In this document: positions 1 through 64,000 of the stretch, in pieces
Layout: the number at the start of each line of letters is the position of its first letter
Position numbering within the stretch: position 1 is the stretch's first letter
From: Echinarachnius parma
Taxonomy: Eukaryota > Echinodermata > Echinoidea > Clypeasteroida > Echinarachniidae
Length of the DNA stretch: 64,000 nt
Direction of reading: 5' to 3'
NCBI GenBank assembly: GCA_037951105.1
Contig: JBAMJV010003012.1
Location: 62,001-126,000 of the forward strand
The notes under the pieces: model-generated
What the model was told of the DNA's origin: nothing
What the model saw: only the letters and a program-made list of their open reading frames with translations
The model's database searches: none
Program-made: the position numbers and the translations under genes

Positions 1-375
1 CATTCACAGTATGTGGCAAACCTGCATATGTGGATGGCACCAATTAATATCAATTTAATCCAATTGGTTTCAACTGGTACTAATTTGATCACAGGGCGAT
101 CACTGGTCACACTTTAAAAATGATTTGTTTTCACTGTCTGGAATATTGTCCTTAGGGTGATGAATTATTCTGCTCACACTTTAAAATATTTGGCCTACTG
201 ATTTCAACAACAACAAAAAATATATTAATTTTGTGGTAATATACTATTTTGACCATGTGTCATGTTTTAGTGTTTTTCGTAAGAATCATTATGACTCTGC
301 ATCACATGTCCACTTTGCTATAAAAATTGAGTGCACATTTCTAGTTTATTCATAATTCTATGACCCTGCTCGTGT
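1..375. other. AT-rich DNA, nothing recognised
   Basis: No open frame, exon or repeat that I can name. It ends in an A-rich stretch just before a hammerhead-like motif. Confidence 0.5.
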
Positions 376-434
376 GGAGGATTTAAAAAAAAAGACGACG
401 GATAGTCAACCTATTCGAAACGTCGAGTCCCTCC
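376..434 (+). other. Degenerate hammerhead-ribozyme-like motif
   Basis: A possible stem I strand (GGAGG at 376-380) can pair with CCTCC near 429-433. GACGA at 394-398 resembles the CUGANGA core box. GGATAG and CTATTC form a six-pair stem II around a TCAAC loop. GAAAC followed by GTC at 417-424 matches the second core box and the usual cleavage triplet with a minimal stem III. The first core box has lost its CU, so I expect an inactive relic. Such minimal-stem-III hammerheads are known from Penelope-like retroelements. The short hairpin array just downstream could belong to the same element. Confidence 0.35.
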
Positions 435-464
435 TACCATCCACCCTCTCCTCGCAATACCACA

Positions 465-600
465 GTCCTTTCTAGGACTATCAACATTCCTTTCTAGGAC
501 TACAAATTGTCCTTTTTAGGACTCTCCTAGAAAGAATACCAACAGTCCTTTTCAGGACTATCCCGACAGTCCTTTCTAGGACTAACAACAGTCCTTTCTA
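465..600 (+). repeat. Minisatellite of small hairpins (AGTCCTTTNTAGGACT)
   Basis: About five imperfect copies of a 20-35 bp unit. Each holds a self-complementary core (AGTCC, a T/C-rich loop, GGACT). Related units recur at 2425-2475 and 2645-2752 inside the insertion that splits the transposase exon, which suggests both came from one repeat family. Confidence 0.6.
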
Positions 601-1197
601 CATGCGGGTACCAGAGTCGGTCCAAGAAAGAAACTTGGCTTCAGCTTTCCAGGGAAGCCTGTGAGTATGCTGCATTTATGCGCTTTAAATGTTCCATGCA
701 TGAATTATGAATATGATTCATACATTTATTTGTTCACATTAAGCATCAATATGAATAAACTAGCTATCCACATAGTACTGTACGGGGGGTAATTGCCCCA
801 TTTGCCTGCAGGGTTCATGCCATGCATTGCGTATGATAGTATTTTTAAAAACGTTCTATGCATTGCCTTACGTACATGGTCATTGTATACAGTATGATGC
901 ATGATCTATGATTCTTGCGATATGAACATGGTGGTACTATAGCCTATAGGCAAGGCTTGACACTCGCACTGGCCCGCTGGCCCGGGGCCAGTGAAATTGC
1001 ACGTGGGGCCAGCAAAATGTATAAAAGTCATATTTTGGTGGCCCGATCGGGCAAGCAGATTGGCAACCCGACATTGACAAACTGAAAAAATGTTATTTTC
1101 TTTTATGTCATGCTTCATCTGTAATCATAGGTTTGATATAATTAGGAAGGAGTGATATTTTGAATAGTAAAAAGCTTACTCATGAAATACAATTTTG
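598..1197 (+). repeat. Direct duplicate of 2992-3591
   Basis: Nearly base-for-base copy at an offset of 2394 bp. It contains the 3' end of exon 1 of the DUF6589 gene, its splice donor and the start of intron 1. It stops inside the small hAT-like MITE that is complete at 3345-3689; the truncated copy starts at 951. The truncation makes 2992-3591 the source. The junctions share only about 3 bp (CTA on the left, TTG on the right), as expected of microhomology joining. Confidence 0.85.
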
Positions 1198-1494
1198 ACG
1201 ACACATCTTTGCTGAAGTTATCATTTTGCTCAATCCTCCTAATGCAAGGGCAGCATATCTTATGCTGGGTAAAGTCAACGTTCACAACAGATAATCCTGT
1301 GAGTTCGATCAACTTATTGGCGATCACTTCTTTTACACATGAATACTTTCGAAATGTAATTAAATCTCTGTTGCAAATGACACATACTCTTACTCGTAGG
1401 CCTACGGTACCCGTATTTTCTTTTCCTTGTATTGGCTGCTTCGATGTCACACGTTTAGTTGGAGTTTCCGCCATGATTTTCCATATTGCATGTC
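1195..1494 (-). pseudogene. Inverted partial copy of DUF6589 exon 1
   Basis: Reading on -, the frame from about 1474 starts MAETPTKRV, as exon 1 of the gene at 2011 does. It runs without interruption through the CX2C ... CCPC zinc-binding region as far as KDVSS, then leaves homology at the junction with the direct duplicate. Unlike the + copy, it has no insertion between the QHK and CCPC segments. It therefore shows that exon 1 was once continuous. It is a 5' fragment without the rest of the gene. Confidence 0.8.
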
Positions 1495-2010
1495 GACATC
1501 GACATCATTTCCCCGACACGATGCATTTTTCCTCGATCCAGGGCATCCTATCCTATCTCGCGCGGCCAGCTGACCGAGGCATACAGCCACTCAGCTGCAT
1601 GGTACCCAGGCTAGCAGTGCTGGGCAATGTCACAACACACGTGTGCCTTGTTTACACTTTTACAAAGTTACGTGCACTATGGATGCGGGTAAAATATAAA
1701 CATTGTTTGTAATCTTATTAGGTTTTATCTATATTTGTAGGTTTTATATGATATTTATTTGTATATATATATTAATGTAATTATATTAAATGTATAGAAA
1801 ACGCATCATTCATTGTTTAAAAACAGTCGAATTATTATATTTTGATACATGCTTCACCTATACAATAATGGAGGAGGCAAAGGCCAAACGACGTGCGTTC
1901 ATTGGTCAATTATCGCCAAATAAAATATTTGCATAAAATCTATGCATAATTCATTAAAATCAAGCCTATGAATATTTATGAGCCATCCGTGACATGCAAT
2001 ATGGAAAATC
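1495..2010. promoter_or_regulatory. Upstream region of the DUF6589 gene
   Basis: AT-rich DNA before the first ATG. An inverted-CCAAT-like ATTGG lies near 1900-1905 and TA-rich stretches near 1740-1800. No terminal inverted repeat matching the DNA beyond the helicase gene was found by eye. Promoter function is inferred from position only. Confidence 0.25.
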
Positions 2011-5000
2011 ATGGCGGAAACTCCAACTAAACGTGTGACATCGAAGCAGCCAATACAAGGAAAAGAAAATACGGGTACCGTAGGCCTACGAGTAAGAGTA
2101 TGTGTCATTTGCAACAGAGATTTAATTACATTTCGAAAGTATTCGTGTGTAAAAGAAGTGATCGCCAATAAGTTGATCGAACTCACAGGATTATCTGTTG
2201 TGAACGTTGACTTTACCCAGCATAAGATATGAGAGACTAAAATTAACCTTCGACTTTTTGTGCTCTACTGTTAACTGCAGTACATCGAAAAGGTAGCCCC
2301 ATAATTCATAAATTAAAAAAATAGCCCCAAATAATTGAAAAATAGCCCCAAGGCCAGCTGTATAATTAAAATAGTATGTCTGTTCATTTGCGCGTGGGCG
2401 GAGGTATGCACTCGGTGAGTACACCAACAGTCCTTTATAGGACTACCATAGTCTTTTTCAGGACTTACCAATCCACCCATCTTACATGGTGTACCCGTAA
2501 ACCGCACGTATCAGTTGTCACTTGGCTCTCACAATATGATCACACACTGTACTCCAATAGGTCTATTTGGACTTCCCAATGGTTCATACAACATTCAACA
2601 ACAATCAATTTTATGTTAATAATTTGGAGAAATAAAAAAATCTACCAATTGTCCTTTTTAGGACTCTCCCAGAAAGAATACCAACAGTCCTTTCTAGGAC
2701 TACAAACAGTTCTTTTTAGAACTCTCCTAGAAAGAATACCACAGTTCTTTTCAGATATGCTGCCCTTGCATTAGGAGGATTGAGCAAAATGATAACTTCA
2801 GCAAAGATGTGTCGTCAATTAGGGAAAGGTTTTCATCAAGTGAGAGTGCAACCACAAGGACAAAACGTATGGTTAAGGCAGCAGATAGCCCAGTGCATTC
2901 GAAGGCTAGAGTACTCAAACAAGTCAGAGTCACGAATACTAGTACACTACCAAGCCAAACTGGACAGGCAAGAGCATATACATCACCATTACTACATGCG
3001 GGTACCAGAGTCGGTCCAAGAAAGAAACTTGGCTTCAGCTTTCCAGGGAAGCCTGTGAGTATGCTGCATTTATGCGCTTTAAATGTTCCATGCATGAATT
3101 ATGAATATGATTCATACATTTATTTGTTCACATTAAGCATCAATATGAATAAACTAGCTATCCACATAGTACTGTACGGGGGGTAATTGCCCCATTTACC
3201 TGCAGGGTTCATGCCATGCATTGCGTATGATAGTATTTTTAAAAACGTTCTATGCATTGCCTTACGTACATGGTCATTGTATACAGTATGATGCATGATC
3301 TATGATTCTTGCGATATGAACATGGTGGTACTATAGCCTATAGGCAAGGCTTGACACTCGCACTGGCCCGCTGGCCCGGGGCCAGTGAAATTGCACGTGG
3401 GGCCAGCAAAATGTATAAAAGTCATATTTTGGTGGCCCGATCGGGCAAGCAGATTGGCAACCCGACATTGACAAACTGAAAAAATGTTATTTTCTTTTAT
3501 GTCATGCTTCATCTGTAATCATAGGTTTGATATAATTAGGAAGGAGTGATATTTTGAATAGTAAAAAGCTTACTCATGAAATACAATTTTGGGGCCAGTA
3601 AATTTTCTTTCGGGCCACCAGAATAGGGGAAGAAACTATTTCACTGGCCTGACCGGGTCACTGACTAAAAAGGTGAGTGTGGAGCCCTGCTTATAGGCCT
3701 ACATTAATAAGGGAACGTTTGATCATGACCATGGTTTGATCATCCAAATCGCATTTGGATTTTACATAGGTGGGTACAGGGGGAGGGGGTGTTAACCACA
3801 TGCATATAGAGTGTGAACAGGGGGAGGAGTCAATTAATTTCTTACAATAATTGGCATCATGTGTATCTGGTAGCCTATATGGCCCTTGGTATACGAGTGG
3901 AGATCAACTATGTTTTAATATATGTTGGTGAACCAGTCTATACATCAATCACCATTGATAATAAGTTACATTGTCAAATTGATGTTAACCCGTTGTCTAA
4001 AGGGAATAAAGTTGGCTATGTACAAAGTCTATTGGGATTTCAGAATCAAGAAACAAGGGGTTAAAACTAAAAGAGAGCAAATTTACAGTGTGTATTAATG
4101 GAGAAAATAAATTATTTTCTTTAGAAGGTTCAGTTGGGGGAAGGGCTGTAGCATTCTAAATCTAATGATACTATATTAAAGGGAAATGTAATTTATCTGA
4201 TTTCACCTTTCATATCAATGCCCAATAACCAGGAACAGCACAATAATATGCATTTAACTGTGATGTAAATTGTACAACAAGGCATTTACAGATGTGTTTT
4301 TTATTTCTTCCTTTCTTCCAGGAAGGATTATCCAAGCCGGTTCCCATCACTGCTAGTACTACTCACAGTCGCAAAGAGGCATCACGTGTGTCAAACATAC
4401 CACATGAGTTAATCTCTCACCTTGCAACCGACTTGGAAAAGGGTGACATTGCTGGTTTGGTGAAACATGTTGCAACTTCAAGTGAAACAAGAGAGCATTT
4501 CCGATCATATATAGCTAATGAGATCAATAATGAAGCTTCAGTCCTGTGCAGTAGCAAAGATACGTCTTTATTCAATGACTCAAGCAAATCTGCCTTGCAG
4601 GTGAGTAAATAAACATAATTTTTCATAATATTGAAGTAGGTACATATTAAGGTATGATATGTTAAGTCTGTAATTTGCTTTCTTTAGCTACTAATACTCA
4701 TTTTCTCTTTTATTCAAACTGATAAAAGACAGGAAGTTTTGTATGTTAGCACAATTGATTTTATTCAGCAGAAGGAATGTTTCTAGGGAGGAACTTGGTA
4801 GCCTGTTTTCTTTAGAATAGAAATATTAATGTCAAGTACGTGCCTGAACTTTTAGTTCAAGTGTAATATTTTGTTAACAATTAAGAGTGAATATTGTATT
4901 GTAATGGAATAATAAGATACAAAGCTAACTAATTCCTTCTAGAGTGTTCTTTAATACCTTGAAAGAGAACTTACAGAATATTTTTAAAGAATGTTAATGA

Positions 5001-8000
5001 AAAATTAACCTCCCTGTATTGTCAATACATTATGAGTTTTACAACAAGAAACACATGTGGGAGCTTAAATTACAATTCCACTCTTTCTTTTGTTTTCAGA
5101 AATGGTCTTATGAGGAACAGGAGAATGAGCTGCAGCTGAAAGCACCTGTGTTGCTGACATGTCTAAAAGCAGTAGCTGTAAATCCCGCTTTGGATGAGCG
5201 AAAGAAGAAGACATACAAGGACATACAACCAGCAATCATGACTGCAGCTGGTGTGTTGCTTTATAGCCGCAACAGACTTATGAACTCTCATCAAACAATG
5301 ACTGCATTAACTGTTAAGAGAGGTGGGGCTAATGTCCAAGCAGTTAAACGTCTTTGCGGCCGTGGAGTGTCTGTGTCATATGATACCCTTCTGCGAAAGC
5401 AGGTTGAGTTTGGTCGAGGGTTCGATGAACAGGTTCTCTCCTGGAAGAAAAGTTGTGAACGAGAACACGAGGAAGAAAAGAAACTTCAAGAAAGCGATGA
5501 TCCCTCCGCTAAGGAAGCTATGAGAGCATTAAACAGAGAGAGACATCCAGGATTCATCCTGAATGGTGATAATGTAGATCTCAGGATATCCCCACGTCAG
5601 ATGACCATGGATAGTGGAAACAAAGATCTACACTATTATCATTTGATTGCTGTAGAGAACAGAGTTGTTGACTATTCGTTGAGCAATGAACGTCCCAATG
5701 CTGACATCAAGCAGAGTCCACTGTCAGAGTTTCTGCCAACAGTTGATGACAACACTGCCTTGAGGAGTGAGTGGATAATGTTGGTTGGCCAAGCAATTGC
5801 CCGTAACGTTCCTGCACTCAACTGGATGGGGAACTTTGTCCCAGCTGTCAAACCACACAAGTACATGGCTATGATGAAGAAGAAGAGCAAAGTGGTAAGT
5901 CAACATCTTACTAATGACTACTTCCATCCTTGCAAATAATAATACAATTGAATACTGGTTGAATTTGCATGATGCATAAATATGGTTGCTCATGGCTAGA
6001 ATGCTACCCGGGGAGTTGAGTAGGTGTGGGTTTTTAAAGTTTTAACTGTGCTTAAAATTACCAGTGGTGAATAATAACCAAGGATGTTAATTAGTAATAA
6101 TAATTATGGAAATTTGAACAGTTACATAGTTATTACCCAGTAAAGAATTTCTCTAAAAGTAACATTTATTTGGCCTTATGTTGCTCTTTCATATATGATA
6201 TTCCCCAAGATTTTTGGTTTAATTGTTTGATTTGATTAGATCAATATCTTAAAAATATGTTCTGCCTGTACAGAATAAAATGTCATCCCAGATGTAAATC
6301 CAGAAGATGAAATTTAAAGATTTTAAAACAATATTACTAATCTTCATTTCATTTCTTTTTCTTTACAGGTGAATCTTGGGGTTCTGACTGAAAATGAGAA
6401 CACGCATGAGGGGATGGTAGCCATCCTTGATCAGATGAACAAGTATATCCCGATCGTGTCAAACGATGATCAACAGCAGCAGCTACCAATCATCTGCGGA
6501 GGAGACCTCTTGACGTGTGAGAGAATGATGAACGCTAAGCTAGACAGACAGGACTCTTCTTCATCAGCTGCCAAATGGGAGGGGGCAATTCCTGTTATCG
6601 ATGACTTCCACACCATGGCCAACTTCTTAGAGGTATAATATTTTTACATACCTACTACTTTGCAACTATTAACTAAACATTTACTGAATTTTATTAGAAG
6701 CTTGGACAATTTGAATTGTAAATGTTATATTTTACTTTATGCGACTCCTGTTTCATTGTTAACTTTAGAGAGTGTTCATTATTTACATACATTTGTCACT
6801 AACAGCTTTTGTTTATTTTTTAAAATTGCAGGAACAGGTAAACTGATGTTGCACCCAAACTTGTGTCAAACATTTGTTGTACTAGGGAAACATTCATCTA
6901 AACTTTCACTGCTGAGGAAGAGGACAAAGGTATCATAATTCGTGTTTTTTTTTTTTCATTTACAGGTAATATGGAAACTCCTCTATTCACTGAAATCCTC
7001 AAGAGACCCAGGCACACTGTATGCCGCAAGGAACTTTCTGAAGGCAAACAATGTTACCACACATCCTATGAAGGACGTTAATGCCTCTGTGGAATTCCTG
7101 AGCAAATACACAGATGCTTTGATAACATGTGCTGCACTGGAATACTTCAGGATGGAGGATGTGCATGCCGAGCCAACACAACACAAATTCGACAAAATGA
7201 CCATGCAGCCAACGATGTATGTAGAAGAGGAACTAGGGCGCCTCGTCGACCAGCTTGCCTTCCATGAAGGACCAGATTACGGAAAACCAACCAAGCATGT
7301 GTGCCACATCTGCAGAAAGGAGTATGCACGGCTACAATCACTCCAGAAGCATTTGGCCGAAAAACACAGCAGCAATATCCAGCAACAACAACAGCGAGCA
7401 ACACCACAGGACGGCGATGAAGACAGCATCTTCAACTACAGTGTCGCTGCACTCAGCATCTGCCTGTTGCTAAGAGATTTTGAAGATGCACGTCGTGTTG
7501 GTGATGGTGAGCGCATCATTCGACTATACAAGTTCCTTCTACTATACTTTAAGCTGACTGATAAGACTAAATACGGGTACCATTGCATTCGCCTCTTGGC
7601 CCAGGTGAAAGGCATCCTCTCCCCACGATTAGCACATCAACTCACTTGGAATAGGTTCGTAAACAAGGAAGGACACGCTGACTCAAACATTGAACTGGAT
7701 CGAGAAATCGAACACCAGAACAGAGTATTTAAGGATGAATGTCGACACTTCCGCGGCAAGGTAAGCACCTCCTCTGTAAGTAGAATTAGTCATTCTGCCC
7801 AGCCTTGCCAAAAAATTCTTGTCCAGTGTGACAAAGTAACACATGTCCGGACACAGTCAGGGAGGCACACAGCTAAAGATGTAACAACAGACGTCCAGAA
7901 ATTGGCCCATCATCTTCTCAATGCCCACATCTTCCAGGAACAGAGGCCTCGGCGTCACTATGCCTATCCAACCTTTCCCAGAAATCTGCTCACACAGCTT

Positions 8001-8060
8001 GATCTGGCAAAACTGCACACCTGGATGAAATCCAAAATCACTGAATTTTCAAGACATTAA
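2011..8060 (+). CDS. DUF6589 protein, probable Academ-type (AcademH) DDE transposase
   Basis: Exons: 2011-2224 plus 2753-3054 (one original exon split by an insertion), 4322-4600, 5100-5894, 6369-6632, 6966-8060 (TAA). The donors are gtgagt, gtgagt, gtaagt and gtataa, the acceptors cag/acag, and all joins are phase 0. The predicted product is about 982 aa. It begins with C31-x2-C34 and C74-x2-C77, a ZAD-like zinc knuckle. The DUF6589 core follows, with GDNVD (D about 422), CGGDLLT (D about 576) and glutamates near 661 or 677 that could complete a DDE triad. A C2H2 finger (C731, C734, H747, H752) lies before the C-terminal block with HYAYPTFPRN. DUF6589 is a family widespread in marine invertebrates and fungi. 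The facing RecQ-like gene supports an AcademH transposase; a domesticated host gene is the alternative. The insertion in exon 1 probably inactivates this copy, although everything downstream is open. Confidence 0.75.
2232..2752. mobile_element. 521-bp insertion in transposase exon 1
   Basis: Flanked by a 7-bp direct repeat AGATATG (2225-2231 and 2753-2759). Removing it together with one repeat restores the frame seen in the inverted copy at 1195-1494. It carries three short TAGCCCCA-type units near 2290-2350 and hairpin units (AGTCCTTT..AGGACT) like those at 465-600. The right boundary resembles a splice acceptor (TTCTTTTCAG), but no GT donor sits at the left boundary, so it is not a normal intron. 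I see no clear terminal inverted repeat and no coding capacity. Family unknown, possibly related to Penelope-like tails. Confidence 0.7.
3345..3689. mobile_element. hAT-like MITE in transposase intron 1
   Basis: 345 bp. The ends are CAAGGCTTGACACTC and its imperfect complement GAGTGTGGAGCCCTG. They are flanked by 8-bp repeats CCTATAGG (3337-3344) and CTTATAGG (3690-3697), one mismatch. The CAGGGCT-type end and 8-bp duplication are typical of hAT. The inside has GGCC-rich short repeats and no coding sequence. A left half is present at 951-1197. Confidence 0.75.
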
Positions 8061-8235
8061 AGGGATCTAATAACTTTGTGCTGCATGCAATTTCATATGA
8101 AGGCCCGTGTTTAGATATTCCGAGCACCGCTCTCGGATTGATGTAACACACATCGTGAGTTTACTTCGGGAGATTACGGTGGAATGCGAGTTGGATTTTG
8201 CTGACTACCCATTTTAACCCACGCATATTTGTCTT
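8061..8235. other. 3' flank of the DUF6589 gene
   Basis: No open frame. The C-rich segment CCGAGCACCGCTCTCGG near 8120-8136 is a short dyad. No clean AATAAA signal was seen close to the stop codon. Confidence 0.35.
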
Positions 8236-8885
8236 TAAGGTATGAGGGAACACCAATTGGAGTTTGAGGATTTGGACAATGTTACTAGTCCCTTTTAAGA
8301 GATAAAGAGCACCCTCTTGACTTGTAACGGCTCTTCTTTTGAATGATTACAGGCTTTCATCTTAGTCGTCTGTAATTTTGTATTCCTTTTGAGCATTTTG
8401 GAGTTTAACTATTAAAACGTAACATGCACAATATTTTATTTTAAATGGTTGAAACCAATTGGCCCGTATTCACAAAGGAGGTTTGTACAGTCCATGGTCT
8501 AAACCCCGGTTTACATCTATGGAATGCCAATTGTAAACTGATGGAGAGAGAATGTGTACCATCAACATTGTTAACAAGTAAGGAATTTACATTCTCTCTC
8601 CATCAGTTTACAATGGCATTCCATAGATGTAAACCGGGGTTTAGACCATGGACTGTACAAACCTCCTTTGTGAATACGGGCCAATGAGTTTAGAGAGCAC
8701 CACCTTGAGTTTTAACAGCTCTTTTTAAAATGGTTTCAGGCTTTTTACTTAGTCATTAGTAATTTTGTATTCCTTGTGAGCATTGTGGAGTTAAAACTAT
8801 CAGTTTGTAATGTAATGGTGCGGATTTGGTTACTAATACTAATTTTGACCAAAGCTATTCATTAAAGCCATTTCAATTGGCAGCT
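8236..8885. repeat. MITE fragments (TTGAGTTTTGG family) split by a palindrome
   Basis: Both flanks of the palindrome at 8457-8686 hold similar copies of one sequence: a GAGAGCACC..TTGAGTTTTAACGGCT-like block, then CATTTAGTC-like and GTATTCCTT..GAGCAT blocks. The same blocks occur at 25258-25768 and 49417-49853. The left part, 8236-8300, also matches the end of the repeat at 43240-43620. Confidence 0.6.
8457..8686. mobile_element. Foldback MITE, near-perfect palindrome
   Basis: About 230 bp that is almost its own reverse complement. The arms of roughly 100 bp start AATTGGCCCGTATTCACAA and surround a loop around ACCATCAACATTGTTAAC. One indel separates the arms. No coding potential. It sits inside an older MITE. 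Confidence 0.85.
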
Positions 8886-8894
8886 TTTGTAATT

Positions 8895-9010
8895 GAAAGC
8901 ATAGGTGTACCCAGGGGGGTTTGGGGGGTTCAACCCCCCCCCCACCCTTTGTCCAAACAATTATTGTTTTGGGGGGTTTGAACCCCCCCCCCCCCCTTTT
9001 CAAATTTTAA
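8895..9010. repeat. G/C-armed short element, left part
   Basis: TACCCAGGGGGGTTTGGGGGG is followed by runs of C, the arm pattern seen in the G/C-armed elements elsewhere in the window. The right terminus is not clear. A TGGTCTCGAGC stretch follows, related to 36040-36110 and 47490. Confidence 0.45.
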
Positions 9011-9792
9011 ATGGTCTCGAGCTGAGTCAAATCGAATGGCTATTCGATATCCGACCGTGAAGGTCGGATACCGAATACAAATTTTAGGATACGAATATCC
9101 GATTTTTTTTTTTTTTTTTTTTTTCCCCGTTTAATTTTGTAATCCCCATTCGGTAGATTCGATCAGAAAATGGCACATTGAACCCTGCTTATCTATTGCT
9201 AAATTATAAAGTTAAGGTATTTTACAGTAAATTAACAAATAAACAAAACAAATAATAAACCAAAGGTAAGAGGATTAATATACAAGTGGTATAGTGAGTG
9301 CCAAATTTAGACAGCAGTTTGTACACTAACATCACACTGTACTGCCGATTCTATTGAAAAAAAACGGACAGAATATTATTTAAAAAAAAAAAAAAAAATT
9401 TCAATTTTGTCTGGATTATTTTATCTTAAGTTAAGATATGTATGTTCAAATGAATGTTGTAAATTCTCAGATGTTCACTTTATAGAAGAAACAGAAACCA
9501 ACACTGAAATTCCACACATGGGACTACCCCTGTGCTCATTCTAGAAAATTACATCTTTTCCTGGTATTTTTTCTGGTATAGTTTTGAAAATTTTCCAATA
9601 CTAACCAGGACACATTCAAATGTCAAAATAGCACATGAATTATTTGACCATCTAGAATTGGACTGTTTAGATGGGTTAGATGTTCATGATCTAGATGTAC
9701 TCAATTTTATTTTGTCCATGTCTTATTTTTTGTGATGCGATCTCAAATATTCTTCAAAGGTAGCTATGAAGTAGTCAGCATACCGTAACATG
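9011..9792. other. Non-coding DNA with homopolymers
   Basis: Contains a T tract near 9102-9124 and an A tract near 9380-9397. No exon-like open frame or named repeat. Confidence 0.4.
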
Positions 9793-9877
9793 CAACCAAA
9801 AAAATACACGGGGCAAAGGGCGATTCGCCCCCGATACTTTAAAATCGCCCCCGTGAGCCACGGCACGGGGGCGGAAG

Positions 9878-9912
<35 letters not shown>

Positions 9913-10175
9913 TTTGTTTAAAATTGTTTACATTTATTTTTACACATCTTTTGCATGATCGGAAAGCGCCAGAAACGTACCAAACATGCCATAATCAGAT
10001 AGATTACATCATGATAATCATTTATTAGACCCTTGAGTGCTCAGTGAAAACGATGTAAAAAAAATGAGCCCCCGTGAGCCCCCAAAATAGCCCTCGTGAA
10101 TAATTTCACGAGGGCGTTTTTTTCCCTCAAAATTTCAAAATCGCCCTCGTGAAAAAAAAAGTATTTTTTTGGTTG
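9793..10175. mobile_element. MITE with CAACCAAAAAAATAC termini
   Basis: 383 bp. The ends CAACCAAAAAAATAC and GTATTTTTTTGGTTG are perfect complements, flanked by TAACATG on both sides (9786-9792 and 10176-10182). The inside has GCCCCCGTGAG- and GCCCTCGTGAA-type subrepeats and a 30-plus A tract. Non-coding; family undecided. Confidence 0.75.
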
Positions 10176-12076
10176 TAACATGTAATGCAAGTTTTATTAC
10201 CATGGAAATGCCATATATGCAGCACTGATTCTATGCAACCATACATGTATAATTTAACCATTATATTAAGTCAAACCAACAATGAAATATGCCATTATAT
10301 TGTTCGCAAGAAAAGAGATTAAATTCTTGCCTTCCATTGTTTCCATTGTGCCTTAACCAATCAGTGACATGCTTTGATCCTCTAACTTTTGCAATATTTA
10401 GAGATAAAGTGATGAAATACTACACAGATATTATATTCATCTTCATTTCCTACTGCAATAATTGTACAGCACTCGGTGAGCTGGCATTATGACTGCCATG
10501 TATTCCCTGCATACTTCCCACTCCGCACGAGTCACCATAGCCAAATTTGGATACAGTGCGCGATGCTTGGTGATCGCGAGTCTGCTTGTTTTGGGCAAGG
10601 AGGTACTCCCTTGTTTGGGCGATAATAAATCGGTGTCTGCATGTTGTGGGCAGGCCTCTTTAAGAAAAAAACAAAGCAGAATATAAAAATATGACCTAGT
10701 TTTTGTAAGTATGTTTTATCAGTGTTATTATTTTTTTGTACAAACTGAGTAAAATGTCTTACCAAGGACCATTTAACAATACATTGTAGATATTGGCATA
10801 GCCACGATTATTATTTTCGACATGTATTTCATGTTAATTCTGTAACTGTTGAGGATGTAATGCTAAGTTTCTTGCATTGCCCTTACCCAAGAAATGCTTT
10901 CATCTACATGTTTAATGTATGTCAAGATATTTGTGTTTTCATATATATTTTTGCTACAGTGACATTGCCAATCTTCATAGTAATTGTAAACGTTTTTATT
11001 CAGGTTATCTGTTCTTCCGTTCTGTTCTTGTGAACTTGAGTACATTTAGCTGCCTTTTGAACTTTTAAGATTAAACTTAAACCTCTATTTACTTTCAACT
11101 GTTAATTATCTTTATTAGATATTGGGTCATGAGGACATTATTAGTCGTACATGATTTACTAACTGTGGATGATTGACGCTATAATGATTTTCCTCCAGCT
11201 TATTGACATACTAAGCAGTTGTTGTCAATTAATTTTATTTTCTGTCTATGATGAAATGCCTTGTCGCATTGAACATTGTATTAAAGAAATTGTATTTTAA
11301 ACATTCCGCAATAATGTGTTACAACACAAACTTTCAGAAATATTCTATTCTCCCCCCAACAGGTACAAATTGATGTTAAGAGTATTTGAACATCTTGTTT
11401 TTTTAAGTTTTCAGAGACACGAATACATTTAAGGAACATTGTACAGTGTGCTTATTGAATTTTATAACAAATATGTTGATTTGTTTGATAAATAATTTTG
11501 GTCAAACACAATTATGTGTTTCATGTTTTCTTTTTTTCTGTACCATGGGTAAGGGACAAAACAGTGTAATTTATATCACTAATGGAAAGTGTGCAATAAC
11601 ACTACTTATTTGTATTATTGGGTATGTAACACAGATTGTACATAATGTTTTACGGGTACTTTTGCTTTTAATCATCTTCCAGATGCCAAAGATAACACAT
11701 TGGTAAAATTGTAATGTGTAAAATCATTGGGATGGGCAAGCTATACTTGTGTCATTGTCTATACATTCTGAATGTCTGTCATTGTTAGAGCTGTCAAACA
11801 TTCCCTTTTTTGCCAGAATTATTCCTTTTTTATATATATATATCATTTACGGCATTCCTCCCCCCCCCCCCCCCCCCTTCGCAATATGGGGTCTCTATTT
11901 CTGTTTTGCTAGGTTGGCATCTTTGGTCCGTGCACATTTTGGTATGATAAAAGCAATATGAAAATGAAGAAAATAAAAAGAACACTGATGTAGGAAAAAC
12001 ATTTCAATGTACATGTAAACTTTAAATGACAAAGATATATTTTAATTTAAACATATAAGAAAACTGACCAGAAATA
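10176..12076. other. Intergenic DNA, nothing recognised
   Basis: AT-rich, with a C tract at about 11858-11878. Open frames are short, with no exon signals or recognisable domains. No third gene such as an XPG nuclease, which other Academ lineages carry, is visible here. Confidence 0.4.
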
Positions 12077-12221
12077 CAGGGAAACCCCATTATAACGAGG
12101 TAGTCAGGACTATCGATTTTACCTCGTTATAACCAGAATTTCGCTATAACCCGAGCTCGTTATAAGTGGAGCATTATGCCATTGGAACAATCGGGACCAA
12201 AGTTATAACGGGGTTTCCCTG
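12077..12221. mobile_element. Mariner/Tigger-like MITE
   Basis: 145 bp. The ends CAGGGAAACCCCATTATAA and TTATAACGGGGTTTCCCTG are flanked by TA on both sides. This is the classic ...CGTTATAACG-type MITE of the Tc1/mariner-pogo group. Confidence 0.85.
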
Positions 12222-12711
12222 TATAACGTGATTTAAAGAGAGCAAAGAGGTATTTTAGACAGATATATTTTGAGATATGAGCTAGAATTTATTTTTTAAG
12301 CATGTCAATGACATTTTGTTACTGTATGAGCTACATGTGGACACCATCATCAATGTATTCTGGAAGTTGCTCTGATCTTCTCAAGTGTATCAGACTACAA
12401 TATTTTACATTGACCATGTACATGTTCAATAAATATTTCTTATTTGCATAAGAATGAGAATGCAGTTTCCTATATATATTTTGTCAATCTCTTCCTTATT
12501 CTTAAATATTTGTTTGTACTCAGTCTACAAACTGTGCATGTAGAATTATATTTGATGTTTGATAATGAGTGCATTTATCTGTTGAAATTGGACGTCCATG
12601 ACAAAAAACAACATATGACATCACATACTAATTCATTAAGAAATAATGCCTCCGGCTACTTCGTTGTGAAGACATACAATTAACACTTTCACAGGAGAAA
12701 ATAATGTACTA

Positions 12712-12843
12712 CAGTGGAACCTCTTTATAAAGAGGCTATTTCACATGTTCAGGTTATTTATGTATTGTATGATTTGAAAACCCTGATATATAACAAGGTA
12801 AATTCAGATGGCCAAATGTGCACATTACAACAAGGTTCCACTG
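12712..12843. mobile_element. Mariner/Tigger-like MITE
   Basis: 132 bp. The ends CAGTGGAACCTC and its degenerate complement ..AAGGTTCCACTG have TA on both flanks. More diverged than the copy at 12077. Confidence 0.8.
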
Positions 12844-13052
12844 TACTACTCTCAGTACTCGGACACAGAATTAACCATGGATGCAATCAATAGGTTACAG
12901 TGCATTTCAACTTTAATGTATGGATTCAGCATCAAATTTGACAGTGTGCAAAGGTATACTATATCACTTGATAACACGTGATAAGTTCTTCCTCAGTCTA
13001 TACATGAACATCAAAATGAAGCTATTACAGTTACATCTCAAATAAAGCATTA

Positions 13053-13605
13053 ACGGGATAGTTGAGTATTGGTCAAACTTAACTTTAGTAACCAAAACCT
13101 GGACCATTATGGTACAAAGTAATATGTTGTAACTTCACCATGCTTGAATGTATACACAATTACAAACGACTACTAAAACCCGGTTATCATTCAAAAAGAG
13201 CCATTACAACTCAAGAGGGCGCTATTTTAAAACAATCCTTGGTTTTAGCCTGTTTTTATACAAAATTGTGCATTTAATGTTTTTTAAAATAATTATTCAA
13301 TAGAGATATCATCAACGACTTTAAAAAAAACATATTCTGATTTTTTTCAAAGTAGTGTTCGAGCAGTTTTTGAAATTTTTCTAAAAAGTCTAAATATCGC
13401 CCGGTGATTGCCGGTGAAGAACATTTTGAATACAAATATATTTATGGATATTTCAGCCGTTTCTGAGCCGATTTTGATCAAATGAAGTTTTTTCTGTCAT
13501 TAAAATTGTATGTTGTTTCGAATTTGAAAGTCAGTTTTTCATTATCTCACAAAAAAATATCGGGGGGCACTTCGGGAAATACCAATACTCAACACTACCT
13601 TAAAT
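13053..13605. mobile_element. MITE, TTGAGTATTGG family
   Basis: The left end has TAGTTGAGTATTGGTC and the right end the complement of TGTTGAGTATTGGTATTTCC. The inside shares blocks with 25258-25768 and 49417-49853: GAGCCATTACAACTCAAGAGGG, the ATTTCAGCCGTTTCTGA region and an ATAGAGATATCATCAACG-like region. Non-coding. Confidence 0.7.
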
Positions 13606-14089
13606 CATTGAATATCAACATTACTTCGCCCCGAGTAGAGTACATTAATTTACCCTATTACGGAAAAAATGTATGAATGCTGGGCCTTGCTACACAAAAA
13701 TGTCTTAGCTACATGTACATGTATGAACAATGTCTGGCACAGAGCTAGGTTAATTAATACTGTACATACTTCCCACTTTCGATTTCTGACACTAATTTTA
13801 CCTTTCCTATTTTCAATTGTGCATATCCATGAAATAGTTGTGACAAAATTTACACTTTTTAGCGAATTATCTCCAGTCAATGCCATTTCTGATATCTACA
13901 TGTAAGTTTTGGCTAACCGTTTATAAAAACAAAAAAATAGATAAAAATACATGAATAAATAAACGTTGCAGTCATTACAGTGTGTTTCTCTCAATGATCA
14001 CTAAAAATATGAAAAGGGTGCTTTCTATACTCCATGCAATACACTATCAATATATAAAACCCCTGTACTTAATATTAAGAAAAGTAAAG

Positions 14090-14520
14090 GAATGTTCAAC
14101 ATCTAAAGGTTTACCAAAAACCACTCTTTGTGTAAAGTTATAATTTGTTGATATAGCCAAACACAACAGCAATATCTTAAAGTTAAATATGTAAAATATA
14201 ACAAATGTGGTTGCTTAATTCATGAACAAAATTATGCACACAGTTGTACAGTATGTACTCGTATGCCAGAGTAATGAGCAAAAAATGCAAAGTGATATTC
14301 ACTATTGCCCTGAATTTGTACTTACTCAGTATGACTATCCAGTACATAATTCAATATCTTCAATTGTAAATATCTTTTTAACTAAAGGGAAATTTGAAGA
14401 AAAAAAACCCTGTTCCATGCATAGAATTGTTTAAAATGCAATCGCAAATACGAGGTAAGAGAAAACCGCTAGACTAGAGTTGGATAATGTTAAATACTAG
14501 ATCCCAGTTAAAAAGATATT
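14090..14520. repeat. Interspersed repeat, copy 1
   Basis: Matches 43240-43620 over about 350 bp, sharing AATGCAAAGTGATATTCACT, AACTAAAGGGAAATT and CATGCAT-type blocks in the same order. Non-coding and probably a MITE; termini not pinned down. Confidence 0.6.
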
Positions 14521-15047
14521 ATCACCATACAATGTCTGTATTAGAAAATAATAACATGCAATTTTAAATTTCCCCATTTTTTAGACACTAAAATAAAGGA
14601 TGTACAATGTATCTTGATTTTTTATTTTCAAATTAACAAACCTTGCCCAGTACACAAATATCTTTAAATTTGTTGAATAAAATTAACCACATCCAGTGAA
14701 ATGCCATTTTAAACCTGCAAATCGGGTTCTAAACATGCTAAAGGGAAGGGATATAGTAATTGTGTCGACATTTGAAAACAAATTATACATTTCTATGATC
14801 TAATTTATCAGAAGGAATGTAAAAATCTATGTAAATAAATATGACAGAGTAAAATTAAGCAAAACTCATTCAAAGTCATTCTCCAAAAGGTGATCTAACT
14901 ACAAGTTCAGTTTGTTACAGACAGATTGTTGCTTATTAAATTGCTGGGAGGAAGATGACCCTGATCACTGCAACACCAGAGATGAAACAAATAAAAAAGA
15001 AAATATGGCAGAATAACAATGATAAGAAAGCGTGTCCCATAAAACTC
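14521..15047. other. 3' flank of the helicase gene
   Basis: AT-rich, no coding signal. As the downstream flank of a - strand gene it should hold the polyadenylation signal; no single candidate stands out. Confidence 0.35.
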
Positions 15048-18000
15048 CTAATCAGAATCAGATGAATAGATCAAAACTCCCTTGAGTTGTTCTGATTCAC
15101 TGTCAGAGTCACTTTCCAGTTCAATACAGACTTCTGCAGAGTCTGCGCAAAATCCACTAGCTCTCTGTGTACCTAGCACACGCACAAGTATCCCCCACAC
15201 CTTGGACACGTCAACAAAAAATGTGTAGTTTGCCTCCAACATACTAGGACTATCTATAACCTCGCAGTCTCTAACAATTAAGTCTATTGCAGCAACAGGA
15301 AAGGCACTGGCAAGGTCTTTTCCGGAATACAGCGCTGCACATTCATCTCCCCCTTTGAGATTCTCATCTCTGAATGCAAGCAGTTCACATCGTAGATTGT
15401 CGCGCATCTCTTTTGTTACCTCTCTGCACTTGGGCTTTGCGCTGGTCGTGTGAATCTCGCTGTTACATGTATCTACCCCTCGGAAGTCAAATTGTCCGTA
15501 TCTTGGATCCAAGCATAATTTGTCTGGCCCACATGTGCACTGCCTCGCACAAATGTCGCAGCACAAATGTGGCACTTCATGTATGGCTGGCGCTACACCA
15601 AACGGTTTCATGAGATGTTCACGCCTGCAAATGTCATCATTGTCCAGGTATGCTTTCATGTTGCTGCTGATTCTTTGCCTTCTGCAGCCACGGTATTTGA
15701 TGAGCACAGCATGGCAAGGCTCCCCACCACGTCCTCCCCGTCCACTCTCCTGAACATAATCATCTATGTCCTCAGATGGCCCAAAGTGATATATTCTTGT
15801 AAGATTCTGGCAGTTGATGCCCATGCCGAATGCGATGGTCGCAAACAGAACCCGGATCTCACCATCTGGCTGAGAAAAGGAGGATAAAACCTCATCCTTT
15901 ACTGTTTCCTCTGTTGTCGAGTGGAACATGGCATAATGCCGGCACGGCTCAGATTTTAGGACTTCATGGAAGGCACTAAATAATGTTCTGCACTGCCGGT
16001 GAGTCCTGCAAAAAATAACAGTGCGTGGCATGTCTCTGTTCTTCTCCTTCAACTCAGCGATGAGTGGCGAAAAGATATCTTGATCTTCCTTTAACGATGT
16101 CGATACGACAGAATACCGGATGTTTGGTCGTTCTGGTGAGTCCATCACAATGGTTGGCGATGTGAGAGACAGGCTCTCAATCAGTCGTGACCTCAAGGCA
16201 AGTGAGGATGTTGCCGTCAGGCTAACTGTTGGCACTGAACGGGGAATCAGGGATCGGACTTCTGCTAAGCGTCCATAGCAGCTTCTGAATGCAGCCACCT
16301 TCTGCGAATCTTGGCCCCTGCAGAAGTGAAAAAAGAAAAAAGAAAAACATGCTACAGTGCTATATAGTTTGCATTATGAATACAACAAAACTTAAGAAAA
16401 ACCAAGTTTAATATTTCCCATAATGTGCACATGATTTTAAAGATACAACAATTTTTATTTCATCAAACGCCGTCCAGAACAGCACCAATATATCTGATGT
16501 CTGATCATATATCTGAGTGTGTTGAATATTAATCAATATTTAATGCCAAAACTTTTTTCTTTTAAATACCTAAGAGGCGTTTTAGTAGAAGACATTGATG
16601 ATCTCTGTATCATTCATATTGAAACAAAGAAAATATCACACTTACAATTTTGTATGAAATGGTTCAAATCAAAATGCCTTTTCTGAGAGTGCCCTCTTGT
16701 ATTTAACAGAGCATAAAAGGATAGTTATTTTTTTACTTATTAGAGAGTACCGATTTGGTCAAACTAAATTTTTGTAACACAAATCTGCACCATAACATTA
16801 CAAACTAATAATTATAACTCCACTGCATAAACCAGAACGTCAATGACGTAGCGCTCATCCGCCATCTCGCAACATCAAATATCACAAATGTCATGTGGTA
16901 CACTTTTCAACTGGTCAAAAATAAAAATTTGATGCCCTGGAAGGGACATAAAAATTTAAAAAAATAAAAATTAGAGTGAAAAAAATATAAATTTGACGCC
17001 CCGGAAGGGGCATGGGGAAAAATTAAAAAAAAAAAAATTAAATAAATAAAACAAAACAAAAAATAAATAAATAAAAATAAAATTTAAAAAAATTTAAAAA
17101 TTTAAAATTTAAAAATTACTATAATTAATGAATGGAGAAAAATTTCAAAATTCTGTGTAGAAGTTTAGTGTACCAAAGTTAGCTCTACCAGATGAAGCAA
17201 ACCAAATCAAAATCGGTCGAGAAATGAAGAAGCATTTTTTGTGATTTCGAATAAATTTGCATAAATTACCATAGATAATGAATTTCACGATTCTGTGTAG
17301 AAGTTTTAAATCCCCCTCCTAGCCCTATCTTATGAAACAATCAGAATCAGAATCGGTTGAAAAATAACGAAGAAGAAGCATTTTGAAAACTGTGGACGGA
17401 CGGACGGACGCCACGGCATGGCATAAGCTCATCGGGCCCTTTCATCGGGCCCTTTGGGCCGGATGAGCTAAAAATGATATTACAATTGGGTCCCGGTTTT
17501 GATTTTCGGTTCCGAAAAAAAAAAGAATAAAAATAAGAAATACAAATTTTAAAAATCATGAAAAACAAAACCAGACTTCAAGTAGCATTTAACAGCATAC
17601 AATGTTCTCCATCCATGACCGAAATTATTATCACTCAATTTTGCTTCAAGTAGTAAACCCAAAAGGGTGCGAGCCTAGGCTACTTTGACTCTCACGGAAC
17701 TGATTTTTTTTTTTTTGTATTCAAATTTTTTTTTAAATCACAAATATCGGGTTCCGATCAGAACCAGTTTATCACTGGCATATCCGACATGAATCGGCCT
17801 TATTTCAAAAGGAGTCATTTAAACTGAAAAGGGAGCTCTCGACAAACTTCTGATACTGTAAGTTTCACATGTGATGTTTTTTTGAAGTAGTGATTACATA
17901 TAGAAATAATATTTGAAAAGAGGAAGCATTTCTATTTTTTTTAGGACTGGTTCATAATTATCAAATAATTGTGGGGCCCCACAATTATTACCAACATTGG

Positions 18001-19623
18001 TTATTTGTTATTTCAGTTAGCCGTGAGTTTATTCTGTCAAAAGAATTGTATGCTCTATCAAATTGACACCCAGCTGTTCTTTATCTCAACAAAAAATATT
18101 CACCCTCTTAAATACTAAAAGACTCCTTAAGTGCTGAAAAATAATTTTGTGAAAAACAATGTTTCAGATACAGAAATATATCAGTGATCAAGCATATTTA
18201 AACCAGCATGATTTTGAGTCAAATGTTTGAACAGCTTTAATATTCCACTCTTTATATAGCATGAGTCATGAGACATTTTTGTCACAGGGTATTCATAAAC
18301 AGTTAATGAGCAGGCTTTAAATCACCAACTTTGATATTTTTACCTGTATTTTACTGTGAATGGACACATGAATCATATTTTAAATTGTCGAAATTTAAAC
18401 CAAACTGAACTGAACAGAATAATTCTCACCATTTGACAATGCAATGACTCTCATCCACTACTAACGCACAGAGGTTCTCCTGCCATACTTTGGTTGAAAA
18501 GAGGTCGAATCCGTCGGCGAAGACACTCTCAGGGCTTATGAAGACATAGGAAATGGTGCCATTCTTCACCCTCTTGTCATCCTCAGGAGAAGCATCCCCG
18601 TAGTACACAGCTTGCAGACCAAGTTTCTTTAATGCGTCTACCTAGAATTACCACAAGAAAAACAACATAAAATTGTAATTACTTCAAAGTAGTGAACTTG
18701 CACTACACATTTAATAATAATAATAAACAATTCTTAGAACGCATAACACTACCGAGTACGGTCTCTATGCGTGTACTGTATTTAAATGTACAGCACATCA
18801 CCTTGGCATTGGTTAGTATGCCTTTGCGGCTTTGCCCTTTCTAAATAAAGGGATTTTTGAATAGTAACATTGTCCAAATCTTCAAAACTGAATTACGTAG
18901 AGTTGGAAGCCGTTCTCTCATATTTGCTGTAATTGTGTAAACAATGTCCAATACTAGAAGCATGGGACAGATCTTTGTTAAATTTCAAAAAGCAACGGCA
19001 ACGCGTGTGTCTAAGACAAAGTCGCTTTCTCGAAATACAATAATATTAAAATTAATACTTAGTCTACTCTTACTACTAGTACTAGTAGTACTAGTACGTC
19101 TTAGTCAGATCATGGCATAAATCGAATCTGATCATCGCATCGGAATCTGCACTATTTTCTCAATGACAATGACAAAGTGTGAGTACAATTTCAAGAAATG
19201 TGTAAGATTTTTAAGTTTACTTAATTAGATTGAACAAATTCTGTAAATAGTTACCTGGCTTTTCATGAGGGATACAAGCGGGGAGATGATAACCGCGATG
19301 CTTACTAACGGAGCACTGGCTGGATAGGAAGCGGTCTCCGTCGGCGTAGGCGCCGATCCATTGCCCTGTCCTGTGCCTGTTTCAGCGGGCTCAGTCGCAC
19401 TACGGGATCGCAAGTAATCTCTGCACAACGGAATGGCTTGAAAAATGGCACTCTTGCCGTAACCAGTCGGCAAATTCACAAAAACATCATCCCCGTTCAG
19501 TACAGCGGTAATGGCCTTCAACTGTAAATCCTTAAAATGTGCAATTCTAAGCCTTTTCGCTGCATATTCGATGCTCTTCTGAATCAATTCATCACTCGTG
19601 GTTCGATGACAGGAGGACGCCAT
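15048..19623 (-). CDS. RecQ-like SF2 DNA helicase, probable AcademH accessory helicase
   Basis: Three exons on -: 19623-19255, 18641-18430, 16317-15048. Donors are gtaact and gtgaga, acceptors ctag and gcag, and the joins are in frame. The product is about 616 aa: KDLQLKAI (motif 0), LPTGYGKS (Walker A, 51-58), DESH (186-189), then IVKWG with W split by intron 2, LTATSS (motif III, about 227), VLFATIAFGMGINC (motif V, about 350) and YVQESGRGGRGG (motif VI, about 381-392). A cysteine cluster follows (CRREH.., CCDIC) that resembles the RecQ zinc-binding domain. There is no HRDC domain. RecQ enzymes unwind DNA 3' to 5' using ATP. No stop or frameshift was seen. It converges on the DUF6589 gene, which supports a transposon-encoded helicase over a host RECQ1/4/5 gene. 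Confidence 0.85.
16725..18120. repeat. MITE (TTGAGTATTGG family) interrupted by unrelated DNA
   Basis: Lies in helicase intron 2. The left part 16725-16850 matches the left end of the MITE at 13053, and the right part from about 17800 matches the remainder. Between them is about 950 bp with A/T-simple sequence, three GCCCC(T)GGAAGGG-type blocks, a GGAC-GGAC-GGACG run (17395-17410) and GGGCCCTTT repeats. The inserted part is non-coding and unclassified. Confidence 0.55.
18642..19254 (-). other. Helicase intron 1
   Basis: Starts gtaact on - and ends ctag. It contains a fragment related to the 14090/43240 repeat (about 18850-18990) and a short ACTAGT repeat at 19075-19098. Nothing coding. Confidence 0.6.
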
Positions 19624-19763
19624 TTTGAAGAAGACAGCAGCTGATTATGCATATTCATGAGTACGTGATAACCCGGCTTCCTGATTGGGTGCAACTCGTA
19701 GGTAGAGGAATTCAATACTTAACAAAAGAATTCATCGGAGAGCAATCCATTTGCGAAGAGGCT

Positions 19764-19931
19764 GTCTCGCCAAGTGATTGTGCAGGGTAGTCGCGCTGTC
19801 CAGTCGTTCCTGCATAATGCATACTATACCGGGACGAGACATGCCTTGTCTCGCCAAGTGATTGTGCAGGGTAGTCGCGCTGTCCAGTCGTTCCTGCATA
19901 ATGCATACTATACCGGGACGAGACATGCCTT
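19764..19931 (-). repeat. Tandem 84-bp duplication, two units
   Basis: Units 19764-19847 and 19848-19931 appear identical. On - they translate in frame as the C-terminal tail of the LINE (..LDSATTLHNHLARQ), so the duplication repeats 28 residues without shifting the frame. Confidence 0.85.
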
Positions 19932-22900
19932 GTCAAGAGGCTAGTATGATCCGGGGTATGAAGGAGTATTTGTAGCAGTTTTTGTTAGCGTTTATCGGAA
20001 TGAAGCTATTTACTGATGTGTTCCGGAGACTCCTTCGGACCGGACGCAAGACCGTTTGCACTGGCACGGCGAGGCGACCCGCAACTGCCTCGTGGAATGT
20101 TGTTAGGCGATTTATTTTGCGTCGCTGTTGTAGCGTTTCCAAATTCAGTTTCTGTTTTATCGAGGTGACACTACTCATACGACTATAATTTCCACTTACA
20201 AAACGCGCTGCCCTATTTTGAATGTGGGTCCCATACAGAGGAGCTATAGTCTAAAATGGGTCTAACTAAGGTCTTGTATGACATTGCTTTAATGTGTCTA
20301 GTACAATCATACAAGTTCCTCCTCAAAAAACCAAGTGTTCTATTTGCCTTAGCACAAATCATCCTGTCCACATGAGTGTTCCATGTTAGGTCTGATGTTA
20401 TGTCCACTCCTAGATATGTGTGTGTCTTTGTTTCTTGCAAGTCAGTGTTGTTGAGGGTGTATTGATGTTTATATGGCGTTCTTGCATGAGTAATGCGCAA
20501 AACATGACACTTTTGGGCATTGAAGTCCATTTGCCATTTGTTTTGCCATTCTGTAAGGGTGTCGAGGTCCCTTTGTATTTTTCTTGCACCGTCTGGGCCG
20601 GATACTGTTGAGTATAAAATACAGTCATCTGCGAATAAACGACACTTGGACCTGATGCCCTCCGGTAAGTCGTTTATAAACAACAAAAAGTATAGTGGCC
20701 CTGTAACTGTACATTGTGGCACACTAGAGTCAACTTTGACCCATTCGGATTGTTCCCCTTCAACGACTACCCGTTGTTTACGTTTTGTCAAAAATTCTTC
20801 AATCCATCTATGTATTTCCCCCCTTATACCATTATTCCACAACTTCAATAACAATCTTTTGTGTGGCACTTTATCGAATGCCTTTTGAAAGTCCATAATA
20901 ATCACATCGATCTGTTGTCTCTGGTCAACTTCCAGGGCTATATCATGTATGGTAGAAATCAATTGTGTTTCACATGAGTGTTGTTTTCTAAATCCACGTT
21001 GCTGTTCACATAGGATGTTGTGTGTATCCAAATGGTGCATTATGTTTGTGTGAAGTATGTGTTCCATAACTTTACTACAAACAGAAGTGAGGTTTACGGA
21101 CCGATAATTTGCCGGGACTGATTTGTCTCCTTTTTTAATACAGGAGTTATATTGGCGCATAGCCAGTCGTCTAGTATTACACCTGTGTCCAGCGACAGTT
21201 GACATATGACCGTCAGTGCACCCCCAATCTCGTCTGCCATTGCATGCAAGACCCATGGTGAGATCTCGTCTGGGCCTGCAGCTTTATGTGGGTTTAGATC
21301 AATAAGGAGTTTAATTACACCTTCCTCATTCACAACAATGTCTGGCATGGATGGGATGCCACTCTCTTTGAGTGAGGGTATGTCTTCCATTCTCTCTTGT
21401 GTAAACTGATGTTGGCATTGCGTATTCAATAAATCCGCCTTTTGTTTACTGTCCGTTATCAATTCACCCGTACTTTTATATTTTAATGCAGGGATGCCAG
21501 TTGCGTCTTTCTTAAGAGTTTTAATAAAACTCCAGAACTGCTTGGCTGTATCGAGATACTTTTCTTGGACATATTTTCGATATGATTTTTACTTTCTTCC
21601 TAAGTTCCTTGAACTTATCCCAATCCACTGAGTTTTTACTCTTCCTTGCTCTATTGTATGCTCTTTGTTTCCGTTTGTGTAGGCGTTTCACTGCCCGATT
21701 TATCCATGGAGTACTATTTTTTTTGCTCACTACTTTAGAGGGTATGTGAGCATTTATAATCTTACAAAGTCTTTGTTTCAATTCCTTCCACAATTCATTC
21801 ACGTTTGTTTTACTCAAGTCATTTGCCTTGAAGTCAGAGCTTATCTTGGTCGCTTCTGACTTCAATTGTGGGATGTCAGCTTGAGTATACAAATATACCT
21901 TTCTTGTTTTTTGTTTCACTACAGCTGGTTTAGTGTTTACCAATGCCGTGGGAATACCATCGTGATCACTCACGCCTGGTATTATAGTTGATCGAACAAC
22001 TAGTGTGGGATTCTTTATAAAAAAGTAAATCCAGAATATTGTCCCAACGAGTTGGTTTCCAACCACTTGCTCTAGTCCATAGTCATTTGATATGTCAATC
22101 AAGTCTCGACACATTGTTGCCTTTTGTGCCCCCGTTTTGACTGATTGCGTTTCCCAACAAATGTCACCCAAATTGAAATCTCCCCCAGCCAAATATTACT
22201 AAGGTTCTCCATTCTTACTTTGTCCAAGGATTGTCTGAGAATGCTGAGAATGGACAAGTACTCTCTGTCTGTATTCGGTGGTCTATAAAAGGATCCCACC
22301 AATACAGGCTTCGCCCCTTGAGTCTTAATTTCAATCCATATACTCTCATTTCCTGTATCTAAATCATGCCTTTGAGTGCATACCATATTACTCTTCACGG
22401 CAATCAATACTCCACCATATGCTTTCCCGTTTGCATTGACTTTTCTGTCCTTCCTAAATACTGTGAAGCTATTTGGGAATACTTCACTACTACTCACCGA
22501 TTCATCTAGCCATGTTTCGGTCCCAATAATTACATCGGGATTATCCACTTCAAGACATGTTTGAATTTCGGCCGTTTTCCCCCTAATGCTCTGAAAATTA
22601 ATTACCAAAACCTTTAATGGTTTATAAACCTCTCCTCGTTTCTGATTCCTTTTATTTGTTGGCTTATATTGTGGTGAGGATGTTGCGAGAGGTGGCCTCA
22701 GTGGTGGACCCCCCTCATTCAATGAGCTATCGATATCAGACCCACTTCTACTAGAACTACTAGAACTAGAAGCAACAGTAGGGCCACCCCCTCCATCTCC
22801 TCTAGCGCCATCCGAGCTATTCATATGTCTATCAAATGCACTCCGCTCTGAGAACAAACTCGAGGCAAAGTTAGGAAGGCCGCAGTTGAAGCATGTCTGC

Positions 22901-22938
22901 TACAACTTGCCAGCGCGTCGTAGCAAGCAGTGTTCATG

Positions 22939-23355
22939 CCCGGGGGGGGGGGGGGGGGGGGGGGGGGGGTGGGGGGTACTCACGTATATTGGGTATACGG
23001 GGATGTGCCGCTGGGAAGGGTGACTTTTTCAAGAAAGATCCTTAGACATGAGTCCCCTTTTCATCAAAAAAATCCTTAGACATGGGTCCCTTTGTTCATA
23101 TTTCCCCTTTTATATACGGGATTTTGGGATTTGCCGATGTGAAATTGCAAAAATTTTCAAGCTCGCTACGCTCGCTACTTAAAACCACAAAATTTGCGGG
23201 AAATACACCCAAAACATGCGCCGCAGGCGAAACAAAATCCTTAGACATGGGTCCATTTTTCGCAAAAGGACCCTTAGATGTGGGTATGGGTTTGGAGGTC
23301 TCAGCCACACACCCCCGTCCGACTATAATCTGAGTACCCCCCCCCCCCCCCCGGG
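22939..23355. mobile_element. CCCGGG-ended MITE inside the LINE
   Basis: 417 bp. It starts CCCGGG followed by a long G run and TACTCACG, and ends with GAGTACC, a long C run and CCCGGG. Flanked by perfect 8-bp repeats TGTTCATG (22931-22938 and 23356-23363). Internal direct units read ATCCTTAGACATGGGTCC. Same family as 32547-33691. Non-coding. The 8-bp target repeat suggests hAT-like mobilisation. Confidence 0.85.
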
Positions 23356-23902
23356 TGTTCATGCCCATGCATTCCGTGTGATACCATTGATCACATCTGT
23401 CACAACACACAGTTCTTTCGCCCCATAGGCATGCTGATTTGCATACGTTGCATGGAAATTTTGGTTCGGATGTGTTTATGTCGGCCTGTACTGTACCGGT
23501 TGGTCCTGGACCTGGGTTTGGTTGGCAATCAATTGCCTGTAATACCAACAAACACAAGTACAGACCAGCCATTTTGTTTGGTCTGCGGCTTATATAATGT
23601 GTCATGCGTGTCCTCACGAATGAGGGGTAGTACTTGTATTGGAAATCTGGGTAGTATTGTATGTTCATGTGGCCAGGTATGGGACTAATCAAATTCGAAT
23701 TCTTTTCAATATTCACCGAATCAACTGGGCTCTTGCATCGTACACCCATCATTAACCATACAATCACAAATAACGACAAAATACTTACAGTAATTGTAGC
23801 TCTACACATGGTAAAACAGAAACTGAAAACAAATGACGCGCGCAGAAAAATAAATACCACTTGCAGTGCGGGTCACCGCTGTCGAACCAGTGCTCACGCC
23901 CG

Positions 23903-24371
23903 CAGTTGAAGCATGTCCAAGATAGACTGCTACAACTTGCCAGCGCGTCGTAGCAAGCAGTGTTCATGCCCGGGGGGGGGGGGGGGTACTCACGTATATT
24001 GGGTATACGGGGATGTGCCGCTGGGAAGGGTGACTTTTTCAGAAAGATCCTTAGACATGAGTCCCCTTTTCATCAAAAAAATCCTTAGACATGAGTCCCC
24101 TTTTCATCAAAAAAATCCTTAGACATGGGTCCCTTTGTTCATATTTCCCCTTTTGGGATTTGCCGATTTGAAATTGCAAAAATTTTCAATACCAACAAAC
24201 ACAAGTACAGACCAGCCATTTTGTTTGGTCTGCGGCTTATATAATGTGTCATGCGTGTCCTCACGAATGAGGGGTAGTACTTGTATTGGAAATCTGGGTA
24301 GTATTGTATGTTCATGTGGCCAGGTATGGGACTAATGCGGGTCACCGCTGTCGAACCAGTGCTCACGCCCG
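23903..24371 (-). repeat. Tandem duplicate of the LINE 5' region with internal deletion
   Basis: Repeats the LINE segment 22885-23902, including the left part of the CCCGGG MITE, but jumps from the equivalent of about 23158 to 23538. Both copies finish with the same GCGGGTCACCGCTG block, near 23868 and 24338. The duplication therefore came after the MITE insertion. Confidence 0.75.
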
Positions 24372-25257
24372 GCCGTCCAGAGTATGACTACTCGAACATA
24401 TGGTGCTACGTTGTATGCTACGGTGGTAAATATACAATGCGGCTTGGCGAAAAAGTTGAGTGAGAAAATCGTCTAAAATCTCTCGAATCCTCAGCAACCG
24501 AACAATCACAAGCGATTCAAATGTTATATCATATAGTAAACTATACTATAAACTAAATATCAATGAGCAAAGCTGCCCCAAAAGTAATAATTTAAGGGGT
24601 AAAAGAGACGACAGTTCCGAGATCTTCAAAAGAACGTCTCTCTCTCTCCGCGCATGCGCAAATTACGAGGGTTAGCACGTATAAATCAGAATAAAATATT
24701 CCAGACTATCTGTGAAGATTCCATTATATAAAAACGACTTCTACTTGGAAATAAAGGAGTTTTAAACCCCGTAAGTGACGCCATTTTTGGTATTTCCGTC
24801 ACGTCCGCATATTGCGTGTATATCAAAACCCCGCGTCTGTAATTTCATTTAATTTAAACCTCCTTGGTTCCACAGACTTTGAGTGCACGCTAAACTGCCT
24901 GCGTTACCGAAGAATCAATCAAGTACTGAAATATTCTTCAAACTTCAGATCCTTTCCTTCTTTTTTTTTCATTTGAGATTGTTATTTTGTAGCATGCATA
25001 TAAGAAATTGTATCTATACACAGGTTTCTCGTGAATAAGTTCATGATAGTTGTATTCTGACAATGAATCAGCTAAACATATCAAGTGGCCGAAATGTAGT
25101 ACATTGAAGAGACGCGATCTTTTCTATTTTTTCTTGGTAGTTTTTCCTTCATAGAATCTAGATTACAGCGTTGTTCAATTTAAAAGTTCACAGGGGTGTC
25201 ATATTTATCCCCATCTAAGTACTGGAAACATGATGATTTGTAAAAGGCGGACAGTCC
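24372..25257. other. Intergenic DNA, nothing recognised
   Basis: No ankyrin-like exon and no repeat I can name. The CG-rich patch CCGCGCATGCGCA near 24648-24660 could be a promoter element, but no transcript start is supported. Confidence 0.35.
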
Positions 25258-25768
25258 CTTTAAAGAGGTAGTTCAGTTTTGGTATAGAGGGCGCTGCACG
25301 AAATAATTTCTTTGTGAGATAATTAAAACTGAGTGTATAATTTGAAACAGCATAAATTGTAATGGCAGAATGAACTTTATTTAATGGAAATTGGTTTCAG
25401 AAACGGCTAAAATATTAATAAATATATCCGATCTAAAGACCCAGATTTATTCGAAAATTAAAAAAAAACACTTTTCAAAGATGTTCAAAAGAGGTTTTTA
25501 AATAGTTGTTAAAGATCTCTCTATTTAATCATTATTTCAACAAAACATCACATGCATAATTTTGTATGAAAAATTGTTGAAACCATTGTTTTTTAGACTC
25601 TTGTCTTATAATGACTCTTTTGTAATGATAACAGACTTTCTACTTAGGCGATTGTAATTCTATATACCTTTCGAGCATGGTGGAGTTATAACTATTAGTT
25701 TGTAATGTTATTGTGTAGGTTTTGGTTACTGAAGCTCAGCCTTACCAAAACTGTACTACCCCTTTAAA
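25258..25768. mobile_element. MITE, TAGTTCAGTTTTGG family
   Basis: 511 bp. The ends TTTAAAGAGGTAGTTCAGTT and the complement of TTTAAAGGGGTAGTACAGTT form a terminal inverted repeat of about 28 bp with few mismatches. The best-preserved copy here of the family at 13053, 16725 and 49417. Non-coding. Confidence 0.85.
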
Positions 25769-26055
25769 ATTGCGTAATTCGCGATAAATGTTAATTTTGT
25801 TGCGAGTAGGAGTAAACATGCAATAATTCTTTCTTTGAATGCGGTAACTCTAGGAAGTGTGAAAACAATGTACAAAGTGAACTGTATTGTTTAATTATTT
25901 CAATATTTAAGAATAATACACGGATAGAGGCATTAACATCGGGATACAGGAATCACATTTTGGGAAAGGACATTTTATTAAAGTATCATGTTGTTATAGT
26001 ATTAAAATATATGACATTTTGATATTACTCGATTAAGAAACGGGCATTCGACATG

Positions 26056-27768
26056 CATAGGCGCCGGAAGTGGGGGGCAGGGGGGCGGCCGGCCGCACCC
26101 CCCCCCCCCCCTCCCCAATCCAAAAAGTGGGGGGGCAAAACGCGTTTTTTGCCCCCCCCCCACAAAAAAAAAAAAAAAATAAAAGAGTCCCCCCCCCCCC
26201 CTCAAAAAAAAGGAAGAAAAAAGAAAGAAAGAAAGAAAAAAGGATGTATCAGCCAATACTTGTTAATTCTAACGTTTAAAAACTGAGTTATTCATCAATT
26301 TAAAATTTTCGCTGCGCGCTTCGCGCGCAAAAAAATTCTCTCAGTTTGTTGTGTAACTTGCATTTGGTACGTCTGGGGTGGGTTTTTCTGTACCAGTCCA
26401 CGTACTTCCTGTGTAGGCTGTTATTGCTCTGCTGTTTGTGTGACGTGCACCAAATCGCACCATTACAAGTAAATAAATGCAAACTCTTTCCCCGTGGGAG
26501 GGGGATACCCCTCCCAAACCCTCCTCCTCTGGCTCCTCTGCCCCTCCCTCTGCCCCAGCCCTCTGTCGCTTTGCTCCCTCGGGAATCATTTTTAGTTGTA
26601 AGCTATGATGGATCATAGGATCATACAAATGTGGCATATGGTTTATGTTTTTATGCACCATATTGCAACATTTCAAGTATATACAGGCCCAAATCTTCCC
26701 CGTGGGAGGGGATACCCCCTCCCAACCCCCTGGCTCTGCCCCAGCCCTCGGTCACTTCGCTACCTCGGGACTCATTCTTGGCTGTTAAAAGCATATGCTA
26801 TGTTTGGATCATACATAATGTGGCATATGGTTTATGTTTTATGCACCAGATTGCACCATTTCAAATAGAAAATGCAAATTCTTCCCCGTGGGAGGGGGAT
26901 ACCCCCTCCCCAAACCCTCCCCCTCTGGCTCTGCCCCAGCGCTCTCTCGGGACTCATTTTTAACTGAAAGTTATGATGTTGGATCATACAAATGTGGCAT
27001 ATGGTTTATGTTTTTTATGCCCCCAGATTGCACCATTTCAAGTATAAAAATGCAAATTCTTTCCCCGTGGGAGGGGGATAACCCCTCCCAAACCCTCCCC
27101 TCTGGCTCTGCCCCAGCCCTCGGTCGCTTCGCTCCCTCGGGACTCATTTTTAGCTGAAAGTTAAGATGTTGGATCATACAAATGTGGCATATGGTTTCTG
27201 TTTTTATGCCCCAGATTGCACCATTTTAAGTATAAAATGCAAAATCTTCCCCGTGGGACGGGGATACCCCCTCCCAAAACCCTACCCCTCTGGCTCTGCC
27301 CCAGCCCTCGGTCGCTTCGCTCCCTCAGGACTCATTTTAGCTGTAAGCTATGATGTTGGATCATACAAATGTGGCATATGGTTTATATTTTTTAGGCCCC
27401 AGATTGCATCATTTCAAGTATAAAAATGCAAAATCTTCCCCGTAGGAGGGGGATACCCCCTCCCAAACCCTCCCCCTCTGGCTCTTCCACAGCCATCGGT
27501 CGCTTCGCTCCCTCGGGACTCATTTTTGGTTGTAAGCTATGTTGTTGGATCATGTTTTTATGCACCAGATTGCACAATTTCAAGTCCAAAAATGCAAAAG
27601 CTCCCTTGAACGTGGGGGGGGGGGGGGGGGGGGGGGGGGGGATTTGGCAACCCTGTGAGTGTGGTCGGGCATGAGCCCCTAAACACAAAAATCGTGAGCC
27701 CCCCTTCTGGTTTTGCCCCCCCCCCCCCCCCACCCCCCCCCAATCCAAAACTGCTTCCGGCGCGCCTG
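26056..27768. mobile_element. G/C-armed hAT-like element with internal tandem array
   Basis: The left end CATAGGCGCCGGAAG and the right end CTTCCGGCGCGCCTG are imperfect complements. Direct repeats TTCGACATG and TCCGACATG (8 of 9) flank it. Both ends carry opposed runs of C and G next to GGGGGCAAAA/TTTTGCCCCC blocks. The middle is a tandem array. Non-coding; no transposase remnant seen. Confidence 0.65.
26338..27600 (+). repeat. Tandem array, six units of about 186 bp
   Basis: Each unit has CCCCGTGGGAGGGGGATACC, CCCTC..TCTGGCTCTGCC, GGTCGCTTCGCTCCCTCGGGA, GGATCATACAAATGTGGCAT and ATGCACCAGATTGCACCATT. CCCCGTGGGA starts near 26490, 26698, 26884, 27063, 27249 and 27438. The same unit appears once, more diverged, near 32240, 34600 and 63900 inside related elements. 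Open frames across it are a by-product of low stop density. Confidence 0.85.
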
Positions 27769-28385
27769 TCCGACATGTGAATAATATAAAGAGAGGTTGT
27801 AAAAACGAGGGATATAGAAAATAGCTCATGAACGCAACACGTTACCCTCTTCATTTTAGACAATCGGAGATTTACGATTTTCGAAAAAGAAGTACTGTAC
27901 ATAATACATATAGATTAATGATAGCAATGTGTATGCATTTTTTAGAGAGAGTGGTAGCTATGGAAGGGAAGTGACATGACAAAAAAACAAAACTTCCATG
28001 CACGGTACCTTTGTACCAAGCTAATAACCACTTTTTGTACTATGTGTGCTTGTGTGTGTTATCCCAAGGACGGGATTTGGTTTTCCCTCTGTTATATTTC
28101 TTTTCTTTTTTAATTCTCTTTTTGTTACAATTCTTATTCATTGTACTTGAATACTTGCCGTGATTTGTTTGCATTATTATGCTCCAATCTATATCGCTCG
28201 CAGTATGATGTTGTTCTTTTGATGACAAAAACATTACAAATGTGTATGTTTAATCTTATTAGATCCAGAACTATCCTGTTTAATATTCGATATTAACTCA
28301 ATAATGGACCGATCGTCGATGTTATGGTAAATTATTTAAGTGAAATCACAACAAAATAAGCAAAGTTTGTATCTTTGGTTCACAG
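27769..28385. other. Intron or upstream DNA of the TRPA gene
   Basis: No earlier ankyrin exon recognised. AT-rich, ending in the acceptor GGTTCACAG before the first visible exon. Confidence 0.4.
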
Positions 28386-29044
28386 TTTCTGCTAGAGGAT
28401 GCAGGAAACATGATGGAAAAGGGCGATAGGGTTGATAACACACCTCTTCATGCTGCTGCGAAGAAGGGCAATCTGGAAGCTGTGCATGTAAGCATATGAT
28501 CGTATTAATTTGGGAAGAGAGGATAGACATCTTAGTCAAACATTAGTGGGAATCTCTTGGTGATTAAATCGGAATAACTGTTACGATTTAATCAGTTACA
28601 TAAACAAAATCCTATAGAATAGTTAACAAAATAGTTTATCATATATCAACTACGTCTGTACAATGTACATCGACATTAAACAATACTTGTGATTGTGATA
28701 TATTATATTGCTAATTATGTTGTACTGATTTTGATTATTTCATGTCGATGCATGTGTACACAATTTACAAACAGAATTTCCAATGATTGAAAATGAAATG
28801 AAAGTTATATAAATTCTTTCAATTTTAGAGAATACACGTACTGGCAATTACACTCGGTGGTGGGTCTGGTTTTTTTTTCGCCACAAGTTTTTTTTTCTTT
28901 TTTACCCAACATATGAAAGCAAAAACATTTTAAATGCATATTGTTTGTGAACAACTTATGCATTCTTTTCCGAGAAGTTCGTAAATGTTGGTTATAAATG
29001 TAGGCCCGTAGCGAGGGGGGGGGGGTCGCGTTGGGTGCGTAAGC

Positions 29045-29075
<31 letters not shown>

Positions 29076-30289
29076 AAAACAAACAAACAAACAAATTAAA
29101 TAAATGAAAAATAAAAATAAAAATAAATCTGAAAGGTTCCCTTAAAAAATCCTGGCTACGGGCCTGAAAGGAAGATTTGAAATAATTAGAATTTCAATTA
29201 CTAAAGTCGTATCAAATTATCATTCATTTTAACATGTAATCATTTGCTTCCTAATGTAACTACGTAACTTTGTTTTAAAATAGTTTATTGGTATTATATA
29301 TCCATGTTCGTTTTGTTTAGAGTCTTCTGGAGAAAGGAGCGAACGTTTTGTGTAAAAACGAGGATCAAATGACACCTATTCATCTCGCCGCACAAAATGG
29401 GCACACGGCGTAAGAAATCGACCCTTCTTTCTAACACTTAAAGTGATCCTGTAACCTTGTCAAAATTTAACCAAAATAACTTGGAGCCTTTTTTTCTCGT
29501 ACAATATTTTCGGTTCATGGTAACAGAATAATAATATGAATTTAATTTGTCTGATGTCTCTCTACCTTTTGAAATATTAGTATCCGAATTCGGATACTTC
29601 AAGCGAATGATCGGGGATAATACCTGACATTATCTTTTTAACTTGTTTTCTATAATACTTTCACACATTATTCAGAATAATCTTCCAAAAGTGATTGAAT
29701 TCTCAATTATCAATTCGACAAGATCTTATGAAGTTATTTGTGCACTTTATTCATTCATTCATTCATTCCATTCATTCATTCATTTCATTCATTCATTCAT
29801 TTCACTTTGAAGGGATTGAACCGTTTTAGTTTAGATGTCGCGTCAAAAATATTTGATTAAGGATTGCACAAACACATACTTTCCAAAGCGACAGCGTTTG
29901 TCTGATTAAACTCCGTTCAAAAACGGCTGAAATATCCACAAATTCACTAAAAATTCAATTGATACGCGATTTCATCGATATGAAATTTGAATACATATTT
30001 CTATAAAATAAAAAAAACGCATTCATAGTCATGTCAAAGTGGCTCTTGAATTGACTCTGATACTTTATTTATTTATCTTTTCATATTATTGTATACATGG
30101 TATAATTGCCGCCAAAACTACTCTTGTTTTTTTTTCTTTCAGAACGGTTTTGGAACTTCTTAAGAAGGACGGTAGGATTACTACATGCGAGGACAAGCAT
30201 ATGGACACGCCTCTTCATCTGGCTGTTAAAGCAGGCAAGACTGCAACCGTCACGGCATTGATACAAGCTGGCTCAGATATCGAGTCGAG
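28386..30289 (+). CDS. TRPA exons with ankyrin repeats (three exons)
   Basis: Exon 28386-28487 (34 codons, phase 0) reads ..[18 protein letters not shown]. Exon 29321-29409 gives [23 protein letters not shown]. Exon 30143-30289 gives [27 protein letters not shown]. All carry the TPLHLA..G helix signature. Donors are gtaagc, gtaaga and gtagac. About three repeats are encoded, in frame across both joins (phases 0, 2, 2). Confidence 0.85.
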
Positions 30290-31337
30290 GTAGACCACAG
30301 TGTTTATAAATATGCTTATACGTCATTCACGCTCATTTATAACGAAGGGTTTCCCATCCATTTTCAAACAATCGTCATTCAATTTCATTAATTGTTAAAT
30401 TCAATTTTGGTCTCGAGAAGACCGGAACGTGCAATTGCTACATTGAATTAATTCAATTTGGTCAATAACCAATCAACTTTAAAATTTGGTCATTCTATTT
30501 TCTATATAGTCATTTTGAAATAAATTCGTCCCACCTGGCAATCGAACGTGTTTTTGTAATGTTGAATTCGTTCATTCGATTTCAAGACTTCGGACGAAAA
30601 AACGAAAAAGTATGCGGAAAGACAAAATTCAAGTTAACAATTAATGATATTGAATGCATGTGTTTGTTGAAAATGGATGGGAACACTTAAACTATTTAGA
30701 GCAATAATAATGGAAGATTGTGTTTGTGTTTATATACCCCTCACAAAAAGTTCCGCAATTCAAGTTTGAGCGTTCATATCTCTCCTATTACTTTATTAGC
30801 GTTCATGAATTTGTTATCATTGGAAAGCTTGTATTCTTCCCTTTACATTGATATGACATTTTGCTATGGATACTTTATCATGGAATGTTTTGACACCCGA
30901 TAGTGCAAAGTCAAAAGTGAAATGTCGCAAAATGCCATTGATATTGTCAACAGTGTACCCTCCTTTTGTTGAGAGAATAAAGTGTTCTGAATGATGTTAA
31001 GTCGGTCATGCGTGGGTGTCAATGGCGAATTATCATTTTCTTTGGAGGATGGTATGTGCCTATATGAATGTGAGGTGGTGCAATAACGTTTGTGTATGTT
31101 GTTTGGAGATGTAATGTGTTTTATTGACTGATTGAGAAATTATCATTATGTTTGACTTTTACACACGTTTACTACAAGTACAGTACAAACGTCACTTTTC
31201 ATTGTCCAAAACAACAGAAAAATGCATAATTGTAATGACTACTTTAGAATCATTCCATCCTCCAGGGGAAGTGATAATACGCCATTGACATCAATGCGTG
31301 ATCGCCTCAACATAATTCAAAACCAGTGGCGGATCTA

Positions 31338-31374
<37 letters not shown>

Positions 31375-34300
31375 GGGGGTTTTAAACCCCCCCCCCCCCC
31401 CCCCCAATTAGGCTGCCAAGTGAAAATGTGATGTGCATAGAAAAACGCCATCATGTGTCCAGACCCAAACAGTATCCGCATCGTCATTGGGTCAACCCCC
31501 CCCCCCCCCCCCCTTAGCAAAAAGCTAGATCCGCCCCTGCAAAACGTCACTCACATCCCAATAACATGATAAATCATATTGACAATATCAATGCATTTTG
31601 CAACATGTCACTTTTGACATTGCCCCATATTCGGATGTAATGCACATTCCATGATAGATAAAAATATCCATAACAAATGTCATACCAATATGAAGGGTTG
31701 AAAACGAGCTTTCCAATGATACCAAATTCATTAACGGTAATAAAGTAATAGGCGATATATGAACGCTCAAACTTAAATTGCGGAACTTTTGCAACAATCT
31801 TTGTACACAACAAACATAATGACAATTTCTCAATCAGTCAATAAAACACAATACATCTTCCTAACAACATACAAAAAACGTTATTGCACCCTCTCAAAAT
31901 CATTAAGACACATTTCATATTCCAAAGAAAATGATATTATGCCATTGGCATCCACGCATGACCGACTTAACATCATTAAAAACACTTTAATCTCCCAAAC
32001 AAAGGAGGGGACGCTGTTGACAATATTATTGCATTTTGCAACATTTCACTTTTGACTTTGCCCCATATTCGGATGCACTGGCGTACTGGTGGGGGGGTCA
32101 TGGGGGGGCGCTTGACCCCCCAAATATAAATTCAAATCATGGCTTTTATCTAATTCGATACAAGTGATTGAAAGAAAAGAGTATTTCTTTAGACAAGATC
32201 TTACTTCATGTCAAGTCAAATTTCCTTTCCAAGTATGCACCAGATTGCATAATTTCAATTAAAACATTGCAAAAGCACCTTTACCGTGCACACCACCTAC
32301 CATCACACCCTCCCATCACCCTTCCCCCTCTCGGTTATCGTTTCGCTCCCTCGGGAATCGGTCTTGTATACGTCTGGAATACAATGTTCATGTTTTGTCA
32401 TAAAATAATGCTTTTGATGCACTGTTTGAACTGAATATGTCACTTTGCGAATATTATTATTTGGGGGTGCATTTTTGTTTTTCTTCACGAATCAGTCATA
32501 ACCTCTTCTGGTTAAGAATCATGACGATGATGACGCACTAACGCACCCCGGGGGAGGGTACTCACGTATATTGGGTATACGGGGATGTGCGCTGGGAAGG
32601 GTGACTTTTACAAGAAAGATCCTTAGACATGGGTCACATTTTCATTTTAAAAAATCCTTAGACATGGGTCCCTTTTTTCATTTATTCCTTTCCCCTCTTT
32701 TCTCCCTCATTGTTCCGGGATTTTGGGATTTGCCGATGTGAAATTGCTAACATTTTCAAGCTCGCTCCGCTCGCTCGCATACATGATATTTCACAACCTC
32801 GGGTGTTATATAACGCCATATCATAAGTAATAAAACGAATATACCCCATACCATATTGAAACAAATGACAATTTTCCGATGTGAAATTGCTAAAAATTTT
32901 CAAGCTCGGCTCCGCTCGCTCGCATACATGATATTTCACAACCTCGGGTATTTATATGTTACCCTTCATAACGCCATATTGTAAAAACGAAGATACCTAT
33001 ACAATAATATTGGAACAAAAAATGTTCCGATGTGAAATTGCTAAAAATTTCAAGCTCGCTCCGCTCGCTCGAATAAATGATATTTCACAACCTCGAGTGT
33101 TTATATATTACCCTTCATAACGCCATATCATAAGTAATAAAAACGAATATACCCATACAATAATATTGAAACAAATGGCAATTTTTTCGCTGTGAAATTG
33201 CTAAAATTTTCAAGCTCGCTCCGCTCGCTCGCATTATTAATATGTATGCAAATTACCGCATCATAATTGAAGACTATTCACTGTTTTCGATCATTTGAAA
33301 AATTGAGAATTTCACCTCCGATATGCACCAGATAGCTCCATTCTTGTGTAAAAAATTGCCCTCCCCCCCACTCGGTCGCTTCGCACCCCTCAAATGTATA
33401 CACTTTCGCCCTCCCTAGGAAAATACAAAAATGTATCCAAAACATGCAAAATGATTGGCCATTGTTTTATATTACAGCTAAAAAATGTAATATTTAAAGT
33501 TCGAAATCCTCAGACATGGGTCCATTTTTCACAAAAAATCCTTAGACATGGGTCCATTTTTCAAAAAAAATCCATAGACATGAGTACCTATTTACAGCAA
33601 AAGGACCTTGGATGTGGGTAAGGGTTGGGAGGTCTCAGCCGCACAACCCCGTCCGACTATAATCTGAGTACCCCCCCCCCCCCCCCCCGGGTAACGCACA
33701 TTATACTAAATGTCGTATAGTCAGAATTTCCTTTCCAGGTAGGGGGAACCCGGGGCAAAGTGGACCAAAAAAAATTGGAACAACCAGAACAGGATTACAA
33801 AAGCAAAGTAAAGCAAAACATTTGGTTTATACTTTTACCTTAGGACTACCACTTACAAATGGCACTAACAATGTTTCTCAAATAATCCGTTTTATTAAAT
33901 GCTATGAACTTGAAAAAAATATTAAAAAATCCATTTTGCCCCGGACCTCCGGGGCAAAGTGAAACGCTTCCCCCAAAGAGGTTATCTTCAATGTCAAAAC
34001 CATTTACCTCCTGGTGAATCGTTGTACTATATGACCTTACACATATGTCCATATATTTAAATGTTCTGTTTTAATTTAAAGGGAGAATGGAGTAGTAATG
34101 GTGTTCAGTGTTAAAAACTTGAATTTTCATGGTCTCGTTCGTTCTAATTCTTAATGTAACACAATAATCGCATGACCGACACAATCATTCATTCCACTAT
34201 GCCCCCAACCACTTTGCTCCGAACAAGTGAAATTTACAGACATGCATTACTTCACGTGGGCCAATGATTACTAGCGGTGCTACGATGTATAAAGTTAAGC

Positions 34301-37300
34301 TTAAGCCCATCCATCATTAATATGGCTTTCGTGATAATTCGGCATAAACATAGTATTTTAGCAGATAATATACTTATATTAATTATCGTTTTTTTATGTA
34401 TGAAAAATGGATATTTTCCGTAAAAAGTACACCATGATGACGTATTTCGCGCAACTCCGGTCAAAAACGATGCATCCTCGTTGCAGGGTTATTGGCACAT
34501 GAACTTAGATAGATGGCAGCACAAACAAAAATTTACCGGGCGTGTTTCACTTTGCCCCGCGTTCCATTTTGCCCCGGGTTCCCCCTACATGTATGGACCA
34601 GATTACACAGTTTCAAGTGCAAAAATGCAAAAGCTCCCTACCATGGGAGGGGGGACACCCCCCTCCCACCCCCACCCCCCCCCCCCCTCCCCCGCTCAGT
34701 CGCTTCGCTCCTTCGCAGTGGCGGATCTACGGGGGGGGGGGGGGGGGGGGGGTTAGGGGGTTTAAAACCCCTCCCCTTGGGCTGCCAAGTTAAATTTGTG
34801 ATGTGGAAAACATCACTTACGGGGGGTCAAAATAGCAAAAAAAAAAAAAATCGCCGCTTCGCGGCTCGTGGACGATGTTCAAACCCCCCTTAATAATAAT
34901 AAGATATTACATTTATATAACGCTTAATACAATGTTTCTAAGCGCTTTATTATTACCCCTTGGTCATCAGGTACAGGTCAAACCCGCACAAATATCTTGC
35001 GCACCATCTCAACTCCCTGGGGAGCATACTAGCCCAGCAGCCCCACCACGGGCGCTGAAGGCTAATTAACACCCGACCAAGTACCCATTTATACTCCTGG
35101 TTAGAGAGCAGCAATGTGGATTAATTGTCTTGCTGAAGGACACACGGGAGTGTGCTGGGTTCGAACTCGGGATCTCGAGATCAGAAAGCGCGCGCTCTAC
35201 CGATCTTGCCACACCACGTCACACTTAGCAAAAAGACATCACTTACGGGGGTTCAAAATAGCAAAAAAAAATCGCCGCTTCGCGCGTCGTGGACGATGCT
35301 CCGCATCGTCATTGGGTCAACACCCCCCCCCCCCCCCTTAGCCAAAAAAGCTCTTTCAAATTAAACATTTAATAGCAAAAAAAATCGCCGCTTCGCTCCT
35401 CGTGGACGATGCTCCGCATCGTCATTGGGTCAACCCTCCCCTCCCCCCCCTTAGCAAAAAAAGCTCTTTCGCAATATCCGGTGGTGATACGGATTTGGTT
35501 CTGCCCCCCCAAAAGTTTTTGCTCATTACGCCACTGTTCGGATGTCATGCACATTCCATGATAACATATTCATAACAATTCAATGTAAAGGGAGAATACA
35601 AGCTTTCCAATGATTACCATATACATGAACGGTTATAAAGCAATAGGAGAGATATGAACGCTCAAACTTGAATTGCGGAACTTTTTGTGAGGGGCTTATA
35701 AAGAATGCAGTTGTAAACAATAGCCTACTTGGGCCTTGGTGAAGCTCCGGGAGGCCAATTAAGTGCTTCACTGCAGCTGAAATAGAAATAAAACTATCAA
35801 GAACATGAAATAGAAATAAAATAATAAAAGACGAAACTCAACATTTAACAGTTAAGTTAGGTTTTGGATAGGAGTAAGCATGTACGCCCCCTTTGAAGGC
35901 TTGTCGACTGGTGTCGGATATAGTACCAACAACTTTGTCAGGGAGGCTATTCCAAACTCAGACAGCCGAGCCGGTGGGAGGTTGGGGTTCAACCCCCCCC
36001 CCCCCCCCCCCCCCCTTACAAGATTTAAGTGGTCTCGACCATCATAACCAATGGTCTCGGCCCCCCGAAAACCAAACGGTCTCGGTCTCGGCCTCGAAAA
36101 TTTGTGAATGATATTGGACTCGGCTTCGAAAATCTTTGACCGGACACCCCCCCCCCCCCCCTCCCCCCTCGGATATTGTTGACTAACACCCCCCCCCCCC
36201 CTCGAAAAATCTTCACCGACATCCCTCTCGAAAAATCTTCCGCGACCCCCCCCCCCCCCTCCCCCCTCGAAAACCGACTGCACCCCTTGAAAAATATTCA
36301 CCGACACCCCCCCCCCCCCCCCCCCCCCCCTTGGTACCCCAACTGGTTACTCCTTTATCGATGGTACCTTCTTCTGGATGATGTCCAACAATGTACGAGT
36401 TAATGCGAGGCATTTATCCAGCAGATAGATGCATATGGTAAACTGTAGCTCTGCCTTTGGTGTCTTACTTGTTGGAAACTTTCCTACGCCCCGTTGCAGA
36501 AAGAGATACAATCGATTGTAAGTTGTAATTAATCGTAAGTCAGATCACGTGTTCTAGATGCGCAAATCTGATTGGTTGAAACGCGTAAATTTCCTGACTT
36601 ACGATCAATCGTAACTTACAATCGATTGCATCTCTTTCTGCAACGGGGCCCTGGAGCACCAAGTTTCTGCCCTGCTCTGATTGTAATGTGCGAGAAGTGA
36701 AGCTATGACCAACTAAGTTTGCAATCGAATGTAACACCTAGGGTTTCAACCTCCGTGGCTTAAGCTCAGTTCGAAAGAGGGTCGATTCCTTGATCTTGTC
36801 ATCGTTTTACATTTGGTGTTTCGAATGTGATATTCCACATTTGAGACCTCGTTTCCATTTCGACCAAGTTAATAAGTTCATAACCACATAATGTCATGGT
36901 ATTTAGGATTTCGCCAGTGGGCCGTGGTGAATGGCAACCCATTCCAGCAGTATACGGCAATACCGCCACCTAGTAATTCGGGTCCAGTCTTGGCGTCAAC
37001 ACAGCTAGGGTATATCCGGGAATCGAGATACAGTCAGCTCCATCCTGGACTGTTGATCAAGGAAAGTTCTCCACTTCAATGACAAATGTTGGTTCTTTCT
37101 CAGCACAAAGATTTGCAAGTTCTCCAATATTAGGTTTCAGGCCCCAGATGTTTACCTCCATTAATTGGAATTTCCTATTTCGTAGTTGGGAGGCAGGCAT
37201 TGGGTTGTTTTCGTTGGGATCCATCCGTAGAGGCTTACTTTTTTTTTTTTTTTTTTTTTTGGGGGGGGGGTTGTTTAGGAAGATTAACATAAAGGATACA

Positions 37301-40300
37301 AGGGCAGCTGACCCTGACCTTCCAGACACACTTGAGCAGTACGGCAGAGGTGATCACTATATATACGTGACCTCATCAGAAAGCATCTATAGTCATTTCA
37401 TATCGTGTTCAGGGTGAACCTCTTGGTCAAGGATGGGACGATAAGTTATTTTAATGTATAACCTATATTTCCCTCAAATTTGTTTATGTTATGAAATGTA
37501 ATACCATGTAATTTTTCATAATGTTTAGCATGTTCCGTTTTATTTTTATTTTTTTATGATTTGAACAGCCCTGACGAAGTCATACACAATGGACGAAGTA
37601 TTAGCACAATAAATGAAGTTTAACGCTAGCTACGCCTCGCCAGTAGTCCTCCTTTCAACATAATTATGCTCACTTCTGTCAACCAAATGTGTACGAGGGT
37701 CAAAGCATTCTTTGCACTATACATATATATATAGAAAACAAAGAAATTAAATAAAATACTCCGATATGTATATAACTTTTATATATAACTTAACCTTGTG
37801 ATACCATTTTATACGAATGTTTATTCCGGTTTTTTCTTTACACAGAAACATACATTCTCTCACACACCCCTTGCTTGTGCCGCAAAGTATGGTTGTGGTC
37901 GAGACAGCTCGCGTATTGCTCGAAAATAGATGCACCGTTGCCGTTGGCTCAGCGGATAATCACAAGGTAAAGAAACTCAATTTAAAGTACTGACGGTCAT
38001 AGATACAGTGGAATCTCGTTATATTGTGGTTCTGGGAACATGACAACTGCCTTGTTATAAAATAAAAAGTTTTGTTATATCATAACTCATTATAACGAGG
38101 TTCCTCTGTAATTCAAAATCACCCAAGCGCTACAGATCGCAGGGCCGCGGAACCGGGGAGCTGGGGGCAGCAGCCCCCCCCCCCCCCCCCAACTTTTTTC
38201 TTTTTTTTTGCTTAAACAAGATTACGTGAGCAAAAAATAAAATAACAATTATTTAATAAATGATACCCGTAAACCACACGTATTAAATGATACTCATACC
38301 ATTGGAATACATGGCAGTGTTCAGTCAAAACAGTCGTGGTTATGGAACATTGATTTTTGTCCATTATTAGTGATACACAAGAGTAAATATTACGACTAGA
38401 ATTCGTGACAAGGATTCTGCAGTAACAGTCAAGTATTAATTCCCATGTACAGTCAACCTGCTAATGCGACCACCTGTCTATAGCGACCACCTGCTCATAA
38501 CGACCGCTCTCTGGTCCTCCCCTGAAAAAATCATGTGTTAAACGACCTAAGTAATGCGACCACCTGCCTAACGCGACCAGCGACCACCCCATTTGGGTCC
38601 CGACGCACGTATAAACTTGTGTATAGCGACCAAATAATTTGCGCTAATGCGCGACCAAGGCATCAACTCGATCGTCTCTGGTCGTACAAGTCTCCAATTC
38701 TGACCATGTCAATGCATGTAACACACCTTTGAAATGACTATGAACTTCAGACAGACGCTTAATTACCGACACCAAGTGGCTCAGACTCATAAACAAAGAT
38801 TATACGTGCCCTTCAGTACCTGATGCTGATAGAGAAATGCGTCGAACTAAGGCACTTCACTCAACATCACAACGTTGACATCTATCAAATATTTTAATCG
38901 CCGAGGCGGGGTGTTTCTCCCATGTTTCTTACTCTTTTCATTGATAATCCATGCGCTTGTTACGACCAATTAAAACAATACATCTTGACTTCAGAATTCT
39001 ATAATAGAAAACTATACACATGCGCATCTGATTCTCTCAAGTCTCAAGATGAGAAAATAAATTATACATTGACACATTTTGCATTTTAATTTCACTTCAA
39101 AAGATAATACAAACATTTAATATCGTTCAAAATATAGTGCCAATATATCATTTCCATTTTTGTCGTGGTTATGCATGCAACAAATACTAAATAAAACTAT
39201 GGACACATGCGTGTACAGATGCCACGTTTGTGCATGTAGGCACAATTTATTCAACCAGACATTCAAAATGGTCGCCAACTTGTCTAATGCGACCAGTCTA
39301 TAGAGTGGTGAAGTTTGATGTCATAAACATTTTTTTTAGAATTTTCAAATTTGGACTTCATTTTCAGAAAGAGCATAACAAATAATGTCCAAAATACCGA
39401 AAATCAAAGGAATAGGTTACGTATTGGCCGAGATATGCCCATCCGAATGATTTGTTTGGTCAATGGGCAATCAGTGTTATAGTGCACTGGTTCCTTTAGG
39501 AACCAGTGCACTATAACACTGATTGCCCATTGAACAAAAATCATTCGGATGGGCATATCTCGGCCAATACGTAACCTATTCCTTTGATTTTCGGTATTTG
39601 GACATTATTTGTTATGCTCTTTCTGAAAATGAAATCCAAATTTGAAAATTCTAAAAAAGTGTTTTTATGACGTCATGGCTTCTGTACTCTATAGCGACCA
39701 CTTTTCGCTGATCCCTTGAGTGGTCGCTATAGACAGGTTTGAATGTATATGTAATTTATTATTTGTGTATTTTGTGGTGAGGGATCGAACTACCATTTGA
39801 TTCATAATTATATAGACTGTACAATATAAATGAATAAAGTATAAGAATGAGCTAAAATGATTAAAATATTTTTTCTCAGCGTTTATAATAATAATAATAA
39901 TAATAATGCATTTATATAGCGCCATTTTCGATATTATAGAATGTTCAAAAGCGCTATTCAAGTTCAAGTTATTGAAAGAGGTGAGTCTTCAATTGTTCTT
40001 TAAAAAGATTGAATGAAGCTTGATTGCGGAGGGTAAGAGGAAGTTTATTCCAAAGGTTAGGTGCTGCGGAAACAAAGGCTTTATCCCCAAGTGTTGGAAG
40101 CACCTTGGCATTATAGCAATATATTGTTTACTTGAAAATATTAGCGGGCTTCTGTAATAATTCTTCATAATGTTAATACGATTGATGAAGAAGATGATTT
40201 GGTTATATGGGCCTTTGATCTAGGTGCCTTGAATGGAAGAGGAGAACATAGCTACAAGTTAATGTTGATTAAAAAAGAGTTGCTCGGCAGCTCGGCGTTT

Positions 40301-43300
40301 ATAAATCATCATCTAATGCAAGGTTGCGTTTGAAATCAAATGGAACTTAACATTTGATTCCCTTTAAAGGAAGTGTAACACATTTGCATCCACCAAACCA
40401 GGTGGGAAAACAAATCTTGTAACTTAGGCCTGAACGAAAGCTCTTAACGGACACATTTAGACCGGCAGCCCAGAGGTCTTTTGTGCATCGAAAAGCGTAC
40501 TGATTGTTGAACATATGAATATTTAGAGGAGAATGTAACAAATCGAAAAATATGAGTCTCCCGGGGTGTACCCGTGGATAAAGGGGTCCTTTGCGCCTCC
40601 AAAGTTTGGCCCCTGGGGATTGTCCGATGCTTCTATTTGTTTGTGAATGTACCGTGTTCAACATCGCTCACGGCGAGGAGAGCGAAACAGATTACAAAAG
40701 GATCGCCGATGCGTATCTGGCAATTTCGGAAAATTTTACGTTGCCTGTTTTGAAAGACGAAATACACGTTGATGCATTGGGGATTATATCAGCACTAGTG
40801 TCCCCTGAACCTAACACTATACCAGGAATATAAAAGACATGGAAGATCTTTACAGTGTATTGTTATGTGTGTACGTTTTAACGATATATGGTACGTGTAT
40901 TATAACGTACGTGTCTGTGTGTGTCGTTGTGTAACCAGCGTATGTCGTATTAGTATCGACTAATCAAGTGCCGAATTATCTAGAGGCTGAGTTACCTCAA
41001 GCCATATTTTTTTACGTAAACAGAAAAATATTAAATTCGTTTATTGAAGAAGCAGGGGTTCAATTGATTTGATATTTCTCACACATTGTATTAACATCAT
41101 TCCCTAGCTACATGCACATTTTGAGAAAGATCCGCGGTGTTTACAAATGTGTTACACAGCCTTTAAGCGATGGACAGTTGCGTTTAATTGCAAGTGACAA
41201 TCATTGAACGCCTTTCAAAGTTGTATTCCCTATCCTAAATGAATAATAACCCGTTCTTTTATAATGTTCAATAGATCATATTATAAACCGAACACAAAAA
41301 GTAACTTCACCCCTAAGCAATTGCCCATAATTTCATAACCAAGAAACGTTTCAAGATTTCGTCTTGCCAATATATCCATATGGTAGTTAGGACAACAATG
41401 TGTAAAAATAAGAGGTAACCATTAATCCATGGTTGAGTGAGCACACATTACAGAAAAAATAGTCATATTTCAACATTCGAAAAAGTATTATCATCATTAC
41501 AAATTATTGAGAGTTGGAAAATTAAAAAATGCACTGTTTTACAATTAAAGTTAGAGCATTTTACCACATGTGCCATCAAAAAATCAAAATGAGTGGAATA
41601 TCAAACAGCATTGTTTCATAAACCATGATCAATGTATTCCGCCACAGGTGCGGACTCAGAACAATGTACAGGCACGCGCAATACCTTGTGACTTTTGAAT
41701 TTGGCCATTTTGTCTTTAATCTGTGCTCATTCAGCTATAAAGTAATAAATATCTCTGATTTTCGCACATATTGAACATAACAACTGTGCCAATATTGTGG
41801 TAAGATGACATCTTAAAACAATAATCGGTTATGAAATTATGGGCAATTGCTTAGGGGTGAAGTTACTTTTTGTGTTTGGTTTAGAAACATGTCTTCATGG
41901 ATTTTTGTTTACAACCCAATTCCAATCAGGCGCAACTGCGCATTTTCTAACTAAAGCAAGACCTGCGTATTTAAAGCAGGCATTTTGTTCATCGGTCGTC
42001 GGATCGGATCGTATCGTATCGGATCGGATTGTGCAGTATGCGATGGGCTTAAAGGAGAATTCCGGACGAGTTAAAACAAAATACAGTATATTGGAAATAA
42101 ATCTAGGGATGTGCTTGAATATTTTCAGGATTTGACTCTCTTTGGTTGATTTCTAAGAGATTTTTCTAATTTAAAGCAGGCATTTTGTTCATCGGTCGTC
42201 GGATCGGATCGTATCGTATCGGATCGGATTGTGCAGTATGCGATGGGCTTAAAGGAGAATTCCGGACGAGTTAAAACAAAATACAGTATATTGGAAATAA
42301 ATCTAGGGATGTGCTTGAATATTTTCAGGATTTGACTCTCTTTGGTTGATTTCTAAGAGATTTTTCTAATATCATTAACTCTGAGGAAATAATTAAATTT
42401 ACTGCACACAATCATGAGACCCTTACGTAGCACCCTCAATTTGTTCAATTTCTTGAGTAGGCTTGAATCTGGTGCCACTGCATTGTGATTCCAATGAAAG
42501 CCAAACGTGTTACAATTTCGGGCAGGCAAGTATTTTCAAACGGTTCAACAATGCAGTAATGCTCAAAGGCACGGTTGAGTGGCGCATCATGGACTAAACT
42601 ATTCATGATCGAGCATTGTATTGGTCCGATCAAAAGAACACATTCGCTGCAGTGTAAAAACATAGATAGGCGCATAGTGAGGGTCGCACGTCACAAATTG
42701 ATGCATTGTGGGATAGAACAAGCTCGCTCGCGAATTTGTGTCATTATAATTTCAAAGCCAATTATAAGAACCCACAATCATACTTTATTTATACAAAATT
42801 GTGTTTATTGACCTAGAATATCTGTCTTTCAATCATTATAAGCTTGAAATCGTGTGGAAGTCCACTTTAACAAAACTATGCAACATGCTCTGATTATTTT
42901 GTTAGGTGATCCCGATCCCGCTTCATCTAGCAGCTGAAGCGGGTCACGCAGATATTGTCAAGCTTCTCTTGGACTACAAGGCGGATATCTCTCAGGTCAA
43001 CGAGAGCAAAAAGAACTGTCTGGATGTGGCGATCGATTCGGGGCATGAGTAAGTCAAGTGTTTATCATTTCCTTATTGTTTGATCATTACTTTAATTTAC
43101 TCATGTTAGTTCTTTATTGAACTTGCATTCTTCCAAGCTGACGAACGCCTACGGCGATAATTTCGGGCATGAGTAAGTGAAACTTTGATGCAGTGTCGAA
43201 AATTATTTCAATGTTTTCAAGATTCTCTTTCAACCTTAAAGGGACTTGTTTGACATGTCAAAAAGTGATGAATGGTTGATACAATGTATTGCTGTTATCT

Positions 43301-46300
43301 GATATGTCCAACTGGTATTGTGTGAAAATTTTAAGTTAAATGGACGTTATATGGCCGGAAAATTAGCAATAATGCAAAGTGATATTCACTAACTCATTGC
43401 ACTGACTTTGTACACGGTTTATACGATCCAGTGGATAGTTTATCATCTAAACACTTCAATCGTAAATATCATGTTAACGAAAGGGAAATTCGAAAAACTG
43501 AAACCTGTCCCATGCTTTTATTGTTAATACGAATACAACAAGGTATGAGGGACCGCTAGAATTCCAATTGGATTTTTAGGATTTGGACAATGTTACCTTT
43601 AATATGTTTCAGAGCACGCTCGCATGGCTATTGTTTATAATTTTCTATGAGGTTATTGTTTCAATGTAGTCATGTTGGTTAATGTATCGGCATACGGGGC
43701 ACGAGTAAGTTACGCCTTGTGGTCTGCTTGAGGTAAAGAAGAGATATGTTTCATAAAAAGGTACAATTTAAAACTCTGAATCCACCTTGCATGCTTTTGT
43801 TGCTATGATGGACAAACCTCTATCAAACGTTTTAGGTTGCCAATAAAAACCTTTATTTGTTAGTAAAACATGCATACAATTGGAATATGTGTGCGCAAAA
43901 TTGTCTATACAAGTCAATCTTATTCTCCCTTTTCAGGAATGTTGCCATGGTGATCGTTAGTGATGATAAATGGAAGGATGCTTTGCAGTCCTGGAGCGGA
44001 GATGGGAAGACTAAGACCACGCCTCTTAGGAAACTCATTAAAAAAATGCCAAGTACGTTTTTCATTTTATTTCTATTTTCGAATGTTCGTGATGCGTTTT
44101 TGTTTTTAGCATGTTTATGAAATGCACTTAACCTTTGCTGTTAACAATGTGTTGTTGGAAATGCATATTATATCCTTAGTTTGATTATACATCCGTATAC
44201 AGGTCTACATGTTCGCAAAATAGTCTTTGAAAATATCATGACAAATGGATTCGCATTGGGTAATGGTGCCGTCAGACCAGAGCTACGCTTCTCCTGCGAT
44301 CTAGACAATAGCTCATCACAAGCACTGGAATGTATCTGCAAAATGTCTTTTGTCCAATGAGGATCTGAATGGGAAGATTATCTCACATGTGTCAATAGAT
44401 ATCCTTCCATGAATGCACAGACAATAGCTCGCTGAACAAAAGATTAGGTCGCCAGAGTTCTGCGTTTTCTTTTGACATGTCCAAAACATGCGTAGCTCTT
44501 CCACGACCTCACATCTGCTCAACTTTTGTTCGGGGAGCCGTTGTATGTCCATGCATGAGAGACTATCCTTTCACCCATGTGCGATAATCCTCCCATTCAT
44601 TCGTCATTTAATACTCGTTCGTACAATGCTTCGCCTCTCACTGCCCAATTTATGAATGGGGATTAGGAGCGTAGCGTTAGCGCAGTACAAGCGTAGAGGT
44701 GTGACGGGGGTATTAGATATGAGCGAACAAAATAAAAACATACATTTGTTCAAATAAAAGAACAAGTGGTTCGGAGAAGCGTAATTTAGCGTATAACATG
44801 TATAACGCTTAGAATCTTAGATGAGTACATAATACCTTCAATATTTTCGACAAAACTATTGTATTACCAGACCATGCGACATCCATACGCGTACGACTAC
44901 AAATCTTTAACTTCCGTTACGGTAATTAACCGCTTTGCCATTATGTATTATATAGATGTGGCAGAGGTGGTCTTGGATAATTGCGTCACCCCCAATGACA
45001 AGACCGGCGAAGAATTCTGCGTGACCTTTGACTACGAGCTGCTTGATGACATGTTCGCCAAGTGGACCCGAGATGATAGGGGAAACAATGGAAGTGAAAC
45101 GCCCAATCATAATAAGCAAACTCCATCCCCGACTCCATCGTTTGAAGACTGCTCTGTCAACTATCCACTCAGCTTGATGGTATGTACATGTATACATTTT
45201 GTGCAGGGCTCGACGTTATACACTATACCAAGTTTACTGGTGTCACTAGATCGGGATTTTTTTCACAAGAATAATTTTACCAAAACGCCAAGTTTGGATT
45301 CAGTTAATTAAACTAAGTAAATGAATGTGACTATGATTATATCACACAAAGAGATGACCAAATAGATTTAGATGCAGTGAATCGTTTGGAAGCTTTTTTT
45401 TTAATGCGTGGGACTGAACTAACTTGAGTAGACTAAATGTAAGACAATATTCAATTTTCTAACAAAAGAAGGTGTTATAAAGGTTTTATATAACACCTCA
45501 GAATGTTCTCAATATGTGATTGGTTGAATTCAGGTCATATGACATTCAGTAGAAATCGTATATTGCACTCGCTACTGACCCTACCGTGCAATATACCCTC
45601 TATTGCACGGTCACTTCATGATTAGTGACGTCGTTTATTAAATGAGTGATGACCGATTCAGTACTACGCGTTAACGTTATGCATGTGATGCGCTGCATTA
45701 CAAGTCATGAGTACTTACTTACTTTGGTGTTGAGGCTTGAAGCTTCAGCTTATGTGACCCTCTTTACTGCATTGGATTCGCGTTGGTATGGGCAGTATTT
45801 GTGCGGGTGGTGCTTCCAATGATTTTCAAGTTCTGACTTGAACTTATTGATTGATGAGGCATTAAGGGCAGTTGCAGGAAGATTATTCCAATTATGTATG
45901 CTCCGCACTAAGAATGACATCTGCCTCATCTTAAATTTACAGTGGGGTTTCCTAATTTTGAGCTTGTGTCCCCTTGTTCTGGATTCTTCTATGATTTCAA
46001 ACATATCATTCTTCCCAACAGCCTCGAATCCATGCATGATTTTGTGTAATTATTTGAAGAAGATCAGCCCTCTGTCTACGGTACTCTGGTGATGGTAGTT
46101 TGCATGTCTTGAGTCAGTCTTCATGGTTGGGATGCTGCACATCTGGATGGTTCGTGTAGCTCGTTGCTGATTCTTTTCCAGCAAGTCTTGATTCTTCAGA
46201 TACGTTGGTCTCCAGACTGCATTGCGATACTCTAGTGTTGGGCGTACTATGGTCTTGTATAGTTGTAGCATGCCACTGGACCCAAGAGATGAACAAGAAC

Positions 46301-49300
46301 GTTTGATGATTCCAACGTGATATTAGCTCTTTTGGAGACATCAGCTTCATGGATGCAGAATGGCAGATCTGATTCAAATATTACCCCCAGGTCCTTTCTC
46401 ACATTCCATCGTCTGTTGCCACATCTTTTCTTTCGTCAGGGCATTCCATGGTGTAGGCGAACTTCTAATTGTTCTTTCCATAGTGTATCACTTTGCACTT
46501 TCCTTCGTTGAATGGTAGCTGTCAGTTACTTGACCACTGGACGATGTCACCTAAGTCCTGTTGGAGTAGTTTAGCATCCTCTTCATAGTCTATAACCCTG
46601 TACAGTTTTGTGTCGTCAGCAAATAGCTTCGCTGTATAATGCTGGGCAACAGATGGTAAGTCAGTGATGTAAATGTTGAACAAGACAGGACCTAACACAC
46701 TTCCTTGCGGTATGCCAGAATGTTACTTCACAGGTTTCTGAGGTCTTCCCGTTCACCACCATTCGTTGACTACGGCCTGTCAAATACATCTCAATCCACT
46801 TGATCAGACATCCTCCGATGCCATATGCTCTCATTTTAGTAAGTCGACGCTGGTGAGGCACACTATATAATGCTTTGCGGAAATCAAAGTACAGCTGGCA
46901 CTCTATTCCATGTCCATTATCGATAATCTTGGTCCACTGCTCGAGAACAACAGTTAGTTTGGTTGAACAAGATCTGCCACTGCGAAACCCATTCCGTGAA
47001 TATGTCATTGAATTCTATGTGATGGATCATCTTGCCTCAAATACTCTTCTACATTGTTTTGCAGATTAATGTTAAGCTCACTGGCCTGTAGTTCCCTGGT
47101 AGGCTCTTTTCCCTTCTTAAAGACTTGGACCACAGTAGCCTCTTTCCACGTAGCTAGAACGCTGCCTTCCTGGAACAGTTGGGAAAAAGATGAAAAGAAA
47201 TTGATGCGAGATGAAATTTATAAACAAGCGCGCTTAATCGCCGTTTGTTTACTGGGTGCGAAGCTTTTTGTTTATCGGTTGCCAAGTAAACAAGCGGCAC
47301 CATTGAACGTCAATTGAGTTACGTTAAAGATGAATATCAGTTTTTGGAAAGTTACAGAAAACATTTATATTGGCCACAATAATTGATCAATATTGTTGAT
47401 TAAGTATTTAAAAAGAACTTGTGTGGTAAAATCCGAACCTATGCATCGTCACATGCAGAAATATCGGGGAAAATCCAATGGCCGTGGTCTCGGTCTCGAA
47501 AATTTTGAAGGGTACCTGGACTCTGCTTTGAAAATTTTCTACGGACATTTGTTTTACGTTACATTTTAGTTTTCTTATATTGTATATCAATGTTGTGATA
47601 TATGTTTTGAATATGTGTATATAGATCTGTATATATTTGTTATATGTGCTAAATGTGATTTTCTTCAATACCCTTCGACAGGGTGACATGAGAAATAAAA
47701 CATTAAACATTGAACATTGAACATTGAACCATTCCTGCAATATATTGCGCAATGCAAACTAATTTAATGTTTCCTTACTTTGTTTATACAGCACTGATTT
47801 ACACCATTTCAAACTAAGAAGGCAGACGAAAGAGATGATAAATCAATAATGAACTAACTAATGCATTAAAGCGTAAAGTCAGCAAGTGGCGAATCCAGGG
47901 GGGGGGGGGGTTAGGGGGTTTAACCCCCCCCCCCCCCCCCCCCCCCCCTTGGGCTGCCAAGTGAAAATGTTTCAGTGAAAAAAGTGAGAAAAGAAATCAC
48001 TTACTGGGGTTCAAAATAGCCAAACAAAATCGCCGCTTCATCGTCATTTGGTCAACCCCCCCCCCCCCCCCCCCCCTTAGCAAAAAGCTAGATCCGCTCC
48101 AGGTCAGTCGGTCAATCAATCAATCAATAAACCAACCAACCTATCACTCATTCAACAGATCGATTGCCAGCACGAGGGGCTGCTTGGCCATCCCTTGGTC
48201 ACGAGTCTCCTGGACCAAAAGTGGATGCAATACGGCTGCGCGGTCTACTACCTTTCGTTCTTCTGCTACATCGTGTTCCTCGTCTTCCTAACGGGATACG
48301 TTATCGTCAACCCTCCACCTTTCTACTTTAACACGACCAGCAATGACAGCAAAATCGAATTCTACTTCGACGGGGTGAATCGATGGATAAATGCTTTCAG
48401 CCCTCTGACACTACAGATCTTCGGATGCAACGGACCCTGGATTATCATTGCTCTGGTAGTACTCAATATCTGTCAAGAGGTATATGAAATCAAATTGTAC
48501 ATTTCTTATACGAATCTGTGCTCGTACAGTCATGACAGTGGTTGTGGCGTGGTGCATCCTCATGGGTCAGATCGACCGGTCACGTGTCTTACATGCTAAC
48601 CAATCTCAGAGTGGTAGAGGCACCGACGCTCTCACTGAGTGCGTTTGAATAGTTTTCCAGCAATATTGGTGTAAGAGTAGGTAGGAGACAACACTGACTA
48701 AAAATTTCTATTTACGAAATGAAATTAAACAAACGTGACCGGATCCCACGAAAGCAGCCACTGGTGCTTCAAGACCCAGACATGCCAGAAAGAGATGGCT
48801 TGATGGTGTAAATTAAATTAGGGGGATGTACGAGATGTAGGCTATGACCTGATCCACCTTAGACCTTAGTTGGAACTAGCTTATTGAGCTTATTTAATAA
48901 TATTTAATATATTTGATATATTTAACAATATATGCTTATTTGTGTCTTATATATTTAGTATTAGCATTATTATTATCATTTGTATTTATTTTGGAGGGGG
49001 TACAGCCTGCCAAAAGAACCGCCTGTACGGTTTAGTGTTTTAACTTTATTTATCGTTCCATGTGGTACTTTGTTTTTAGGTTTGTAGTTGTTGTTTTATT
49101 ACGTTTCATTGTTCTCATTGCAGCTTGTTCAGTTGATTCGGAAAGGGAGGAAATATTTCGGCGTGGAGAACATACTGGAGTGGTGCATCTTCATACTGTC
49201 CATCATCTTCGTGTTGCCCCTCAGCGGGAAAACCATCACGTATGGCTCCGTTTGCGACATCACTATCAGAGAGGTAAGAACAAAACAATAAAATAACATT

Positions 49301-52300
49301 TTTATTATACAACTTTATACGAAGTTAAATCTGACACAGTGAATTATTTATGATACCTGTGGTTTATTTGACCACAATACTTATTTATCAAGTTCTTAAA
49401 ATGATATCACAATGCTTTTAAAGGGATAGTTGAGTTTTGGTATAGAGGGCGCAATACAAACAAAAAATTGTGAGTGTCAAATCTGGAAGAACATACAATT
49501 TAAATGACAGAATACATTTTATTTTATCAAAATTGGTTCAGAAATGGCTGAAATATCCATAAACACAACCATTATAACTGTGGGAACCTACAATTATTCA
49601 ATAATTTTGAACCGGCCGTTAAAAAAGAGAGGTTTTTAAATAGTTGTTGATTATCTAATCACTATTTCAAGAAAACATCACATGCACACTTTATGTAAAA
49701 TGGTTGAAACAGACGAGTGTTTAGAGAGGGCCCTCTTGAGTTTTAACGGTTTTGTGTTTTGTATGATAACAAGCATTTTACTTAGTCATTTGTTATTTTG
49801 TATTCCTTTCGAGCATGGTGGAGTTATAAATATTAGTTTGTAATGTAATGCTGCATTCCAAAACTGTCGGCCATCGAATGCAACAGAGCGATGATGTTGT
49901 CTTCACGAGAGCACGTCATAAAAGTCTCCACCGTCAGTCCGGACACTCTTTATATCGCCAGTCCAAGATATCGGTTGACAAACTCTGCAACTTTTTTCAT
50001 TCAATATTTACTGTCTTGCAATATGTGTTTTTCATCACTAAATTCTCTAAGTTCTCTAAATAACGATAGCTGAAAGTACTTAGGTTTTCTTATGTATACG
50101 TAAACATTGATATATTACTTGAAACACTATTGCTTACTCGCTTTTGCTTACAGCTGATTGTTGTTACTTTTTTTATGATTTGTTTGCCAAGGAATTTCAG
50201 TGGCAATGCGGCACTTTTGCGATATTTTTCACTTGGATCAACCTGGTCATCTGGTTAGCGAAGTGGCCCCAATTTGGGATTTACGAAGTCATGCTCAGAG
50301 GTGAGATTATTTTATGATCAAATAACATATCGATTTTATCTTATTCTTTTCAGAAAAAAAAAACAGTTGGGAGTGTATTTATTACTTACAACTCCGTTCC
50401 AAATAATATGATTGTCTTGTCATTATGCTTCGCCTTTAATCTTGCCTGAAGGCTAAAATCTCTCAAAATGTTAAAATTTCTGCTGATTATAATGATATGA
50501 ATCACGTTGATTTTATAAATGTAAACGTTTGTTGTGTCGTGTCTGTTTTTCTTTATGCCAGACATTTTAAGCACATTCATGAAATTCATGGTCATCCTTA
50601 TTCCCGTCATTGCCGCGTTTGGTATGGCCCTCTACACCATGCTGCTCAATCAGGTCAGTACAATTCCATTTCGACCTATGATGGCGCCCCAATTTACCCC
50701 TGGCGGTTGCACAAATAGGCGCAAGTTTGAGCATAAATCTAGGGGTTGCCACTCTCATAGAAGTGATATATAGGTCATTCCCATAATTGCGATGACGTGT
50801 TTTAAATCACTTTTTGACTACTTTTACACGTCGTCAAACCTCATTATATTTTTTTTTTCTTCAAGAAACAACATTTTTTAGGCTATTATTTTGTTTTTGA
50901 TGCCAATTTCAGTAACTATGTTTAGTGAGAAAGTAAGCTAAGTAAGCTAGTATAGCTACCAAATTATTGAATTTGGTTTATGTTCAGGTTGTTTATTAAC
51001 AACTTATTACTCATCTTATTTTGTCTTTATTATACACCGACATTATGCGAGCAATCGCGCATGCAGAATAGGACAATGCGCCCAATGCCCTTTACCGCGC
51101 ATTGATAATACACATCCACTACGGCGCGATTTGGCAGTAAGAGCGTACGATCATACGCGCACTAGTGCGCGTTCAGTCGTGTATGCCAAACATGCAAAAG
51201 GGTAATTTCATCGCCATATCAGTTAAATTGGTTCAAGTTGTAGCATTGCGTGTGTAAATATATAATATACCATATACAGGGTGGCCCAAAAATAACGAAC
51301 GGGGCACTTCCCAAAATATAATACCACAATGTTTATGTTCATCGGATAGGGTGTCTTTTTCCAATGAAAACGATACCAAGAACAGTAATTTTGGTCAGGT
51401 CGTTTTTTGTTTAAGGGACGCTGTGAGTGAGACCATGTCAGGTGCCGATTTATGTCGATTTCGACCTAGTCAATGCCAGTTTAAACCGCACTCCTTGCCC
51501 GTAATACCATGCCCATTCTCTCGGCACACGGCCTGAGTGCACACTAACAATAGTGCGCGATGCTCAACGATATGAACGGCGGTTTGTGTGATTCATCAAG
51601 CGCTGGCTCAATACAAATTGACAAAAAAGAGAACCTGACATGGTGTCACTCACAGCGCCATAAAGCAAAAACTACACGACCAAATTGACTGTTCTTGGTA
51701 TCGTTGTTCATTTGAAAAGACACTCTATCCGATGGACATAATACATTTGTTACTATATTTTGGGAAGTGCCCCGTTCCGTTTTTTTTGGCCACCCTGTAT
51801 ATATAATTTATATATATGCAGACATGTTTTGGCAGAAAAGTCGTCAAATCATACATTTCATTCGTCATAAGCGTGTTGATTCTTACCCAAATGCACTACT
51901 CGGCAGTTCGTGAAAAAACAATGATAAGCTATTGACATCATGTCAATCACGGGTCAGCTTACATTAGATGACAAAATAAGAAAAGGACACGAAGAACCTG
52001 CCCACAATAGCATGCCTGCATGTTTCCATACAATAACTTTCGTGCCTTTCTTGTCCTAATGATAGTTGGGATTTTCGCTCTTCTATATGTTAAGAGAGTT
52101 TCAAAGCGCTCTGATCGACAACACCGTTTGATTACTATGTTGTGTTAACAGCGCCATTCTCCACAGTTAGATATGCAATGATAAAGACATTCGTCATGCT
52201 GTGCGGGGAGTACAACTTTGACATTATTTTCCACTCGCACTACAACCTGAACATCGGGATCCAACAAGCCAGGGTGATTTCCGGTATATCTCTTCTACGA

Positions 52301-55300
52301 GCACGTTACGTACCTCTTCTTCGTCGTTTGTGTCCCTCATCGTGTCCATTGTCATCGTCAACCTGCTCGTAAGTTATTTATTTTTACATTTAGTTAGGTT
52401 ATCTTCATATCTTAGGCCAAAATAAATATAAAACAAATTATAAAACATATCATCGTGATCTCTTACACGAGATCAGATTTACCGCCTATTCATGAACATA
52501 AACATCAATAACACAAGAAAGTATCCACATCGTGTACATTACATCGCTGGTTCTCTATACTGATTGGCAGAAAGAAACTAAATATTATCGTAGAAATAGT
52601 ATCCCACACTGTCAAACAATCACAAGTCCTCTTTTTCTTGACCGTCTTTATAATATAAACTTTCGCAGTCCTTTGTGTACATAAAGTTCAGCCAGTTATG
52701 AATTGAAAACACATTTTGGCAAGGTTACCGTCACTGCTAATAACAAAATATTGCCTATAAGCCTCTGCAATCATTATGAAATGTGTTTATAACTTTGTTA
52801 TTATAAGCAGCATTTTTTAATTAGCAACAATTTTCAATTATGATACATGTAGGTTGGTTTAGGCTGTTGGTGACATAACACCAGTCTTAGATCAGGCCAA
52901 GCTCAAAAGGCTGTCTTGTGGGTAAGTGCATTTTATATTTTGTTCCACATAATTATGGATTGTCATAATTTGTTTTTTCACTGACCCAACCGTCTTGCCC
53001 CGTTTTCGTCACATGGATAACAATATTTATACATAAGTGAATACTTTTGTGCGCAAAGACCGTCAGCAATTATAAAATGAATCAAACATAACAATTCAGA
53101 TTTGATATTCCCTCAGAATGCCAGGTAACATTATGATTACCTGTTTCATTTTATTCTCTACTGAAAGGACCAGGTGATGTATTGGATCACATTCAATGTG
53201 ATTATTTGGAACATCATATATACAATGGGTTGTTTGGGGTTTTGGGATAGGGTGTGCTGCTGGGCCGAAGTCCCCCCTCATGTCCTAAAATTGTCGCTGT
53301 TGTTTGTGTTCCCTTGTTTGCCAGTAGTGTTTTCTACGACCACCGCATAACACCATTCATAACACATCCCATCTCCAAACAATTGGAAAATTAACATAGG
53401 ATAACGATGTATATTTCAATATTTTGTTTTTGACATGGATCCATACTCGGGTTTACTGCCCCTTCCATAATTTGGGCATCACCGAAGAGGGGAATGAACA
53501 AACTTTTCATTGATACCAATTTATGATAGTTAATCTAGGGACAAGAGAGATATGAACGATACAACTTGAATTGCGGAACTTTTTGTGAGCTGCAGCCCGG
53601 AGCAGCTCAGTTGCAGTGATCATCTAAATATACAACGCGGTTATGAATGACAGAGTCTGACTATATCCGCCTTACATATGCGCGATCGACTCATTGCACG
53701 CCGTGGCAGCCCATCGCAGGAAGAAGTGCGACCATACCCTAAGGGATTGGGTCCTCGTATGTACAACTACTTTCATGCTATGCATGCCAATCACGTGACA
53801 CCACCATTTTGTTTATATGCATTTTCCGATGGACTCGATCTCTAGTACAGAAGCCATGACGTCATAAACATTTTTTTTTTGAATTTTCAAATTTGAACTT
53901 CATTTTCCGAAAGAGTATAAAAAATAATGTCCAAATACCGAAAATCAATTGAATATGTTAAGTATTGGCTGAGATATGCCTATCCAAAAGAATTTTTTGT
54001 CAATAGGCAATCAGTGTTATAGTGCCCTGGTTCATACTTAACATAGTCAATTGATTTTTCGGTATTTGGACATCATTTTTGACGCTCTTTCGGAAAATGA
54101 AGTTCAAATTTGAAAATTCAAAAAAAAGATGCTTATGACGTCATAGATGACATCAAACTTCACCACTCTATAGAATACGTCAATTCTTTATCGTTTATGC
54201 GGCGTTCCCACTGTCGTGCGATTAGTTACGATCGCCACGATTGGCCATTCGTAGCTGATCGTGGGAGTAAACGTGGTGATGGTATCAGATATTATCAGAT
54301 CGTAAGGTCAGTCGTGGCAATCGTAGGAAATTTTTGAAACGGTTAACAAAATGTTTACGATCAACACGATTAATTATCAATCGTTATCATCGCATCGGAT
54401 CGTATTGGATCGTAACAAAGCGCATCTAATCGCGCTTCCAAATCGTGGTGATCGGGATCAACCTTGGTCAAGACAAATACCACGCTATGTTAAGATGTGA
54501 TGCGATTTCCCACGATTGGTCACGATCTGTGACGCCCTGTCGGGTACCATTGCTTACGACCTAACACGAATGGTTCACGAGCAGATACGAGTTGATACGA
54601 GTAGATACGAGTTGATACGAGTAGATACGAAAAAATGCGACTAGATACGACGTTCACGATCTGTTATGAGATCTCGCGCCCATATATATACCGGACCAGA
54701 TCGAATGCGCCTCATTCAGCGATCTACACTTGAAGCGAGCACATCGTCACTGTCAACTTGCTCTTGCTTGTAATTTTGAAGCCTTTGAGAGATGCCACCC
54801 AAGGGTAATAGGCGCAAAAAGGGAAAGGGCCAGACTATCCCACCTCCTGAGCCTGAACCAGTCAAGCCAGAGCCAGCACCAGAGGAGGCAGAGGAGACCA
54901 CCCCCACCCAGAAAGCAAAGAGAAAACAAAAACAGTAACTGCTTTTACTGAAAAGCAAAAATAGGAAATAATCGAGTTCCTCATGGGAAATGAGGTCCTC
55001 TACAGCAAACGCCTTGCGGGTTTCAAGGATGCCACCCAGAAGGAGGGTCTCTTGGCTGCACAGGCTGCCAATATTAAAATATGGTACACGAGCATGAGGA
55101 CAATGATGCGCCGGCTGAAGAAACGCGCCAAGAAGATATTACTGACATGAACAGCACAGAGAAGTGGGTGTGGGAGAAGTTCTCTTTTTTATCCCTCCGC
55201 ACATTGAGACGGTGGATGCCAGAAATGTGGCCTCCTTTGCAGCAGCAGCAGCAAGTGCCGCATGGCTTCATAAGGTAGTTCCTGAGTGCGAAGGCGTCAT

Positions 55301-58300
55301 CCCCCAGGATGAAGAAGGGCATGTCTTGGTGGAAATCAGGGCTTGCAGTCAGAGGCCAGGGTGGGGGAGTCCTAGGGTTTTTTCTTCCAGGTTGTTGAAC
55401 AGTTCAGAGTCGCCAAATATCTGAGCATCTGACATGTGTCATTTTCCACCAAGCTCGCTCCACATAAACTTGCAATCTGCATCCATCATAGCCAGGAGTG
55501 GTATAAAAAAAAAGCCTGTGTAATTGTAGTACAGCCAGTACAGTGTGGGTCGGCTTCTTGATATCAATGTGTTTGCCCACCCATGGCCCCAATGGTGTGT
55601 GACGTGGTCCATATCTGCTTAATGTTAGCTACGGCAGTCTAGGTTCAAGGGTCACAGGAAGGATAAACACCTCATCTCTGTACGCTTGCACAGTTGCCTG
55701 GCACACTTCTGGAACCATCTCTGAGATGCTGGACACTCCATACCTGAATGCATACGTAATGGACCGATAGTTGTTTCCAGTGACAAGAGGCCTCGGTGTT
55801 AATGCCAGTTCAGTCCAGGTGAGATGGTTTGCCTGAAACTGGCGAGTTCCCTCTCGATTGCTGGGGCCACCCTCTGCGACCCTTCATCGAAAAACTGTGG
55901 TGTTAACCTTGTGTAGTTTTGGAACGCTACTGGATCTGCGAGCCTCAGTTGGGTGTCTAGGAGGCTGGATAACTGGCCAGGTCGTTGTCTTATCTCCTCC
56001 GTGAGCCATGGTCGCAATCAGCATTGCCTGACTGCAGCTCTCCTGACCCTTTGTGGTCATTGGTTGGGGTTGTGGCTGGTCTGGCTGCTGCTCGTCGTTT
56101 TCCTCTATGGCGATAATGTAAGCATAAAGTAATACTGCAAATGCCACGCTGTCATCATCCCCAACTCCTGCCATCATCAATGGTTATGGGTTGTAGTGTT
56201 CCCTCTGTAGAAGTTCAAGAATCAATGAGTCCGTGGTCAGTCGGGTTGATATATATCCGTCGGGGTCTAATCGTAGCTCAAATCGTGATCACTCTCGTTC
56301 CTCACCGTGAAAGATATCGCGACCACAATCGTATCATATCGCAACAGAGCGCATCGGTTCGTGATGAACGTATCAGAAGGTATCCGAAAGTATATGCACG
56401 TACCAGATCGTCTCAAATCGGCGACCCCGATCGTGATGATTGTGTCACATTGTGGACTCAATCAGGACAATCGTATCAAAACGTATACGATCGCATTTAA
56501 ACGGGAGACCAGATCGTGACAGATCGTGTCAGCTGAAATTGACCAATCGTGACCATATCGCATCCAAGCGCACCAAATCGTACTAGAACGTAGCGATCGC
56601 ATCGCCTCGTATCCAAGCCTGAAATTTCAGAGAAGTTCCACGATCAACTACGAATGGCCAATCGTGGCGTTCGTAACTAATCGCACGACAGTCATGACAG
56701 TGGGAACGCCGCATTACGGTTCAAGGGTCTCTAAACTATAACGTCATTGAAATGCCAAGTCGTAGTAATAGTAGCTGTCTGTTGCGAAGCGACAATGACA
56801 GTCTTTACTTTCTCCATACAGCTCGCTGGCCTGCAGCAGTTGTCCAAGTCTTGATGTCAATTTGCCTCCGCTTAAGGTTCCGCTTGACCGTGTCCTTGTA
56901 GCGAAGCCGTGGTCGACCAATCCCTTTTCGCCAGTGGGTAATTGCGAGAATAGTAGTTGATTTGGTAACCTCTCAGATGGCATCCTGATGACATGACCTT
57001 TCCACCGTATAGGTTCTTTCTGACTGGAACAGGTCCTCCATCGAAGGTAGGTTTGCTCGCTCTAGTATCTCTTTGTTGGCCACCTTGTCCTTCCATGTGA
57101 TTCTCATGATTGCTCGGAGGTGTCTCATCTTAAATGCGTGAAGTTTGTTTACTTGACTTTTGTAGAGAGTCCAGCTTTCCGCACCGTATAAGCGAGTGGA
57201 TAGGACGATAGCCCTGATATCTTGCACTTTACTCTTGTTGAGACATGATGATTATTCCATAGCCTGGTTTGCAGTCTTCCAAAGGCACTGCTGGCCTTTG
57301 ACATCGTTTCACCAGCTCAGAGTCGATGCGTGCGTCTTTGGATATAGTGCTGCCGAGGTAGGTGAAGCCATCTACCTGTTTTAGAGCTGTCACATCCACA
57401 AGGATCTCCTCCTTTTCTCGGTGGTCTGTACCAGGTTGGAACAGTACTTCAGTCTTTTTTTTTATGTTTATGTGTAGGCCGAACTTCTTTGCTGCGGATG
57501 AAAATACATCTATGACATGTTGCATCTGCTCATGGTGTATGAGCAACAAGAGCACTGTCATCTGCAAAGAGGAGTTCCCTCACGAGAATCTGTGTAGACT
57601 TCGTCTTAGCTTTGAAGTGTGCAACATTGAAGAGGTCGGCGTCTTGACGTGATTTTATGTATACGCCCTCCTCAAAGTCCACAAAGGCCTCCTCCAGCAT
57701 CGCCGAGAGGAAGATTGAGAACAGCGTAGGGGCCAACACACATCCTTGTTTTACACCGTTACTTACCATACTTAAGGCCCAGTCCCATACTGACGATTTT
57801 CACGACGACTAGCAACGACTCGCAACGATTTACTAGAACGAATCGACTCGATTTAGCCACGATTTAACAACGAATTGGGAAGATTTGTACGGCGACTCAA
57901 GACGAATATTCGTTCTTCGTCGTTGTTCGACGAGTCAGCTCGTCCTTCTTTTGTCTTTAACCATTGCGGTAGAAAAATCGTGGCAGAAAAAAAAGTTGTG
58001 GTCCCATAGTGGCGATTTTTGCGGCGACTCGCAACGAATTATCATTCGTGGAGAAAATCGCTTGAGTCGTCGCGAGTCGTTGTAGTTCGTTGCGAGTCGT
58101 TGTAATTCGTTCTGCGAACCGTTGCGCATCGCGAAGAACGCCATGAATCGTGTTAGCACAACGAATGTTTTGGGACTGTTCAAAACTATCGCCATGTCGC
58201 GACGATTTCCTTTCATTCTTTTTATGGAACAATAGGGCAGTGCACCATATGAACAATCGGACTTGCTCGCTCTAGTATCTCTGTGTTGGCCACCTTGTCC

Positions 58301-61300
58301 TTCCATGTGATTCTCATGATTGCTCGGAGGTGTCTCATCTTAAATGCGTGAAGTTTGTTTACTTGACTTTTGTAGAGAGTCCAGCTTTCCGCACCGTATA
58401 AGCGAGTGGATAGGACGATAGCCCTGATATCTTGCACTTTACTCTTGTTGAGACATGATGATTATTCCATAGCCTGGTTTGCAGTCTTCCAAAGGCACTG
58501 CTGGCCTTTGACATCGTTTCACCAGCTCAGAGTCGATGCGTGCGTCTTTGGATATAGTGCTGCCGAGGTAGGTGAAGCCATCTACCTGTTTTAGAGCTGT
58601 CACATCCACAAGGATCTCCCCCTTTTCTCGGTGGTCTGTACCAGGTTGGAACAGTACTTCAGTCTTTTTTTATGTTTATGTGTAGGCCGAACTTCTTTGC
58701 TGCTGATGAAAATACATCTATGACATGTTGCATCTGCTCATGGTGTATGAGCAACAAGAGCACTGTCATCTGCAAAGAGGAGTTCCCTCACGAGAATCTG
58801 TGTAGACTTCGTCTTAGCTTTGAAGTGTGCAACATTGAAGAGGTCGGCGTCTTGACGTGATTTTATGTATACGCCCTCCTCAAAGTCCACAAAGGCCTCC
58901 TCCAGCATCGCCGAGAGGAAGATTGAGAACAGCGTAGGGGCCAACACACATCCTTGTTTTACACCGTTACTTACCATACTTAAGGCCCAGTCCCATACTG
59001 ACGATTTTCACGACGACTAGCAACGACTCGCAACGATTTACTAGAACGAATCGACTCGATTTAGCCACGATTTAACAACGAATTGGGAAGATTTGTACGG
59101 CGACTCAAGACGAATATTCGTTCTTCGTCGTTGTTCGACGAGTCAGCTCGTCCTTCTTTTGTCTTTAACCATTGCGGTAGAAAAATCGTGGCAGAAAAAA
59201 AGTTGTGGTCCCATAGTGGCGATTTTTGCGGCGACTCGCAACGAATTATCATTCGTGGAGAAAATCGCTTGAGTCGTCGCGAGTCGTTGTAGTTCGTTGC
59301 GAGTCGTTGTAATTCGTTCTGCGAACCGTTGCGCATCGCGAAGAACGCCATGAATCGTGTTAGCACAGCGAATGTTTTGGGACTGTTCAAAACTATCGCC
59401 ATGTCGCGACGATTTCCTTTCATTCTTTTTATGGAACAATAGGGCAGTGCACCATATGAACAATCGGACTTGTTTGAGTCAGTTCCACGGGCGTAGATCT
59501 GTCATTGATACCTTTCAACAGGGGGATGATCTATTAATTCACCCCCCCCCCCCCCCCCCCCGTGATGAATAGGTATTACGTAAGTCTCTACGCCCATGGT
59601 CAGTTAAAAAACGGACAGCTGCGATCTTCACGATAGCGAAACGAAGCGATACGACTCGCAACGAATTGCAACGATGTGGAACGACTTGACATGAATATGC
59701 AACGGTAAATACAATGGTTTTTGGTGAAAATCGTCGTGACGTGGCGATTGTTTTGAACAGTTGAAGACGGCGATTTTCACGATTTTCTTCACGATGTGCG
59801 ACGGTTTTGCGGGAAGAACCGATACGATGTAACACGACGCAACACGACCTAAGCGATTTTCTCGACGAATGTCAAATCGTTGCGATTCGCCGTGCAAATC
59901 GTCAGTATGGGACTGGGCCTTTACAGGGAAACTATCGGATGTTTCGCCATCTTCCTTGACCATTCATGGAAATCCCACGTAGCTTAATATAACTAAATTG
60001 CATTTTAAAGGGAAACGACAGTAGTGGGAAACACCCCACACACACAAAATAAAATGTACGCGCTTATTATCAACCATGTGAAAGAATATAATTTGACTAA
60101 TGTGGGATTATAAGAATTTGGCCGGGAAATCGCCTACTAATGGATATATTTGCAAAATTATAAAAAACTGATTTACAGTAAATCGATCGCCAACGCGGAA
60201 TCACGCATACGCTACGTGCAAAAGTCCACGTGGTCCGCATATGCTTTCCGGTATGCGGCCCGTATGATGGCTTGTAGATATCTCCAGCCCAGCGCTAGCG
60301 GCGCGGACAGGTGCGAACGGGCGGTGGATTTATAGATTTCACGGGCGGCCATTGGATTTTTTACCGATATAAGCATGTGACGATGCTTAGGTTCGGATTT
60401 TACCACACAAGCCCTTTTTAGATACTTATTCAACAATATTGATCAATTATTTTGGCCAAAATAAATGTTTTCTGTAACTTTCCCAAAACTGTTATTCATA
60501 TTTAATGCTAATTTTAAAAGAAGAGCGTATTAGCGAAATTTATCGAAACTTTGATAATAAAAATAATGATATCATATAACCATTAATATTAATAAAACAT
60601 TTGAAACCTTTAACTTGGCCTAAAATCTTTTTTTTTCTTTCTTTTTTTTAGCATGAATCATCAACGCGTAATGGAACGATCCTCAAAAATCCAATACGTC
60701 ACTAAGGCAATACTAGACGTTTCTCGTGAAAATCACTGTAGGTCATTCTACTTAGGAAAACCGTATAAGGAATATACATATTTATTCATTATTTTCTTCC
60801 TATTTTCTCGCTACACAAATAGAACATTACAAAAAATATCAACAATAAATAACCCGAAATGTGGTGGTATATTTTGATAAAATCTGCAGCAATTACGACA
60901 AAATTGGTACCTCCGCACGTGCCCCAAAAGACCCCCGTTTGTGGACCACACGCACTACATAAACGGAAGAAGAAAAAAACATAAAAGAAAGTAATTTACC
61001 TCGTTTACTTCGCAATTCTTAGTTACTCAATTGACCTAACAAACGAGATTCCTTTACTTTGAAAAAAAAGACCAGTTTGTACGGGCCAAGAAATCGAATT
61101 TGCGTATACACCCGTGTCCAAGCTTTGGCGTATTCAAGTTCATACAAATGCAAGGGTCGATCGATACGGTACCACGGCAGATCACATGGGTAATTGTGCG
61201 CGAACAACAGAGTACAAACGTCATATTTCTACGTAAAGCGAGCACACACAGAAATTTCTGCTTCAATGACGTCACGACATTCGAGCAGATGAGTTTATTA

Positions 61301-62419
61301 GCATATCGTCGCTGGGCAAGTAAAAGGACAAATTGACGGTATTGATAGCAAAAAACGATACATACTGTTTTTTCAAGAAACAACATTTTAGGCAATATTT
61401 TTTTTTTCAAATGCCAAATTCAGTAACTATGTTTAGTTAAAAGTTACGTAGGCTTTATAGCTACCAAGTTGTTTAATTTTGCGTATGCTCAGTTCTTTTT
61501 AACGGAGTTATTACGCATTTTTTAGTTTGTCTTTATTGCACGCAGATATTGCGCCAATATAATGCATGCAGAAAGGACAAAATGCGCATTGCCCTTTTAC
61601 GCGCATTGATAATGCACAGCCAATACGCGCGAATCAGCAGTAATTATGGCTGCAGTAAGGACAAAACGCGCTTTGTCCTTATTGCTGTCGTTCAGTCGTG
61701 TACGCCAAACATGCAAAAGGGTAATTTCGTCGCCGCTTCAATTAAAATTGGTTAAAAGTTGTGGCCTTACGTATGTGCAGATATTGTAACCAATACTATG
61801 TTTTAACGGAAAAGTCGTCCAATCATACATTTCTTTTGTCATAAGCGTATTGATTCTTACCCAAATGACACCTCTCGGCAGTTCGTGAAAAACGATTTTG
61901 CCCTTTCTGCAGCCCCAAAACGCGCAATTTTTTTCATTTTGTCCTTTTGCAATGTTTTATTTTCTCAAAAAGTATTGCAGATAAGGGGATTCTAAATATA
62001 TCATCGGATAGGTTTTCAAGTACTCTATCTGAAAATAAAATCGATATTTAACAATAATATCGGTTATGTTGCCCTTTTACGTGCCAAGCGACGATATTTA
62101 TAAACACCAAAGTTACTTTTGAAAAACAAATGCAGACTTTATTGGAGGTTATACATTTGACATTTTTGTGGAAATCAATTTTTGAGGGTATACAGAACAA
62201 CATTTGTTTTATTCAGTTTGTCAATACAGTCTTCTTTTAATCTCTTTATTATAATTTCGACAGGTTTCGAACGTCGTTGAGCTGCAGTTCGCCGTACCGT
62301 ACTGCATCTGGCGCCACAACATCATCCCGACAAAGGACTTCTGCCCGAACTGTAAAGCAGACAACTTCCTCACTCGATTGTACGCCACAGTTACCGGGGA
62401 TGCATCACTTCAGCTGAAG
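28386..62419 (+). CDS. TRPA-type cation channel, 3' part of the gene
   Basis: Exons: 28386-28487, 29321-29409, 30143-30289, 37846-37966, 42906-43048, 43937-44052, 44956-45179, 48159-48479, 49124-49273, 50192-50300, 50562-50653, about 52152-52368, about 52863-52921 and 62264-62419. The product has ankyrin repeats, the ENVAMVIV..W..AL and [10 protein letters not shown] linker of TRPA proteins, LLGHPLV, S1-S6, a pore segment with MLCGEYNF, and AVGDITPVL after S6. TRPA channels are plasma-membrane Ca2+-permeable sensors of irritants or temperature. The 5' exons (start codon, most ankyrin repeats) were not found in the window. Exons up to 50653 join in phase. From 52152 onward frames clash at several places, so the locus is decaying or carries small assembly indels. 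The introns, up to 9.3 kb, are mostly transposon DNA. Confidence 0.8.
29001..29166. mobile_element. G/C-armed mini-element
   Basis: 166 bp. Ends TAGGCCCGTAGCG and its complement GCTACGGGCCTG. Inside are a G run, a longer C run and an A-rich stretch. Non-coding; flanking duplication not certain. Confidence 0.65.
29430..30060. repeat. MITE-like DNA and (ATTC)n microsatellite
   Basis: Contains blocks related to the TTGAGTTTTGG MITE family (AAACGGCTGAAATATCCACA; AAAGTGATCCTGTAACCTTG). An imperfect ATTC microsatellite lies at about 29748-29805. Confidence 0.5.
31324..31539. mobile_element. G/C-armed hAT-like mini-element
   Basis: 216 bp. Ends CAGTGGCGGATCTA and TAGATCCGCCCCTG, flanked by CAAAAC on both sides. 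About 31 G, then GGGTTTTAAACCC, a C run, and a second C run before the right end. Related copies at 34716 and 47883. Confidence 0.8.
32547..33691. mobile_element. CCCGGG-ended MITE, long version
   Basis: 1145 bp. It starts CCCGGGGGAGGGTACTCACG and ends GAGTACC, a C run and CCCGGG. Flanked by perfect 8-bp repeats TAACGCAC (32539-32546 and 33692-33699). It contains four units of about 148 bp starting CGATGTGAAATTGCTAA near 32732, 32877, 33028 and 33189, each with AAGCTCGCTCCGCTCGCTCG. Confidence 0.9.
33742..34585. mobile_element. TA-flanked MITE, GGGGGAACCCGGGGCAAAG ends
   Basis: 844 bp. Ends GGGGGAACCCGGGGCAAAG and CTTTGCCCCG..CCCCGGGTTCCCCC, with TA on both sides. It interrupts the sequence TTTCCTTTCCAGG / CATGTATGGACCAGATTAC, which is continuous at 32219-32250 and about 63880. 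Probably Tc1/mariner-mobilised. Non-coding. Confidence 0.8.
34716..35465. mobile_element. G/C-armed element with repeated core and SINE insertion
   Basis: Begins CAGTGGCGGATCTA. The core (AATAGCAAAAAAAATCGCCG..GTCATTGGGTCAAC) appears three times, more than in the 216-bp relative at 31324. The right terminus has decayed. A tRNA-derived SINE lies inside at about 34891-35222. Confidence 0.6.
34891..35222 (-). mobile_element. tRNA-derived SINE
   Basis: On -, the head reads TGTGGCAAGATCGGTAGAGC (A-box-like) and later GAGTTCGAACCC, a good RNA polymerase III B box. A tRNA-unrelated body follows with AGCGCTT..GCGTTATATAAATG, and the tail is a short (ATT)n. The body resembles a shorter repeat at 39886. 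Not a functional tRNA gene: the anticodon arm does not fold into a normal cloverleaf. Confidence 0.7.
35985..36335. repeat. Degraded C-rich repeat with TCGAAAA units
   Basis: Six blocks of C run plus CTCGAAAAATCTTC.CCGAC at 20-50 bp spacing, preceded by GGTCTCGGTCTCGG. A related fragment is at 47485-47550. No termini recognised. Confidence 0.5.
36488..36651. mobile_element. Foldback MITE, GTTGCAGAAAGAGAT family
   Basis: About 164 bp, with arms starting GTTGCAGAAAGAGATACAAT and ending in the complement. The middle has GATCACGTGTTCTAGATGCG. A single arm of the same family is at about 63090-63155. Non-coding. Confidence 0.8.
36890..37225 (-). mobile_element. LINE endonuclease fragment
   Basis: On -, a frame reads [20 protein letters not shown] then [11 protein letters not shown], followed after a stop by [14 protein letters not shown]. 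These are the N-terminal blocks of an APE-type LINE endonuclease. 5' truncated, frame-broken, no RT attached. Confidence 0.65.
37440..37625 (+). mobile_element. Penelope-like or LINE 3' tail remnant
   Basis: Contains CTGACGAAGTCATACACAAT then GGACGAAGTATTAGCAC and an AATAAA. The CTGACGA..GAC-GAA layout echoes the hammerhead-like tails of Penelope-like elements. No coding sequence. Tentative. Confidence 0.35.
37846..37966 (+). CDS. TRPA ankyrin exon with a local frame disturbance
   Basis: Acceptor TTTACACAG, donor gtaaag. In the frame demanded by both neighbours the exon is open and ends [20 protein letters not shown].., a good ankyrin second half. The first half reads as ankyrin ([12 protein letters not shown]) only in another frame. 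A 2-base excess in the TCTCTC run and a 1-base excess near TATGGTTGTGG would explain it, summing to 3 and keeping the ends in phase. Confidence 0.7.
38006..38108. mobile_element. Mariner/Tigger-like MITE
   Basis: 103 bp. Starts CAGTGGAATCTCGTTATA and ends TATAACGAGGTTCCTCTG, with TA on both sides. Confidence 0.8.
38460..39745. mobile_element. TA-flanked MITE (GCGACCACC family) with nested foldback
   Basis: Ends CAGTCAACCTG and CAGGTTTGAATG, with TA on both sides. The subterminal blocks TCTATAGCGACCAC and GTGGTCGCTATAGA are complementary. It is split by the foldback at 39304-39688, so its own length is about 900 bp. Mariner-like by target site. Non-coding. Confidence 0.7.
39304..39688. mobile_element. 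Foldback MITE flanked by CTATAG
   Basis: About 385 bp. The arms AGTGGTGAAGTTTGATGTCA and its imperfect complement (TGACGTCATGGCTTCTGTACT) meet at GTTCCTTTAGGAAC. CTATAG lies on both sides (39298-39303 and 39689-39694). A second copy is at 53844-54167. Non-coding. Confidence 0.8.
39886..40160. repeat. Interspersed repeat with (AAT)n head
   Basis: (AAT)n, then GCATTTATATAGCGCCATTT and TTGAAAGAGGTGAGTCTTC. This TATAGCGC body also occurs in the SINE at 34891 and may be a shared SINE/LINE tail. Confidence 0.5.
40161..41283. other. TRPA intron DNA, nothing recognised
   Basis: The region 40347-40833 has open frames on both strands but no domain or splice context, and I do not call a gene. Confidence 0.35.
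41284..41883. mobile_element. MITE with 55-bp terminal inverted repeats
   Basis: 600 bp. Ends TAAACCGAACACAAAAAGTA and TACTTTTTGTGTTTGGTTTA, complementary over about 55 bp with one mismatch noted. AT-rich interior, non-coding. Confidence 0.8.
41971..42370. repeat. Perfect 200-bp tandem duplication
   Basis: 41971-42170 and 42171-42370 appear identical. Each unit includes GGATCGGATCGTATCGTATC. Very recent, or an assembly artefact. Confidence 0.9.
42906..43048 (+). CDS. TRPA ankyrin exon
   Basis: Reads [20 protein letters not shown], then [20 protein letters not shown] and VAIDSGH. One full ankyrin repeat plus the start of the last one. Acceptor TTTTGTTAG, donor gtaagt, phase 2 out. The CLDVAI..GHE motif is typical of the final ankyrin repeat of TRPA proteins. 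Confidence 0.9.
43240..43620. repeat. Interspersed repeat, copy 2
   Basis: Matches 14090-14520 in the same orientation. The right end (CAATTGGATTTTTAGGATTT) matches 8260-8290. Non-coding. Confidence 0.6.
43937..45179 (+). CDS. TRPA linker exons before S1 (two exons)
   Basis: Exon 43937-44052 reads [20 protein letters not shown] and ends [11 protein letters not shown]. Exon 44956-45179 reads [25 protein letters not shown] and ends NYPLSLM. This is the conserved cytosolic linker between the ankyrin repeats and S1. A polar, Asn/Gly/Thr/Pro-rich insert lies near residues 40-60 of the second exon. Phases match (1 out, 1 in, 0 out). The intervening intron, 44053-44955, has no recognised element. 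Confidence 0.85.
45745..47200 (-). mobile_element. 5'-truncated CR1/L2-like LINE
   Basis: On -, RT fragments: [20 protein letters not shown] and [20 protein letters not shown] near 47000-46870, then the thumb and C-terminal tail ([47 protein letters not shown]) at 46250-45800. The frame is broken in at least three places and the catalytic FADD box lies in another frame near 46610. Not functional. Confidence 0.75.
47320..47460. repeat. Dispersed repeat, inverted partner at 60370-60500
   Basis: AAGTTACAGAAAACATTTAT, TGATCAATATTGTTGA and TGTGGTAAAATCCGAACCTA are present here and, reverse complemented, at 60370-60500. About 130 bp with few differences. Confidence 0.7.
47470..47735 (+). repeat. 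LINE 3'-end-like sequence with (AACATTG)n tail
   Basis: CTTCGACAGGGTGACATGAG then AAATAAAACATT and four AACATTG units. A 3' UTR with a short-repeat tail is usual for CR1-type LINEs; no coding part is attached. Confidence 0.45.
47883..48102. mobile_element. G/C-armed hAT-like mini-element
   Basis: 220 bp. Ends CAAGTGGCGAATCCAG and CTAGATCCGCTCCAG, flanked by GTCAG. Same layout and core (AAAATAGC..CGCCGCTTC) as 31324 and 34716. It ends 56 bp before the TRPA S1 exon. Confidence 0.75.
48159..48479 (+). CDS. TRPA exon with S1 and S2
   Basis: 107 codons, phase 0 at both ends. LLGHPLV and KWMQYG precede S1 ([20 protein letters not shown]). An extracellular loop with possible N-glycosylation sites (NTTS, NDS) follows, then S2 ([15 protein letters not shown]). 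Acceptor TTCAACAG, donor gtatat. Confidence 0.9.
48715..49030 (+). repeat. LINE C-terminal/3' UTR remnants
   Basis: A short frame near 48745-48815 resembles the [10 protein letters not shown] end of some LINE proteins. GGGTACAGCCTGCCAAAAGA at about 48998 resembles a second LINE 3' end. Both are weak. Confidence 0.35.
49124..49273 (+). CDS. TRPA exon with S3
   Basis: 50 codons, phase 0 to 0. [20 protein letters not shown] is followed by the membrane helix [14 protein letters not shown]. Acceptor TTCTCATTGCAG, donor gtaaga. Confidence 0.9.
49417..49853. mobile_element. MITE, TAGTTGAGTTTTGG family, 3' truncated
   Basis: Left end AAAGGGATAGTTGAGTTTTG. Internal blocks as at 25258 (TTGGTTCAGAAATGGCTGAA; GTTTAGAGAGGGCCCTCTTG). 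The right inverted end is missing. Confidence 0.7.
50192..50653 (+). CDS. TRPA exons with S4 and S5 (two exons)
   Basis: Exon 50192-50300 reads [20 protein letters not shown] and then [27 protein letters not shown] is the S4 signature of TRPA channels. Exon 50562-50653 gives [20 protein letters not shown] followed by [11 protein letters not shown], which is S5. Donors gtgaga and gtcagt, acceptors CCAAG and TGCCAG; phases agree. Confidence 0.9.
50862..51920. repeat. Dispersed repeat interrupted by a mariner-like MITE
   Basis: The left part (50862-51255) and right part (51832-51920) match one continuous sequence at 61374-61960: AACTATGTTTAGT, CGCGCATTGATAAT, GCCAAACATGCAAAAGGGTA, CATAAGCGT.TTGATTCTTA. 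The MITE at 51277-51797 fills the gap. Confidence 0.75.
51277..51797. mobile_element. Mariner-like foldback MITE
   Basis: 521 bp. Starts CAGGGTGGCCCAAAAATAAC and ends with the complement of CAGGGTGGCCAAAAAAAACG, TA on both sides. Arms of about 180 bp surround a unique middle (about 51460-51630). Non-coding. Confidence 0.85.
52152..52368 (+). CDS. TRPA exon with pore and S6, frame-disturbed
   Basis: The pore helix and filter region read [20 protein letters not shown] then [12 protein letters not shown] shift of frame follows near 52286, giving [13 protein letters not shown], and another near 52325, giving [12 protein letters not shown] (S6) before donor gtaagt. The acceptor CAG at 52149-52151 also leaves 2 bases where the previous exon demands none. 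The GE filter resembles insect painless-type TRPA more than the GD of vertebrate TRPA1. Confidence 0.75.
52853..52921 (+). CDS. TRPA exon after S6 (TRP-like segment)
   Basis: Reads [20 protein letters not shown], matching the NLLIGLAVGDI..LKR block of TRPA. Two acceptors are possible. TGTAG at 52852 would add VGL but needs one base fewer in TTAGGCT. TTTAG at 52862 is in frame but drops VGL. Donor gtaagt. Confidence 0.7.
52922..53592. other. TRPA intron DNA with a foldback-end fragment
   Basis: Mostly unrecognised. 53500-53592 matches the right end of the element at 30737 (GAGATATGAACG..AATTGCGGAACTTTTTGTGAG). Confidence 0.6.
53844..54167. mobile_element. Foldback MITE, second copy of the 39304 family
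   Basis: About 324 bp in the opposite orientation to 39304, starting AGTACAGAAGCCATGACGTC and ending ..CAAACTTCACCACT. Shorter at the hinge. Confidence 0.8.
54792..55150 (+). pseudogene. Harbinger Myb/MADF-like DNA-binding protein remnant
   Basis: Starts [14 protein letters not shown] with a Pro/Glu-rich stretch ([16 protein letters not shown]). After two stops it continues [36 protein letters not shown] and [15 protein letters not shown], a MADF-type helical domain. In the family this protein helps the transposase enter the nucleus and bind the ends. Broken here. Confidence 0.75.
55160..56180 (-). pseudogene. Harbinger transposase (DDE_Tnp_4) remnant
   Basis: Reading on -: [34 protein letters not shown], then [20 protein letters not shown] in another frame, [12 protein letters not shown], a shifted stretch that should carry the MDAD catalytic Asp, and [13 protein letters not shown] with the second Asp region. 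At least three frame breaks. The third catalytic residue was not located. Confidence 0.8.
57054..59470. repeat. Tandem duplication of about 1.2 kb spanning LINE and MITE
   Basis: Unit 1 is 57054-58263, unit 2 is 58264-59470. They differ by only a few substitutions and small homopolymer length changes. Each unit contains LINE RT plus the left half of the AGGCCCAGTCCC MITE. Junctions share CTTG.TCG-like microhomology at most. Confidence 0.9.
58986..59921. mobile_element. Harbinger-like MITE, AGGCCCAGTCCC ends
   Basis: The ends AGGCCCAGTCCCATACTGAC and GTCAGTATGGGACTGGGCCT are perfect complements. TTA lies next to each end, the Harbinger target site. The inside is dense in CGACTCGCAACGA-type repeats. 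A left half alone lies at 57776-58263 because of the tandem duplication. It is inserted in the LINE between SFPV and SNGVKQGC. A 115-bp G/C-armed element lies inside. Confidence 0.85.
59485..59599. mobile_element. G/C-armed mini-element inside the MITE
   Basis: 115 bp. Ends CCACGGGCGTAGA and TCTACGCCCATGG, flanked by TCAGTT. One C run of about 22. Absent from the left-half duplicate, which ends before this point. Confidence 0.7.
59966..61373. other. TRPA intron DNA
   Basis: 60370-60500 is the inverted partner of 47320-47460. The rest shows no exon or named repeat. Confidence 0.4.
61374..61960. repeat. Dispersed repeat, uninterrupted copy
   Basis: Continuous version of the sequence split at 50862-51920, rich in TGCGC/GCGCA words. 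Non-coding, termini unknown. Confidence 0.7.
62264..62419 (+). CDS. Probable C-terminal TRPA exon
   Basis: 52 codons, open: [20 protein letters not shown] then [10 protein letters not shown], ending TGDASLQLK. Acceptor TTTCGACAG, donor gtgcga, so at least one more exon should follow beyond or within the last 1.5 kb. Two phases do not match the previous exon, so an exon may be missing in the 9.3-kb transposon-filled intron. Assignment rests on position and on the VELQ..P pattern after LKRL. Confidence 0.6.
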
Positions 62420-62441
62420 GTGCGATTCAAGTGAAATGTAA

Positions 62442-63084
62442 AAGTGGTATCTCACCGGCCTGGAGACTAGTTGGCGACCTGTTGGCGACTCGAGTCTCCG
62501 CTGGTTGCGAAGACGTCTCCGCGACGTCGCCGCGACGTCTCCGCGACGTCTCCATCAGTTGCGGCGACGTCGCGGAGACTTCTCTATCAGTTGCGGTGAC
62601 GTCGCGGAGACGTCTCTATCAGTTGCGGCGACGTCTCCTGGAGACTAGCCGAGTCTCCGGTGAGTCGCGGGGAAATCAAACATGTTGATTTTTTTTTCAG
62701 ACTTTTTCCAGTCTCCAGCAGGTCTCCGCGACGTCTCCACGACGTCACGGAGACCTACTGGAGACCAAGGCGACAAAGAGGAAATGTTGCGGCGACGTCT
62801 CCGCGACACTGCTTGACGTTGCTTGACCCACTTTAGAGACCACGTGACTGAGGTGTTTATCACCTTCTTGTAGATCTAGGTATATATAGACAGGCAGAAG
62901 TCACGGCGACGTCTCCGCAACCTTGTGGAGACCCATGGCGACCTATCGGAGACGTCGCGGAGACGTCGCCTTGGTGAGATTGCAAGCCATTTTTCGGGTC
63001 TCACTGGCGGAGACGTCGCCGCGACTACCGCGACTGATCAGTCGCGGCATTCGCGGCGACGTCTCCGCCAGTGAGATACTACCT
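62442..63084. mobile_element. Harbinger-like MITE built of GACGTCTCCGCGACGTC words
   Basis: 643 bp. Ends AAGTGGTATCTCACCGG and CCAGTGAGATACTACCT, flanked by TAA (62439-62441 and 63085-63087). The inside is a run of GACGTC, CGCGGAGAC and GGAGACTAG words in both orientations. Inserted 22 bp after the last TRPA exon found. Non-coding. Confidence 0.85.
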
Positions 63085-63089
63085 TAAAT

Positions 63090-63155
63090 GCGCAAATTTT
63101 CTGACTTGCAATTTTATTAAAACTTACAATCAATTGTATCTCTTTCTGCAACGGT
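63090..63155. repeat. Single arm of the GTTGCAGAAAGAGAT foldback MITE
   Basis: ACTTACAATCAATTGTATCT then CTTTCTGCAACGG matches the right arm at 36610-36651. Confidence 0.75.
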
Positions 63156-63594
63156 ACCAAAGTCAAGTTCCCATTTTTGTCGATTTCTACAAAGTTGATA
63201 AATTGCCCTTTCTGCCCGTCATAACACCAAGCAACGACCAATACGTACACGTGCATTCAGCTGTATATACATGTATATATATACCAAAGTTAACCGAGAG
63301 AAGTGGCATTGCCGGGGGTACATTTACGATTTCCAACATATACTATGGGGAAGCAGTATTTTATATTTTGAATTTTTGAACTTTTTAACAGGCAGTGAAA
63401 GAGAGAGCTGGGTGAGATTGGGGTTGAAGAAAATTTCTTGGGGTTCTCCCTTTCTTTCTACCCGCTATTTTTACTGTTGAGCATCTATACAGAGAATATA
63501 GAAGCGGGTGTATCGGTGAAGCGATCACTCGGTCAATGATAAATAGCTCATTGTGTTATCATCGACCGCTTGTACACCTTTGAATAATTGCCAT

Positions 63595-64000
63595 TACTGG
63601 CGAACTGGTGGAGGGGGGTCTTGCCCACCCCACATAAAATTCAAATGTGACATTTTTCTAATTTGATACCAGTGATTTTTTTAAAGGGTATTTCTTGAGA
63701 CATGGTAACTCAGATCAGTGGCGTAGCGACGGGGGGCATGGAGGCACGTTTAAAAAGAAAAACTAAGAAATACATAAGGTGCCCCCCCCCCCCTCCAATA
63801 ATTGTGCGTGCCCCCCCCCCCCCCCTAATCAGTCCGACCACGCTACGCCACTGACTCAGATTCTACTTCATGACAAGTCAGATTTCCTTCCTGGGTATGC
63901 ACAAGATCACACAAATTTAAGTTAAAAATGCAACAAGCTCCCTTACCGTGCAAGAACGTACACCCCTCCCATTCAACCCTTCCCCCTCTCGGTCGCTTCG
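63595..64000. mobile_element. Second copy of the composite hAT-like element, cut by window end
   Basis: Matches 32076-32350 in order: TACTGGCGAACTGGTGG start, AATTTGATACCAGTGATT, GGTATTTCTTGAGACA, TTCATGACAAGTCAGATTTC, TATGCACAAGATCACAC, CCCTCTCGGTCGCTTCG. Interrupted by the 138-bp element at 63716. Confidence 0.8.
63716..63853. mobile_element. G/C-armed hAT-like mini-element, 138 bp
   Basis: Ends CAGTGGCGTAGCG and CGCTACGCCACTG are perfect complements, flanked by perfect 8-bp repeats ACTCAGAT (63708-63715 and 63854-63861). A short G run and two C runs inside. The smallest and cleanest member of the group. Confidence 0.9.

Follow-up and report, generated by a model that had tools for sequence, protein, structure and literature searches.

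A 64,000-nucleotide stretch of the genome of Echinarachnius parma, hereafter the window (C3011:62001-126000; the genome comprises 1.2 Gb in 14,790 contigs), carries two genes that face each other: one on the + strand (2011-8060), encoding a protein with a DUF6589 domain, and one on the - strand (19623-15048), encoding a RecQ-like helicase. This arrangement raises the question of whether the two are neighbouring host genes or parts of one mobile element and, in the latter case, what role DUF6589 plays in its movement. The first-pass annotation had proposed, from the letters of the sequence, that both belong to a single AcademH-type element, and this proposal was borne out by the recurrence of convergent pairs elsewhere in the genome, by ends with 9-bp target duplications that enclose both genes and by paralogous empty sites. 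Together the two genes very probably make up the coding part of an AcademH DNA transposon, the copy of which on contig C5498 is about 17.6 kb long. AcademH is a known, little-studied group, to which the window element adds another member.

The linkage of the two genes was assessed genome-wide, with strong helicase loci defined as contigs carrying a helicase match at E below 1e-50 (n = 12). A convergent DUF6589 partner was present on 10 of these contigs, with 6.4 to 11.8 kb between the matched exons, and the other two (C1375 and C3646) had no DUF6589 partner among the matches listed. Unlinked genes, which the first-pass annotation had named as evidence against a single element, were thus confined to this minority of strong loci (2 of 12) and to fragments. 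That both genes have spliced open frames, an insertion in exon 1 aside, would suit two host genes facing each other by chance. This explanation retains practically no probability, since it conflicts with ten convergent pairs on separate contigs, with target duplications and with empty sites; the copies flanked by duplications already refute it.

The ends of the element were defined by comparison of the copies on C5498 and C3186, both of which begin with TAGTCTTTTAACAAG on the left and finish with CTTGTCAAGAGGCTA on the right. The C5498 copy (300399-317961; 17,563 bp) has the perfect 9-bp duplication ATGCCAAAC at both flanks, the C3186 copy (277153-299697; 22,545 bp) has GGGTTGAGT, likewise perfect and of 9 bp, and a copy on C2355 (125319 to 104257; 21,063 bp) has the perfect 9-bp duplication GGGATACCC. 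The C2355 copy, with the ends TAGTCC...GGACTA, belongs to a distantly related family of this genome, with transposase pieces 40-43% identical to the window's. The terminal inverted repeats (TAG...CTA) are imperfect, matching at 12 of 15 bases in C5498 and C3186 and at 9 of 15 in C2355. The motif CAGGAACGACTG starts 28-65 bp inside each end of C5498 and C3186, in inverted orientation; neither end of C2355 contains it within 250 bp. Perfect 9-bp duplications therefore flank all three large copies for which both ends are in hand and, together with the short elements described below, 12 of 15 elements. Seven large copies lie outside this count, namely those in the window and on C7119, where the transposase sits at the contig end, on C5249, where the right end was seen and the left end was looked for and not located, and on C7457, C512, C3286 and C6696.

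These ends also bear on the origin of the gene pair. Some helicase and DUF6589 matches in the genome are solitary, a pattern in keeping with two unrelated mobile elements, one with DUF6589 and one with the helicase, that happen to adjoin. However, in each of C5498, C3186 and C2355 the helicase and DUF6589 genes share one pair of enclosing ends, which already refutes two separate elements; the convergent order is, moreover, repeated in families whose transposase pieces are just 38-68% identical to the window's, and the chance that two elements are involved is close to nil. Two other kinds of transposon have to be weighed against the length of the target duplication. Kolobok elements duplicate TTAA, and Mutator-like elements make duplications of 9-11 bp. 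A Mutator-like element that had captured a helicase would accordingly match the duplications observed, but it is very unlikely: the Pfam scan of the + strand gene gave neither MULE nor any other named transposase family, only DUF6589 being above the cut-off, and this domain is common to proteins with a FEN/XPG-like domain (see below). A KolobokH transposon is similarly improbable. PMC10799480, which refers to Kojima 2020 for AcademH, lists KolobokH alongside it as a helicase-bearing group, but the three duplications given above and others are of 9 bp and not TTAA, so that KolobokH is set apart by duplication and not by sequence.

The assignment to AcademH is accompanied by an extensive population of related ends. 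The end pattern TAGYCTYTTRACAAG, a 15-mer, had 1033 genome matches (517 forward and 516 reverse), as against 27 (17 forward and 10 reverse) for its reversed control. Within 100 listed of the 1033 matches, ten facing pairs of ends lay within 1 kb, and all ten were examined: seven have a perfect 9-bp duplication, and the remaining three are imperfect (one matching at 8 of 9 positions, one fitting 9 bp once a one-base indel is allowed, and one with a 10-bp repeat offset by two bases). Among the loci L061-L070, two longer non-autonomous elements (781 and 1164 bp) have both ends close together; the 9-bp duplication is perfect in each, giving 9 of 12 for the non-autonomous elements overall. The genome appears to hold many short relatives of the AcademH element; the defined ends, the 9-bp duplications and the short elements sharing these ends are firm.

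Empty sites and sequence identity provide a view of the history of the element. When the C5498 flanks were joined with one copy of the duplication, the resulting sequence aligned over its full 300 bases to 13 other places at 97-99% identity, and further places matched at 87-89% (40 places scored); the C5498 element therefore sits in a repeat, other copies of which are without it. The empty site of C3186 is weaker: the best paralogous match, 91% identical, extends 13 bases beyond the junction. Over long aligned blocks, the window and C5498 copies are about 99.7-99.8% identical, an indication that the AcademH element has been mobile in this genome in the recent past.

The features of the window copy are collected in Table 1. 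The first-pass annotation had taken this copy for a nearly complete transposon spanning at least 2011-19623; it is not nearly complete, because the left terminus is missing and exon 1 of the transposase gene is interrupted, and the right end has to be moved to 19943. Left of 2011 the window is rearranged, with a fold-back of the 5' part of the element (595-2231) in which 1991-2231 forms a forward-sense repeat of part of the element's 5' region and both junctions overlap by 3 bp. This rearrangement may be real or an assembly error. The left terminal 15-mer, that is, the left terminal repeat, was not found within the window, and a 643-bp query from the left end of C5498 gave on the window contig, among the matches listed, its positions 141-643 only, inverted.

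Table 1. Features of the AcademH element and its surroundings in the window (positions count from the first letter of the window).
Feature	Positions	Strand	Remarks
Additional copy of element segment 2989-3591	595..1197	+	99.7% identical
Element 5' region, inverted piece	1195..1993	-	Corresponds to about 141-939 of the C5498 element
Transposase exon 1, first part	2011..2231	+	Start codon; aa 1-73; contiguous with second part in C5498
Dispersed-repeat insertion inside exon 1	2232..2752		521 bp; 7-bp duplication AGATATG at 2225-2231 and 2753-2759
Transposase exon 1, second part	2760..3054	+	aa 74-172
Transposase exon 2	4322..4600	+	
Transposase exon 3	5100..5894	+	Carries D422 (GDNVD)
Transposase exon 4	6369..6632	+	Carries D576 (GGDLLT) and DFH motif
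Transposase exon 5	6966..8060	+	C2H2-like finger and E867 (EIEHQN)
Spacer between genes	8061..15047		No recognised coding sequence
Helicase exon 3	15048..16317	-	
Helicase exon 2	18430..18641	-	Motif II DESH
Helicase exon 1	19255..19623	-	Start codon, motif I
Two 84-bp direct repeats by right end	19763..19930		Each with subterminal motif CAGGAACGACTG on -
Right terminal inverted repeat CTTGTCAAGAGGCTA, element end	19929..19943	-	
Inferred 9-bp target site GTATGATCC	19944..19952		Within LINE-like repeat

The right flank of the element is a LINE-like repeat with reverse-transcriptase frames (RVT_1, E 9.8e-30) at 20213-22195 on the - strand, one of them at 20216-21283; of the places scored, 39 others are 89-97% identical to the 300 bp that directly follow the transposon on its right. 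The copy of this repeat in L082 runs on past the position of the element boundary; the window element therefore probably entered the LINE-like repeat at GTATGATCC, as judged from these alignments, and a second + strand copy of GTATGATCC was not found in the window. Farther along, the window contains a tandem array at 26548-27553 (188-bp period, 5.4 copies) and, at 41969-42370, an exact tandem repeat of two copies of 200 bp.

The structure of the DUF6589 gene required correction. Under the exon joining of the first-pass annotation its product has 982 aa, and a profile search with this protein, which had been suggested as a check, placed DUF6589 at aa 471-919 with E 9.6e-44 (Pfam). The six exons originally described are actually five, the first "intron" being an inserted repeat: in C5498, the base corresponding to window 2231 joins 2760 directly and exon 1 is unbroken, so the intervening sequence is an insertion. 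It has no GT start, its frame runs through stops, it is absent from C5498 and C3186, and it has at least 157 genome matches, itself included, nearly all of them partial. An additional small exon at 6832-6929 was rejected, its frame being broken; joining exon 4 to the last exon stays in frame and fits the family. The corrected gene structure is firm. Below the Pfam cut-off, the protein has a zf-AD-like stretch at its N terminus (30-99) and a C2H2-like finger (729-753) between D576 and E867.

The product of the - strand gene is a RecQ-type SF2 helicase, and the description of the gene as apparently intact, with three exons, was confirmed (616 aa, no stop, GT-AG introns). Pfam recognises the domains DEAD (E 4e-18) and Helicase_C (E 4.5e-16), and the closest solved structures are RecQ, BLM and WRN. 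The two genes converge with no other gene recognised between them, as had been claimed: all eight stop-to-stop frames of at least 80 aa wholly inside the spacer were scanned, and none reached the Pfam cut-off. A segment of the spacer (8251-8800) is about 80% like 49633-49854, far outside the transposon, and the two belong to one repeat family.

As for the active site of the transposase, the first-pass annotation had suggested a triad of D422, D576 and a Glu near 661 or 677. The two aspartates were retained, whereas E661 (H in C3286, E in C5249 and C7457) and E677 (A in C3286, H in C5249) vary within the family and were rejected as catalytic residues in favour of E867, which is kept in all nine rows of the alignment; D576 is kept in all five rows with letters at that position. 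Conservation by itself does not single out E867, since further acidic residues, among them E682, D771, D792, D798 and E861, show no variation in the rows covering them. We prefer E867 over the other invariant acids since a profile comparison aligns it with an invariant residue, E613, of a second class of DUF6589 proteins, encoded in the same genome by intronless open frames reaching 1,894 codons. These intronless proteins have the motif order SIDNID, GDGAT, GDWH, DEAHE, and D355 (GDGAT) and E613 (DEAHE), in first-row numbering, are invariant in an alignment of seven of them. The comparison, between six last-exon sequences and this 7-row alignment, is a weak one of a single pair (probability 36%, E 3.7e-4), and the equivalence of D422 with SIDNID is one of motif only. 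E867 is most likely the third catalytic acid, and D422, D576 and E867 are likely to form the metal-binding triad of what would be a DDE-type transposase.

The fold of the core was predicted for the intronless class and not for the window protein (mean pLDDT 59.5, pTM 0.63). In this low-confidence model, the order of strands and helices is that expected of an RNase H-like transposase in which a long helical insertion precedes the final helix. A Foldseek search with the model produced no significant hit (best E 0.37), and a profile search of the core against solved structures likewise gave nothing significant; Transib, RAG1 and TnsB occur among 32 weak Foldseek matches, none of which is significant and none of which was counted. 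An RNase H fold of the DUF6589 core is no more than likely.

The intronless class further connects DUF6589 with a second Academ lineage, AcademX, which is the nuclease lineage of Academ. In five intronless proteins scanned with Pfam (L025, L028, L035, L036 and L038), DUF6589 alone was above the cut-off. For four of them (L035, L025, L036 and L038, with L028 left out), the C-terminal part was predicted to be FEN/XPG-like: in a structure comparison of the low-confidence model (mean pLDDT 46.4), T5 flap endonuclease occupied ranks 1-3, the first at E 4e-4 being the sole match below 0.001, with a poor overall superposition that gives this match supporting weight only. A sequence-profile search of the domain against solved structures gave nothing significant. 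The modelled C-terminal domain fits one intronless DUF6589 group being AcademX-like.

Since DUF6589 occurs both beside a helicase and with a FEN/XPG-like domain, a shared Academ core is probable, and DUF6589 is probably the Academ transposase core. We infer both its tie to the two Academ lineages and the role of E867. In Pfam the family is described as of "unknown function", and a search of a limited collection of papers for the term DUF6589 found none; the family is now tied to transposition. On balance, we favour a still broader proposal, in which DUF6589 would be the catalytic core of Academ transposases generally, of RNase H type, with the second acid and the final Glu split by a long helical insertion, which in AcademH carries a finger. 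One genome would then harbour two machines, one with a separate helicase and the other with a fused FEN/XPG-like nuclease, and the exchangeable accessory enzyme may explain the difference between duplications of 9-10 and of 3-4 bp.

The proposed movement of the AcademH element can be outlined as follows: (i) the transposase would bind the element ends, perhaps via the inverted subterminal motif; (ii) it would excise the element and insert it at a target whose strands are cut 9 bp apart; (iii) the helicase would unwind DNA at the ends or in gaps, during transposition or repair; and (iv) the short elements would be mobilised in trans. AcademH elements with defined ends, near-identical copies elsewhere and short elements with the same ends are now in hand, and the role of the helicase could therefore be tested.

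Compared with known systems, the window element has in common with AcademH a transposase accompanied by an SF2 helicase, inverted repeats and a 9-bp target duplication; it is likened to the published elements by description and not by sequence, and its size, gene order and ends come from one genome. The helicase core is common to the element's helicase and the RecQ helicases (RecQ, BLM and WRN), whereas the RecQ zinc-binding region is matched by the element's helicase only below the Pfam cut-off, and further RecQ accessory domains were absent from that scan. No XPG-type nuclease was found when both window proteins and the eight spacer frames were scanned with Pfam, although the FEN/XPG-like domain in the second class had likewise escaped Pfam. 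The window transposase and the AcademX-like proteins have the DUF6589 core and the order of motifs, D...D...[FW]H...E, in common, whereas the AcademX-like proteins are encoded by intronless frames and one group of them has a fused FEN/XPG-like domain. The section of PMC10045372 on target duplications gives 9 or 10 bp for AcademH and 3 or 4 bp for AcademX, and, in contrast to the latter, the family of the window element makes duplications of 9 bp.
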